Part shown: positions 1-64,000 of the stretch, piece after piece
How positions within the stretch are numbered: the first letter of the stretch is position 1
Layout of the letters: each line of letters starts with the position of its first letter
From: Phaffia rhodozyma
Lineage: Eukaryota; Basidiomycota; Tremellomycetes; Cystofilobasidiales; Mrakiaceae
Assembly (NCBI GenBank): GCA_014706385.1
Contig: JACGZH010000006.1
Coordinates: 1 to 64,000 of the forward strand
Direction: 5' to 3'
Length of the DNA: 64,000 nt
Program-made: the position numbers and the translations under genes
The notes under the pieces: generated by a model
Told to the model about the DNA's origin: nothing
Database searches by the model: none
The model's input: the letters and a program-made list of their open reading frames with translations, nothing else

Positions 1-92
1 GCATCGACACTGACGTCGACACTGACATCGAACCGGCACGTGACCTGCGGCCGACACCACATACACACTCCTCAGCCATGGTCTCCCATCAA
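1..92. repeat. tail of an upstream array unit
   Basis: These bases match 9825-9916 and 19522-19613, the spacer that separates tRNA-Ile(AAT) from tRNA-iMet in the later units. The array therefore began before the window. This copy lacks one C in the stretch after CATCGA near base 32 compared with the other two. No gene lies in it. Confidence 0.9.
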
Positions 93-163
93 TGCCAAGT
101 AGCGCAGTGGAAGCGCGCCGGGCTCATAACCCGGAGGTAGCCTGATCGAGACGGGCCTTGGCA
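93..163 (+). tRNA. tRNA-iMet(CAT), initiator
   Basis: A 71-nt cloverleaf without intron. The acceptor TGCCAAG pairs with CTTGGCA, the D-arm is GCGC/GCGC, and the anticodon stem CCGGG/CCCGG encloses CTCATAA. Three G:C pairs at 29-31/39-41 and a T-loop of ATCGAGA, with A54 and A60 in place of TTC, mark it as the eukaryotic initiator. Two things are odd: the first pair is T1-A72, whereas eukaryotic initiators normally have A1-U72, and this unit has A at position 48 (base 139) where units 2 and 3 have the usual C. Confidence 0.93.
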
Positions 164-323
164 ACATTGTCTTTTTGCTCGTTTTCCCCTCGGTTTTTTC
201 CCTGGCCCCCCGTCCGGCCGTCCGTGCTGGAGGCCTGCAAGCCGGCCGCATGGTGCCACCGTCTGTACGGCCAGCCAGCCGGGCGCTCGACATACCCTCT
301 GGGCACGGAGGCCCCGGGCAAGC

Positions 324-396
324 GACCCATTAGCTCAGTTGGTAGCAGCGCAAGATTCCAAATCTTGAGGTCATCCGTTCAAGTCGGGTATGGGTC
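324..396 (+). tRNA. tRNA-Trp(CCA)
   Basis: A 73-nt intronless gene. The acceptor GACCCAT/ATGGGTC is perfect, and the anticodon stem CAAGA/TCTTG encloses TTCCAAA. The T-arm reads ATCCG/CGGGT around TTCAAGT, and a long T-run follows at 395-403. The 3' strand of the D-stem reads GCAGC, one base longer than the GAGC expected opposite GCTC, so the D-arm needs a bulge. All three units share this. Confidence 0.93.
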
Positions 397-622
397 TTTT
401 TTTTGTTTTCCCGCCCGTCTGCCTGCCCCACCACAGGGAAGCTGTGTCGACCTGGCTCGACCGTGGTGGACACGCGCACACAGGCCAGACCGGTCGGACA
501 GACAGTGACCCACACAACGGCCGATAGAAACAGAGTGCAGAGAGAGCGTGCAGAGAAAAAGAAGGGCAAAAAGGAGGGCAAAGAGGGCAAAAAGAAAGGG
601 GGACACAAAAAGTGAACATTTA

Positions 623-720
623 GACCGATGTCGGGATCGAACCGACGACCAGCAGCGAGCGAAGACGACCTTGCGGACGAGTACCGAAAACTGCTGTGAT
701 AGCCACTACACCAATCGGCC
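623..720 (-). tRNA. tRNA-Arg(TCG) with 26-nt intron
   Basis: The acceptor GGCCGAT pairs with ATCGGTC. The anticodon stem GCAGT/GCTGC has one wobble. The anticodon TCG is at bases 685-687 and the canonical intron after position 37 spans 658-683. The T-arm is GTCGG/CCGAC around TTCGATC. A T-run on this strand lies at 607-611, just beyond the 3' end. Confidence 0.88.
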
Positions 721-943
721 AGATATGATCGCTTGCCCTGCCCCGGTGACCACTACATCGGCAGCAGCAGCTGGGAGAACGTCATCGGTCGCATCGCCCG
801 TCTGGCCGAGACAGTGCGCATGCCTGCGTGAGAGCGACCGGACTGGACCGAAGGCAGGAACCCTAGCAGTCAAAGAGGAAGCAGCCACAAGGCAGAAAAA
901 AAGAACAAAAAAGAACAAAAAGCAAAAGGCAAAAAAACAAGAT

Positions 944-1029
944 CGCCGCTCTCGGGATCGAACCGAGTGCCTTCGGTGAACAAGTGTATCCTTTACAAAC
1001 CAACGCTCTTCCAGATGAGCTAAGCGGCG
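944..1029 (-). tRNA. tRNA-Tyr(GTA) with 14-nt intron
   Basis: The acceptor CGCCGCT/AGCGGCG is perfect and has the C1-G72 pair typical of eukaryotic tRNA-Tyr. The D-arm is GCTC/GAGC and the anticodon stem TTGGT/ACCGA encloses TTGTAA before the intron at 979-992. An intron is near-universal in eukaryotic tRNA-Tyr. Confidence 0.95.
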
Positions 1030-1284
1030 GGTATGGTGCCAGCACCGTTTGTCCGGATAGATTCTCGTCCAAGCGGACTCTGCGCAGCAGCAGTCGTCGT
1101 CGTCATCAGCACTGCCGACGCCACCGCCACCGCCACCGCCAACGCCACCGCCGCCACTTCCACTGCCGTCATGCTCAGCCCATCTGACGGCCGGATCCGA
1201 CCGCACCTCCGCCTGGCCCAGCCCGGCCGCCCACCAACCATCAGGAAGGATGGGAAACACAGCAAAAGAGGAAAAAAAAGAGTT

Positions 1285-1370
1285 GCCCAGAGCGAGAATC
1301 GAACTCGCGGCTGAGGATCACACTCGGGTGACGGTATGAGACCTACGTTTTACCACTAAACTACCCAGGC
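1285..1370 (-). tRNA. tRNA with 15-nt intron, probably Met(CAT), isotype uncertain
   Basis: The acceptor GCCTGGG/TCTGGGC, D-arm GTTT/AAAC and T-arm GCGAG/CTCGC (loop TTCGATT) are all good. Counting from the D-arm puts CTCATA at positions 32-37, so the anticodon is CAT and an intron lies at 1320-1334. The anticodon stem is poor: TAGGT against ATCCT gives only three pairs. The intron can form a small TCAC/GTGA hairpin. It is either an elongator tRNA-Met with a weak anticodon stem or a decayed or unusually processed gene. The Gly- or His-like D-arm does not settle the isotype. Confidence 0.6.
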
Positions 1371-1521
1371 ACGTTGACTGCCCAGCCGCCCCGGCGGTCG
1401 ACCTCGATGGGCTACGTCTGGCCGAGCGGACGGTGTGGGCCGGGTCCTGACCACACCGGTACACCAACACATCGACACACCAACACCCTTAGAGACAACA
1501 CGACCGGGCGACGGGCACCAG

Positions 1522-1593
1522 GCCCGAATAGCTAAGTGGTTATAGTGCGCCGCTCGTAACGGTGAGGTCCGTGGTTCAAATCCGCGTTTGGGC
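1522..1593 (+). tRNA. tRNA-Thr(CGT)
   Basis: A 72-nt intronless gene. The acceptor is GCCCGAA/TTTGGGC, the D-stem GCTA/TAGT, the anticodon stem CGCCG/CGGTG around CTCGTAA, and the T-arm CGTGG/CCGCG around TTCAAAT. The TTTTT at 1597-1601 is the likely terminator. Confidence 0.93.
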
Positions 1594-1804
1594 TTGCTTT
1601 TTGCTCCGATGTCCGCTGTGTGTATCGGGTCGGCCGTGTGTATCGGGTCGGCCGTGCGTGTCATGCCGGCCGGGCCACGTGCGGCGGGCGGACAGGTCGG
1701 CCAGCGATGTAAGCACACCTGCCAGCGGACACGCGCCGACGGACCCTTGCCAGCGGACACACCGCCAGAACGAGACTCGCGAGGGCAATAGGCCGACAAC
1801 GACC

Positions 1805-1886
1805 GGTTCTATGGTGAAGTTGGTTATCACGCGAGATTCTGATTGACTCACCTTCTCGAATCCCCAGTTCGAATCTGAGTAGGACC
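1805..1886 (+). tRNA. tRNA-Gln(CTG) with 10-nt intron
   Basis: The acceptor GGTTCTA/TAGGACC has wobble pairs, the D-arm is GTGA/TCAC, and the anticodon stem CGAGA/TCTCG encloses TTCTGA before the intron at 1843-1852. One T-stem pair is mismatched (CCCAG/CTGAG). A run of eight T lies at 1892-1899. Confidence 0.92.
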
Positions 1887-2070
1887 TTTCCTTTTTTTTC
1901 GCCCTCTTTTTCCCGTCCTCCCTCCTGCCGCCTGTGCCGTCTTCTGTCGGACTCGGCCCGGTCTGGCGTGTGCCGTCCGGTGCGGCCTTCTCTCGTCTGT
2001 CTCGTCCTGTCTCGTCCTGTCTCGTCCTGTCTTGTCATGTCTCGTCTTTTTTCCACCGACGCTTACCTTT

Positions 2071-2167
2071 ACTCCATTGGCGAAGTGGTTATCGCATTGT
2101 TCTTATAGGTTGCCGTCCGTGCCTCTAGTGCTTAACAAGGATCATGAGTTCGAACCTCATATGGAGT
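2071..2167 (+). tRNA. tRNA-Ile(TAT) with 25-nt intron
   Basis: The acceptor ACTCCAT/ATGGAGT is perfect, the D-arm is GCGA/TCGC, and the anticodon stem TTGTT/AACAA encloses CTTATA before the intron at 2108-2132. An intron is common in fungal tRNA-Ile(TAT). Confidence 0.93.
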
Positions 2168-2246
2168 ATCTTTTGCCTCCCGGACGGACGGACGGACGGC
2201 CGGCTGGAGACCGACAAACTGACCGGCCAGGCCTGTGCGATCACTG

Positions 2247-2345
2247 GCGGGATTGGTGTAGTGGTATCACGCCGTCTTCGGGCTTTGCTGGCTCGCATGA
2301 AACACGTGTCTGACGGAGGTCCTCGGTTCAATCCCGGGATCGCGC
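2247..2345 (+). tRNA. tRNA-Pro(CGG) with 28-nt intron
   Basis: The anticodon stem CCGTC/GACGG is perfect and encloses TTCGGG before the intron at 2283-2310. The T-arm is CTCGG/CCGGG around TTCAATC. The acceptor GCGGGAT/ATCGCGC contains a G4:G69 clash in all three units, while the other two Pro genes have T4-G69 there. T5 follows at 2351-2355. Confidence 0.88.
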
Positions 2346-2570
2346 CTTGTCTTTTTGCCGACCTGGCTTTTATCTTGTATCTTTTGTCTTTTGTCTTTTG
2401 TCTTTATCGCCATCTTATCTTCTTCTTTCTTTCTTGCCGATCGATCGTGTCTGTCGATCTTATCTGCCATCTCTGTCGGCTGGCTGTGTATCTTATCATG
2501 CATCTTATCTTGCGATGGCTTCTCTCGGTCTGTCCATCGTGGCCGTGTGCTGAGGGCAAAAAGACGTCAT

Positions 2571-2653
2571 GGTCACCGCCAGGATCGAACTGGCGACCTA
2601 TTGCGCACCGGGTGAGATGTGAAGCAAGCGTCATACCACTAGACCAGGCGACC
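2571..2653 (-). tRNA. tRNA-Val(CAC) with 12-nt intron
   Basis: The acceptor GGTCGCC/GGTGACC is complete with wobble. The anticodon stem CTTGC/GCAAT has four pairs and a mismatched outer pair. It encloses TTCACA before the intron at 2606-2617. The T-arm is GCCAG/CTGGC around TTCGATC. Confidence 0.9.
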
Positions 2654-2836
2654 GATCGACACGGCCTTTTCTCCGCCGGGCTCCGTACTCCGGGGCTCGA
2701 CGTCCGACGTCCGACGTCCGATATCCGATGGGCGATCGGACGGATCGGCCGGACGCCCACCGCCTCGGATAACCCTAGCAGAGCCAACGCCCACACATCC
2801 ACTTGGCCATACATCCACACAACCAGACGAAAGCTA

Positions 2837-3001
2837 AAGGCAAAGATGGTGGAACGGTCGTCATGGCCGGCTGCCAGCTTGTATGCATCAGGAAATCGCG
2901 GGTTCGAACCCCGTCTTGGTCTAGTGGTCCCACCACCCATTCGCTCTGGCCGAGTGGCCCAGCGGTAAGGCGTCTGACTACGAGGATCTTTGCCTTCTTT
3001 T
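2837..3001 (+). other. predicted precursor of the permuted tRNA-Arg: leader, intervening segment, trailer, terminator
   Basis: The leader segment AAGGCAAAGAT (2837-2847) is exactly complementary to the trailer ATCTTTGCCTT (2986-2996), so 11 bp could close the transcript around the permuted tRNA. TTTT follows at once (2998-3001) and would end RNA polymerase III transcription. The 25-nt segment 2923-2947 between the halves would be removed at the tRNA ends. TACG at 2979-2982 can pair with TGTA at 2880-2883, the kind of anticodon-intron pairing used by eukaryotic tRNA splicing endonuclease. Confidence 0.65.
2887..2983 (+). tRNA. tRNA-Arg(ACG), circularly permuted gene (3' half before 5' half)
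   Basis: The 3' half (positions 38-73) lies at 2887-2922: anticodon-stem strand TCAGG, variable loop AAATC, T-arm GCGGG/CCCGT around TTCGAAC, then acceptor strand CTTGGTC. The 5' half (positions 1-37) lies downstream at 2948-2983: acceptor strand GGCCGAG, the D-arm, stem strand TCTGA, and CTACGA with anticodon ACG at 2980-2982. Joining 37 to 38 gives a full cloverleaf with a 7-bp acceptor (three G-U pairs) and a 5-bp anticodon stem. Box B therefore precedes box A. No other 5' half fits upstream of the T-arm and no B box follows the 5' half. All three units have it. Confidence 0.87.
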
Positions 3002-3172
3002 GTTTTGGTCTTTCTGTTGTGTTGACACTGTGTTGCTGGTGCATTGCATTGCATGTTCTCGTTGTGTTCTCGTTGTGTTCTCGCTATGTTTTTACTGTGT
3101 TGCCATTGTTATGCTGTTGTCTTTCTGCCATATGTCTTTTTCTCTTTCTATATTGATGCATCTATCGTTGAC

Positions 3173-3391
3173 AGAAAAAAAGAAGAAAGAAAAGAAGAAA
3201 AAGAAGAAAGAAAGAAGAAAAAGAAGGAAAAAAAGGAAAAGAGGGAAAGAGGGAAAAGAAGGGAAAGAGGGAAAAGAGGGGAAAAAGAGGGGAAAAAGAA
3301 GGGAAAAAGAAGGAAAAAAGAGGAAAAAAGAGGAAAGAAAAAGGACAAAGAAAAAACGGGAGAGGAAAAAGAAAAAAGAAAAAAAAAAAGA
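3173..3391. repeat. A/G-only tract in spacer, unit 1
   Basis: About 220 bases of almost pure purine built from GAAAA, AGAAGA and GGGAAAAGA motifs fill most of the 530-bp spacer between the permuted tRNA-Arg and tRNA-Pro(TGG). The rest of that spacer is T-rich DNA (2998-3172) and AGTAACACAGCA-type repeats (3430-3485). Copies at 12938-13139 and 22634-22829 differ in length. Confidence 0.9.
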
Positions 3392-3526
3392 GTACACAGC
3401 ATAGGGTAACAGCGGACGCTATGTGGCGGGTAATCCTATGAGTAGCACAGCAAGTAACACAGCAACTGACACAGCAAGTAACCCTACACCGACCACGCCA
3501 CCCGCCCAGACGGGCCGAACAAAAAG

Positions 3527-3619
3527 GCGCGATTCCGGGATTGAACCGAAGACCTCCAAGAGATGTGCACGGCAGAAAGTGTGCCCAAACTTGGCGTGAT
3601 ACCACTACACCAATCACGC
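3527..3619 (-). tRNA. tRNA-Pro(TGG) with 22-nt intron
   Basis: The acceptor GCGTGAT/ATCGCGC and the anticodon stem CCAAG/CTTGG are complete. TTTGGG precedes the intron at 3562-3583. The T-arm is TTCGG/CCGGA around TTCAATC, and a T-run on this strand lies at 3521-3525. Confidence 0.93.
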
Positions 3620-3762
3620 ACGATGGCAGCCCGTCAGCCCGTCTGTCTGTCTGCCTGGCGGGGTGTGAGCATGCGGAGACAGCAAACACAGACAGCAAGG
3701 AAGGATCGACGCGACAGAAGGCAGAGAGAACGGAAGTGGGCAAAAAGAAAAAGAGAAAGGAC

Positions 3763-3871
3763 GACCGCTGTAGGATTTGAACCTACGCCTTCAGAGAAGA
3801 GTAGCTGTCGCGTCGTCCCACAGAGGGGACTCGTTCGAGGCTACCGCGTTAGACCACTCCGCCAAACGGCC
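3763..3871 (-). tRNA. tRNA-Ser(CGA) with 27-nt intron
   Basis: A type II tRNA with a 14-nt variable arm. The acceptor is GGCCGTT/AGCGGTC, and the anticodon stem GTAGC/GCTAC encloses CTCGAA before the intron at 3807-3833. The T-arm is GTAGG/CCTAC around TTCAAAT. Confidence 0.92.
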
Positions 3872-4041
3872 TTGGATGGACGCCGCTCGGTGAGCGGTGA
3901 GCACAAGCCGGTGGGCAGCAGACCAAGAGAAGACACACAGAACACGACACACAACACGACACACAACATGCCATATGAAATGCAACGAAATCAAATACGC
4001 CAAGATAAAACAAAACACACCGAAACACACCAAAAAGAGAT

Positions 4042-4122
4042 GGAGACTCCGGGAATCGAACCCAGGAATGACACATGATCGACAGTGCGAAGCGTCCAGT
4101 TTACCAACTAGCCTAAATCCCC
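4042..4122 (-). tRNA. tRNA-Ala(CGC) with 10-nt intron
   Basis: The acceptor is GGGGATT/AGTCTCC and the anticodon stem GACGC/GTGTC encloses TTCGCA before the intron at 4076-4085. The variable loop has four bases. The D-stem GGCT/AACT has one mismatch. The next gene starts only 35 bp away, the tightest spacing in the unit. Confidence 0.9.
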
Positions 4123-4157
4123 AGCTGCCCTGCCCCCCCGGCCGGGACAAAAGGAAT

Positions 4158-4255
4158 GATGAAGACGAGATTTGAACTCGCGCCATTACTGACTGCGGTC
4201 TGGACTCGGAAGAGAGACCTAAACACAGCGCCTTAGACCACTCGGCCACTTCACC
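4158..4255 (-). tRNA. tRNA-Leu(TAG) with 19-nt intron
   Basis: A type II tRNA. The acceptor is GGTGAAG/CTTCATC and the anticodon stem CTGTG/CGCAG encloses TTTAGG before the intron at 4199-4217. The 11-nt variable arm is the same as in the Leu(AAG) gene at 4997, so the two probably share an ancestor. Confidence 0.93.
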
Positions 4256-4269
4256 AGCATGCTTTCCCT

Positions 4270-4350
4270 GCGTTTGTGGTGTTGTTTGTGGTGTTGTTTG
4301 TGGTGTTGTTTGTGGTGTTGTTGTGGTGTTGTTTGTGGTGTGTGGTGTGG
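4270..4350. repeat. 12-bp minisatellite TTTGTGGTGTTG, variable copy number
   Basis: The 12-mer runs for five to six copies here, about two copies in unit 2 (14009-14045) and four in unit 3 (23709-23768). It lies in the spacer between Leu(TAG) and Thr(AGT). Confidence 0.9.
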
Positions 4351-4490
4351 TGTGGTGCTGTGCTTTGTGCGGAACCCTAACGAGCACGCGTCGACCAGAC
4401 GCCCGCCGGGACGACAGGGAAGGATACAACAGAAAAAGAAGAAGAAGAAATGAACGGAAATGAACGGAGAATAAAAAAAAAGAAGAATGT

Positions 4491-4562
4491 TCCTGCTAGC
4501 CGATTTGAACGACTGACCTCGACATTACTAGTGTCGCGCTCTACCAACTGAGCTAAGAAGGA
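4491..4562 (-). tRNA. tRNA-Thr(AGT)
   Basis: An intronless 72-nt gene. The D-arm is GCTC/GAGC, the anticodon stem CGACA/TGTCG encloses CTAGTAA, and the T-arm is AGTCG/CGGCT around TTCAAAT. The acceptor TCCTTCT/AGCAGGA has one T5:C68 mismatch, present in all units. Confidence 0.92.
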
Positions 4563-4754
4563 CGGTTGGTGTCCACCGAGCGCGTCGGTACGTCCTTCGT
4601 GTCCTGCCCCTGTGTCGGCACAGACGCACTGCTCGTCCGAACGGCAGCACACACCATCATCGCACCAGCCGGCGAGACCGAACACGGACGATCGGCAGAT
4701 GTGCACCCGCCAGCACAGAGCCGATCGGTGTGTGGGACGAGAAAAAAAAAGGAT

Positions 4755-4824
4755 ACAACCGCGGGGAATCGAACCCCGGCCTAGTGCATGGCAAGCACCA
4801 ATGATACCATTTCACCACAGCTGT
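4755..4824 (-). tRNA. tRNA-Gly(GCC)
   Basis: A 70-nt intronless gene. The acceptor ACAGCTG/CGGTTGT uses two wobbles, the anticodon stem GGTGC/GCACT encloses TTGCCAT, and the T-arm CGGGG/CCCCG is perfect. A T9 run on this strand lies at 4742-4750. Confidence 0.93.
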
Positions 4825-4996
4825 TGGATGCTGTACGGTCTGTTCATTCAGTCCACACTCCAAAACGGACCGGCAGACAGCAAGGGGGTGTGGCAGTGTT
4901 GCAACGTGGCATCATACTACCATGGCACCGCACCTGAGAGCACAGCCCGGCCAGGCAGACCCGAGAGGCACGGCCCGTGCCGGCCGGACAAAAAGT

Positions 4997-5088
4997 GATG
5001 AGGGCGAGATTCGAACTCGCGCCATTACTGACTGCGGGGCATAGAAAGAGCCTTAACACAGCGCCTTAGACCACTCGGCCACCTCACC
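4997..5088 (-). tRNA. tRNA-Leu(AAG) with 13-nt intron
   Basis: The acceptor is GGTGAGG/CCTCATC and the anticodon stem CTGTG/CGCAG encloses TTAAGG before the intron at 5038-5050. The variable arm is of Leu type. The body is close to Leu(TAG) at 4158 apart from the anticodon and intron. Confidence 0.93.
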
Positions 5089-5298
5089 TGGATGAAGGCC
5101 TGTCCGGCCGGTCGGCCAGTGTGCTCGCAGCAGCCGGCCTGTCTCGGTGCAACACATGGTGTGTGATGTGGTGGGCAGGACGGAGCATGACCGAGAGGAG
5201 CAGAGCGAAAGAAGAGAGTGCAAAAAAGGCAGCGGGCGGAAAAAAAAAAAAAAGACTACCAAAAAACACAAAAAACACATAAAACGACACAAAAAAGT

Positions 5299-5370
5299 GG
5301 AGATTGTAAGAATCGAACTCACGACCTCAACCATGCTAAGATTGCGCTCTGCCAACTGAGCTAAATCCCC
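5299..5370 (-). tRNA. tRNA-Ala(AGC)
   Basis: An intronless 72-nt gene. The acceptor is GGGGATT/AATCTCC, the D-arm GCTC/GAGC, the anticodon stem CAATC/GGTTG around TTAGCAT, and the T-arm GTGAG/CTTAC. A T6 run on this strand lies at 5291-5296. Confidence 0.94.
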
Positions 5371-5600
5371 GTGTGTGTCTGTCTGTCCGTGCTACCAGCC
5401 CAGATCGTCAGACATGCCCGCGCGACCCACCAGCCGACCCACCTCTCACCTCTGTTCAACCCTCCATGCACCCTTCCACCGTCGACGGCCCACCAAGCGC
5501 ACACCAAGCCAGCAAACAAAAACACAAAGAACGAAACAGAAACAGAAACAGAAACAGAAACAGAAACAAAAAATCACACCAACACACAAAAACGAAGCTA

Positions 5601-5693
5601 GCCCCATGGGGGGGTCGAACCCCCAGCCTTCAGATGCCAACTGTCAAGAGACTGGGTAAGAGTCTGACGCTCTACCGATTGAGCTAACAGGGC
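5601..5693 (-). tRNA. tRNA-Lys(CTT) with 21-nt intron
   Basis: The acceptor is GCCCTGT/ATGGGGC, the D-arm GCTC/GAGC, and the anticodon stem TCAGA/TCTGA encloses CTCTTA before the intron at 5636-5656. The T-arm GGGGG/CCCCC encloses TTCGACC. Confidence 0.94.
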
Positions 5694-5861
5694 GGTTATA
5701 GTCCCCAGCCCGGCCCGTACCCCTAGACACCAACGCCGCCACCCAACTAGCCCCTCCCACGCCCCGGTCGTGTGCCTCAGAGTCTTGCCGCCGTCCGCCC
5801 AGTGTCTTGTACTGCCATCGCCTCCGCCCCCGCCACGCGCATAAAAAAAAATGACAAAAAT

Positions 5862-5932
5862 GAGATGTAGGTGAATCGAACACCTGTCTCCAGAATGGAA
5901 ATCTGGAATAATAACCATTATACGAACATCCC
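5862..5932 (-). tRNA. tRNA-Gly(TCC)
   Basis: A 71-nt intronless gene. The acceptor is GGGATGT/ACATCTC, the anticodon stem CCAGA/TCTGG encloses TTTCCAT, and the T-arm AGGTG/CACCT encloses TTCGATT. A T-run on this strand lies at 5855-5859. Confidence 0.93.
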
Positions 5933-6121
5933 GTTGATGGGAGGGTCCACATACATCAGTCCTATACCCTGCGCATACAGTGCACACTCTACAGCCCGCC
6001 AGCATACCAAGCGTCTCACGTGTACACCCACATTCTCACCCACCTTCTCACTCACATTCTCACTCACACCCCACTCACACCCCACTCACACCCCAACCAC
6101 GCCCGCCGCAAAAAAAGAGAA

Positions 6122-6206
6122 ACCCCGCCTGGGGATTGAACCCAGAATCTTCACCTCTCTCACCAGACAGTAGGAAGGAGACGCGTTACCATTCTGCCAA
6201 CGGGGC
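6122..6206 (-). tRNA. tRNA-Arg(CCT) with 14-nt intron
   Basis: The acceptor is GCCCCGT/GCGGGGT and the T-arm CTGGG/CCCAG encloses TTCAATC. TTCCTA sits at 32-37 and the intron at 6157-6170. The anticodon stem TCTCC/GGTGA has one T:T mismatch. Confidence 0.87.
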
Positions 6207-6305
6207 GTGTGTGTGCCCGGGCAGGGTGCACTCGCTCTACCCGGCCCACACTCCCGCACACTCCCGCACACTCCCGCACCCACACACACCTCACGCACCC
6301 CATCC

Positions 6306-6386
6306 GGACAGATGGCCGAGCGGTCTAAGGCGTCAGACTCAAGTTCTGATATCGCAAGATGCGGGGGTTCGAATCCCCCTCTGTTC
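6306..6386 (+). tRNA. tRNA-Leu(CAA)
   Basis: A type II, 81-nt intronless gene. The acceptor is GGACAGA/TCTGTTC, and the anticodon stem TCAGA/TCTGA encloses CTCAAGT. A 13-nt variable arm and the T-arm GGGGG/CCCCC follow. It is the last gene kept in unit 3. Confidence 0.94.
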
Positions 6387-6536
6387 ATCTTTTGCCCCCC
6401 GCCGAGAGATTCCGTGTGGTTTTGCAACCAAGACTCTGTTTCTGATAGCATCATACCAGACCTCACCTCGCCGCACCTCACCGCACCGCACCGCACTTCG
6501 CCCCACCGGCCGACACACCACGCCTCCATCCCACAC

Positions 6537-6607
6537 GGGCTTATGGTGTAGTGGTATCACATTCGCTTTGCATGCGAAAGGCCGCGGGTTCAATCCCTGC
6601 TGGGTCC
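6537..6607 (+). tRNA. tRNA-Ala(TGC)
   Basis: A 71-nt intronless gene. The acceptor is GGGCTTA/TGGGTCC, the anticodon stem TTCGC/GCGAA encloses TTTGCAT, and the T-arm is GCGGG/CCTGC. TTTTT follows at 6611-6615. Confidence 0.93.
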
Positions 6608-6748
6608 ACTTTTTGCCGTCCGGTCGGAAGCATGCTGACCGGCGGCCACCCGCTCACAGCCTACCGCACGACGGAGCAGGCTGCACACGACTGCGCACGA
6701 CTGCAGACGACTGCAGACGACTCGACCGATTCGGCGTGCTTGTACTAG

Positions 6749-6820
6749 TCCTCATTGGTCAAACGGTTTACGATATCAGCTTTTCACGCTGAGGACCCGG
6801 GTTCGACTCCCGGATGGGGA
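6749..6820 (+). tRNA. tRNA-Glu(TTC)
   Basis: The acceptor is TCCTCAT/ATGGGGA, the anticodon stem TCAGC/GCTGA encloses TTTTCAC, and the T-arm CCGGG/CCCGG encloses TTCGACT. It has no intron. T5 lies at 6827-6831. Confidence 0.94.
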
Positions 6821-7012
6821 ACGATCCTTTTTGTTTTCTCCCCGGGCTGCCTCGTCTGAGGGCCAGCTTGTCGGCAGGCATGGTCCCGGTGTCGCACGAT
6901 CGGGCTGATGGGCCGGCCGACCGATGGACACACAGCGGCGGGCGGGCAGACGGCGGAGCGAGCGGTGCCTGGTCGATGAGTAGGATACTGGGCAGAGACC
7001 GGCAGTCATCAG

Positions 7013-7083
7013 AGTTGCATGGTGTAACGGTTATCACTTGAGTCTAACACACTCACGACCCCAGTTCGACTCTGGGTGCGACT
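7013..7083 (+). tRNA. tRNA-Val(AAC)
   Basis: The acceptor is AGTTGCA/TGCGACT, the anticodon stem TGAGT/ACTCA encloses CTAACAC, and the T-arm CCCAG/CTGGG is perfect. It has no intron. A series of T-rich blocks follows from 7087. Confidence 0.93.
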
Positions 7084-7356
7084 ACTCTTTTTGTTCTTTT
7101 TGCTCTTTTTTCTTGCTCTTTTTTCTTGCTCTTTTTTCTTGCTCTTTTTTCCTGTTCTTTTTTCTGCTCCTTTGTTCCTTTTGTTTTCTCTGTGCAGATG
7201 CAGCATCTGTGACGCCGGCCTGGTCGCACCGGGCGATGTTGCGTCCACAGCTGCCACTACTCGATCGCAGGACGACAAAGCGGCTGCCACTGTGCTGTGT
7301 GCATGTGTGCAAGCGTGCCTGTGGATGATCTGTCCGATGGCGCGGCAGCCTCATAC

Positions 7357-7428
7357 GGAGTTATAGCACAGCGGTAGTTGCGGCTGGTTGCAACCCAGCA
7401 GGTCCCTGGTTCAATCCCGGGTGACTCC
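7357..7428 (+). tRNA. tRNA-Cys(GCA)
   Basis: The acceptor is GGAGTTA/TGACTCC, the anticodon stem GCTGG/CCAGC encloses TTGCAAC, and the T-arm CCTGG/CCGGG encloses TTCAATC. It has no intron. T6 follows at 7429-7434. Confidence 0.94.
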
Positions 7429-7615
7429 TTTTTTCTTGCCGGCCGAGCATGCTGGTGGAAGATGGATGATGTCCATCGCAAGAACATACCAAGAACACGC
7501 ACACCTCATGGACGGCAGAAGACGAGAGGGGAAGTACTGCACAGGAAAGGGAGAGGGAAAAAAAATGAGGAGACGAAAAGACGACAAAAAGACGACAAAA
7601 AGACGACAAAAAGAC

Positions 7616-7687
7616 TGCCCCGTACGGGCTCGAACCGTAGACCTTGGAGTTAACAGCTCCACGCTCTACCAACTGAGCTACAGGGCA
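7616..7687 (-). tRNA. tRNA-Asn(GTT)
   Basis: The acceptor is TGCCCTG/CGGGGCA, the D-arm GCTC/GAGC, and the anticodon stem TGGAG/CTCCA encloses CTGTTAA. The T-arm is TACGG/CCGTA. It has no intron. T-runs on this strand come from the AAAAAGACGAC repeats at 7577-7611. Confidence 0.95.
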
Positions 7688-7882
7688 TGGGATGGTCGCC
7701 TGCTGTGTCCGAGCACTCAGAGAGCACACGCCGACGGTCAGTGCCCAGCATGTTTTGCCTGCCGCGTCAGCACACACACCGACCCGGCTGAGACCGACCG
7801 AGTGAGTGCCAGCCGGACGGCCCGACGGCCCGACAGCCACCCAGACGGGCCATGGCCTGATGGACGGCGCTGACTGTCACCG

Positions 7883-7967
7883 GCCGTCATAGCTCAATTG
7901 GTGGAGCGTATGACTGAAGACATCTGTCCGCAATCATAAGGTCGCCTGTTCGATTCAGGCTGACGGC
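7883..7967 (+). tRNA. tRNA-Phe(GAA) with 13-nt intron
   Basis: The acceptor GCCGTCA/TGACGGC and the anticodon stem TATGA/TCATA are perfect. CTGAAG precedes the intron at 7920-7932. The T-arm is GCCTG/CAGGC around TTCGATT. A long T-run follows at 7973-7981. Confidence 0.95.
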
Positions 7968-8191
7968 ATCCCTTTTTTTTTCCGGTCCTCGCTCTGTGTG
8001 TCAGTGAGGATGGCTTCGATGGTGTGGCCGTCTTTTTTTTTGTTTGGGCTGGCTGCCCGGTGTGTGCGTACTATGCATACATGAACGACAACCATAGACA
8101 CACATAGGCAAAGGCATAGAAGAGAAGAAGAAGAAAAAAAAAAGCAAAAAGAGCAAAGGCCACGGTGGCAAAGTACAGGGTGCAAAAGAAA

Positions 8192-8273
8192 GCTGTCTGC
8201 AGGATTCGAACCTGCGCCCTCAAAGAGGAAGAGATTTCTAATCTCTCATCGTAGACCACTTGATTAAGACAGC
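8192..8273 (-). tRNA. tRNA-Ser(AGA)
   Basis: A type II, 82-nt intronless gene. The acceptor GCTGTCT/AGACAGC is perfect, the anticodon stem AGAGA/TCTCT encloses TTAGAAA, and a 14-nt variable arm precedes the T-arm GCAGG/CCTGC. Confidence 0.95.
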
Positions 8274-8661
8274 GTATGGTCTCGGTCTGCCGATCGACTG
8301 CCCATAGCCTGTGCTCAACAGCCATCCAGCCAGTTGGTCTGCCCAGCGCACACGTGTCGGCGTGCTGTGCTGTGCTGTGCTGTGCTCGGTGCGTCTTTCG
8401 GAGCGTGTGCTGCCAAACATGCGCCGTCAAAGAGAGCAAAAGAAAAAGAAAGAGAAAAAGAAGGAGACATACAGACCAAAGAAAAAAAGATAACGATCGA
8501 TGGCCGTCGACGGACAAACACAACAAAGCAAGACAACCATACAGCTGTACAGCAAAAGAGAATGGAAAGAAAAAATGCAAATGCAGATGCAAATGCAAAT
8601 GCAAATGCAAATGCAAGTACAAATGCAAGTACAAAAGAGAGGAGCAAAAGGCAAAAAGTGC
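8274..8661. other. longest tRNA-free spacer apart from the purine-tract one
   Basis: This 388-bp spacer between Ser(AGA) and Asp(GTC) has a GTGCT repeat (8364-8390), an A-rich block (8433-8490) and an ATGCAA hexamer run at 8574-8632. I see no T-arm (B box) motif on either strand and no reading frame worth calling. The unit 2 copy is 17971-18358. Confidence 0.7.
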
Positions 8662-8732
8662 TCCCGGACGGGGAGTCGAACCCCGGTCTCCCGCGTGACA
8701 GGCGGAAATCATAACCGTTAGACCATCCAAGA
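8662..8732 (-). tRNA. tRNA-Asp(GTC)
   Basis: The acceptor is TCTTGGA/TCCGGGA, the anticodon stem TCCGC/GCGGG encloses CTGTCAC, and the T-arm CGGGG/CCCCG encloses TTCGACT. It has no intron. T5 on this strand lies at 8653-8657. Confidence 0.94.
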
Positions 8733-8963
8733 GTCGGTTGATTGTCAGCCTTGTCCGCTCGCCAGGTGGCTGGACAGCTGGCCGGTGCATGCACCCCATA
8801 CCGTGCATTCAACCACACAGTACCCGAAGGCACACACCAGCGCTGATACCAGTGGTCAGAACGGACATACAAAAACAAGACGAAACAGAAAGACGAAAGG
8901 AAAGAAGGACAAGGAATAAAAGAAAAAAAGAAACGAGAGCAAAAGAAAAGACCAAAAGAGAGA

Positions 8964-9034
8964 TCCCCAACCGGGAGTCGAACCCGGGCCTACCGCGTGA
9001 GAGGCGGTTATCATAGCCGTTAGACAATTGAGGA
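8964..9034 (-). tRNA. tRNA-Glu(CTC)
   Basis: The acceptor is TCCTCAA/TTGGGGA, the anticodon stem ACCGC/GCGGT encloses CTCTCAC, and the T-arm CCGGG/CCCGG encloses TTCGACT. It has no intron. Confidence 0.94.
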
Positions 9035-9244
9035 CTTGATGGCTGTCATCCGTGTCCAGACAGCTTGTCCAGACAGCTTGTCCATGCGTCAGAGACGTCT
9101 CCACCGGGTGCACACATCGCTTGTCTGCTGCCGAGAAAGTGGCGGAGAGTGGCAAAAAGTGAGTGAAAAGTGGCAGAAAACAACGAAGAGCGACAGGAAG
9201 CGCTCGGGAAAAGGAAACAAAGAACGAAAGGAAAAGGAAAAAAG

Positions 9245-9330
9245 GCACGCTCCCAGGATTGAACTGAGGACCTCCATGAGACAAGGCGCAAAGACCCTAA
9301 CATGGCGCGATACCACTACACCAAGCATGC
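9245..9330 (-). tRNA. tRNA-Pro(AGG) with 15-nt intron
   Basis: The acceptor is GCATGCT/AGCGTGC and the anticodon stem CCATG/CATGG encloses TTAGGG before the intron at 9280-9294. The T-arm is CTCAG/CTGGG around TTCAATC. Confidence 0.93.
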
Positions 9331-9587
9331 ACGATGCCTCCCAGCCCAGCCCAGACACCATAGGCCCATGTCTGGTCGGACACTGTCCAGCACAGCCGGG
9401 TGTATATCTGCGTTCCCATCGTCGCCACTGCACCACCACATCGTCACACCGTCACAACACTGCATCGCTCACCATGGAGCGTGCCAGTCGACAACAATGC
9501 CACACAGACCGCAACGGTCGAGAACAGGAGGGGTGCAAAAAAGATGGCAAAAAAAGATGGCGAAAATTAGAAAAAGAAAGAAAAAGT

Positions 9588-9660
9588 GATCAATGAGGGG
9601 GTCGAACCCGCGACCTTGGCGTTATTAGCACCACGCTCTAACCAACTGAGCTAATCGATC
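9588..9660 (-). tRNA. tRNA-Ile(AAT)
   Basis: A 73-nt intronless gene. The acceptor is GATCGAT/ATTGATC, the D-arm GCTC/GAGC, and the anticodon stem TGGTG/CGCCA encloses CTAATAA. The T-stem GCGGG/CCCTC has one mismatch. It is the last gene of the unit. Confidence 0.93.
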
Positions 9661-9720
9661 CGATGACTGTCAGGCCCACCCGGCAGACCATGGCCAGGTG
9701 TACCGTCGGTCGCACCAGTC

Positions 9721-9857
9721 GATGGTGTGACTGGCATTGACACTGGCATTGGTAATGACACTGGTGTTGGCACTGGCATCGACACTGGTGCTGGCACTGG
9801 CATCGACACTGGTGCTGGCACTGGCATCGACACTGACGTCGACACTGACATCGACAC
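9721..9857. repeat. minisatellite of GGCACTGGCATCGACACTGGT type
   Basis: Imperfect repeats of about 18-24 bp occupy most of the spacer before tRNA-iMet and open all three frames on the minus strand without any coding signal. The same block is at 19418-19554, and its end is at bases 1-34. Confidence 0.85.
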
Positions 9858-9916
9858 CGGCACGTGACCTGCGGCCGACACCACATACACACTCCTCAGC
9901 CATGGTCTCCCATCAA

Positions 9917-9987
9917 TGCCAAGTAGCGCAGTGGAAGCGCGCCGGGCTCATAACCCGGAGGTCGCCTGATCGAGACGGGCCTTGGCA
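9917..9987 (+). tRNA. tRNA-iMet(CAT), unit 2
   Basis: This is the unit 2 copy of the initiator gene at 93. It has the usual C48 and keeps the T1-A72 pair. Confidence 0.93.
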
Positions 9988-10145
9988 ACATTGTCTTTTT
10001 GCTCGTTTTCCCTCGGTTTTTTCCCTGGCCCCCGTCCGGCCGTCCGTGCTGGAGGCCTGCAAGCCGGCCGCATGGTGCCACCGTCTGTACGGCCAGCCAG
10101 CCGGGCGCTCGACATACCCTCTGGGCACGGAGGCCCCGGGCAAGC

Positions 10146-10218
10146 GACCCATTAGCTCAGTTGGTAGCAGCGCAAGATTCCAAATCTTGAGGTCATCCGT
10201 TCAAGTCGGGTATGGGTC
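10146..10218 (+). tRNA. tRNA-Trp(CCA), unit 2
   Basis: Copy of the gene at 324, including the extra D-stem base. Confidence 0.93.
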
Positions 10219-10434
10219 TTTTTTTGTTTTCCCGCCCGTCTGCCTGCCCCACCACAGGGAGCTGTGTCGACCTGGCTCGACCGTGGTGGACACGCGCACA
10301 CAGGCCAGACCGGTCGGACAGACAGTGACCCACACAACGGCCGATAGAAACAGAGTGCAGAGAGAGCGTGCAGAGAAAAAGAAGGGCAAAAAGGAGGGCA
10401 AAAAAGAAAGGGGGACACAAAAAGTGAACATTTA

Positions 10435-10532
10435 GACCGATGTCGGGATCGAACCGACGACCAGCAGCGAGCGAAGACGACCTTGCGGACGAGTACCGAA
10501 AACTGCTGTGATAGCCACTACACCAATCGGCC
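10435..10532 (-). tRNA. tRNA-Arg(TCG), unit 2
   Basis: Copy of the gene at 623, with the 26-nt intron kept. Confidence 0.88.
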
Positions 10533-10754
10533 AGATATGATCGCTTGCCCTGCCCCGGTGACCACTACATCGGCAGCAGCAGCTGGGAGAACGTCATCGG
10601 TCGCATCGCCCGTCTGGCCGAGACAGTGCGCATGCTGCGTGAGAGCGACCGGACTGGACCGAAGGCAGGAACCCTAGCAGTCAAAGAGGAAGCAGCCACA
10701 AGGCAGAAAAAAAGAACAAAAAAGAACAAAAAGCAAAAGGCAAAAAAACAAGAT

Positions 10755-10840
10755 CGCCGCTCTCGGGATCGAACCGAGTGCCTTCGGTGAACAAGTGTAT
10801 CCTTTACAAACCAACGCTCTTCCAGATGAGCTAAGCGGCG
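10755..10840 (-). tRNA. tRNA-Tyr(GTA), unit 2
   Basis: Copy of the gene at 944, with the 14-nt intron. Confidence 0.95.
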
Positions 10841-11083
10841 GGTATGGTGCCAGCACCGTTTGTCCGGATAGATTCTCGTCCAAGCGGACTCTGCGCAGCA
10901 GCAGTCGTCGTCGTCATCAGCACTGCCGACGCCACCGCCACCGCCACCGCCGCCACTTCCACTGCCGTCATGCTCAGCCCATCTGACGGCCGGATCCGAC
11001 CGCACCTCCGCCTGGCCCAGCCCGGCCGCCCACCAACCATCAGGAAGGATGGGAAACACAGCAAAAGAGGAAAAAAAAGAGTT

Positions 11084-11169
11084 GCCCAGAGCGAGAATCG
11101 AACTCGCGGCTGAGGATCACACTCGGGTGACGGTATGAGACCTACGTTTTACCACTAAACTACCCAGGC
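11084..11169 (-). tRNA. tRNA, probably Met(CAT), unit 2
   Basis: Copy of the gene at 1285. The weak anticodon stem is unchanged, so it is not a one-off error. Confidence 0.6.
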
Positions 11170-11320
11170 ACGTTGACTGCCCAGCCGCCCCGGCGGTCGA
11201 CCTCGATGGGCTACGTCTGGCCGAGCGGACGGTGTGGGCCGGGTCCTGACCACACCGGTACACCAACACATCGACACACCAACACCCTTAGAGACAACAC
11301 GACCGGGCGACGGGCACCAG

Positions 11321-11392
11321 GCCCGAATAGCTAAGTGGTTATAGTGCGCCGCTCGTAACGGTGAGGTCCGTGGTTCAAATCCGCGTTTGGGC
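11321..11392 (+). tRNA. tRNA-Thr(CGT), unit 2
   Basis: Copy of the gene at 1522. Confidence 0.93.
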
Positions 11393-11585
11393 TTGCTTTT
11401 TGCTCCGATGTCCGCTGTGTGTATCGGGTCGGCCGTGCGTGTCATGCCGGCCGGGCCACGTGCGGCGGGCGGACAGGTCGGCCAGCGATGTAAGCACACC
11501 TGCCAGCGGACACGCGCCGACGGACCCTTGCCAGCGGACACACCGCCGGAACGAGACTCGCGAGGGCAATAGGCCGACAACGACC

Positions 11586-11667
11586 GGTTCTATGGTGAAG
11601 TTGGTTATCACGCGAGATTCTGATTGACTCACCTTCTCGAATCCCCAGTTCGAATCTGAGTAGGACC
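11586..11667 (+). tRNA. tRNA-Gln(CTG), unit 2
   Basis: Copy of the gene at 1805, with the 10-nt intron. Confidence 0.92.
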
Positions 11668-11841
11668 TTTCCTTTTTTTTCGCCCTCTTTTTCCCGTCCT
11701 CCCTCCTGCCGCCTGTGCCGTCTTCTGTCGGACTCGGCCCGGTCTGGCGTGTGCCGTCCGGTGCGGCCTTCTCTCGTCCTGTCTCGTCCTGTCTCGTCCT
11801 GTCTTGTCATGTCTCGTCTTTTTCCACCGACGCTTACCTTT

Positions 11842-11938
11842 ACTCCATTGGCGAAGTGGTTATCGCATTGTTCTTATAGGTTGCCGTCCGTGCCTCTAGT
11901 GCTTAACAAGGATCATGAGTTCGAACCTCATATGGAGT
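11842..11938 (+). tRNA. tRNA-Ile(TAT), unit 2
   Basis: Copy of the gene at 2071, with the 25-nt intron. Confidence 0.93.
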
Positions 11939-12017
11939 ATCTTTTGCCTCCCGGACGGACGGACGGACGGCCGGCTGGAGACCGACAAACTGACCGGCCA
12001 GGCCTGTGCGATCACTG

Positions 12018-12116
12018 GCGGGATTGGTGTAGTGGTATCACGCCGTCTTCGGGCTTTGCTGGCTCGCATGAAACACGTGTCTGACGGAGGTCCTCGGTTC
12101 AATCCCGGGATCGCGC
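12018..12116 (+). tRNA. tRNA-Pro(CGG), unit 2
   Basis: Copy of the gene at 2247, with the G4:G69 clash and the 28-nt intron. Confidence 0.88.
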
Positions 12117-12338
12117 CTTGTCTTTTTGCCGACCTGGCTTTTATCTTGTATCTTTTGTCTTTTGTCTTTTGTCTTTATCGCCATCTTATCTTCTTTCTTT
12201 CTTGCCGATCGATCGTGTCTGTCGATCTTATCTGCCATCTCTGTCGGCTGGCTGTGTATCTTATCATGCATCTTATCTTGCGATGGCTTCTCTCGGTCTG
12301 TCCATCGTGGGCGTGTGCTGAGGGCAAAAAGACGTCAT

Positions 12339-12421
12339 GGTCACCGCCAGGATCGAACTGGCGACCTATTGCGCACCGGGTGAGATGTGAAGCAAGCGTC
12401 ATACCACTAGACCAGGCGACC
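12339..12421 (-). tRNA. tRNA-Val(CAC), unit 2
   Basis: Copy of the gene at 2571, with the 12-nt intron. Confidence 0.9.
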
Positions 12422-12654
12422 GATCGACACGGCCTTTTCTCCGCCGGGCTCCGTACTCCGGGGCTCGACGTCCGACGTCCGACGTCCGATATCCGATGGG
12501 CGATCGGACGGATCGGCCGGACGCCCACCGCCTCGGATAACCCTAGCAGAGCCAACGCCCACACATCCACTTGGCCATACATCCACACAACCAGACGAAA
12601 GCTAAAGGCAAAGATGGTGGAACGGTCGTCATGGCCGGCTGCCAGCTTGTATGC

Positions 12655-12751
12655 ATCAGGAAATCGCGGGTTCGAACCCCGTCTTGGTCTAGTGGTCCCA
12701 CCACCCATTCGCTCTGGCCGAGTGGCCCAGCGGTAAGGCGTCTGACTACGA
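12655..12751 (+). tRNA. tRNA-Arg(ACG), permuted, unit 2
   Basis: The 3' half is at 12655-12690 and the 5' half at 12716-12751. The complementary leader (12605-12615) and trailer (12754-12764) are also kept. Confidence 0.87.
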
Positions 12752-12937
12752 GGATCTTTGCCTTCTTTTGTTTTGGTCTTTCTGTTGTGTTGACACTGTG
12801 TTGCTGGTGCATTGCATTGCATGGTTGTGTTCTCGTTGTGTTCTCGCTATGTTTTTACTGTGTTGCCATTGTTATGCTGTTGTCTTTCTGCCATATGTCT
12901 TTTTCTCTTTCTATATTGATGCATCTATCGTTGACAG

Positions 12938-13139
12938 AAAAAAAAGAAGAAAAAAGAAGAAAAAGAAGAAAAAGAAGAAAAAAGGAAAAGAGGGAAAAGA
13001 AGGGAAAAGAGGGGAAAAAAGAGGGGGAAAAAGAAGGGAAAAAAGAAGGGAAAAAAGAGGAAAAAAGAGGAAAAAAGAGGAAAGAAAAAGGACAAAGAAA
13101 AAACGGGAGAGGAAAAAGAAAAAAGAAAAAAAAAAAAGA
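12938..13139. repeat. A/G-only tract in spacer, unit 2
   Basis: The unit 2 copy of the purine tract at 3173. It has a different arrangement of AGAAGAAAAA blocks. Confidence 0.88.
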
Positions 13140-13274
13140 GTACACAGCATAGGGTAACAGCGGACGCTATGTGGCGGGTAATCCTATGAGTAGCACAGCA
13201 AGTAACACAGCAACTGACACAGCAAGTAACCCTACACCGACCACGCCACCCGCCCAGACGGGCCGAACAAAAAG

Positions 13275-13367
13275 GCGCGATTCCGGGATTGAACCGAAGA
13301 CCTCCAAGAGATGTGCACGGCAGAAAGTGTGCCCAAACTTGGCGTGATACCACTACACCAATCACGC
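13275..13367 (-). tRNA. tRNA-Pro(TGG), unit 2
   Basis: Copy of the gene at 3527, with the 22-nt intron. Confidence 0.93.
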
Positions 13368-13510
13368 ACGATGGCAGCCCATCAGCCCGTCTGTCTGTCT
13401 GCCTGGCGGGGTGTGAGCATGCGGAGACAGCAAACACAGACAGCAAGGAAGGATCGACGCGACAGAAGGCAGAGAGAACGGAAGTGGGCAAAAAGAAAAA
13501 GAGAAAGGAC

Positions 13511-13619
13511 GACCGCTGTAGGATTTGAACCTACGCCTTCAGAGAAGAGTAGCTGTCGCGTCGTCCCACAGAGGGGACTCGTTCGAGGCTACCGCGTTAG
13601 ACCACTCCGCCAAACGGCC
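13511..13619 (-). tRNA. tRNA-Ser(CGA), unit 2
   Basis: Copy of the gene at 3763, with the 27-nt intron. Confidence 0.92.
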
Positions 13620-13777
13620 TTGGATGGACGCCGCTCGGTGAGCGGTGAGCACAAGCCGGTGGGCAGCAGACCAAGAGAAGACACACAGAACACGACACAC
13701 AACATGCCATATGAAATGCAACGAAATCAAATACGCCAAGATAAAACAAAACACACCGAAACACACCAAAAAGAGAT

Positions 13778-13858
13778 GGAGACTCCGGGAATCGAACCCA
13801 GGAATGACACATGATCGACAGTGCGAAGCGTCCAGTTTACCAACTAGCCTAAATCCCC
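13778..13858 (-). tRNA. tRNA-Ala(CGC), unit 2
   Basis: Copy of the gene at 4042, with the 10-nt intron. Confidence 0.9.
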
Positions 13859-13893
13859 AGCTGCCCTGCCCCCCCGGCCGGGACAAAAGGAAT

Positions 13894-13991
13894 GATGAAG
13901 ACGAGATTTGAACTCGCGCCATTACTGACTGCGGTCTGGACTCGGAAGAGAGACCTAAACACAGCGCCTTAGACCACTCGGCCACTTCACC
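13894..13991 (-). tRNA. tRNA-Leu(TAG), unit 2
   Basis: Copy of the gene at 4158, with the 19-nt intron. Confidence 0.93.
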
Positions 13992-14189
13992 AGCATGCTT
14001 TCCCTGCGTTTGTGGTGTTGTTTGTGGTGTCGTTTGTGGTGTGTGGTGTGGTGTGGTGCTGTGCTTTGTGCGGAACCCTAACGAGCACGCGTCGACCAGA
14101 CGCCCGCCGGGGCGACAGGGAAGGATACAACAGAAAAAGAAGAAGAAGAAATGAACGGAATGAACGGAGAATAAAAAAAAGAAGAATGT

Positions 14190-14261
14190 TCCTGCTAGCC
14201 GATTTGAACGACTGACCTCGACATTACTAGTGTCGCGCTCTACCAACTGAGCTAAGAAGGA
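14190..14261 (-). tRNA. tRNA-Thr(AGT), unit 2
   Basis: Copy of the gene at 4491, with the same acceptor mismatch. Confidence 0.92.
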
Positions 14262-14453
14262 CGGTTGGTGTCCACCGAGCGCGTCGGTACGTCCTTCGTG
14301 TCCTGCCCCTGTGTCGGCACAGACGCACTGCTCGTCCGAACGGCAGCACACACCATCATCGCACCAGCCGGCGAGACCGAACACGGACGATCGGCAGATG
14401 TGCACCCGCCAGCACAGAGCCGATCGGTGTGTGGGACGAGAAAAAAAAAGGAT

Positions 14454-14523
14454 ACAACCGCGGGGAATCGAACCCCGGCCTAGTGCATGGCAAGCACCAA
14501 TGATACCATTTCACCACAGCTGT
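14454..14523 (-). tRNA. tRNA-Gly(GCC), unit 2
   Basis: Copy of the gene at 4755. Confidence 0.93.
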
Positions 14524-14695
14524 TGGATGCTGTACGGTCTGTTCATTCAGTCCACACTCCAAAACGGACCGGCAGACAGCAAGGGGGTGTGGCAGTGTTG
14601 CAACGTGGCATCATACTACCATGGCACCGCACCTGAGAGCACAGCCCGGCCAGGCAGACCCGAGAGGCACGGCCCGTGCCGGCCGGACAAAAAGT

Positions 14696-14787
14696 GATGA
14701 GGGCGAGATTCGAACTCGCGCCATTACTGACTGCGGGGCATAGAAAGAGCCTTAACACAGCGCCTTAGACCACTCGGCCACCTCACC
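14696..14787 (-). tRNA. tRNA-Leu(AAG), unit 2
   Basis: Copy of the gene at 4997, with the 13-nt intron. Confidence 0.93.
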
Positions 14788-14998
14788 TGGATGAAGGCCT
14801 GTCCGGCCGGTCGGCCAGTGTGCTCGCAGCAGCCGGCCTGTCTCGGTGCAACACATGGTGTGTGATGTGGTGGGCAGGACGGAGCATGACCGAGAGGAGC
14901 AGAGCGAAAGAAGAGAGTGCAAAAAAGGCAGCGGGCGGAAAAAAAAAAAAAGACTACCAAAAAACACAAAAAAACACATAAAAACGACACAAAAAAGT

Positions 14999-15070
14999 GG
15001 AGATTGTAAGAATCGAACTCACGACCTCAACCATGCTAAGATTGCGCTCTGCCAACTGAGCTAAATCCCC
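14999..15070 (-). tRNA. tRNA-Ala(AGC), unit 2
   Basis: Copy of the gene at 5299. Confidence 0.94.
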
Positions 15071-15295
15071 GTGTGTGTCTGTCTGTCCGTGCTACCAGCC
15101 CAGATCGTCAGACATGCCCGCGCGACCCACCAGCCGACCCACCTCTCACCTCTGTTCAACCCTCCATGCACCCTTCCACCGTCGACGGCCCACCAAGCGC
15201 ACACCAAGCCAGCAAACAAAAACACAAAGAACGAAAACAGAAACAGAAACAGAAACAGAAACAAAAAATCACACCAACACACAAAAACGAAGCTA

Positions 15296-15388
15296 GCCCC
15301 ATGGGGGGGTCGAACCCCCAGCCTTCAGATGCCAACTGTCAAGAGACTGGGTAAGAGTCTGACGCTCTACCGATTGAGCTAACAGGGC
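15296..15388 (-). tRNA. tRNA-Lys(CTT), unit 2
   Basis: Copy of the gene at 5601, with the 21-nt intron. Confidence 0.94.
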
Positions 15389-15557
15389 GGTTATAGTCCC
15401 CAGCCCGGCCCGTACCCCTAGACACCAACGCCGCCACCCAACTAGCCCCTCCCACGCCCCGGTCGTGTGCCTCAGAGTCTTGCCGCCGTCCGCCCAGTGT
15501 CTTGTACTGCCACCGCCTCCGCCCCCGCCACGCGCACAAAAAAAAAATGACAAAAAT

Positions 15558-15628
15558 GAGATGTAGGTGAATCGAACACCTGTCTCCAGAATGGAAATCT
15601 GGAATAATAACCATTATACGAACATCCC
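15558..15628 (-). tRNA. tRNA-Gly(TCC), unit 2
   Basis: Copy of the gene at 5862. Confidence 0.93.
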
Positions 15629-15819
15629 GTTGATGGGAGGGTCCACATACATCAGTCCTATACCCGTGCGCATACAGTGCCACACTCTACAGCCCGCCAG
15701 CATACCAAGCGTCTCACGTGTACACCCACATTCTCACCCACCTTCTCACTCACATCCTCAACCACACCCCACTCACACCCCACTCACACCCCAACCACGC
15801 CCGCCGCAAAAAAAGAGAA

Positions 15820-15904
15820 ACCCCGCCTGGGGATTGAACCCAGAATCTTCACCTCTCTCACCAGACAGTAGGAAGGAGACGCGTTACCATTCTGCCAACG
15901 GGGC
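15820..15904 (-). tRNA. tRNA-Arg(CCT), unit 2
   Basis: Copy of the gene at 6122, with the 14-nt intron. Confidence 0.87.
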
Positions 15905-16001
15905 GTGTGTGCCCGGGCAGGGTGCACTCGCTCTACCCGGCCCACACTCCCGCACACTCCCGCACACTCCCGCACCCACACACACCTCACGCACCCCATC
16001 C

Positions 16002-16082
16002 GGACAGATGGCCGAGCGGTCTAAGGCGTCAGACTCAAGTTCTGATATCGCAAGATGCGGGGGTTCGAATCCCCCTCTGTTC
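16002..16082 (+). tRNA. tRNA-Leu(CAA), unit 2
   Basis: Copy of the gene at 6306. Confidence 0.94.
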
Positions 16083-16233
16083 ATCTTTTGCCCCCCTGCC
16101 GAGAGATTCCGTGTGGTTTTGCAACCAAGACTCTGTTTCTGATAGCATCATACCAGACCTCACCTCGCCGCACCTCACCGCACCGCACCGCACTTCGCCC
16201 CACCGGCCGACACACCACGCCTCCATCCCACAC

Positions 16234-16304
16234 GGGCTTATGGTGTAGTGGTATCACATTCGCTTTGCATGCGAAAGGCCGCGGGTTCAATCCCTGCTGG
16301 GTCC
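16234..16304 (+). tRNA. tRNA-Ala(TGC), unit 2
   Basis: Copy of the gene at 6537. From here to the unit end the offset to unit 1 is exactly 9697. Confidence 0.93.
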
Positions 16305-16445
16305 ACTTTTTGCCGTCCGGTCGGAAGCATGCTGACCGGCGGCCACCCGCTCACAGCCTACCGCACGACGGAGCAGGCTGCACACGACTGCGCACGACTG
16401 CAGACGACTGCAGACGACTCGACCGATTCGGCGTGCTTGTACTAG

Positions 16446-16517
16446 TCCTCATTGGTCAAACGGTTTACGATATCAGCTTTTCACGCTGAGGACCCGGGTT
16501 CGACTCCCGGATGGGGA
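16446..16517 (+). tRNA. tRNA-Glu(TTC), unit 2
   Basis: Copy of the gene at 6749. Confidence 0.94.
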
Positions 16518-16709
16518 ACGATCCTTTTTGTTTTCTCCCCGGGCTGCCTCGTCTGAGGGCCAGCTTGTCGGCAGGCATGGTCCCGGTGTCGCACGATCGG
16601 GCTGATGGGCCGGCCGACCGATGGACACACAGCGGCGGGCGGGCAGACGGCGGAGCGAGCGGTGCCTGGTCGATGAGTAGGATACTGGGCAGAGACCGGC
16701 AGTCATCAG

Positions 16710-16780
16710 AGTTGCATGGTGTAACGGTTATCACTTGAGTCTAACACACTCACGACCCCAGTTCGACTCTGGGTGCGACT
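16710..16780 (+). tRNA. tRNA-Val(AAC), unit 2
   Basis: Copy of the gene at 7013. Confidence 0.93.
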
Positions 16781-17053
16781 ACTCTTTTTGTTCTTTTTGC
16801 TCTTTTTTCTTGCTCTTTTTTCTTGCTCTTTTTTCTTGCTCTTTTTTCCTGTTCTTTTTTCTGCTCCTTTGTTCCTTTTGTTTTCTCTGTGCAGATGCAG
16901 CATCTGTGACGCCGGCCTGGTCGCACCGGGCGATGTTGCGTCCACAGCTGCCACTACTCGATCGCAGGACGACAAAGCGGCTGCCACTGTGCTGTGTGCA
17001 TGTGTGCAAGCGTGCCTGTGGATGATCTGTCCGATGGCGCGGCAGCCTCATAC

Positions 17054-17125
17054 GGAGTTATAGCACAGCGGTAGTTGCGGCTGGTTGCAACCCAGCAGGT
17101 CCCTGGTTCAATCCCGGGTGACTCC
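17054..17125 (+). tRNA. tRNA-Cys(GCA), unit 2
   Basis: Copy of the gene at 7357. Confidence 0.94.
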
Positions 17126-17312
17126 TTTTTTCTTGCCGGCCGAGCATGCTGGTGGAAGATGGATGATGTCCATCGCAAGAACATACCAAGAACACGCACA
17201 CCTCATGGACGGCAGAAGACGAGAGGGGAAGTACTGCACAGGAAAGGGAGAGGGAAAAAAAATGAGGAGACGAAAAGACGACAAAAAGACGACAAAAAGA
17301 CGACAAAAAGAC

Positions 17313-17384
17313 TGCCCCGTACGGGCTCGAACCGTAGACCTTGGAGTTAACAGCTCCACGCTCTACCAACTGAGCTACAGGGCA
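17313..17384 (-). tRNA. tRNA-Asn(GTT), unit 2
   Basis: Copy of the gene at 7616. Confidence 0.95.
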
Positions 17385-17579
17385 TGGGATGGTCGCCTGC
17401 TGTGTCCGAGCACTCAGAGAGCACACGCCGACGGTCAGTGCCCAGCATGTTTTGCCTGCCGCGTCAGCACACACACCGACCCGGCTGAGACCGACCGAGT
17501 GAGTGCCAGCCGGACGGCCCGACGGCCCGACAGCCACCCAGACGGGCCATGGCCTGATGGACGGCGCTGACTGTCACCG

Positions 17580-17664
17580 GCCGTCATAGCTCAATTGGTG
17601 GAGCGTATGACTGAAGACATCTGTCCGCAATCATAAGGTCGCCTGTTCGATTCAGGCTGACGGC
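17580..17664 (+). tRNA. tRNA-Phe(GAA), unit 2
   Basis: Copy of the gene at 7883, with the 13-nt intron. Confidence 0.95.
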
Positions 17665-17888
17665 ATCCCTTTTTTTTTCCGGTCCTCGCTCTGTGTGTCA
17701 GTGAGGATGGCTTCGATGGTGTGGCCGTCTTTTTTTTTGTTTGGGCTGGCTGCCCGGTGTGTGCGTACTATGCATACATGAACGACAACCATAGACACAC
17801 ATAGGCAAAGGCATAGAAGAGAAGAAGAAGAAAAAAAAAAGCAAAAAGAGCAAAGGCCACGGTGGCAAAGTACAGGGTGCAAAAGAAA

Positions 17889-17970
17889 GCTGTCTGCAGG
17901 ATTCGAACCTGCGCCCTCAAAGAGGAAGAGATTTCTAATCTCTCATCGTAGACCACTTGATTAAGACAGC
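17889..17970 (-). tRNA. tRNA-Ser(AGA), unit 2
   Basis: Copy of the gene at 8192. Confidence 0.95.
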
Positions 17971-18358
17971 GTATGGTCTCGGTCTGCCGATCGACTGCCC
18001 ATAGCCTGTGCTCAACAGCCATCCAGCCAGTTGGTCTGCCCAGCGCACACGTGTCGGCGTGCTGTGCTGTGCTGTGCTGTGCTCGGTGCGTCTTTCGGAG
18101 CGTGTGCTGCCAAACATGCGCCGTCAAAGAGAGCAAAAGAAAAAGAAAGAGAAAAAGAAGGAGACATACAGACCAAAGAAAAAAAGATAACGATCGATGG
18201 CCGTCGACGGACAAACACAACAAAGCAAGACAACCATACAGCTGTACAGCAAAAGAGAATGGAAAGAAAAAATGCAAATGCAGATGCAAATGCAAATGCA
18301 AATGCAAATGCAAGTACAAATGCAAGTACAAAAGAGAGGAGCAAAAGGCAAAAAGTGC

Positions 18359-18429
18359 TCCCGGACGGGGAGTCGAACCCCGGTCTCCCGCGTGACAGGC
18401 GGAAATCATAACCGTTAGACCATCCAAGA
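18359..18429 (-). tRNA. tRNA-Asp(GTC), unit 2
   Basis: Copy of the gene at 8662. Confidence 0.94.
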
Positions 18430-18660
18430 GTCGGTTGATTGTCAGCCTTGTCCGCTCGCCAGGTGGCTGGACAGCTGGCCGGTGCATGCACCCCATACCG
18501 TGCATTCAACCACACAGTACCCGAAGGCACACACCAGCGCTGATACCAGTGGTCAGAACGGACATACAAAAACAAGACGAAACAGAAAGACGAAAGGAAA
18601 GAAGGACAAGGAATAAAAGAAAAAAAGAAACGAGAGCAAAAGAAAAGACCAAAAGAGAGA

Positions 18661-18731
18661 TCCCCAACCGGGAGTCGAACCCGGGCCTACCGCGTGAGAG
18701 GCGGTTATCATAGCCGTTAGACAATTGAGGA
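18661..18731 (-). tRNA. tRNA-Glu(CTC), unit 2
   Basis: Copy of the gene at 8964. Confidence 0.94.
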
Positions 18732-18941
18732 CTTGATGGCTGTCATCCGTGTCCAGACAGCTTGTCCAGACAGCTTGTCCATGCGTCAGAGACGTCTCCA
18801 CCGGGTGCACACATCGCTTGTCTGCTGCCGAGAAAGTGGCGGAGAGTGGCAAAAAGTGAGTGAAAAGTGGCAGAAAACAACGAAGAGCGACAGGAAGCGC
18901 TCGGGAAAAGGAAACAAAGAACGAAAGGAAAAGGAAAAAAG

Positions 18942-19027
18942 GCACGCTCCCAGGATTGAACTGAGGACCTCCATGAGACAAGGCGCAAAGACCCTAACAT
19001 GGCGCGATACCACTACACCAAGCATGC
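18942..19027 (-). tRNA. tRNA-Pro(AGG), unit 2
   Basis: Copy of the gene at 9245, with the 15-nt intron. Confidence 0.93.
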
Positions 19028-19284
19028 ACGATGCCTCCCAGCCCAGCCCAGACACCATAGGCCCATGTCTGGTCGGACACTGTCCAGCACAGCCGGGTGT
19101 ATATCTGCGTTCCCATCGTCGCCACTGCACCACCACATCGTCACACCGTCACAACACTGCATCGCTCACCATGGAGCGTGCCAGTCGACAACAATGCCAC
19201 ACAGACCGCAACGGTCGAGAACAGGAGGGGTGCAAAAAAGATGGCAAAAAAAGATGGCGAAAATTAGAAAAAGAAAGAAAAAGT

Positions 19285-19357
19285 GATCAATGAGGGGGTC
19301 GAACCCGCGACCTTGGCGTTATTAGCACCACGCTCTAACCAACTGAGCTAATCGATC
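19285..19357 (-). tRNA. tRNA-Ile(AAT), unit 2
   Basis: Copy of the gene at 9588. Confidence 0.93.
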
Positions 19358-19613
19358 CGATGACTGTCAGGCCCACCCGGCAGACCATGGCCAGGTGTAC
19401 CGTCGGTCGCACCAGTCGATGGTGTGACTGGCATTGACACTGGCATTGGTAATGACACTGGTGTTGGCACTGGCATCGACACTGGTGCTGGCACTGGCAT
19501 CGACACTGGTGCTGGCACTGGCATCGACACTGACGTCGACACTGACATCGACACCGGCACGTGACCTGCGGCCGACACCACATACACACTCCTCAGCCAT
19601 GGTCTCCCATCAA

Positions 19614-19684
19614 TGCCAAGTAGCGCAGTGGAAGCGCGCCGGGCTCATAACCCGGAGGTCGCCTGATCGAGACGGGCCTTGGCA
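19614..19684 (+). tRNA. tRNA-iMet(CAT), unit 3
   Basis: Unit 3 copy of the initiator. It matches unit 2, including C48. Confidence 0.93.
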
Positions 19685-19842
19685 ACATTGTCTTTTTGCT
19701 CGTTTTCCCTCGGTTTTTTCCCTGGCCCCCGTCCGGCCGTCCGTGCTGGAGGCCTGCAAGCCGGCCGCATGGTGCCACCGTCTGTACGGCCAGCCAGCCG
19801 GGCGCTCGACATACCCTCTGGGCACGGAGGCCCCGGGCAAGC

Positions 19843-19915
19843 GACCCATTAGCTCAGTTGGTAGCAGCGCAAGATTCCAAATCTTGAGGTCATCCGTTCA
19901 AGTCGGGTATGGGTC
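19843..19915 (+). tRNA. tRNA-Trp(CCA), unit 3
   Basis: Copy of the gene at 324. Confidence 0.93.
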
Positions 19916-20131
19916 TTTTTTTGTTTTCCCGCCCGTCTGCCTGCCCCACCACAGGGAGCTGTGTCGACCTGGCTCGACCGTGGTGGACACGCGCACACAG
20001 GCCAGACCGGTCGGACAGACAGTGACCCACACAACGGCCGATAGAAACAGAGTGCAGAGAGAGCGTGCAGAGAAAAAGAAGGGCAAAAAGGAGGGCAAAA
20101 AAGAAAGGGGGACACAAAAAGTGAACATTTA

Positions 20132-20229
20132 GACCGATGTCGGGATCGAACCGACGACCAGCAGCGAGCGAAGACGACCTTGCGGACGAGTACCGAAAAC
20201 TGCTGTGATAGCCACTACACCAATCGGCC
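20132..20229 (-). tRNA. tRNA-Arg(TCG), unit 3
   Basis: Copy of the gene at 623. Confidence 0.88.
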
Positions 20230-20451
20230 AGATATGATCGCTTGCCCTGCCCCGGTGACCACTACATCGGCAGCAGCAGCTGGGAGAACGTCATCGGTCG
20301 CATCGCCCGTCTGGCCGAGACAGTGCGCATGCTGCGTGAGAGCGACCGGACTGGACCGAAGGCAGGAACCCTAGCAGTCAAAGAGGAAGCAGCCACAAGG
20401 CAGAAAAAAAGAACAAAAAAGAACAAAAAGCAAAAGGCAAAAAAACAAGAT

Positions 20452-20537
20452 CGCCGCTCTCGGGATCGAACCGAGTGCCTTCGGTGAACAAGTGTATCCT
20501 TTACAAACCAACGCTCTTCCAGATGAGCTAAGCGGCG
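20452..20537 (-). tRNA. tRNA-Tyr(GTA), unit 3
   Basis: Copy of the gene at 944. Confidence 0.95.
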
Positions 20538-20780
20538 GGTATGGTGCCAGCACCGTTTGTCCGGATAGATTCTCGTCCAAGCGGACTCTGCGCAGCAGCA
20601 GTCGTCGTCGTCATCAGCACTGCCGACGCCACCGCCACCGCCACCGCCGCCACTTCCACTGCCGTCATGCTCAGCCCATCTGACGGCCGGATCCGACCGC
20701 ACCTCCGCCTGGCCCAGCCCGGCCGCCCACCAACCATCAGGAAGGATGGGAAACACAGCAAAAGAGGAAAAAAAAGAGTT

Positions 20781-20866
20781 GCCCAGAGCGAGAATCGAAC
20801 TCGCGGCTGAGGATCACACTCGGGTGACGGTATGAGACCTACGTTTTACCACTAAACTACCCAGGC
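20781..20866 (-). tRNA. tRNA, probably Met(CAT), unit 3
   Basis: Copy of the gene at 1285, with the same weak anticodon stem. Confidence 0.6.
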
Positions 20867-21017
20867 ACGTTGACTGCCCAGCCGCCCCGGCGGTCGACCT
20901 CGATGGGCTACGTCTGGCCGAGCGGACGGTGTGGGCCGGGTCCTGACCACACCGGTACACCAACACATCGACACACCAACACCCTTAGAGACAACACGAC
21001 CGGGCGACGGGCACCAG

Positions 21018-21089
21018 GCCCGAATAGCTAAGTGGTTATAGTGCGCCGCTCGTAACGGTGAGGTCCGTGGTTCAAATCCGCGTTTGGGC
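21018..21089 (+). tRNA. tRNA-Thr(CGT), unit 3
   Basis: Copy of the gene at 1522. Confidence 0.93.
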
Positions 21090-21282
21090 TTGCTTTTTGC
21101 TCCGATGTCCGCTGTGTGTATCGGGTCGGCCGTGCGTGTCATGCCGGCCGGGCCACGTGCGGCGGGCGGACAGGTCGGCCAGCGATGTAAGCACACCTGC
21201 CAGCGGACACGCGCCGACGGACCCTTGCCAGCGGACACACCGCCGGAACGAGACTCGCGAGGGCAATAGGCCGACAACGACC

Positions 21283-21364
21283 GGTTCTATGGTGAAGTTG
21301 GTTATCACGCGAGATTCTGATTGACTCACCTTCTCGAATCCCCAGTTCGAATCTGAGTAGGACC
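21283..21364 (+). tRNA. tRNA-Gln(CTG), unit 3
   Basis: Copy of the gene at 1805. Confidence 0.92.
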
Positions 21365-21538
21365 TTTCCTTTTTTTTCGCCCTCTTTTTCCCGTCCTCCC
21401 TCCTGCCGCCTGTGCCGTCTTCTGTCGGACTCGGCCCGGTCTGGCGTGTGCCGTCCGGTGCGGCCTTCTCTCGTCCTGTCTCGTCCTGTCTCGTCCTGTC
21501 TTGTCATGTCTCGTCTTTTTCCACCGACGCTTACCTTT

Positions 21539-21635
21539 ACTCCATTGGCGAAGTGGTTATCGCATTGTTCTTATAGGTTGCCGTCCGTGCCTCTAGTGCT
21601 TAACAAGGATCATGAGTTCGAACCTCATATGGAGT
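21539..21635 (+). tRNA. tRNA-Ile(TAT), unit 3
   Basis: Copy of the gene at 2071. Confidence 0.93.
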
Positions 21636-21714
21636 ATCTTTTGCCTCCCGGACGGACGGACGGACGGCCGGCTGGAGACCGACAAACTGACCGGCCAGGC
21701 CTGTGCGATCACTG

Positions 21715-21813
21715 GCGGGATTGGTGTAGTGGTATCACGCCGTCTTCGGGCTTTGCTGGCTCGCATGAAACACGTGTCTGACGGAGGTCCTCGGTTCAAT
21801 CCCGGGATCGCGC
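21715..21813 (+). tRNA. tRNA-Pro(CGG), unit 3
   Basis: Copy of the gene at 2247, with the G4:G69 clash. Confidence 0.88.
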
Positions 21814-22035
21814 CTTGTCTTTTTGCCGACCTGGCTTTTATCTTGTATCTTTTGTCTTTTGTCTTTTGTCTTTATCGCCATCTTATCTTCTTTCTTTCTT
21901 GCCGATCGATCGTGTCTGTCGATCTTATCTGCCATCTCTGTCGGCTGGCTGTGTATCTTATCATGCATCTTATCTTGCGATGGCTTCTCTCGGTCTGTCC
22001 ATCGTGGGCGTGTGCTGAGGGCAAAAAGACGTCAT

Positions 22036-22118
22036 GGTCACCGCCAGGATCGAACTGGCGACCTATTGCGCACCGGGTGAGATGTGAAGCAAGCGTCATA
22101 CCACTAGACCAGGCGACC
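22036..22118 (-). tRNA. tRNA-Val(CAC), unit 3
   Basis: Copy of the gene at 2571. Confidence 0.9.
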
Positions 22119-22351
22119 GATCGACACGGCCTTTTCTCCGCCGGGCTCCGTACTCCGGGGCTCGACGTCCGACGTCCGACGTCCGATATCCGATGGGCGA
22201 TCGGACGGATCGGCCGGACGCCCACCGCCTCGGATAACCCTAGCAGAGCCAACGCCCACACATCCACTTGGCCATACATCCACACAACCAGACGAAAGCT
22301 AAAGGCAAAGATGGTGGAACGGTCGTCATGGCCGGCTGCCAGCTTGTATGC

Positions 22352-22448
22352 ATCAGGAAATCGCGGGTTCGAACCCCGTCTTGGTCTAGTGGTCCCACCA
22401 CCCATTCGCTCTGGCCGAGTGGCCCAGCGGTAAGGCGTCTGACTACGA
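22352..22448 (+). tRNA. tRNA-Arg(ACG), permuted, unit 3
   Basis: The 3' half is at 22352-22387 and the 5' half at 22413-22448. The leader (22302-22312) and trailer (22451-22461) still complement each other. Confidence 0.87.
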
Positions 22449-22633
22449 GGATCTTTGCCTTCTTTTGTTTTGGTCTTTCTGTTGTGTTGACACTGTGTTG
22501 CTGGTGCATTGCATTGCATGGTTGTGTTCTCGTTGTGTTCTCGCTATGTTTTTACTGTGTTGCCATTGTTATGCTGTTGTCTTTCTGCCATATGTCTTTT
22601 TCTCTTTCTATATTGATGCATCTATCGTTGACA

Positions 22634-22829
22634 GAAAAAAAAGAAGAAAAAAGAAGAAAAAAGAAGAAAAAAGGAAAAGAGGGAAAAGAAGGGAAAAGAG
22701 GGGAAAAAAGAGGGGGAAAAAGAAGGGAAAAAAGAAGGGAAAAAAGAGGAAAAAAGAGGAAAAAAGAGGAAAGAAAAAGGACAAAGAAAAAACGGGAGAG
22801 GAAAAAGAAAAAAGAAAAAAAAAAAAGAG
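22634..22829. repeat. A/G-only tract in spacer, unit 3
   Basis: The unit 3 copy, 8 bp shorter than in unit 2. Confidence 0.88.
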
Positions 22830-22963
22830 TACACAGCATAGGGTAACAGCGGACGCTATGTGGCGGGTAATCCTATGAGTAGCACAGCAAGTAACACAGC
22901 AACTGACACAGCAAGTAACCCTACACCGACCACGCCACCCGCCCAGACGGGCCGAACAAAAAG

Positions 22964-23056
22964 GCGCGATTCCGGGATTGAACCGAAGACCTCCAAGAGA
23001 TGTGCACGGCAGAAAGTGTGCCCAAACTTGGCGTGATACCACTACACCAATCACGC
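22964..23056 (-). tRNA. tRNA-Pro(TGG), unit 3
   Basis: Copy of the gene at 3527. The purine tract before it is 8 bp shorter than in unit 2. Confidence 0.93.
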
Positions 23057-23199
23057 ACGATGGCAGCCCGTCAGCCCGTCTGTCTGTCTGCCTGGCGGGG
23101 TGTGAGCATGCGGAGACAGCAAACACAGACAGCAAGGAAGGATCGACGCGACAGAAGGCAGAGAGAACGGAAGTGGGCAAAAAGAAAAAGAGAAAGGAC

Positions 23200-23308
23200 G
23201 ACCGCTGTAGGATTTGAACCTACGCCTTCAGAGAAGAGTAGCTGTCGCGTCGTCCCACAGAGGGGACTCGTTCGAGGCTACCGCGTTAGACCACTCCGCC
23301 AAACGGCC
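23200..23308 (-). tRNA. tRNA-Ser(CGA), unit 3
   Basis: Copy of the gene at 3763. Confidence 0.92.
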
Positions 23309-23478
23309 TTGGATGGACGCCGCTCGGTGAGCGGTGAGCACAAGCCGGTGGGCAGCAGACCAAGAGAAGACACACAGAACACGACACACAACACGACACA
23401 CAACATGCCATATGAAATGCAACGAAATCAAATACGCCAAGATAAAACAAAACACACCGAAACACACCAAAAAGAGAT

Positions 23479-23559
23479 GGAGACTCCGGGAATCGAACCC
23501 AGGAATGACACATGATCGACAGTGCGAAGCGTCCAGTTTACCAACTAGCCTAAATCCCC
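23479..23559 (-). tRNA. tRNA-Ala(CGC), unit 3
   Basis: Copy of the gene at 4042. Confidence 0.9.
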
Positions 23560-23594
23560 AGCTGCCCTGCCCCCCCGGCCGGGACAAAAGGAAT

Positions 23595-23692
23595 GATGAA
23601 GACGAGATTTGAACTCGCGCCATTACTGACTGCGGTCTGGACTCGGAAGAGAGACCTAAACACAGCGCCTTAGACCACTCGGCCACTTCACC
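23595..23692 (-). tRNA. tRNA-Leu(TAG), unit 3
   Basis: Copy of the gene at 4158. Confidence 0.93.
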
Positions 23693-23916
23693 AGCATGCT
23701 TTCCCTGCGTTTGTGGTGTTGTTTGTGGTGTTGTTTGTGGTGTTGTTTGTGGTGTTGTTTGTGGTGTGTGGTGTGGTGTGGTGCTGTGCTTTGTGCGGAA
23801 CCCTAACGAGTACGCGTCGACCAGACGCCCGCCGGGACGACAGGGAAGGATACAACAGAAAAAGAAGAAGAAGAAATGAACGGAAATGAACGGAGAATAA
23901 AAAAAAAGAAGAATGT

Positions 23917-23988
23917 TCCTGCTAGCCGATTTGAACGACTGACCTCGACATTACTAGTGTCGCGCTCTACCAACTGAGCTAAGAAGGA
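23917..23988 (-). tRNA. tRNA-Thr(AGT), unit 3
   Basis: Copy of the gene at 4491. Confidence 0.92.
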
Positions 23989-24180
23989 CGGTTGGTGTCC
24001 ACCGAGCGCGTCGGTACGTCCTTCGTGTCCTGCCCCTGTGTCGGCACAGACGCACTGCTCGTCCGAACGGCAGCACACACCATCATCGCACCAGCCGGCG
24101 AGACCGAACACGGACGATCGGCAGATGTGCACCCGCCAGCACAGAGCCGATCGGTGTGTGGGACGAGAAAAAAAAAGGAT

Positions 24181-24250
24181 ACAACCGCGGGGAATCGAAC
24201 CCCGGCCTAGTGCATGGCAAGCACCAATGATACCATTTCACCACAGCTGT
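24181..24250 (-). tRNA. tRNA-Gly(GCC), unit 3
   Basis: Copy of the gene at 4755. Confidence 0.93.
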
Positions 24251-24422
24251 TGGATGCTGTACGGTCTGTTCATTCAGTCCACAGTCCAAAACGGACCGGC
24301 AGACAGCAAGGGGGTGTGGCAGTGTTGCAACGTGGCATCATACTACCATGGCACCGCACCTGAGAGCACAGCCCGGCCAGGCAGACCCGAGAGGCACGGC
24401 CCGTGCCGGCCGGACAAAAAGT

Positions 24423-24514
24423 GATGAGGGCGAGATTCGAACTCGCGCCATTACTGACTGCGGGGCATAGAAAGAGCCTTAACACAGCGCCTTAGACCAC
24501 TCGGCCACCTCACC
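24423..24514 (-). tRNA. tRNA-Leu(AAG), unit 3
   Basis: Copy of the gene at 4997. Confidence 0.93.
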
Positions 24515-24720
24515 TGGATGAGGGCCTGTCCGGCCGGTCGGCCAGTGTGCTCGCAGCAGCCGGCCTGTCTCGGTGCAACACATGGTGTGTGATGTGGTGG
24601 GCAGGACGGAGCATGACCGAGAGGAGCAGAGCGAAAGAAGAGAGTGCAAAAAAAGGCAGCGGGCGGAAAAAAAAAAAAAAAAAGACTACCAAAAAACACC
24701 AAAAAACGACACAAAAAAGT

Positions 24721-24792
24721 GGAGATTGTAAGAATCGAACTCACGACCTCAACCATGCTAAGATTGCGCTCTGCCAACTGAGCTAAATCCCC
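24721..24792 (-). tRNA. tRNA-Ala(AGC), unit 3
   Basis: Copy of the gene at 5299. Confidence 0.94.
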
Positions 24793-25011
24793 GTGTGTGT
24801 CTGTCTGTCCGTGCTGCCAGCCCAGATCGTCAGACATGCCCGCGCGACCCACCAGCCGACCCACCTCTCACCTCTGTTCAACCCTCCATGCACCCTTCCA
24901 CCGTCGACGGCCCACCAAGCACACACCAAGCCAGCAAACAAAAACACAAAGAACGAAAACAGAAACAGAAACAGAAACAAAAAATCACACCGACACACAA
25001 AAACGAAGCTA

Positions 25012-25104
25012 GCCCCATGGGGGGGTCGAACCCCCAGCCTTCAGATGCCAACTGTCAAGAGACTGGGTAAGAGTCTGACGCTCTACCGATTGAGCTAACA
25101 GGGC
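25012..25104 (-). tRNA. tRNA-Lys(CTT), unit 3
   Basis: Copy of the gene at 5601. Confidence 0.94.
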
Positions 25105-25273
25105 GGTTATAGTCCCCAGCCCGGCCCGTACCCCTACACACCAACGCCGCCACCCAACTAGCCCCTCCCACGCCCCGGTCGTGTGCCTCAGAGTCTTGCC
25201 GCCGTCCGCATAGTGTCTTGTACTGCCACCGCCTCCGCCCCCGCCACGCGCACAAAAAAAAAATGACAAAAAT

Positions 25274-25344
25274 GAGATGTAGGTGAATCGAACACCTGTC
25301 TCCAGAATGGAAATCTGGAATAATAACCATTATACGAACATCCC
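25274..25344 (-). tRNA. tRNA-Gly(TCC), unit 3
   Basis: Copy of the gene at 5862. The first 5'-flanking base differs from the other units (C for G at 25345). Confidence 0.93.
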
Positions 25345-25543
25345 CTTGATGGGAGGGTCCACATACATCAGTCCTATACCCTGCGCATACAGTCCACACT
25401 CTACAGCCCGCCAGCATACCAAGCGTCTCACGTGTACACCCACATTCTCACCCACCTTCTCACTCACACCCCAACCACACCCCACTCACACCCCAACCAC
25501 GCCCCAACCACGCCCCAACCACGCCCGCCGCAAAAAAAGAGAA

Positions 25544-25628
25544 ACCCCGCCTGGGGATTGAACCCAGAATCTTCACCTCTCTCACCAGACAGTAGGAAGG
25601 AGACGCGTTACCATTCTGCCAACGGGGC
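25544..25628 (-). tRNA. tRNA-Arg(CCT), unit 3
   Basis: Copy of the gene at 6122. Confidence 0.87.
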
Positions 25629-25737
25629 GTGTGTGTGCCCGGGCAGGGTGCACTCGCTCTACCCGGCCCACACTCCCGCACACTCCCGCACACTCCCGCA
25701 CACTCCCGCACCCACACACACCTCACGCACCCCATCC

Positions 25738-25818
25738 GGACAGATGGCCGAGCGGTCTAAGGCGTCAGACTCAAGTTCTGATATCGCAAGATGCGGGGGT
25801 TCGAATCCCCCTCTGTTC
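25738..25818 (+). tRNA. tRNA-Leu(CAA), unit 3, last array gene
   Basis: Copy of the gene at 6306. The array sequence ends 72 bp further on. Confidence 0.94.
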
Positions 25819-25890
25819 ATCTTTTGCCCCCCGCCGAGAGGTTCCGTGTGGTTTTGCAACCAAGACTCTGTTTCTGATAGCATCATACCA

Positions 25891-26371
25891 AAATAACGAT
25901 CATGTTGAATCAGAAATTGTCACTCTCAATATCTACCAGGTTATCTTGTTAGATTCTGCTCCCTTTGAATTGATCATCGTCTCTGCTTTAGAATATGACA
26001 CTGGATGTCATGAGTTGACCCGGTTGGACCCGCGCAGGGTGACCTTGCGCAATGTAGACCCATTCTTGCAACAGTCTTTTGGTACTGCTCAACTCTCTCT
26101 TGGTTATATCTTGACTCTTCCTTGGTATCTCTTCGCTCTTGCTTGTGTTTGCTTGTGTTTGCTTGGCCTAACATCTCAAATGACATATATACAAGGTAGT
26201 CGTTAGCTATCTCCCCTTTTCTCCCCCAAGCTTGGAACCTGTCAGGGATCAGACCGAGTAGTATATGCTTGTATGCATTTGCATACCATCTTAACAATAC
26301 GTATTTATTACCCTCTGTATTTTTCACACTTCGATACCTGTATGCATCCTTTCCGTCTTGCACCCCTTCGG
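25891..26371. other. array edge, single-copy AT-richer DNA
   Basis: This sequence shares nothing visible with the array. It contains TGTTTGCT repeats (26145-26162). No gene can be supported on either strand. A solo long terminal repeat is possible but no matching ends were seen. Confidence 0.5.
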
Positions 26372-27055
26372 GCTTGCATACATGCCGAGCGACGGAGAGA
26401 TACAAGTACTTCGTCGCTTTCCCTTTCCCATAGTTCTTTTCCTCTTTTCTCTTTTCTCTCAAGTTTGGATTTTGTCATCTTCGTTCGAAGTATCTTCGTC
26501 CTATCTATCATTACACCTATGCCTATAACTTTGGCATCTTCCTAAATCCTCGAGAGCCTGAGCCTTCCACGTACATCCTCATCTGAAAACTCTACAGCCA
26601 ACCAAGTCGCAACAATCGGTTGCCGGGCCCTTCCGCCCTCACAGAACCTCGTTAACTCCTCATAGTTCCCTTCAGCAATCTCCTCATATCCCTCTGCAAT
26701 ATTGCATGATCCCTTCCCTCTTGAGAGCTCAAGCGTGCTGAGTACCGTCCCCACTCAGCCCCCTTGCCTGCGCCCCTAACACTCGCGCCCTTTCCTGCTT
26801 GCATTCATGCCTAGGCGACGAGGAGTCGCAAAGTACTTGGTCGCTTTCCTTTTCTATATTGTTCTCTTTCTCTTCTCTCTCAAGTCCGAGTCCTGTCATC
26901 CTCATTCGAGGTTGTTTGATCGGTGATTCTTGCAATGTCTCTATCTCTGCCGCGCCTGTGAAGATCCAAGAGCCTGAGTTTTGAGACAACTTGTGATGAT
27001 AGAACTCTCCACCTAGTCAAGTCGCAACAAAACAGTCGCCCGGCTCTTCCGCCCT
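26372..27055. repeat. diverged tandem duplication, 425-bp period
   Basis: Segment 26372-26640 recurs at 26797-27055 with many substitutions and small indels. Shared landmarks are GCTTGCAT.CATGCC, TTTCTCTCAAGT, AGAGCCTGAG, AAGTCGCAACAA and CTTCCGCCCT. The degree of decay suggests an old duplication. No reading frame is kept between the copies. Confidence 0.75.
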
Positions 27056-27140
27056 TTTACAGATGCCCGTTCCGGTATACCGAGCCTTCTGTTACATTCT
27101 GTACCTACACACATATGAGCACCGACGGGGCAAAAAGAAT

Positions 27141-27233
27141 GACCGTAGGGTGAATTGAACACCCGTCGTCCGCGACTTTGCATTTCGATTGAAGAACCAC
27201 AAGCGGAAGTACTAACCACTATACTATACGATC
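27141..27233 (-). tRNA. tRNA-His(GTG) with 22-nt intron
   Basis: The acceptor is GATCGTA/TACGGTC, the D-arm GTAT/GTAC, and the anticodon stem TCCGC/GCGGA encloses TTGTGG before the intron at 27175-27196. The T-arm GGGTG/CACCC encloses TTCAATT. T5 on this strand lies at 27132-27136. Histidine is the one amino acid with no candidate gene in the array. Confidence 0.94.
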
Positions 27234-28339
27234 CTGATATCTTGTCGTGAATGGACAGTAACCTAGACTGTCAAAATGTGCGCACAGGTTGATGAACACG
27301 CATTGGAATAGCTGCCGGACTGTTACATAAGATTCAAAGGTCAAGAGTGGACTGTTCGCTTGGACACTTGTTCGCCATCAAGTTCTCACTGCTTTCCCTC
27401 AGTCATATACACTTTGCCCAGGTGTGCCAGGAAGAATGGATCGAGAAACCAGGAGAACAGAGGAGAACTAGCTAGGCGTTCAGCAGCTTTGTGAAGAGAC
27501 GCTCTCGGGACCCCTTACAAGATCTGATAGTGCTGCGTTTGAGAGAATGATCGCATCTACAACTACAACGATGTCGAGACAGTCAAGTACTCAACAAAGA
27601 TGAGTGCACGTCAGAAGGCATGCGCCTTGTCGAGGCTGTAAGTCCACGTCGAGGGTTGACCACGGATGCCACCATGGCTACCGCGTGGCTACCGGATGCA
27701 ACGTAACACGGACACGATCTCCCTTCTCTTGATCATCCAGCCGGACACCTCGTCTCGTGACAGTCCGCCATCACAGTGGCCCATCATAGTTCGCCATCGC
27801 TGATTCTTCTCCTCCTCTTTCTACTCGTTCTCCTCACCTTCGTCCTCATCGTTGCTCTGCTACATTGTACGACTCTTTCTTTGTTCCAGAGCCAAGCTGC
27901 ACCGAGTCCATCCAGACACTTGGCCATCCCAGCCTCACTGTCTGTGCCCATATCAGTACTTCACCACTCAGCGATCTCTAGCAGCCCTTGATGTCCCTCC
28001 CAGATGTCCTGCCCGACTGGTTCAGCTTCACGTTCGTAGGACTACAAGCTGTGAGCGATGTTCTCATGATCTCAGCACTTGGCTCTTAGCTTCCACCTCA
28101 CAACTCACACTCCATTCGACTCTGATCCACTCTGTCGACCGACAGGCAGCACTCCTTCCGTTGACGTTCCAGCATGTCGGTGATCCGATGGGAACGTTCG
28201 CCAGGATACTACCAGCCGGCTACGACAGAGCTACCGACGGTCTTGCATCAAGTCTGCGGGTCCAAATCGCTACGACCACTGGTGCTCAAGGTGGGTGGGC
28301 GATCGTGCTGACGTCCTGATCGCTCTCTGCTGATATGCC
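27234..28339. other. no supported gene
   Basis: About 1.1 kb with short frames only. Stretches such as 27776-27990 encode leucine-rich peptides by base composition, and I could not assemble a credible spliced gene. Confidence 0.4.
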
Positions 28340-28705
28340 ATGAGTACATATGCAGCATATCCGGTGATAGCTATCCTGTTCATAGGTGGTACTCTCTTTG
28401 CTCGCAACCGCCTGAAGGGGCTGCCCAGGCTGCAACAAGGGCTGATGAAGCTCATCATCTACGCCGGGCTGTTCTCTCATGTAAGTGTGAGATGCACATG
28501 TTGTGCGCTCTGTTGACTAAGATCGATGCTTGTTGTCGTTCGTCAGGTCTAGCTGTACAGCGTGGTCGTGTTGAAGTATCCCAGATCTCTGCTTGCCACT
28601 CCTTCGGTCTGGACAGACAGCATGAAGGGTCTTATCTTTGGACTACCGGTAGCCACTGCACTGAAGCTTATCTGGCTATTAGGTATCGGAAGAGACACTC
28701 TGTAG
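28340..28705 (+). CDS. small predicted membrane protein, two exons
   Basis: Exon 1 (28340-28480) and exon 2 (28553-28705) join in phase 0 around a 72-nt intron (GTAAGT to TAG) and encode 97 residues. The chain has three hydrophobic stretches, near residues 6-20, 36-50 and 72-92, separated by basic or polar turns. An in-frame stop lies four codons before the ATG. The acceptor used is CTAG. The CAG six bases earlier would put a stop straight after the junction. I do not recognise the family. Confidence 0.5.
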
Positions 28706-29878
28706 AGAACGATGTGGTCGACTAACGACAGCGGACAGAACGCTACACGACTGACATCTTGTTATCATCAACTGTCTGTATGTTTCTATTATGTTTTTTT
28801 CGTGTTGTATATGATGGGCTTCGATTGTTTTGTGCTTTGTTTTGTGCTCTATTGGCTTGGTCGAGTTGTTTGGCTGATGGGATGTTTGGTCGATTTGTAT
28901 CAGGACATGTCCACCAGCTCAGGCTCTCGAAAAATCATGCGATGGCCAAAGACATATGCATAGACTTGTAATGTGAAGTACGAAGACGGGAGCTTTCAAC
29001 AAAGACGGCAGGACCCAGACATGAGAGAGAGAAAAAGAAGAGACAACACGAGAGGATAAAACGAAAGAGGAAGGAGACACGAACTACGAAGAATGAAAAG
29101 GCGACAAAGTGCTTGTATCTGTTCATCATACAAACGCAGAAGCAAGACGGGAAGGATGCATACAGATCTCGGAAGCTGGGAGATGGGAAACACATAGCGT
29201 CAAGGTTGCATCTACTAGGATACAGTGTCAGCCACTCAGACCGATCTCTGACGGCTTGGTATTAGGTATGTGATGGTTGGTGATTCGTTAGCTGGTAGTT
29301 TATTGGCTGTTTCTATATTGATTACTAGTTGAGATTTGGGCTAGTCGGTGATTTCTTTCACTTTGCCCTCACTTTCCGTTCCTCTCCGTTCCTTTCCTAG
29401 CCCTGCCTTTCCATCTTGTTTCCTTCCACCTTGTTTCTTTCTCTCTCTGCCTCTACTTCTATCTGACCCTTCTTCTGCTCTCGCATATGATCAGACCTCG
29501 TTCACAAGCATGTTTATATATACGCATATGGCTCTGACACCCTGAGAACGTCAAGAGAACGATGGCGCTGACCTGTTGGAGCTGGATCTCGAGCGTTGAT
29601 CTTAAGCTTGGATCCTGGTCGCTCTCTTTCGTCTGCTTTTCGTCGCTGACTATGCTGTCCAGGACTATCTCTCTGCATCTGCTTGATCTGTTCCCAGAAA
29701 GCTCGAACTCTATTTCTCGCCTTGGCACCCGTGTCGATGGCATGCGTGTGACTCGCTCGGCTAGCGTCCTCGGTCCGTTTGACACTGTCGGCCAACCGTC
29801 GGTCACGTCACGCAGACCGTAAAGAAGGACATCTGTTTCGCCACCACACCTGTTAAGATATCCCTCTCACCTTTGACC
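28706..29878. other. no supported gene
   Basis: A GT-rich segment (28760-28900) and a purine-rich one (28985-29110) are visible. Overlapping frames on both strands at 29520-29820 look equally open, and neither shows splice or domain evidence. Confidence 0.4.
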
Positions 29879-32800
29879 ATGCTCTTCTACGACTATAGGG
29901 ATTTTCGGGACCCATACTTCGTCAAATGGCTACAGGTCAACTTCGAAGAAGAACGATCCTCTGCTGAAGAGTCAGTTTGTCCATCAGACCTATCATGCGT
30001 CGATCTCTCAGGTCAATGCTGACCTGGCTTGCTCTCCTATTTGCTTGAGATAGACCACCGTTCGTCCAATATTTCTCTACTATTGAATGACAAGGAGGCT
30101 GACTAGCAGCATAGGCGTCTGTTGACAACTCTGCCTTGATGTCTTGTTCTCTTGTCGTCCTGTCGTCTTATCGTCATGTCGTCTTGTTGCCTTCTACAGA
30201 ACATGTAAGCTTCCATCGGCATCTGCTAGTAGGATAAAAGTACTCTGACTCATCTTGTCCTCTTCTCTATGCTCTCAATCGACCATAGTCCAGGACCTGA
30301 AAACTTTACTTCGAACGGAAGATGATCTGCATCGGCAGGAGGTTCGACGTGCGCAGGGATTGGATGAAGATGAACGACCCTTGACGCGGAGACTTCCTGC
30401 TTACGACGGCAAGCACTTCTCAACTCGTCCGTTGCAAGAGCTAGAACGGGTCGAGCTAGGTGATATGATGTGGCACAAGATCCATCATGTGAGCTTCTTC
30501 CCGTCTTATCTCTCTTATCTTCGTCTTATCCTTACCATTTTCCTATATCTCTATGCGACTTGCGGTGAATCAGTGGCCATGATGACTGACATGGTTTGAC
30601 TGCCTTTTTGGCTCCACTTCACCACTCTCAGGGTCAATATCTGCTCATTCGGATCGTCTCTCGTCCCACTAGGATCACTTCCATCCGTTTCATCGGCCAG
30701 GACCCGTCAGGCCGGGCCGAGCTCGTCGAGCTACAAACGGCTGTCGACATGCTTGTCCAGACCGGACCGGAACTGGACGCGCTCTATCCTATGGGCGGCC
30801 TGCTAGCCATCCGGGAGCCTCACTATGTTCGATGTCTGGACGAAGACATGATCGATATTGCTCATTGGAAACGCACCAAGATAACGAAGGTATCCAGGAT
30901 CAGGGTTGAGTCACCCTCGGATGTTATCTGGCTGGGTGCAGACGACCGACTTGTCAGCGAGCTCACATGGATGAGTCCACCTGTCTGTCTGGCGACCGAA
31001 ACAAATGCTCGGAGACTGACTGCTGAACATGCAAAGTCGATCGGAGACGAACGGCTGGACAAAGGATGGCTCATGGCGGCCGAGCGAGCGTATACCGAGG
31101 GTCTGACCGTTGACAGCAAGCATATTGTGCTCAGACTTGACCGAGCGCACTGCCGGATCCGACTCTCGCGGTTCAGAGGCGCGTTTGTCGATGGCGAGCA
31201 TGCACTGCGTGGCCTTCTTGACGCTGTACGCGCGGAGGAACCTGGACGGGCGGACTTGGCCCAGTCGGATCTGCTGCAGAAGGCATACCACTGGCTTGTG
31301 CTAGCTTCGATCGGTCTGCGCGACTGGTCGGTCGCATATGAGCACTGCACTGTGTTTGTTGAGCGGTTTCCTGATTATGCTCCTGCGCTGGACTTGCTGG
31401 CGTTCACACAAGCCAGAGTGGACGAGGCTCGGACGGGTGTGTACGACTGGCCGTCGATCTTTCGGGGTGATCTCCAGCCGGGGGGGACGAGGAATGTAGT
31501 TGCTGACTGGGTGTCGCCTTCCTTCAAGATAGGCCGCAGCCCTACGTTAGGTGGGATCCGGGGCGTCATCGCTGACCGAACGATCGAGCGAGGCGAGCTA
31601 CTTGTGGTGTGCAAGCCGTTTGTATCGGTTGACATGAAGGAGCCAAAGGAAGGGCCGCTGACGGAGCTGGTGAACGTGCCAATTCAACAATACGCTTCAG
31701 GGTCTGCGCATGCATATCTAGTACGAGCGATGGTGGACAAGATTCAAGACGAACCGAGGGCCTTGGACGTGTTGAAGAGGCTGTATGCTGGACCGGGATC
31801 CTCGGATCCAGAGTTGGTCGATCTAAGCGCCTTCGAACCGCCTGGCGCACCGGGCGATACCGAGGATGAGGAGGAGGAGGTAAAGTCGGTGGATGTGGAC
31901 GTGTCGAGACTGGAGGGAGTCAGGACCTACAGCTCTTTTGCGACCGGGTCAGTCATCATCGCCGAGACCGGGCCCACTATGCATGGTCCACATAGAAATG
32001 AGCCGTGTTCAGGTACGTCTCGTACTTTTGCCTCTAAGATAATCTCTTTTCTCTCTGTCTACTACGTTTTTTTGCCTTTTTTCTCTCTTGACGATTCTTT
32101 GTATTGCTTTTTGTGTTTTGATGTATCCTGTTTCATCAAATGGTATCGATTCGTCATCTACGTAGGCATCTACCTTGTCCCCTCGTTGTTCAACCATGCC
32201 TGCTTCGCCAACGTCAGCTGGGTATTCTGGGGCGATATCATGGTCCTTCGTTCCTGCCGGACTATCTCGCCCGGCGAAGAGCTGACGATCAGCTACTTCC
32301 CTGGTAGCTCGTTAGCCTGGCGAACAACGTTGATTGGCAAGTACGAGATCGGTCTATGCGACTGTATCCTGTGCAAGGAGAAACGGCTTGACCCCTTGGA
32401 CGGGCGTAACATGTGGCCAGATGAGCTCGAATGGGCTTTGGAATATGATGAATACATATCTGGAGTTGCCCCGATAGTCAATGGAAAGATGTATAAGCCA
32501 CCGAGAAGAACCCTCAAAAGGGTCATGAAAATGGCCCGTTCTCTCGAATCAAAATACGATCCCAGACGCTCACCTAGTTTCATGTCTGAGCTCTGCTGTC
32601 TCTATAACGCCTTGTCGGGCCTTCACATGATGAAGGTGATGGGCGGCATGAAGGACCCCGAGGATACGTTGCTGTTGATGGAGCAAGCGGTCTACTGGAA
32701 GAAACGTGCGCTTGAGTGTTGTGGGTTCAAAGGGATAGAGTCCGATGGAAGAGGTACACTGACGTCTAGTCCGTTCGCATACGAGATGGAATGTTTGAGT

Positions 32801-32977
32801 ATAGGGTTGTCGATCGTGTCGATACTCGGCAGAATGGATAGGAAGAAGGATGCGCAACGATGGGCCAGAGTGGTGTTGGAGATGCATGACATCGTTTTCG
32901 GAGGTGGGAAGGAAACACTGGTCGTTCTGTGGAGGGGTCCGTTGGACTCGATGAACTTGCTTCCGTACTTCAGTTGA
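29879..32977 (+). CDS. TPR-SET domain protein (putative lysine methyltransferase)
   Basis: The body runs from about 30285 to 32977 with introns at 30489-30631 and 32013-32165 (both GT-AG). The middle (31050-31420) has tetratricopeptide-like helices. The C-terminal third is a SET domain: the SLFNHACFANV region with GDIMVLRS and GEELTISYF, followed by a C-x-C-x2-C post-SET cluster near 32360. This layout matches fungal TPR-SET proteins related to SMYD and Set5/6 enzymes, which methylate histones or other proteins. The start is uncertain: a plausible first exon begins at the ATG at 29879, but its junction to 30285 is not resolved. An acidic insert near 31860 (EDEEEE) sits inside the SET region. 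Confidence 0.75.
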
Positions 32978-33454
32978 CCTCGTGTGGATGAGATCGCATA
33001 TGAATGCATGTCTTGCTTTGTATCACAACAGCGATAGTACTAGGGCCAGGTAGTCGATAGCATATGGTGTCTTCCCGTGTGTCAAGCTAGACGCATCACG
33101 ATCGAGTCGAACAAGCAGAGGACACAGAGAATCTTGTCATTTATACACATTCAGTCCTCAGCCTTCGTTCGCTTCTGCTTGTGCTTATCAGCAGGCACAA
33201 CTTGCTGGTGCGCGGCTGGGTGTCAAGCGAGTTCTGAGATCCATAAGTGGCTGTGTTGAAGAAAAGAGGAACCAATGTTTGAAAATCATTTGAAACCCAA
33301 ATAAAAGGAGAAAGGGAAAGAGAGAAAAAACAGTCAGAAGTAGGCAGAAAAGAGAACGAAAGAAGGAAAGAGAGGACGAACATGGTTTCCTCACATTTCT
33401 GACACATGAACGTGATGGCAAGATCCGTATATCCAGCTCGATCGGTATATCCCA
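32978..33454. other. intergenic, no gene seen
   Basis: A 3' flank shared by two convergent genes. It is AT- and purine-rich around 33300-33380. Confidence 0.5.
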
Positions 33455-34222
33455 TCACTTGCATGCGGAGGGCAGAACAAGGAAATGGATCGGACCGGTT
33501 CGACGAGCGTAAGCCTCGATCGCATCTGACATCTGCCAATTGACGACAAGCGGGACGATCAGTACATCGTTCCGTCGTGCAGCCTGTGTGAGCGAGCGCA
33601 GATGCCGGGCATTGGTTCGGCCGTGAGCTGAGTGGGCTCATCGGAAACTGACAAAATATAAGAGAGCCGAATCAGATTGTCGGTGAAGCTAGTATCGCAC
33701 GTCCCGTCTCTTGAGACTTGACAAAGCATCTTTCCGCCGGTCCTGCGACCTGTTCGAGTGGAGCGCCATAACAGAAGACTGAAGCTGAGTATGGGAAACG
33801 GGAATCAAGTCAACAGAGTCACGTACTTGAATCAGCTTGTACAAGTCAAAGATGAAGAGAGGCCAAGGGTCACAGAAAGGGAAGTAAAGAAGGGCAGAGA
33901 GGAAAGCAGAAAAGTCGAAGAGACAACGGACCTCTGCTCGCTGAGCGCTCTCGAGAATGGTATTGGCCGTCTTCTTCTGTTTGCGAATGATTACCATGGA
34001 CGGTGTCAAGCCAGCTGTAAGGGGTATCTGTATGTTTTGTCGTTCATCGCGATGAGCAACACGCCAGAGCATAGTAAAGCAGAACGACATATAAACGATC
34101 GGAACAAGAGAGCAAACATAGGTAGAGAACGAAGGACAGATCTGATCTCATGTTGTCGTCTCTCTGGACGAGCTCGACACGTTGTTGGACTGTATCGACT
34201 GTACGGATTGTACCGGCTGCAT
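33455..34222 (-). CDS. unrecognised spliced gene
   Basis: Coding-like exon pieces follow each other on the minus strand. A Gln/Ser-rich start is at 34222, and an exon at about 33919-34030 opens after an ACAG acceptor with IPLTAGLTPSMVIIRKQKK. A basic exon lies at about 33697-33785. A last exon contains NDVLIVPLVVNWQMSDAIE and ends at the stop at 33455. Exact junctions could not be fixed. I do not recognise the product. Confidence 0.35.
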
Positions 34223-34994
34223 CGACGGCCTGTCGAGTTTACAATCTCAAGCACCCAAATGCACCCAAGTGTTGGCGATCACTGCGTTAAGTGATGCAGA
34301 ACATGAGGCTCTCATCTTGATCACTGGAAAAAGGCCATGGCGGACGCTGGAGGATAGAACAGAAAGAGAGGATAGATGGAGCTGCCTGAATGGAAACAAG
34401 AAGAGGCGGTACACACGACCAAGTCCGTTCCAATAGATTCTTTGAGGTTTTTAGTAGTCGGCCGTTGGAGATCAAATCATGTCCTTTTTTCCTTTATCTT
34501 ATCTCTCCGTCTTGATCGCTTTCCTTTTCCCCTTAAAACCCTAACCAAGAATTCGTTCTACCATATGCTTAGTTTCACCATCTCCGGCTTTTCTTCGAGG
34601 CCGCTCAGCTTTCTCGTTCACCACTATCCCTGCACATAAGCTTCGCCATCCTTCCACTTCTTTTCTCCGTCTCGGTCACCACCAGAAACCCGCTCCTGTG
34701 GGCTGGGCCTTTCGTGACATCTTGAACTCGATCAATGCCGGAGTAGATGGAGCTGCCTGATCTGTAGATCTACTGCTCTCAGCTGAAGTTCCCTCGAGAA
34801 ATCTCTCGAATGATCAAGACAACCTGATAGATCCCAAGATGCTAATAACATTGATGTGCTCTATACGTCTCTGTGATCCCCGGCCGCTGTCGAGGGCGTT
34901 TTCTGAACCAGACTGCTGACTATCGCGCCCTTAATTCACCAAGATCTTTCGGGACACGAGCAGGCTGATTGACGGTTTGTGAACATTAAGAACC
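34223..34994. other. no supported gene
   Basis: Only short frames on both strands. AAAACCCTAACC at 34537 is an isolated telomere-like match and not a repeat. Confidence 0.4.
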
Positions 34995-35300
34995 TTAGGG
35001 GCTTTCCTTTGTCAAGCTCTTCTTTTTCGGCTTGCTTACCACCAGGGAGGGCTTGGCCAAAGGTGCGCTTATGATCGGCCCCCTTCGTTCGGACGGCTTC
35101 AAGACTTGTGGAGGCTCTATGAAACCGATTCGGAGGCGACATACACTTGCGTGCAACAAGGATTTTAGTTCAAGCCGGTCCAGTGCGATGTCGGCCGGCC
35201 GGAAGATGACGAACGTCAGATGGACGATTCGTATAGTTGGGGGTACTGACAAGTCGGATGGGGTGAACATGACGGACATGCCAAGTACAACGCAGACCAT
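34995..35300 (-). CDS. hypothetical small ORF
   Basis: An uninterrupted 101-codon frame. The second half is rich in Pro, Ser and Lys and ends in a basic tail (KPKKKSLTKESP). The opposite strand is open over nearly the same span, so chance is a real alternative. No family was recognised. Confidence 0.2.
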   Translation of the reverse strand: MVCVVLGMSVMFTPSDLSVPPTIRIVHLTFVIFRPADIALDRLELKSLLHASVCRLRIGFIEPPQVLKPSERRGPIISAPLAKPSLVVSKPKKKSLTKESP

Positions 35301-35668
35301 GACTGATGATACACGTATGTGAATGACTTTGGCCGGGTTTCACGTCCTGACCGGGCATCACCCGGGCATACTCAGGAATGCTCGGGCGGGGCTAGATAGC
35401 TTGAACTCACGCTGGGAAGATCGGATCATCCTTGTCGGAACTGCTCGAACCTCTATCAAGCCTTTAAAGTCTCTTCTCATCAGTGTCCATCGTTCTTCAT
35501 GTTTCCTTTTCCTCATCTCCCATCTTTGTCTCCTCTCTCTCTTGCAAGACCGACGACACTTCATCACCAGGTAAGTGCTCACCGTTCCTCGGCCGTCTGA
35601 GAGTCCTCTATTTTGCATCACGTCAGTCCAGTGACTGAGCCCATCTTTCAGGAAACTCAACGGCAAAC
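35301..35668. promoter_or_regulatory. upstream region of the GST-like gene
   Basis: Pyrimidine-rich from 35480 to 35570, as in many fungal promoters. A CAG-GTAAGT at 35569 and an AG before 35652 could bound a 5' untranslated intron. I found no other gene. Confidence 0.4.
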
Positions 35669-36954
35669 ATGTCCATAGCCATCAGATCTCTTGCCCGACT
35701 GACTCGACCCTCCGATCTCCGCACAATCCTTGCTAGAACGATGAGCACCGAACTGAAGAAACCTCTTGAGCTCTACTCGGCGAGCACACCGAACGGCCAG
35801 AAGGCCACTGTGTTCTTGGAGGAACTGAAGCAGATCTACCCAGCTTTCGACTATCATGTGAACGAGATCGATATCCAGAAGAATGAACAGAAGGAGGAGT
35901 GGTTCCTGAAGATCAACCCCAACGGGCGGATCCCCGCTTTGGTCGATCCTAACAGGGGGGACCATGCTGTGTGGGAGTCCGCCGCCATACTGCTGTATCT
36001 AGAGAAGCAGTAAGTCCGGCAGACACACCTTCTTTCCTCTTGTTTCTCTTTCTTTCTCTTCTGTCTCCTTCGCGCTCTCAAGTGCAGACCTGACGCATGT
36101 TTCTTTTTGTATCTTCTTTCGCCTATAGCTATGACCCAGACCACAAGTTCTCATTCGGCGACTCGGCTGATGAGGATAACTTCAGAAGTGAGATCCTCCA
36201 GTGGATGTTGTACGTTCTTCCTTCTGTCTCTCGCTTTGCTGGGCGCAGATGGAGGAGAAAGTGAGAGACATCCTGATCACTCGGGATCTCATCACTCCGT
36301 CTCGCTTTCTCGAACAGTTTCGTCCACGGAGGGATCGGACCGATGCAAGGCCAGGCGGTTTTCTTCTCGAAATATGCGCCCGAGCAGATCCCATATGTGT
36401 GTATCTCTCTATGTTCTCTCTACGGAGTTTCAGCCTGTCGAGTATAGTAGGTGTTGACGCACTGATCTCTCGAAACAGGCCATCAAGAGGTACCAAGATG
36501 AGACCAAACGACTGTACTCGGTGCTCGATACCAGGCTCCGGAACAGAGACTATCTGGTCGGTCCGGGAAGAGGTAAGTACTCGATCGCAGACGCAAACGC
36601 GCTTCCCTGGGTGTTTTGGTCACCGTTCGCGGGGATCGATCATGTGGAGATTCCGACGGGAGTGAAGGCATGGCTGGACAGGAACCTGGAGAGAGAGCCG
36701 ACGATGAGGGGGCTCAAGGTCGGGCTGAACACGTCCTCAGAGTGAGTTTTTTTGTGCCTAGCCTTCCAGGGGTTCATCTTTCTGTGTCCTTGTTCGTGTG
36801 ATGCGTGTGTGACGAACATATATGGACGAATGTGTGGACGAGGATCTAACTTCTGTCTTCACTTCCGGCTTCGACCTGACTGTTCGCATGGGGCATTGAC
36901 AGTATGATCGAACAGATCAAGAAGTATGGGGCGCTTCCTCCGAGCACGAAGTGA
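35669..36954 (+). CDS. glutathione S-transferase-like protein, five exons
   Basis: Exons 35669-36009, 36129-36209, 36318-36396, 36479-36741 and 36903-36954 join in frame with GT-AG introns. The N-terminal thioredoxin fold shows [19 protein letters not shown], then [12 protein letters not shown] and [11 protein letters not shown], the glutathione-site signatures of Ure2/YfcG-type GSTs. The C-terminal helical domain has [10 protein letters not shown] and [10 protein letters not shown]. The first 24 residues are Arg-rich and free of acidic residues until Asp16, like a mitochondrial presequence, and a second ATG (35744) starts the typical GST core. Two forms by alternative start are therefore possible. 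The substrate cannot be read from sequence. Confidence 0.9.
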
Positions 36955-37673
36955 ACGATTTGACTATTTGGTAGATTTTGCGGCCTGGTGTTACTTTGTG
37001 ACATTGGTCGATGATTGCCCTTCGGTCCAACTGTAGGATGTGAGGGGACTGTATAGAATCAGAGGGTATATTATGAGTTTTCTGGTATACATATTGGACT
37101 GTCTTGTCTCAGAGGTTATCTTGACAGACAACTTACCTCGTGGCTTTTTCCGTCAGTGCGTTTTTAGCTTGACAACTCATGTCTTTCTTCTCATCTCTTC
37201 CGAGTTCATTCCCTCACCTTGGCTTCCAATCATTGCCTGTTGTCCTTCAACATATATCCCCGCACCCAATATTTTCTTTGCTATTCTCCTCTTTTCTCTT
37301 TCTTTTCTCATCTCTAACCATGTTACCTTATTGTTGACAAACCCCCGCTCTTTGATCTCCAGTAACAAGTCATGACACTCTGAGAGAAAAGGCGCTATGT
37401 GCGTGTAGTCACTGAAGAGGCAAAGGTACATCAATCATGAACGTCATGAATGCCGCTAGTAATAAAGACAACTGTGTGAGAGACATTCAAGACAGGGACT
37501 ATTGCCCACAGGAGAGAGAATAGTAGAAAGATTCGAGAGGCGGATGCTAGCTTATAGAAGGACGTTTGTAGATACAAGAAAAAAAACGGTGGTGGCGGCC
37601 GAAAGAGTAGAATACACAAGAGTGTTCGACGGATCTTATTACAGCGTGATATGATTGAAAGGGACTTGAGCTA
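36955..37673. other. intergenic, convergent 3' ends
   Basis: AT-rich sequence between the GST-like gene and the minus-strand DUF1399 gene. Frames here are short and composition-driven. Confidence 0.5.
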
Positions 37674-40600
37674 TCAACAGTACATCGCGCCACACACAGT
37701 CATGGCAGCCGTAGCCAAACTGTTGTCTTTGAACACGATTCTACCCTCACATCCCTCGCCAAGGCAGCAATTCGAGCGTCCACATAGACAGGGCGCACGC
37801 TGCATTTCTTTCCAGTGCTAATGTGGTGTCATCCGACCCAGAATACACAATAGTCAACACAATAGAAGAGGAGAGGGCAAATAAAGAGTAGGACTAACGA
37901 AATCGTGAGGGTAACATTCTGAACCCATACCCCAACCAGCCAACGGATGATGTGGAGCTCCTACCTTGGTACATCCCCATTGTCCGAGGCTGTGCGAAGT
38001 GCGGTGATAAAAGAGATCTGGATCATAGTCCTTGCTTGTCCTACGAAACAGTCGCGGAGAGAAGAGGATGAGACGCGAACAAAGTGAGCGCTTTGGGTCG
38101 TTGAACGAAGCGAGAGAAAAGGAGAAAAGAAGGACATGGAAGATTCGTACCTGTTCGATGAAAGCTTGTCGACGGATTTTTTAGCCCAGGCCTTCTCCGC
38201 TGCTTTGGTGTGTTGAATTCTATATTCCAGCAATAAACCAAGACAGTCAAAAGAAGAATGTCAAAAAAACGACTTGGTCTATCTTGTTTTGTACTATGCA
38301 CTCATTGAGAATATATGAAACACAGAGATCCCAACCTGTTTTGTTCCCGACTTTCTCGATTCGCGATACATGCCTTGTTTGCTACCAACCATATGGAGTT
38401 ATGCGTCGAGGCTTGGGTGGCATCCCTATACTCCTCGTCCACCGATTTGACAGATTCAGACGGCGCCGACGGCTTTTCTCGACTCCAGAAATGGGTTGAC
38501 CGAGGTGCCTCCTATCCAATTGTGAGCCAAAGGCAAAGCATCCCATTTCCAGTCAGACCCTGAATACTTTGGATGGTGTAGAACAGAAGGACACAACAGT
38601 GTTGTCTTGAAAAGATCTAAGTTTACGAACAAGGACGGCAGTGGAACTTCAATGATCAAGAAAGCAACTGTAAGTTCAAATGTGACCACCCGAAGCGATC
38701 GGCTGACAATGCACTCACTAAAGTTCGTTGTATCGACCTGAGATAGCATTGCCGAATGATCGATCAGTCTTTCTCTCCACTTGTTATCTTGACTGTACAT
38801 GTATAGAGGAAGTGCTTACTCTCCCAGGCCTCAGCCGTGCCAATGAAGGCCTCTTCTAGTGAAGCTTCATCCACCTTGTCCGGGTGATTAAGAAAGTTGG
38901 TCAACAGTCGAGAAGTGTCATCTCTGTAAGACTCGATCTTCAACTGGTGGGCATGCCAGATCAAGTCGATGTCGAGCGCTTGATTCAATGATATTGACAC
39001 AGATGAGAATGTTATTCCAGACATGGCAAGAAAAATTCATGGAAGGAACCAAAGTAGCGTACTTGGGCAGTGAAGAACACTCGTGTCTCGAGAAACCAAA
39101 TCCAAGAAACGATGGTACCTGACCAGACGATAAGAGTAAAATGTAGATGTTCAACGAGAGCCAGTGGTAAGCAGGGATTTCCATCGGGGAAGAAAACATC
39201 AACAGACCTCGCGATCGCTTGAGCGATTACAGTGCGCTTGGTACTCAAAAAAGTCGGGTTTGTCCATCCAATCTTGGATCTGTCGCAAAGAGTCAGTCAT
39301 GAGATCGTATCCTGAGGAAAGTCAGCAGGCTCACATCTTTTCGATGGAGAGATTAAGTCTCAATGTCTATAGATTGCTCAAGCGGGGACGAGGTTTGGTA
39401 AGCATCGGAAGAAGCGTTACAATAGACAACAGATAGAGCCCTCACTGCTCCAGTTAGATCAACTCCAAATCGAGCCTCGGTTGAGGCGTACCTGCCCCAG
39501 AACTTCCGTCGTAAGGCGTAGACAATTCGAAAGGATAAATGCGAAAATCAGATACATATTGTTGTAGGTCAAATCCATGAAAATAGCTGAACCGTCAAGA
39601 GAATAGAATTTACAAACCTCTTTTGTAATCTTTTCGAACGTCGCATTCTTTCTAATTTCCAAGTCGATTTTCCTGCTGTGGTCGTCCCAGATCTCTTGCA
39701 CACCCTTCATACCTCCTCGGAAGAACTCTCGAACTTCAGTCTTGCGCTCTACGTTCAGCTGATCTGAGCCAAGATCGAATTTGGCTGATGGATCAGATGG
39801 GTCTGGGAAGTGCGACGACAACTCGGTGAGGAGCCGTTGGTTCATGAGTGCTGCAGTCTCTGAGCTCTGAGTGAACCCGGTGATGTGAGAAATGGAAAGT
39901 TGACTATGGAAAGGAGGGACAGGATCAGCGCAAAGCACAGTTTGAACCTCAGACTTGACAATACAAGAGAGATGAACGAATGACTTACGGCAATAACCCT
40001 CCTTGCCTTCCTAGGAGGCACCTTCCCAGATCGTCTGCTAGCTTTCTAACTTTGAGCTCATCCCTACCAAATGTCTCATCACAGATGGTGCAGTTCGCTT
40101 TGAAGCCTGTTTGAGCCCACCCTTGGCCGACCGCAGGCATCGTCATCGCCGTGTTTGTTTTAGGATCCACTAGACAGAACTCATTTGGCCGCGGAAGGGT
40201 CACCCAAGGAACGATGTTGATGTTTCCACAGAAGGCGCAATTGACTGGTAGCGTGTCTGAGAGCGAGGTGCTCACCGGTGAGCTTGCAGGAAGGCCCGAG
40301 GTCAGAGAGGAGAATGAGTTTGACTGATCCTCTGTGAGATTGAAGACATATGATGTGGGGTCGATCTGACGAGCGGCTAGGTGAACAGGAAATGCCTTGA
40401 TCGTCCGAAGGTCTAGACGACAACTGTGATCGGCTCGGTAGATCCGAGGATTGAGACAGTCTGGTCCAGACAACAAAGCGCGTGGTTCATTTTTGATACA
40501 TGAGTTTCCACATAAACATATTGGACCATATTCTTCCAGGCAAGACTCACATGCATGCCATACGAGTAGTACATCCAACGGAGGCAGTCTATCCACCTCC

Positions 40601-41059
40601 AGCTCGCCGGTCGAGCTAGCATCACCTTTGGCCCGAACGGACTCCATCGCATTCCACCAGACCTCGAACCGGTTCACGGCTCGTTTGACAAAGATTGCAA
40701 GCTTGAACTCATCGTTCGGCTCGACCGAGGTATCGGTAAGCGAATAGTCTGTTGGAACAGAGACTACCTCGTCCTTCAGCTTGGCAAACGCGCCGAGAAG
40801 GAGCAGATAATCTACGGTCTCGGAGATCGAGATGAGTGGGGCAGATTTGAAGTCATGGATTGGAAAGAAGCTCGGGAGTGAGTTGTCCTGAATAGATGTA
40901 AAACGAGAATAGTATGTAAGCAACATTCAAAAGGGAAAGCCACAGGTTCAAGAAGCGTCATACATCACTTCTGTAGGGAGGTGCATCAGGCCCGTTGGAA
41001 GCGTTTAAGAAAGAGTAGGAAGGCGTTTGTTCGTAGTTGGGCGCCTTTGAGTCAGACAT
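37674..41059 (-). CDS. DUF1399 / glycine-rich-domain-like protein, many exons
   Basis: The start ATG at 41059 opens an exon of about 32 residues, followed by a large exon (about 40000-40895). Two signatures of family PF07173 (DUF1399) are clear: a FEVWWNAME...LPPLDVLLVWHA block near 40560-40690 and ALDIDLIWHAHQL followed by LNHPDKVDEASLEEAF near 38840-38980. A Cys4-like region (CAFCGN and CTICDE) lies between 40070 and 40240. C-terminal exons at about 38390-38510, 38157-38250, 37970-38045 and 37674-37815 end in a Cys-rich tail (CLCGRSNCCLGEGC). That resembles the Cys/Gly-rich ends of other fungal members. The function of the family is unknown. Several internal junctions are unresolved, and the last exons might be a separate gene. 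Confidence 0.65.
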
Positions 41060-41408
41060 CAATAAGAAGTAGATGATAGATTAGAACACGGTTGAATGAG
41101 GTTGAGAGCTTTGTGAAGAGTTCAACGTGCTTTATATGATACCCGGATGTCATCAACAAACACTTCTTGATCAACTTCATACATGAGATCATCCGGCCTG
41201 AACCAGTTCACGAGTCTCATGCCAAGCCAGATAGACGCCGGTCGGCACAGCTTTCGGAGGCCGCCCTTCCTGGAGGGAGCCGATCATTTCATACGTTGCT
41301 TCGATCCTGGTGACTATCTAACAAACTATAAATCAATGAATGATGCAAGGAGAAGATAAACAAAACCGATGTACACTTCTCGTGGCCCAATTAAACTTCC
41401 TTTCCTTC

Positions 41409-43180
41409 TCAGGCCCACTTGTCCGTCAGGTCACACTTCATATGTGTCCACATCAATTCGGCACCCAGATCTTTCGTGCCGTCATCGCCTTCAGTGAGAT
41501 CTTCGGCATTCTGGATAGCCCAATGTTTGAGACCGAGTGTGAGCTTGATGGCCGGCTTCTGGAACATATCTGTTGGCTGTACACGCGATCAAGACAGGTA
41601 CGTTAATGATATATATAGAGCCGATGAGCTTCGGAGACAGAACAGTTCGGCAGAGGGGAGGACAGGGACGCACAAGCTTCAAGCTAGTCACCGGGTTGGT
41701 TCGAGTCTGAAGAAACCATTTCCGAGATCTCCTTCCTGATCATTCGGAGAATGTTCCTGAATGCAATATCTCCTTGTTGCCAGGCAGCTGATGACAGAGC
41801 AAACAAAGCTACACTCTCAGTCTCTCAACGACCTCTCTCTAAACGATATATTCGAAGAAACAGACAGCAGCAGAAAAAAGTGAAACGATCAACCTAACGC
41901 ACTGTAGCCAGCATCGATGACACCTTGACTATCTGCGCAAACTTGAATATTGAACGTACCTCCGTCCAACGTGAGTAGGCCAGTATGATGACCAGAATAA
42001 CGCTGCATTATATTCAGCGCACTGGTCTGCTTGAAGGTGTCTGACTTGATACAGTGGTGGAAGGAAGTTAGGAGATAATGCGTCTTGGGACAAAACTAAG
42101 GGAAAGTTGAGTATAGCTTACAGACATCAGCTTCGGAGGAAGCGGACGTATCTTGGTCATGCAAAAACTTGTTGAATTGAAGTAGCAGTCGTTCCTCCCT
42201 GTGCAGTAAGGAAACCTCGAGGCTTGCGTAAGTCTCTTTGACATTCGTCGCCAATTCAGTCTAGATTTGCTGTGACATCTCTTGTAAAATCTCGCTTTTC
42301 ATCATTGGGAAAGCTTTGTTTGTCTCCAATCCAGTTTAACTTACATTTAAGATTTTGCCTCCAACGATGGGCACTCGACCCTTGCTGATTTTTTCTTTCT
42401 GCTTTCTCACCAAACTCATCCATCTCTTCCTTCACGATTAACAACTGCTTAGCGCCATCCGGCTTCATCCATAAATTCTGGAAGATGTCTAACAGACCGG
42501 CTAGAGAGTCTCCGAGAGCATATACGGGACCGGTGTATGGTATAGCGACCTGCTCCGGTTCAGAAGTAGGAAAGAGTGAGAGGGATGGTGATAGCGATAG
42601 TGGCCGCCTCTAAATCAAGCGAGGGTAGGGTAGATTGGAGATGGGTATGAGGTGCTACAACTTGGGGCGCATCAGTACTGATCTTCTTTGAACGAAAAAG
42701 AAGCGATGAGAAATGACCTATCAGTGCGATCAAGTCAAAAACATCAAATAACAAAACCGGAGTCTCACAAGCTCTAGGAGTGGGGTCGAGGACACGAGAG
42801 CACACGAGGTGTAAACTCAAGGGAAGCTTCTCAAAGTTTGCGACGGATGGGCGATAAAGAATGATATCAGCCACTGATGGACTACATAGTCATACCGGAA
42901 GACCCTGTGTCGTTCGGCAGACCGGTCATGGGCATGCAGAATGGTACTACGGTCGTGGTAAGCAACATACTGGCGGAGGGTTACTCTGATCGGCTATGCC
43001 CACAGCACTGGGTTGTCCGGGCAGCAAGAATGGAGGGGTGATATTGTTCAGGTCTGTTGAGTAGCACCCAGATAGAGGTCAGATCATATGCTCAGTTGCC
43101 TTTGACGTGTGATCGAACGAAAAGAACCAACCGGCGGATGAGCCACAAGACCCCTCGCAGAACGAACTGGGCTCGTTCAT
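41409..43180 (-). CDS. unrecognised spliced gene
   Basis: Successive coding-like exons run on the minus strand. They include a possible start at 43180 (MNEPSSFCEG), a piece with LLPGQPSAVGIADQ (about 43010), and one with VADIILYRPSVANFEKLP (42800-42876). Others contain GPVYALGDSLAGLLDIFQNL (about 42450-42550), LEVSLLHREERLLLQF (about 42190) and LLTLDGGTFNIQVCADSQG (about 41960). The last, IKLTLGLKHWAIQNAEDL, ends in a stop at 41409. Phases between the first exons are not solved. No family was recognised. Confidence 0.45.
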
Positions 43181-43719
43181 ATCAATCCTGTACGAGGACA
43201 CTCAGAGTGTTAGAAGTATTTCCATGCATGTACAAACAATTATATAACAAAACATGAGAAAACAGATGACTCACCATATGCCATCATACTTCACGATCTG
43301 GGAAAAGCCAATGTTGTATATGCATAATCGCAAGGCATGGGCGATAACGCATCGATAGGGGTTACTGTCAGCAAACCTGAAGTTTCGTATTGGTATTGTT
43401 ACTCATTTGGGTTAAAATGGATCTTTCGTTCTGGCACTTGTTCCCAGCCATATCTTCCCTAGTTTCCCACAGCAATATACATACCATCCAGGTGTCTCGA
43501 TGAAACGGACTGAGAAATCAGGAAAACAGAAGGGACCAGCTAGGAAGCCTGCAACTTTTCGCAAAATCCTAGGACTTCGCGCACACGAATGTCGGAGGGT
43601 GATGGCAAAAGAAGGAGAAACAAATTACAGCAGAAGCAATGTCAAAGCTGCTGAAGTTCCAGTAATGTGTGCGCGCATCTTGACACCCTAGGTCGCCATG
43701 GCCCATTAGCAAACATCAA
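43181..43719. other. no supported gene
   Basis: Region between the unrecognised minus-strand gene and tRNA-His. It presumably holds promoter sequence for the minus-strand gene. Confidence 0.4.
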
Positions 43720-43812
43720 GATCGTATAGTATAGTGGTTAGTACTTCCGCTTGTGGTTCTTCAATCGAAACGCAAAGTCGCGGACGACGGGTGTTCAATT
43801 CACCCTACGGTC
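43720..43812 (+). tRNA. tRNA-His(GTG) with 22-nt intron, second copy
   Basis: The same gene as at 27141 on the other strand. The only difference I see is one intron base (C for T). The intron is 43757-43778 and a T6 run follows at 43816-43821. The flanks do not match those of the other copy. Confidence 0.94.
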
Positions 43813-44154
43813 AGATTTTTTATCTCGCAGCGCCCAATGTTCCATAGTTCAGCTGGCTTGAACCACACTCGTAGGATGACGATGGTGATGTGAGATTAGA
43901 AGAACGAAAGGCAGCTATAAGTGTTCTCTTTTTCTAGAAGGGAGATGCTTGAGACGATGAAGAGACTGTTGAGACGAATCGGTTGAGGTTGCTTCCAGCA
44001 GCTAATCTCGTACGAATATATTTGTACGAATCGCCTGATATAACTGGCTGTGCATCTTTCAATGAATATGTACATTCCATCACCCATCACCCTCTCATCG
44101 TTCAAACCTCCGAGTTACTAATCATATATTTTGCAGACAGACACCGTCTACGAT

Positions 44155-46253
44155 ATGTCCAGATTTCTAGTCCCTATGCAACTCATCTCCAGCAGGCTCA
44201 AAGCTGTTCCTGGTACCCGTTCAGTATCATCTCTTCTTCGGTCTTCTCATCACTCTCGATGCTCGTATAGAGCATATTCTTCTGATGTTGATTTGAACAA
44301 GACCTCAACACTTCCAAATTCAACGTCTGAGAAGGAGCCTCAATATGTCATTCCGAAAACAATGCGAGCTATCCAGATAAAGGGTGACAAGGGCCCGGCA
44401 TCTGCGATGTACATCGGAACCGCTGATATGCCCGAAATCAAGCTTGATCATGTCCTCGTCAAGGTTAGATGGAACCCGGTTTCTTGTTTGATGAATGATT
44501 GATATCATATCTAGGGTACTGTGTTTTTCCATTAAATTGATTTTCATCAAATTCCTGTAGATCAAAGCCATCGGTGTGAATAGAATGGACACTCTTCAGC
44601 GAACAGGAAATGTGCGTTCTCTCCTCCTCCCTACACTTTTCTCAATCCCGTCTCACTTGTCTCGAACCCGTCTCACTTCTCTCCACATCACAGTATCCTG
44701 TTCCTCCTGACGCAAGCCCTATCATGGGCGTTGAGTTTTCTGGAGAGATAGTGTCTTCACGAAGCTCGAGTTGGAAGCCTGGTCAACAAGTATTTGGTCT
44801 AGCGTACGGGGTGAGTTTGTTGGGAAGTTCATCTTCTGAGCCCAGTTTGCACAACATGTTTGATCACCAGGCTTCCTTTTTTGTAATTATATTGACCTCT
44901 TGCCTATTCATCTTCGTCACTTTGATCTCTCAGGGTGCATATGCCGAGTACATTGCAGTGTCTGGTGGCACTCTGATTGAAAAGCCTGATTATATGTCTC
45001 ACGTGAAGGCCGCTGGGGTTATGGAAACATATTTGACTGGTATATCGTCCTTCTTGTCCTACTGGTATCAACTGCACATCAAACCATATGTTTTTGACTG
45101 TTGTCTGATTTCGTGTTTTCATACAATTTCTAGCTTACGATGCTCTCAAAAAGACTGGGAAATTTGAACGTGGCCAATCAGTCTTGATAGTAGGTCTCTT
45201 TCGATGCCTTGTACACGAAAGCATATCATTGATGCAAACTTGTTATCTCCTGCGCTGTAGCATACTGGAGCTGGCGCGGTAGGGATTGCAGCCAATCAAC
45301 TTGCTAAATCACTAGGGGCACATGAAGTCTTTACTACTGCTGGATCAGAGGAAAAACTCCAAGCGCTGTCGGAAATGAAGAGTGCTCCTGATCATAGGAT
45401 CAACTACAGAACGGAACAGTTTGACGAGATCATTCTTCGACAGACCAAAAACACTGGAGTGAACCTTGTCGGTCCTGTTCTCACCATGCTCTTCAAACTG
45501 ATATCGACAGACCGCACACTAATTTTTGCCTTATTTCTTCGCTAACAGGTCATTGATTTTGTAGGAAAGGTTAGAGTTCTCACGATCGAAAATAGTGAAT
45601 ATCCAGATATTCATACAGTCGGTTGTGATATGATTGCAGGATTTCTTCGAGAAAAACATCAATTCTCTCGCTAAAGAAGGACGGATGATCTGTCTGGGAT
45701 TCCTTTCCGGGTGAGTTTGATATCGAATTTTACACTTGTGTCTATGGTCACAATTTTTTCATCAATTAACATTACTGTTGAACTTTTGGTCAACCAGGTC
45801 TAAAGCTACCTTGTCTTTGGCCAAGCTTCTCTTCAAAAAGCTTTCTATTCATGGAACCAGTAGGTTTCCTATCTTAGCCTTACAACCTTTCGCTATATCT
45901 CGTTCAGATGAACTAATCCTATCCTCCCGCATAGCTCTTCGATCTCGACCAAAAGACTACATGAACGCATTGGTAGCTTCTTTCAAGGATACATGCTTGG
46001 ATAAGTTTGCTACGGGCGACCTGGATGTTGTCGTTCACAAAGAACTAGATTGGAACAAAGTTCAGGAGGCTCATGAGATTCTTGAGAACAACCAAAACAT
46101 TGGAAAGGTTTGTTGGCTAAACCATTTTTGACTTTGGTGCTTGATACGACTCCGTTGCATGTTGTCACTCCATGCTAATTTTTGTCGACTTTATAGGTTG
46201 TTCTCACAATTCCCGAAAGCACTGAAGAGGCAGTCAAGACGCCTGCAGAGTGA
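44155..46253 (+). CDS. NADPH:quinone oxidoreductase-like protein (MDR family), 11 exons
   Basis: Exons at 44155-44463, 44561-44611, 44694-44810, 44934-45039, 45134-45189, 45261-45477, 45549-45569, 45640-45710, 45798-45859, 45935-46107 and 46197-46253 join with GT-AG introns. The product is a zinc-free medium-chain reductase: a GVNRMDTLQRTG block near the N-terminus of the fold, GVEFSGEI, then the Rossmann motif GAGAVGIAANQLAK. The first 45 residues are rich in Arg and Ser with no acidic residue, so mitochondrial import is likely. It resembles the PIG3/TP53I3 group, which reduces quinones with NADPH. The real substrate is not known. Confidence 0.9.
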
Positions 46254-46575
46254 TAAGACCCATGTAGAGACTAGATGAGAATAAAAAATGTTTTTGGATG
46301 TTTTCTATACATAATTCACAAATGAAGCGTACATTTCAAACCAACAGCTGACAGATAGCAAGCAAAAAGAAGAACGTAAGAAATGCAAGAGACAATCTGT
46401 GCATCCATGAGGCTGACGTCACGTCCACGCGATCGATCGGATGTTTGTGAACTTCTTAAATCATTTTCATCTTAGTTTACCAGTCGACTTCCTTGTTTCA
46501 TGCTTTTTGTCCAACCTTTCACCATCTACTATCGTTCTCTCAACAAACCCTATTAAACAGGTTCTCACTGCTGCT
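46254..46575. promoter_or_regulatory. short intergenic region
   Basis: 322 bp between two genes on the same strand. It should contain the 3' end of one and the promoter of the next. An upstream in-frame extension of the next gene could begin at 46441. Confidence 0.4.
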
Positions 46576-48384
46576 ATGTCGACCGCACGTCCGCCATCGA
46601 CTAAGATCGTGATCATTGGGGCAGGTTTCTTAGGTTCGTTTCTTCTGTTCTCGACACCTACACTGTATAGAGACACAACCTTACTTTGACATCAACCGTC
46701 ACGCTGCTTTAGCCAAATACATCACCAAAACTCTCATCGCCGCTTCTTCCAGGTCTCAGATATTTCTTGCGTCGAGAAACCCCGATAAGCTCTACACAGA
46801 CCTCAAACATCTCGGCAAACAAATTTCCACGCCGTATACCGGAATCGATATTACTGACAGAGGACAGAATAAAAGGCTAGATGAGGCTTTGGAGGGAGCT
46901 GAAGTTGTGATTAATCTTGTGGGGTCAGTTCTGGTTTTCTCGATGTACTCGAATAGCGAACATAGTCTTAGGCATAGTAGGCTGATATTCTACTTGATGG
47001 TTCACTCTAGGATTTTGTATGGGTCGCGTCCTGTTTTTGAAGCCGTGCAATGGAAGGGAGCTGAAAACGTATGTTGAATGAGATCATGCCAGATAGGTTG
47101 ATGTTTGAAACACTGCTCAACATTTTCTCGTTGTGTCTGTACACTTTCATTTCTCTTGTAGGTTGCGAGAGCGTCCCAAAAAGCAGGGGCCAAGTTGATC
47201 CATATCTCAGCTATCGGGGCAAATTCAACCTCGTCAATCGACTAGTCAGTCAACTTACTCGAAAGATCTATACATCTTTTCCCCAAATGATCTGAAGAAT
47301 ATATATGGTCTAATTACTATAGCTGGAGGACGAAAGGACTAGGAGAGCAAGCCGTTCTCTCCGAGTCACCCAAGGCTACAATCATTCGGCCCTCCTTAAT
47401 ATTCGGTCCAGGTGATGGATTTTTTGCGGTGAGTCTATTCCACACATGCAGCAAAGCGTCAGCCTGATGTTGATGATAAAATAGTGAGCATATTGCAGAG
47501 ATTTGCGACTCTGGCAAAATATCTTCCGTTTCTTCCAGTGTTCGGAGGTGGTGCATCCCTTTTCCAGCCTGTGAGCATCGTTATATTTCTGACCAGTTAT
47601 AGAAATTCTCTCATCTCAATCATCTTCTTTTCACACGCGCATGTACACACGGTCAGGTGTATGCTGGAGATATCGCACGGGCTGTGGAGGTTGTCAGCCG
47701 GAGCCGAAGAAATCCGGAGATAGCGGATCTTGTTGACGGCAAGATTATCGAAGCAGGTGGTCCAAAAGGTTTGTTAATCTCAACAATCCATTTTAGATAC
47801 AGGGAACGTTTGATTCGTGCTTCAACCAGCGATACTGATACCAGCCTTATGTGATACGCGCTCACTATATAAACCGATCTGCAGTCTACACCTACAAAGA
47901 ACTCATGCAGACCACACTGAAATATGCAGAATTATCTAGGCCTGTTGTTAGCGTCCCATTTGCGCTTGGCTCCGTTCAAGGCTTGGTCATGGAACAATTC
48001 CCGGAGAACTTGCTCACAGTCACTCGATCTCAGGTATGTACACAGGTGTACTGTTTATTTTTTCATCAGATATCTCAGTCTGACCAACATCCGTTCATGA
48101 TTACGTACGTGTTTGAACTGATGGTCGATGAGTAGGTCAACCAACTCCGCGAAAACAATATCGTCACCGACCCTCTCCCTTCGACCCATGTTTCATTCGC
48201 ACAAGTAATCTCGTCGTTCCCCCCTCTTGATCTTCCGTCTTCTTCACCCCCTAGTAAAGGAATCAAGACCGATCAGGAAGTTTTAACTTCTGTCGAGCAA
48301 ATCCTTCCAGAATACTTAGGAAGTTCAGCCAGTTCAGTGAAATCGGGAAGAAGGACTCATGGTAGGAAGGGATTTGAGGGCTAA
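46576..48384 (+). CDS. NDUFA9/Coq11-like NAD(P)-binding protein
   Basis: An atypical short-chain dehydrogenase fold. KIVIIGAGFLG opens the protein (46606), followed by FLASRNPDKL, EVVINLVG, KLIHISAIGANS, the YERTKGLGE helix, and ATIIRPSILFGPGDGFF. The FGGGASLFQPVYAGDIARA block is typical of complex I subunit NDUFA9 and of Coq11, the coenzyme Q assembly factor. Both act at the inner mitochondrial membrane. It is split by several short introns, the first from 46634 to about 46711. The two families are hard to separate by eye. In-frame sequence from 46441 could add a hydrophobic leader. Confidence 0.82.
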
Positions 48385-48596
48385 AGCAACATCGTCTTCT
48401 TCCTAATGTCAGTGTTAGGTTTAGTGAAAATGTGTTGAGTTTGTGAATCTTTATGTATCATCATGGTGATTATCGTCAGTCTAGGCATGCGCATTGTTGG
48501 GTTAAAAAACATTATATCAGAAACTATCCAAGCGACCAGCGCATAGTGAACACCGACCGCATGTTCGGTCTGATTGAAATATATCTGGATGTATGC

Positions 48597-51500
48597 CTAG
48601 AAACTACTCAAGTTCGTTCCTCGTCTGGATTGACTGACGAACAAATTCAAGAAAGCACCGGCAAGGAATAGACCGACACTGATCATATAATGAGGATAAT
48701 GTCAAAAGATTTAGTCAATATCAAGAGCGAGCGGGTTTGAATGCATTTTGTTCTTGGCGAATAAAACACTTACGTGAGCCCTAAAGCCACCTCGATGAGC
48801 TGTTCTGCCACATCGAATCCTGAAGCATAAGAATCCGCATCGCCACTAGTCGCTTCACTTGCAAATTTCAACAGACCACCTGAGATTCGTAACAAGAAAT
48901 ACAAACCTGGGTTAGTCGAAGCTTCTCGTATAGAATAAAGGACTACTGACCGTTATCCGCCAGACCGGATGCTACACAAACAGAAACCAGAACGTTTTCA
49001 AGAAGAGTCAGTCACATCAAACTTTCGTTACTTTCCTGGAAAGGCAGGGATATACGCACGAAGTTGGAATAAAATTCCGGGAACCTGATGAAAACGGACA
49101 TGTCAGTCCTTGGATACTATTTAAGACCAGTGTGTAACTCTCACTCACCATCATGACAAAAGCGGAACCTCGGCTGAAACGAGCGTACAGACCACCTAAA
49201 AGTCCGACGGTACAAGCTCCGATACAAGAGCAGAGATCGGGTCTGTTGGTGAAGGCACGACCCGAGAACGTGTTGGCCACAAAACCTGTACAGACAACAT
49301 GGTTTATGTATCAGCACTAGAACGCGCACGGGAGCAAAGAAGCAAAGATAAAACAGACCAGCGCAGCCAATAACGACCATAATTAATGTTTCTTTTCTAA
49401 CCAAGGGCTGTCCATTCCTGAGAGCGAGTAGAAGCACACTGTGGAATAGAGGGTAAAGACATATCGTAGGTTTTTTCATCAATTTGTGAGATTCATAGAT
49501 ATGGCTGATGAATACAAAAACTCACAAAGAGGCTACATCGTCAAGGGAAGGGTCGTCAAATGAATTCTATCAGCTCTCGATCAAGACAACACCTGAGGTT
49601 CATAACAAATGGCTTTAAGCTTGAATGTTACTTACGAGCCGTGAGGAAATAATACCACTGTGGAATGGTTGCCCTGTACCAAGGCGGATTGTCTTTCCGA
49701 TAAGGTGAGCAGTCTGTGTCAAACAACCTTTGTCAGACATAACTGCAGGTCATAAAAGGTAGAACGTAATAACTGACCATAATTCCATGTGATCGGCCGT
49801 CCAGAGATTCTCACCCTGAGTATTCGAGGTATCAGAAGAGGTGGGTGCAATTACAATCAGGCTACTAAGATACACAGCTGTCAATAGTACACTGAATAGG
49901 AACGATACCATAGAGTACTTCCGATGGATAGACCAAATCCAAGGAATAATGCATAAAGGAGTGCGAATACCAGTCGAACGGAGCCAGAGATGATGGAACG
50001 GTTTCCAAGCTCTATTGAAGAAAGAGTTGACGACTACACATGATGAGTAAATATTACTCATCATTAGGTCAATGAGGTTATGAAGACAAACCTAGACTTC
50101 CACAAAGAACGATGAATCCTGGAAGGATTAAGACAACACCTCCAGAAACCAAGGCGGAGAAGCAGAGTTGATCTCCCCAGGAGCTGAAGAGAGCGGCCAG
50201 GAAGGTGTTGATAATGGCGATTACCACCCTGTTCATGATGATGAAGAGAGCCAAGTCTACCATCAGCTTCAAAAATTCTCTTCAGAAGGCAACGAGTTGA
50301 GACTCACTCAAAAAGAGACGCATAGAGATCGTTTCTGCAGACAATTACTTGTACAAAGACAAGAAGCATCCCTAGCGGAATGGTCACCAAGCAGTCGATG
50401 AAAGATCCGTAAAAGGCAGAAGGAAGGATGAAAGCTGAGGCGAGACCTCCGATAAGTAAGTTCTGCCATAATGTATATGTTGGTTTGGAAGTCATCAGAA
50501 CATCTAAGGCGGCGCTAGCGTCGTCCACTCCAATTTTGTCATGTACCACCTACAGTTTCAACATGTGTACCGTTAGTCTTCAAGAATGACAAAGTCGTAC
50601 GGAGGCGAGTTGTATGTACTGACATTCCAATAAATCATATGCGCCGATAGGAGTTTGCCGAGGTCAAGCCCGTTTGCCTGTTTCAAGAACTGAACAAAGG
50701 GTAATGGATGTAAGCATATCTGTTATGAGCATCGAGAGACCGAATGAATAGCACACCTTGCTTTGAGAAGACTTTGTTAGAGGATCTTCGAAACTGATGA
50801 GCATGATGCTCGGAATATATACGAGTTGACAACTGATTTCCAGGATTCGAGCTGTGGCCAGCATTTGTGCCTCCAACCGACTGATGATGGAAGACGAATA
50901 TGAACCGGAAACGGCAATGAAAGTCAAAAGGTCAATATGGTCTGTTTTGGGCTTCAAAACTGAGGTCTACGCACTGAGAGGGGGCACCAAACATCATTCT
51001 GCATACAAATGGAAGAATAGAACGGTGAGAATGTGTTTATCTTCCAAGAATCTGCCGGTCGGATAGCAACTCACAAAGCCCTCATAAGCTTCATCAGGAA
51101 GTTCTGCTTATTGACGACTTCCGCGACGTGCTTAGTGATCTTTATTCAGAACAATACCGCGCAATAGAGATAGGGGTTAGCACTTGGGAAGGCACTAGGT
51201 GATGTGGACACAAGAAAGGCATATGCCCACGTACAAACTGGGTTTCCTTCCTTTTCTTTTCTTCCCTCTTCTGACGCTTTTTCTTTTCCTTCTCCCAAGC
51301 CTTCTCCTCTAGCTGTTCAGGGGTAAGAGCAGTCTTTGCGCCGGCAAAGTAACTGATATCCTTGAGAGCCTTTTCCGTTGGCGTCCCAACAGCAGATTTG
51401 ACGATCTTGAGTGGCGCCTGGGCAACCTTGAATGGAGTATTGGCGATCTTTTGCAGCCTGTTCTTTTTGGGCTGGCCGAGAGACGACGGTTTTTGCCCAG

Positions 51501-52561
51501 GAGACCCGGTCGGGTCGGAGACCTCAGTTGTGGCCGGCAGATCGATCGCAGATGGTGAGGGAGAGATGGGGGGTGAGCCGGCGGGAGTGCGGATGTAGGC
51601 TGAGAGTTCGGAGGAGGCATAGGCCGATTTCGTGCCAGACTTGATCGAGCTTGGACGAGAGGAAGTAGTACTGGTCTGGTAGGATCCGACGTAAATCTGG
51701 TCAGTCATCGAGGCACTACATGAAAGAACAATCAGGACAGACACCTACAGCTTTACGGTTCGAAGACGGGAGTTTGAATGGGTCTTGGGAGTTTCTCAAT
51801 CGCCATTCGGTCAGAAATTTCCGGCGCTCTCGAGTCTCGTAATCTTCATCCCGGTCAGAATCTGAACCGGAGCCGTCATGGGTGGAAGACGGTGCGTAAG
51901 TAGAGGGGGCAACCCATTCGCCGCTCGGTGCTCCCCCGCCGATAGTCGAGTGATCGATGTTCATGGAGAGCTCGTCCGATGTGTTTGTCTGGCCAGCATT
52001 CTTCTTCTTCATTCGTCGTCTGAACAGGCCGGGCTTACCAGAAGCCCTGGCCTCTGCTTCTTCTCTGATCCTTCTGGCCTCCCTCTCTGGGTTGAGCACC
52101 GGAAGGCCGTTTGTCTCGTCCGGGTCGACAAAGACCTCCATGCTCTCGAGCAGATTGGTCTCCTCTGCCTCCGAGAGCTCTGCGCGTTCGTCGCTCGGGC
52201 TTTCATCGGTAGGTTGTTGACCGGGATGAGACTCGGCCTGGTCGAGTGGATCTCTGGAATCGGACGATCTGCCAGACTGTGCAAAGTTGGACTCTGCAAA
52301 GTCGAGGACCTCCTGACCGGCCGGGATGGACTTTGTCTGTGCAAGTTCCTCAGGCCATTGGACACGCTTCCCGTTGGGAGAGTCTGACAGGTCCCTAACT
52401 TTCTCGTCGGATGAGCTGGGTTCAGGCGAGGGCGTTGAAGATGCGTCCTTTGCACCGGACGATGTGGCCGGGGTATCTGGAGGCCGAGTGATGATTACTT
52501 GTGGTGATCCCGGTTGGTCTTCCTCTGGAAGGTCTGGCATGTTGGACGGCGAGCGAGACAT
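48597..52561 (-). CDS. PRM10: Prm10/ThrE-family membrane protein
   Basis: The N-terminal 450 or so residues (52561 to about 51200) are polar, rich in Ser, Pro, Asp and Glu, and end in a Lys-rich segment. A conserved core follows: ITKHVAEVVNKQNFLMKLMR, then MMFGAPSHRLEAQMLATARI, LISFEDPLTK and GLDLGKL. Hydrophobic helices follow, with GGVVLILPGFIVLCGSL near 50110 and a final ASGFDVAEQLIEVALGLT-VGLF. The stop is at 48597. These are signatures of the ThrE/Prm10 family, whose bacterial members export threonine and serine and whose yeast member is pheromone-regulated. At least nine introns are visible. The role in this organism is unknown. Confidence 0.9.
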
Positions 52562-53279
52562 TCTTTGGAGAAGCCTGTATGGAAGAAATGAGTGAGAGTG
52601 TATCTAACGAATGCAAAGGACTAGAGTGAGTGTGTGTGTGTGTGTGTAATGTGTACTTGAGAAAAAAAGAGTGATGGGTCAATGGTACAAGTAAGTGAGT
52701 GAATGATCAGTGCACGATATCATCATAAATAAGGAACCCCCTAAAGAGAAAGCTTCCATTCTCCGATATCTGTGTTTTTTCAAAACCAAAAAAGAAAGAA
52801 AAAATATCTTGTCTGGGGTCAGAGGGAGAGAGGCATCAGGAGAGAGCTGACGGATGTGAAAGAGGGTGTCGGTCGTCATTCTAGACTACAAAGCCACAGG
52901 TCCCAAGGAACCTTCGTTATGACGTTTACGTTCGAGCTGGAACTATCAAGTTTTTAATCGTTCCTTCTTTCTAATTACTCCGCAAGATATCACAATGTCC
53001 GCCCTGACTTGGCGCACAGGCGGAATTACGCGGGGCAAGTCGAAAATTCATCAGAAGAAGAAATGAAAAAAGCATCCATTGCGGGGATCGCCTGCGGGGA
53101 TAGTCTCGATCGCAGTCGATCTATTTCCCTTTCTTTCTCTCTTTTCTTATTACAAGTGACAACAAAGATTTCCTGTATCCTAATCCGAATGGGCACGCAT
53201 ATATACAATTTCAAACCGACGGCGGACTCTTCCGCCTGTCCAACCCGAACCATGCCTTTCCTTTGGAAGGCTTCGTCGA
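52562..53279. promoter_or_regulatory. region upstream of the Prm10-like gene
   Basis: Contains a (TG)n run at 52628-52648 close to the start codon and the 3' flank of the next minus-strand gene. No other gene was seen. Confidence 0.4.
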
Positions 53280-55012
53280 TTAAAAGTGCTTCCGGTACTT
53301 GACATCCCGAATCTCTGGCATATTGAGCTGGGTCGCCAACACATCTGTAAGAAAAAAGGGAATGTGTGTGCGAACGCCTGGTCAGAACTAATTGACTGCT
53401 TGCTTGCTTGATGATCACAGAGCTTCCAGACAAACCTTTGACTCGAGTAATCCAGTTCGCATCCGGCGTAGTCTCTCCACCAAGCCAGAGCTCGATTCGA
53501 TCCCCTCTTCCTCGTCTGGAGGCGACAGCACCGCAGATAGTACCTCCTGACGAGGTCGTCGGACAAGAGTCGATCTCGACCACAGAACCAACAAGGAGGA
53601 GAACGATTTGAGTATACATCACGTCGATTTGACCTTTTTGGCAGGCGATAGTCAGTCGGCCTCCTTTTGCGTTCATCGGGTCCTCCCTAGAAAGTGTACG
53701 AGGGTTCAAATTCACTCGTCAAATCTCTTAATTTTGAACCGAGAAGGAGTTGCGCGCGCTCTTTCTTTCTCCCTCTCTCTTTCTTTCTCTCTTCCCCACA
53801 TGTCCTCACGCGCGAACAAAGAAGAATCGTAAGAGATACTCACCACATCGGCTTGACACCCTCTCGGAAAAAGTTGAGGTTGCTATCATGTTTTAATCCG
53901 ACCAAGCCATCATTCGAATTCACGACTGTTCGGATGTAGCTCCTCAACGCGTTCCAGCTTGAGCAGAACTCTTCGACCGTCTGGACGGTGAAAATCAACT
54001 TTTGGCCATGCGAGTACGCGTTGTGTGTGTCCTCTGCGGTGGACGACGCCTTCTTTGTCGGTGACGTGTCTTGGAAGAACAGGCAGTACGCAGAATTCAA
54101 CGGATGCGGCCCAGAGGCTAGTGAGGGGGCATCAGAAGGAGCTTCAGACGGAGTAGCATCAGGAACGGAGGGAGAGGGGGCAGCGGGGATGGCAGAAGAG
54201 ACGGCAGGAGAAGGAGAAGTAGAATTCGTTGACTCTGTGCTCACAGGAGCGACAGCTGTGGATGGGGCGGCTGGAGGAGTTGTGGGGGTTTCAGATGTGG
54301 GAGCGTTGGAAGAATCATGAGTAGCGGAGGCATCGGTAGAAGTTGAAGTGGCAGATTCAGAGATAACGGCTACAGCAGCATCAGCCGACTTTGGCTCGGT
54401 CTCAATAGGCTTAGCACCCTTAGTCGTTGGTTCCTCCGACGCCGTAGAGACCTCAGGGGTGGACTTGGTGAAGACCGAAACTAGAGGCGCGGCTGGCAGA
54501 CCAGAAGTCTGAGGCGAAGGCGATGTGACCGGAGAAGGCGCTGAGGGGTGGTCCGAGGAAGACGAAGTTGTCGAAGTGGTAACAGCAGCAGGAGCAGTTG
54601 CCTTTGCGGCATCCCCGTTTCCAGCCACTCTGGTACCGTTTCCGTTCAAACTCGAAGCCAACCCACTGACGGATCGTTTGAGAGGTGAGGCCGTCGGTCT
54701 TCCACCGGAAACCTCATCCTTACTCGGACTAGCTCGGAGTTCAAACTGGGTGACGAGATCCTGAACGCTCTTGCTCGCCGGCGTTGGCTTTGGTTGCTTG
54801 ACCGAAGAAGAGCCGTTTGGTGAACTTGGATTTGACTCGGACGTCAGCCTGCGACTCATCTGACCTTTAATCGGCGTCGTACTCGGCCGAGGCGGCACTG
54901 GTAAGGACTTTGCGAGCGAGACGCCAGAGGGAGAAGTCGAAAGTAGAGAAGTTGTCGAAGGCGAGATCGAGAGACCCGTCGAGACGGCGACCGGAGTTTC
55001 AGCGGAGGACAT
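53280..55012 (-). CDS. eIF4E-family protein with long low-complexity N-terminus, three exons
   Basis: Exons 53844-55012, 53436-53686 and 53280-53344 total 1485 nt, 494 residues. About 300 residues of Ser, Thr, Pro and Ala precede the cap-binding fold. The fold begins HPLNSAYCLFFQD, runs through VEEFCSSWNALRSYI and FFREGVKPMWEDP, with GGRLTIAC, then GGTICGAVASRRGRGDRIELWL. Its order and the G-x-R/K basic segment match eIF4E and 4EHP (eIF4E2) proteins, which bind the mRNA cap. At the second cap-stacking tryptophan, PMWED is kept. The first aromatic position reads Tyr-Cys rather than the Trp of classical eIF4E, closer to 4EHP types. It is probably a translational regulator rather than the main eIF4E. 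Confidence 0.87.
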
Positions 55013-56026
55013 TTGTGTTTTGTTTCACGATTGGATGAAACTTTGGCTCTTTTGTTTCCTTGAGAGTGTTGCTTTTGAAGAAGAAACCGGAAAGAAAGAG
55101 AAGAGGTATGAAAGGATTTATGAACAGATGTTTGGTTGAATTTTCTTGCGTGGCGACCAAGAAGAGATGACCGAGCAGCGAAAAAGGAGACAAGATGAGA
55201 AAGAAGAAGAACGGGAATTAACAATGGGATTCATGAGACCGGAGAGTCTGACAAACATAGATATATCATCCTCTCACTCACCACTTGATGCTCGTTGTCG
55301 CGTAATGTTGCTCGGAAAGAATGGACGGGGAGAATGACTTTAGAGCAGAATATGAAAAACACGGCCAGTCCGATTTTCAAGTCTGAACCGTCTTCTTTTT
55401 CTTCCTTGTTAGGGTTAACAAGGATGATTACTAACTGTTGTTGCCATAGCAACCGTCATCTCTCTCTGCTCACTTGACCAAGCGGCCTTCCCCTCGCGTC
55501 AATTGTGGGACGATGGACATCAAACGGTGGGTTCCTGAGATGTGTGTGTGTGTAGGGGGTGTGGATGTATGTATGTATGGTCATAGTAGTGAACATTCAA
55601 GCCTAGCGGTGAAGAGAAAGAGAACAGAACTACAATCACGTCGGTGCAGCCGTCGGAAAGCGAAGAGAACGAAGAAAGAAAACGTTCGAGTTCTCTCGAG
55701 CGGAGAACCGGCGAGTGCATTACCGGAGAAACGATAGGTAGAAGGATTCCCTCGAGCCGAGTTGTCTTGTAAGCGTCCATCATCATCATCTCACCATCAT
55801 ACCGTCCACCTGTCTCTCTGTCTCGTCATATAAGAAAGAAGAGGAGACGAAAGATCGTACGATTCTACTTCTCTAGCCCAGCCAGCTTCCCGTCTCTTCA
55901 CTCCTCACTCTCATCTCTCCGTCGCACGCGGCGAACGGTGCCCCACTGAAAAACAAGGCCCCAACAAAGACTAGGAAAAAAAAAGAAAGAAAAAAAAAAG
56001 CGCACGAGCCGCCTGCTGGCCTAACA
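55013..56026. promoter_or_regulatory. divergent promoter region, eIF4E-like and thiolase genes
   Basis: One kilobase between two start codons on opposite strands. It has purine runs next to each gene (55080-55210 and 55968-55999), TGTGTG at 55541 and an ATGT repeat near 55566. No convincing third gene was found. Confidence 0.5.
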
Positions 56027-58245
<2,219 letters not shown>

Positions 58246-58504
58246 GTCACATCTTTCGTTCCTTACATTTGGGCTGCTCTTTTGCATCTTCCTCTTCTTG
58301 TTTTGTTTATATAAAGTTTCATGGGGCATAAGCATCTATAATGATAAAAGATCAAACCTTACACCTTACACCATATTCATCCGTCCACTGATGTGACGCT
58401 CGCCCAGCTCTAGGAGTGGTTTCTTCTTCTCCCATTCGAATGAAATACGATATTTTACATTGAACTGCTATGAAGCGGTTTGGCCCAGTACAAGCCTGCA
58501 TCGT

Positions 58505-61500
58505 TCAAGCACGCTCCTCAACGGGAGTAGATGGCTGAGTGGGCGTACTGTTGTCCACCGAATCAGGTAGGGGGTGTTCCCGGATTGGGAGAAGACAGAC
58601 GAGCACTATTTGAATGTGAGACAGCGGACGAAGAAGAGTCAGTTTTCGTGCAAGCTCTTTATGTAGCCAACATGAATAACAAGACTGACAGATGAAGGAC
58701 AAGATCTGAATGCCATGACAGACAAAAGAAACGCGCAGGCCGTTGTGAACTCTATGTCAGTAACTATCTCCTCACCTTTCGTAACATCCAAGAGAGAAGA
58801 GAATAGGGAACATTCGAGACGAACAGCTTGAGAGACAAAGATGTATCGAAGACTGGTCGCCCAACTATCAGTTGCCATTTGTTGCAACTCCGCTGGGAGT
58901 TCTCGAATGTAATCGATAGAGTGCAGAATGTCATTGATGATCTACACCAAGGACATTATTTGATGTACAAGAACAAAGAAAGGAGAAAAGGGGGCGTCAG
59001 ATGTATCGTCAAAGAGATCATGTAGAGGTACTGGTCCGAAATAGCGAAATGACGGAGGGACGTACCTGTGTTGAACCTTCACCAGTGATCTTTGATCGAA
59101 GACTCTTCTCAAGGATCGCTTGAGAGGCAGTGGCGGAGAGAGAAACTCCGATGACTTGACCGGTCGTTCGGGACAGGTAAGACACTTTGAAGAGGTAACA
59201 TAGACAATTGAATCCATTCAGCCTCTACCTTTCAACGATAGACGTTTTCTTCTTGTTTTCGAGATCACGGATAAACCAAGACGATCACTTACTTCCAGTA
59301 GCAACAGGAATATTCTCCCTCTCGACACTAGAGATCAATGCCAGCAAAGTAGTGGTAATCACACACGAGAATCCCAATCCCTGAAAATTTCAGATATGTA
59401 GCAATTATGATTGAGTGACATGTCAAGAGGAAAGGAAAAAAATCATTTGAATCACAACTCACAGCAGGAATAAGAGTGGTGTTGAGAATCCACTCCGGAG
59501 TGTTGTAATCCCTGTAACAAAATGTGTTGGAAAGAGGTTAACGATGGACAGACTTGAGCGGGAAGAAGAAACCGACTGTATTCTCACCACACGGTCGCCA
59601 AAACGATGGTCGAGAACAATGGGCCTAGTGCAGCAATCAGCTGCAGCTTCCAATACTTTCCGGTGTGGCGCATGTACCATCCGGCACCGAGCGATCCGAA
59701 GCAGACTGAAGCCGAGTTGGTGATCAAGTGCGCGCCAGCAGCGGCATTCGAGGTAAGTCGAACGGCAGTAAAGAACTAATGAAAACAGAGTGGAAGCATG
59801 TCGAGTAAGAATGATAAGGTCTGTTCATTGGATCTGAGGTTAACTTTGACACTCACTAGAGGTATATTGTAAAGCTATTCGATGAAGGATTTTAAATATC
59901 CAGGTCCCAGCATCAGCTGGAGCCGTTAGATTTGAAGAGACCGAGAAAAAAGTCTACTCACAATAGAGAATGTCACGACCGCAAGAAGGAAATTGGTCTG
60001 TGACAAAGCAAAGTACAATTCAGATGGATAAGAAAGTGAGTTAAGAGTGATCTTATCTCATATAGAATCAGAAACCATCTCGAACGAACGATAAGGGAGA
60101 ACAAAGCAGTTCGCTGTAGAGATCACCCAGAGAAGGCAAGTGCAGAATCAATCAAAAGAGTGTATGGCGTGATCGAAGGATTTTTGATATGCACGAACCT
60201 GGCCAAGAAGACCCATAGGCAAAACTGGCTGAACAGCAAACTTCCATTCAACAAGTACGAAAGCGACCATGGACACCGCACTGAAGAAGAAAAGTGAAAG
60301 GTTAAAAATATTCTTCATGAGTATCAGGTGAGTAATTGAAAAGTCAACTGACCTAGTTAGAAGCATCCCCCAGATACTGCCATCACTCCATTTCGCCAAA
60401 CCTTTGGTCTTGAGGCTCAACGCTAGGCAGAGACTTCCAACAGAGGTGACCAAAGTGAAACTTCCAAGATAGTCGATCTTCTTGAGCTTCTCAGCGGTAG
60501 AGGTCTTGTTGCTAAGGTACGAGGCAGGCTCCTTCGTGTTGAAAAAGATGACGCTGACCGCTGAGATGAGAAGAGGCATTTGACCTAAGAAGGCCGCTCG
60601 CCTATCAAGCAACGATATCGAACATGTAATAGATTGCGTTTAGTTCACGCATATTCTTTGTTTGGTTGTCATTGTTTTGTCAGCGAATAAAGTGGAACAC
60701 ATATCGAAGGGAACAAACCATCCAATAGTATCACTGATGAATCCCCCTAAAGGCGCTCCAAGAGCTCCTCCAAGCCCAAAGAGCAAATTGGTGTACCCTG
60801 TGTGGCACAAGTGGTGAAACTATGAGTCCTATGGACTTTCTGGACCAACGCGTTTCGAACTGAGCTGTTAGCTCACCCTGATAGAGTCCTCTCTGTTTGA
60901 GGGGAATGATATCCGAGACGATGACAGAACCAACAACCGCGAAGCCACCTCCACCCATACCGGCGAGGAACCTAAAGACTATCAATTGTTTCCTGATATC
61001 ATCATCAGAGCATGTATGCTTAGTCAGGTATAGCCTTAGACTGGACGAAGCAAAGAGTGGATGGCGGTCTAGCGATAAGAGATAACCGTGGACGGAGGAC
61101 GAACATGTTTGCTGCCAGGCCGCAGAGGAGCGTTCCACTTGCGAAAAGACTTCCGGCCAGCACAATACTTCCCTTTCGCCCAAATATATCACACAGTCGT
61201 CCATATAGGGGAGTGAAGCAACAACTGGCCAGTAGATATGCTAGATATATTCTCGAAAAAATGGATTAGACTCCGTCAAGAAGAGAAAGATAAGAAGAGC
61301 AGCCAAAAGATAACGCTCACAAGTACCGATCCAGCCTGCACTCTCCATTGCAGAAAAACTGGAGCCAATACTTGATACAAGGGTGGCAACGATAGTACCA
61401 TCTCTGCCCGGGCAAGAGTCAAGGGAGGATAAGCTGCGAACGATGCAGCAGACAACAAGTAGTGGTCGTTAAGGTAAACTTACAAGGCAGCCACAAAAGT

Positions 61501-61629
61501 CATTGTCCAGAGTCCGGCCATGAGTAGCCGGAAGCGGGTTTTTGACAGATCTCCGGGAACAGCAGCTGATGCATCCACAGCTGCTGCACCCACGGGTATG
61601 AGAAGGGGTGTTCTCTCATTGTTTTCCAT
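58505..61629 (-). CDS. MFS transporter, vacuolar basic amino acid type (DHA2/VBA)
   Basis: The start at 61629 (MENNERTPLL, a vacuolar di-leucine-like signal) leads into the first helix. YGRLCDIFGRKGS is motif A, and GMGGGGFAVVGSVIVSDI with LKQRGLYQG is the conserved loop of the VBA branch. A SNAAAGAHLITNSASV helix follows and a final helix ends IVLVCLLPI with a Ser/Thr-rich tail, stop at 58505. Roughly 14 helices fit the DHA2 class. Yeast VBA proteins carry Lys, Arg and His into the vacuole. The gene is split by many introns of 50-110 nt. Substrate is inferred from family only. Confidence 0.87.
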
Positions 61630-62313
61630 TGTGTGTACGGAAAGGAGAAAAGAAGAAAGAAAGGATGACCGATGATGGTTGGAAGAGAAGGTGAAGAAGT
61701 GGAAACTGGAAACTGGAAAACTATAGATAAAGAAAAACATCGGGCAAGTCCGATAGGACAGAACGACGACCGGCAACGTCTAGAGATCCGTCAGCGACGG
61801 AGCAGATGAAGCAGCGAGATACGTGATCAGTCAAGATACACATCACTGGGTCAACGCTCCCTGGTATGAGTCGCTATTTCATCGGACATGCCATCGTTGA
61901 GTATGTAGTAGAAATAGAACGAAGATGCGTATCGAACTGTATTGTCTCTCAGGGTGTGTAAACAGCTTACACGACACTTTCTGTAAGATTGGCCGTCATC
62001 CATCCTTCCTGATTTGTCTCATCTTCAGCAAGAAGGCCAGTACAGTACAAAATGTGGTGATGTATATCTTATATGTTGTTGTTTGATGTGGCCACAAACA
62101 TGCATAGAGAAGAACGGTTGTGGATGAGAATTGGGTTGTCTCGTTGGCCTCGGCCAAATCTGATTATTTTCAAATTCGACTAGCTCGTACATTCGCTGCC
62201 CTGCTCCTCTTCGTCTACAACTCAATCTTCTCTTCTTGCAGCCATCAACGCCGGAATAGGTAAGAACACACACACACAAAAGCTGATAAAGTAGGATTTG
62301 CCGATATCGTAAA
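61630..62313. promoter_or_regulatory. divergent promoter region, transporter and D-amino-acid oxidase
   Basis: 684 bp separate the two start codons. A pyrimidine-rich block (62190-62260) and an (AC)n run (62269-62279) precede the oxidase. GATAAG occurs at 62283-62288 on the plus strand in AGCTGATAAAG context. Such a GATA site is the binding motif of nitrogen-regulatory factors in fungi, but one match is weak evidence. Confidence 0.45.
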
Positions 62314-64000
62314 ATGTCAAAGCACGTAGTTGGTCAGTGTAACCTGCCGTTTGCGAACTATTCGGATCATCTTTCCTGCTTTCTTCAACTTATACTGACC
62401 TTTTCCTCGTACCAGTACACAGTGATCGGAGCAGGCGTTCTGGGATGCACTTCTGCCCTCTGCTTGTCCAAGGAAGGATACGGTACAGCCTATTTTAATG
62501 CCGATAATTTTTTTCTATGATCGGCTTTCAAAAAGAGATGCCAATCACAATATTTTCGATGCACAGAGGTCACTATTGTCGCTAGAGATTTACCAACCGA
62601 CCTTGATTCTCAGGGGTTTGCCAGTCCATGGGCTGGCGCCAACTGGCATAGTGTAGGTGTCGTTTGACTGTATTCTCTTGTTTCGGCGCCATGAAAGCTT
62701 ATCAATATTCAAACGGCAATTTGTTCCAGTTCTGGAACGACCTCCGAACAAACGCTTGGGAGGAGGCCACTTAGTGAGTCTTATTATCGTCCTTCAGATA
62801 AAGCTCCTTCCTATCGGTTGACATGTGAATTGAAAACCATCAGTCTCAAACTCAAGTCACTCATCCCTACCGGTCTAGTGATGAAGATTCCCTCAAAGAG
62901 ATACTTTCTCGAAGATGTATCGGATGACATTGAGGCGGAATGGTATCGGGATCTGGTCGAAGATGTGAATATTTGAAGTGAAGGTGTTTCCAGTCTCGAA
63001 AAGAAAGTCACTGACCCTGATCTCTGATGCTCATCGTCTTGCTCGACTTAGTTTCGAGTGATCCCGAAGGAAGAGCTTCCAGAGTATGTATCATTTATCT
63101 GTTTTATCCTAGCTCCAGATTAACTCACCTTTTGAAACGATCTATGCTGTAGAGGAGTTAAATCAGGATGTGCTTCGACTGTACGTTTACGCCCCTTGAT
63201 AATTTCGGCTCCAAGCTACTCGCCGAATCCTAACCCGTCTAGATTTATCATGAAAACAGATTCTATCGCTAGCACCAGCGACATATCTTCCCTGGCTCGA
63301 GGATCAACTTCGGCTGGCCGGCGTCAAATTGATAAGGCGAAGAGTGGAGAGTATCTCGGAGGCAGCCAATGGTATGCCAGGTGTCGCCAAGGCTGACGTA
63401 GTGGTCAACTGTACAGGTCTCGGTAAGTCTCTATCGATCCTCATCTCGTTATATGTATAAATCTGATCGGTCAGGAGCATATTCTTTGATTGGGTTTGAG
63501 GATATGATAGGCGCTAAGAGTCTGGGAGGAGTGCTTGATCAGGATGTCGAACCCATCCGGTACGTCCGTTTGCGCCTTGCCGTGTGAGCGCTTGAAATTT
63601 CGTGTTGATGGTAAGAGTCTTACATATAAACATTGTTTGCAGAGGACAAGTCTGTCTTGTGAGGGCTCCCCATGTGAAAACAGATATGGGCATCAAAGGT
63701 GAGACATGAAAGATCTATCGTCTAATATTGCATATATCACTGACCACCACTGATGCTCGTTGATTGGATAGGGTACACTGATGGATCGTGCTGTGAGTGA
63801 TTCAACGTGAGATTTGCTTAACCGAGACCAGCTTGAATTTTGTAACTTAACAGGTCCTATGACATACCTCAAAAAATTAAACAACAACTACAGATATCAT
63901 CCCTCGACCAGATGGAAATGTCGTTCTGGGAGGCTGTCAGGAAGTGGGTTCTTGGGACCTCAGCGTGCATGTTGATCGGGCAGAAACAATCTTGAAGCGA
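62314..64000 (+). CDS. D-amino-acid oxidase, 5' part, runs off the window
   Basis: A short first exon (MSKHV) leads into [15 protein letters not shown], the FAD-binding GxGxxG motif. Then come [70 protein letters not shown] and [16 protein letters not shown], in the order seen in yeast and mammalian D-amino-acid oxidases. The enzyme oxidises D-amino acids to keto acids, ammonia and hydrogen peroxide, normally in peroxisomes. A C-terminal SKL-type signal would lie beyond the window. At least eight short introns are needed. One catalytic Tyr/Arg region (FYR...) is split by an intron near 63260. Confidence 0.92.

What the first reader, a model, noticed from the sequence alone, without database searches (positions are those of the whole stretch)
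2837..3001. Circularly permuted tRNA-Arg(ACG) gene in a fungus
Bases 2887-2922 are a complete tRNA 3' half and bases 2948-2983 a complete 5' half in reversed order. Joined at 37/38, they give a normal tRNA-Arg(ACG) with paired acceptor, D, anticodon and T arms. Permuted tRNA genes are known from red and green algae, nucleomorphs and a few archaea. I am not aware of a fungal case. The gene is intact in all three units, so it is probably the functional Arg(ACG) source. It would mature through a circular intermediate.
Basis: partly seen in the sequence, partly recalled or inferred. Interest (0 to 1): 0.96.

Follow-up and report, generated by a model that had tools for sequence, protein, structure and literature searches.

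The report
Back-to-front arginine tRNA gene in fungus
A fungus appears to encode one of its arginine tRNAs with the two halves in reversed order, in about 44 near-identical copies inside large tRNA gene arrays; the RNA would have to be closed into a circle and cut elsewhere to work, an arrangement known so far from algae and archaea.

Summary
Bases 2887-2922 (3' half) and 2948-2983 (5' half), joined in reversed order, give a normal tRNA-Arg(ACG); at default settings ARAGORN calls it only in rotated form. A scanner for this arrangement finds only the window's three copies and none in 40 random windows. The locus lies in a 9.7 kb tandem unit of about 34 tRNA genes. At least 44 copies were seen genome-wide; 37 of 43 aligned copies are identical over 165 bases. 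No contiguous Arg(ACG) gene was found, though these searches are not exhaustive. The host is a fungus: its Trl1 tRNA ligase falls beside Tremellomycetes. Leader and trailer can form an 11-bp helix and the leader can pair with the anticodon loop, giving a bulge-helix-bulge-like junction. The first T4 run follows the 5' half. Most likely it is a working type II circularly permuted tRNA gene, matured through a circular RNA. New here: fungal host, array copy number, and a candidate A box in the leader that would restore promoter order. No RNA data were available; the junction may be off by one base.

The parts
2837..2847 (+). Leader arm of the terminal helix; can pair with 2986-2996 (11 of 11 pairs)
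2847..2857 (+). Candidate A box (TGGTGGAACGG) in the leader, 55 bases before the B box, normal order and spacing
   Evidence: 22 of 1188 spacer windows and 7 of 2000 shuffles score as well; function is inference
2878..2886 (+). Leader segment that can pair with the anticodon loop (intron-like 3' end)
2887..2922 (+). tRNA-Arg(ACG) 3' half, positions 38-73
2901..2911 (+). B box (GGTTCGAACCC)
   Evidence: sequence
2923..2947 (+). 25-nt intervening linker between the mature 3' and 5' ends; no T4, no CCA directly after the 3' half
2948..2983 (+). tRNA-Arg(ACG) 5' half, positions 1-37; D-arm A box at 2955-2965
2984..2996 (+). Trailer; 2986-2996 can pair with the leader
2998..3006 (+). Two T4 runs (2998 and 3003), probable Pol III terminator
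12605..12769 (+). Second identical copy of the permuted gene
22302..22466 (+). Third identical copy of the permuted gene
1..25890 (.). Tandem tRNA array, about 2.7 units of about 9.7 kb, each with 33 contiguous tRNA genes plus the permuted one

Best explanation
It is a circularly permuted nuclear tRNA-Arg(ACG) gene of a basidiomycete fungus, type II (junction in the anticodon loop). RNA polymerase III makes one RNA: leader, 3' half, linker, 5' half, trailer (inferred). Leader and trailer pair with each other and with the anticodon loop, so the ends mimic an ordinary tRNA intron (shown only as a possible fold). The splicing endonuclease cuts both ends at the intron site and Trl1 ligase joins the halves, closing a circle (inferred). 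RNase P and tRNase Z then remove the 25-nt linker at the acceptor end, and CCA is added (inferred). A34 would become inosine and the tRNA reads CGU, CGC and CGA (recalled biology). As no contiguous Arg(ACG) gene was found, it is probably the main or only source of this tRNA.
For: Full cloverleaf on rotation; no chance hits. U8, G15:C48, G18G19, U33, U54U55C56 and A58 are present in the joined sequence (sequence; 42 of 73 alignment columns invariant with recalled human and yeast Arg(ACG)). 11-bp leader-trailer helix plus anticodon-loop pairing possible. No T4 from leader to end of 5' half, T4 right after. At least 44 copies; of 43 aligned, 37 identical over 165 bases and 40 with both halves perfect, while 36 of 164 downstream spacer columns vary. 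No contiguous copy found. Fungal-type ligase present; endonuclease family PF01974 with one clear and one marginal match. U73 is shared with Arg(CCT) and with 6 of 6 Arg(TCT) loci examined (8 were fetched), though 8 of the 32 other unit tRNAs have it too. CGU, CGC and CGA make up 45 of 1897 codons in four open frames.
Against: No transcript or mature tRNA was seen. The free minimum-energy fold (-65.1 kcal/mol) is not the cloverleaf one (-55.5 when the cloverleaf is forced). With the junction at 37/38 the host's usual pair between base 32 and intron base -3 is absent (C against U; a pair is possible at -2), while 13 of 15 fitted introns of the array keep it. A diverged contiguous Arg(ACG) gene is not excluded. 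Sameness of copies may come from array homogenisation rather than selection: the neighbouring tRNA-Val varies as little (2 of 84 columns) and the upstream spacer not much more (12 of 167 columns).
Confidence: 0.87

Rival explanations
1. A silent relic: a rearranged tRNA copy caught inside a homogenised array, with the real Arg(ACG) made from an undetected contiguous gene.
For: Array homogenisation can keep a dead gene uniform; the genome searches score only the best candidates, and searches had no internal positive control.
Against: 40 of 43 aligned copies have both halves perfect while 36 of 164 downstream spacer columns vary; the stems, the leader-trailer helix and the T run are intact; searches that do find the permuted gene found nothing but array copies.
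Confidence: 0.07
2. A split tRNA: the two halves are separate transcripts joined in trans.
For: The halves are physically separate and many copies exist, so joining in trans could occur; no call shows a transcript.
Against: Only 25 bases lie between the halves and no T4 separates them; the leader-trailer helix can join the ends of one RNA.
Confidence: 0.03
3. Assembly artefact or chance resemblance.
For: The array is repetitive; the 44th copy (near C13:1328.7k) and four of the five differing aligned copies carry short indels that look like consensus errors.
Against: The same order occurs in at least 44 copies on nine contigs; no scanner hits in random sequence.
Confidence: 0.01

Closest known systems
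Type II (37/38) circularly permuted tRNA genes of Cyanidioschyzon merolae, Ostreococcus, Micromonas and the Bigelowiella natans nucleomorph (Soma 2014 review, PMC3978253: abstract, sections 5, 6, 8 and the first part of sections 4 and 10 read)
   Same: 3' half before 5' half, junction in the anticodon loop, linker length (25; its table gives 1-74), T-stretch after the 5' half, CCA not encoded, BHB-like junction
   Different: Fungal host; Arg(ACG) is not in the table of 34 genes; at least 44 array copies; no TATA-like element seen upstream; candidate A box in the leader
Permuted tRNA genes of Auxenochlorella (PMC12636532, passages seen) and of the Amorphochlora nucleomorph (PMC4494063, passages seen)
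   Same: Reversed halves; in Auxenochlorella an initial tRNAscan-SE set was incomplete without them
   Different: Algal nucleus or nucleomorph; the passages mention no array
Permuted tRNAs of the archaeon Thermofilum pendens (as described in PMC3978253)
   Same: Reversed halves, splicing-motif junction
   Different: Junction 59/60, CCA encoded, linker 1 and 7 bp
Intron-containing pre-tRNAs of the same array
   Same: Break at the intron site; anticodon loop can pair with intron-like sequence
   Different: Halves in normal order; base 32 pairs with intron -3 in 13 of 15 fitted
Entamoeba tandem tRNA arrays (recalled, not looked up)
   Same: Large tandem arrays of tRNA genes
   Different: Other supergroup; about 34 genes per unit here

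Membership tests
Circularly permuted tRNA gene, type II | 3' half upstream of 5' half, giving a standard cloverleaf on rotation | tested here: met
Circularly permuted tRNA gene, type II | Junction at 37/38 in the anticodon loop | tested here: inconclusive
   7-nt loop and recalled yeast sequence favour 37/38; the host intron rule fits 38/39
Circularly permuted tRNA gene, type II | BHB-like motif from leader and trailer | tested here: met
   possible fold with the cloverleaf forced; relaxed form, not the free minimum
Circularly permuted tRNA gene, type II | One transcription unit: no terminator between halves, T-stretch after the 5' half | tested here: met
   (sequence signals only)
Circularly permuted tRNA gene, type II | CCA not encoded (eukaryotes) | tested here: met
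   sequence after 2922 is AGTGG
Circularly permuted tRNA gene, type II | Upstream TATA-like element (reported for most C. merolae genes, not universal) | tested here: not met
   2777-2836 is 47% AT, no TATA-like string by eye
Circularly permuted tRNA gene, type II | Circular RNA intermediate | not testable with these tools
   needs RNA
Circularly permuted tRNA gene, type II | Charged mature tRNA | not testable with these tools
   needs RNA
Split (trans-spliced) tRNA | Halves transcribed from separate loci | tested here: not met
   25-nt linker without T4; no RNA evidence

The most novel reading that the evidence does not exclude
In this fungus the only gene for the Arg(ICG) tRNA is permuted, in dozens of array copies, and its leader carries a replacement A box so that the ordinary TFIIIC machinery reads it (leader A box, then B box in the 3' half), with the leader serving at once as promoter and as splicing helix. 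Every CGU, CGC and CGA codon would then depend on a circular tRNA precursor.
Probability: 0.35. Interest if true: 0.93.

Novelty: new variant of a known kind. Interest (0 to 1): 0.86.

Why it matters
[quoted passage not shown] A fungal case would show that the arrangement also arises in opisthokonts that carry the fungal Trl1 ligase, and it offers a concrete, testable answer to how Pol III could read such a gene. If the organism can be cultured, dependence on a circular tRNA precursor could be studied genetically.

Tried and rejected
Remnants of a tandem duplication (outer halves) near the gene: no signal for the 5' half upstream (427 of 500 shuffles as good) and a weak one for the 3' half downstream (40 of 500), so the duplication model is neither shown nor refuted. 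Other permuted tRNAs in the window: none found by the scanner, which demands T8, a 3-bp D stem, an unbroken 5-bp anticodon stem, a 7-nt loop and a variable loop of 4-5, so class II tRNAs and other junctions are not covered. Relatives: no match in the phage collection or IMG/VR (exact 28-base string); other fungal genomes cannot be searched here. 18S to name the organism: not found, no positive control. A paper on this genome or on fungal tRNA arrays: none recognised by title (one search listed 15 of 23).

Weak or faulty steps: one search used a pattern whose D loop is one base longer than the permuted gene's, so its zero has no internal control; one search likewise has none. One search gave 42 hits, all array copies, and 1 hit of its backward control. 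One search had 0 first-look candidates, not even the permuted copies, so its zero is weak. In one search the 44th copy was sliced wrongly; one search repeats the count without it. In one search one of 16 pre-tRNAs did not fit and the automatic fit of tRNA-Met looks wrong (by eye its -3 base is G and pairs); tRNA-Ala(CGC) is a true exception; base -2 pairs with base 32 in 3 of 15. In one search one of the 33 A boxes was mis-extracted. All 7 variable columns of the 11-base leader helix come from one copy, L046, which has 19 differing alignment columns.

Full report
What is there. The window is the start of contig C11 of a 19.77 Mb, 15-contig genome. Its first 25.9 kb are about 2.7 tandem copies of a 9.7 kb unit with 33 contiguous tRNA genes on both strands, many with introns, plus the locus in question. 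At 2837-3001 of unit 1 (and 12605-12769, 22302-22466) lies a tRNA whose halves are in reversed order: leader, 3' half (2887-2922), 25-base linker (2923-2947), 5' half (2948-2983), trailer, T run. Joined, the halves give a 72-nt tRNA-Arg(ACG) with all stems paired. ARAGORN calls it in the rotated form, and also with trailer and leader placed as an intron when introns are allowed; in native order it finds nothing at default settings and two unrelated weak calls at a lowered limit. Rfam's tRNA model misses the native locus.

More than chance. A scanner that asks for a T arm, then an acceptor complement, D arm and an anticodon stem pairing back across the gap finds exactly three places in the window, the three copies, and none in 40 random 64 kb sequences, both strands.

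Genome-wide. One search lists 43 copies of the 5' half (42 exact) and a 44th was read in L027; one search had 44 first-look candidates. They lie on C4, C5, C6, C7, C9, C10, C11, C12 and C13, mostly at 9.5-9.8 kb spacing. Of 43 copies aligned (3 from the window, 40 fetched), 37 are identical over 165 bases, one is cut by a contig end and five differ: one copy in 19 alignment columns, the other four by 1-2 bases. Both halves are perfect in 40 of 43. The 44th, left out of that count, has single-base deletions in short runs that look like consensus errors. Variable columns: downstream spacer 36 of 164; upstream spacer 12 of 167; the 16 bases before the leader helix 0 of 16 (42 copies); leader helix 7 of 11, all in one copy; rest of leader 2 of 39; halves 1 of 72 plus one insertion column; linker 4 of 25 plus four insertion columns; trailer 1 of 13; T-run stretch 6 of 10; neighbouring tRNA-Val 2 of 84. 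No column of the locus between 2821 and 3006 differs in two or more copies, except that the insertion column after 2892 is filled in two. Homogenisation may explain part of this.

Is there another Arg(ACG)? A BLAST of the joined 72-mer gave 80 matches, each to one half (44 candidates, 40 scored). Patterns of the 5' half with up to 3 mismatches (43 hits) or a variable D loop (42 hits, backward control 1) hit the same array copies only. Of the 13 dispersed places among the 63 best tRNA hits, 12 were looked at: 8 Arg(TCT), 2 Thr(TGT), 1 Met and one small cluster with Lys(TTT). A diverged gene is not excluded. CGU, CGC and CGA codons are used (13, 7 and 25 of 1897 codons in four open frames, some of which may include introns).

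Host. The genome has a Trl1-type tRNA ligase (PF08303; exons on C8). Its best listed relatives are Kwoniella, Vanrija, Naganishia and other Tremellomycetes, then Agaricomycetes and Dacrymycetes (850 hits, 120 listed; class names recalled). A quick tree of 29 rows, drawn with midpoint root, puts it beside the 11 sampled Tremellomycetes on a long branch of 1.43. So 'fungus' holds: Agaricomycotina, perhaps an early branch of Tremellomycetes.

How it would work. Leader 2837-2847 and trailer 2986-2996 can form 11 pairs; next to this the anticodon loop can pair with leader bases 2878-2883, and C32 with G2885 in the forced-cloverleaf fold. This resembles a relaxed bulge-helix-bulge at the intron site. 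The free fold is about 10 kcal/mol lower and lacks the cloverleaf, which counts against the simple picture, though tRNAs are often not predicted minima (recalled). Endonuclease family PF01974 matches at two places, one clear (38.9 bits, cut-off 27), one marginal (26.6, or 27.4 with neighbours). In 13 of 15 fitted introns of the array base 32 pairs with intron base -3. The permuted gene keeps this only if the junction is moved one base (38/39); with 37/38 the pair is at -2. The mature sequence will decide. The algal pathway (splicing machinery, circle, RNase P and tRNase Z, CCA; PMC3978253 section 6) then applies by inference.

Promoter. In permuted genes the B box precedes the A box, a positional relationship called unsuitable for TFIIIC binding (PMC3978253 section 5). 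Here the leader holds TGGTGGAACGG at 2847-2857, 55 bases before the B box, against 43-82 in the 33 contiguous genes of the unit. It scores 10.4 bits (real A boxes: median 13.2, each left out in turn); 22 of 1188 spacer windows and 7 of 2000 shuffles of the same stretch do as well. Three further A-box-like strings lie at 2917, 2947 and 2955, after the B box. A start 12-19 bases upstream (recalled spacing) would begin the RNA just before the leader helix. This is a suggestive, testable idea, not a result. No TATA-like element was seen.

Known or new. The 2014 review counts 34 permuted genes from six algal species and one archaeon; its table has no Arg(ACG) and no fungus. Later papers add Auxenochlorella and the Amorphochlora nucleomorph (passages). 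Searches of the held open-access library: 'permuted tRNA' (45 papers, 40 listed), with fungi (11, 9 listed), with basidiomycete (0), 'circularly permuted' with tRNA and Tremellomycetes (0), recent variants (15, 14 listed). I saw no fungal case in titles or abstract starts; I did not read most of these papers, and most subscription papers are outside the library. I rate it a new variant of a known kind: same principle, new kingdom, array copy number, and a possible new promoter solution.

Noticed in passing
1-25890; G000 contigs C4-C7, C9-C13: Giant tRNA arrays: 9.7 kb units with about 34 tRNA genes and at least 44 copies of the marker locus, so roughly 1,500 tRNA genes in a 20 Mb genome (an estimate; first look had 2082 candidates). 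They sit at one end of five large contigs, in the same orientation relative to that end, and four short contigs (19-55 kb) appear to be array throughout, which suggests subtelomeric arrays.
   Followed up: partly
L030 and L036 ends (C9:2285805, C12:1579819): Two different contigs stop at the same unit position (9053) with the same printed last bases, perhaps a real array-telomere junction or a shared assembly break.
   Followed up: no
array unit, e.g. 2071-2168, 3762-3871, 5600-5693: I took 16 of the 33 contiguous unit tRNA genes as intron-bearing, among them Pro, Leu, Lys, Val, Met, Phe and Arg(CCT); 13 of 15 fitted keep a 32 to -3 pair.
   Followed up: partly
L009-L016, L037-L040: tRNAs at dispersed places (Arg-TCT, Thr-TGT, Lys-TTT) were not noted in the array unit, as if the array and the scattered genes share out the set.
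   Followed up: partly
2917-2927: A-box-like TGGTCTAGTGG spans the 3' acceptor end and the linker and equals the A box of the neighbouring tRNA-Val(CAC).
   Followed up: no
27140-27233 (-) and 43720-43813 (+): Two equally scoring tRNA genes (51.8 bits) outside the array in the window.
   Followed up: no
whole genome G000: No 18S match with a conserved 131-base query, so rDNA may be missing from the assembly (no positive control).
   Followed up: no
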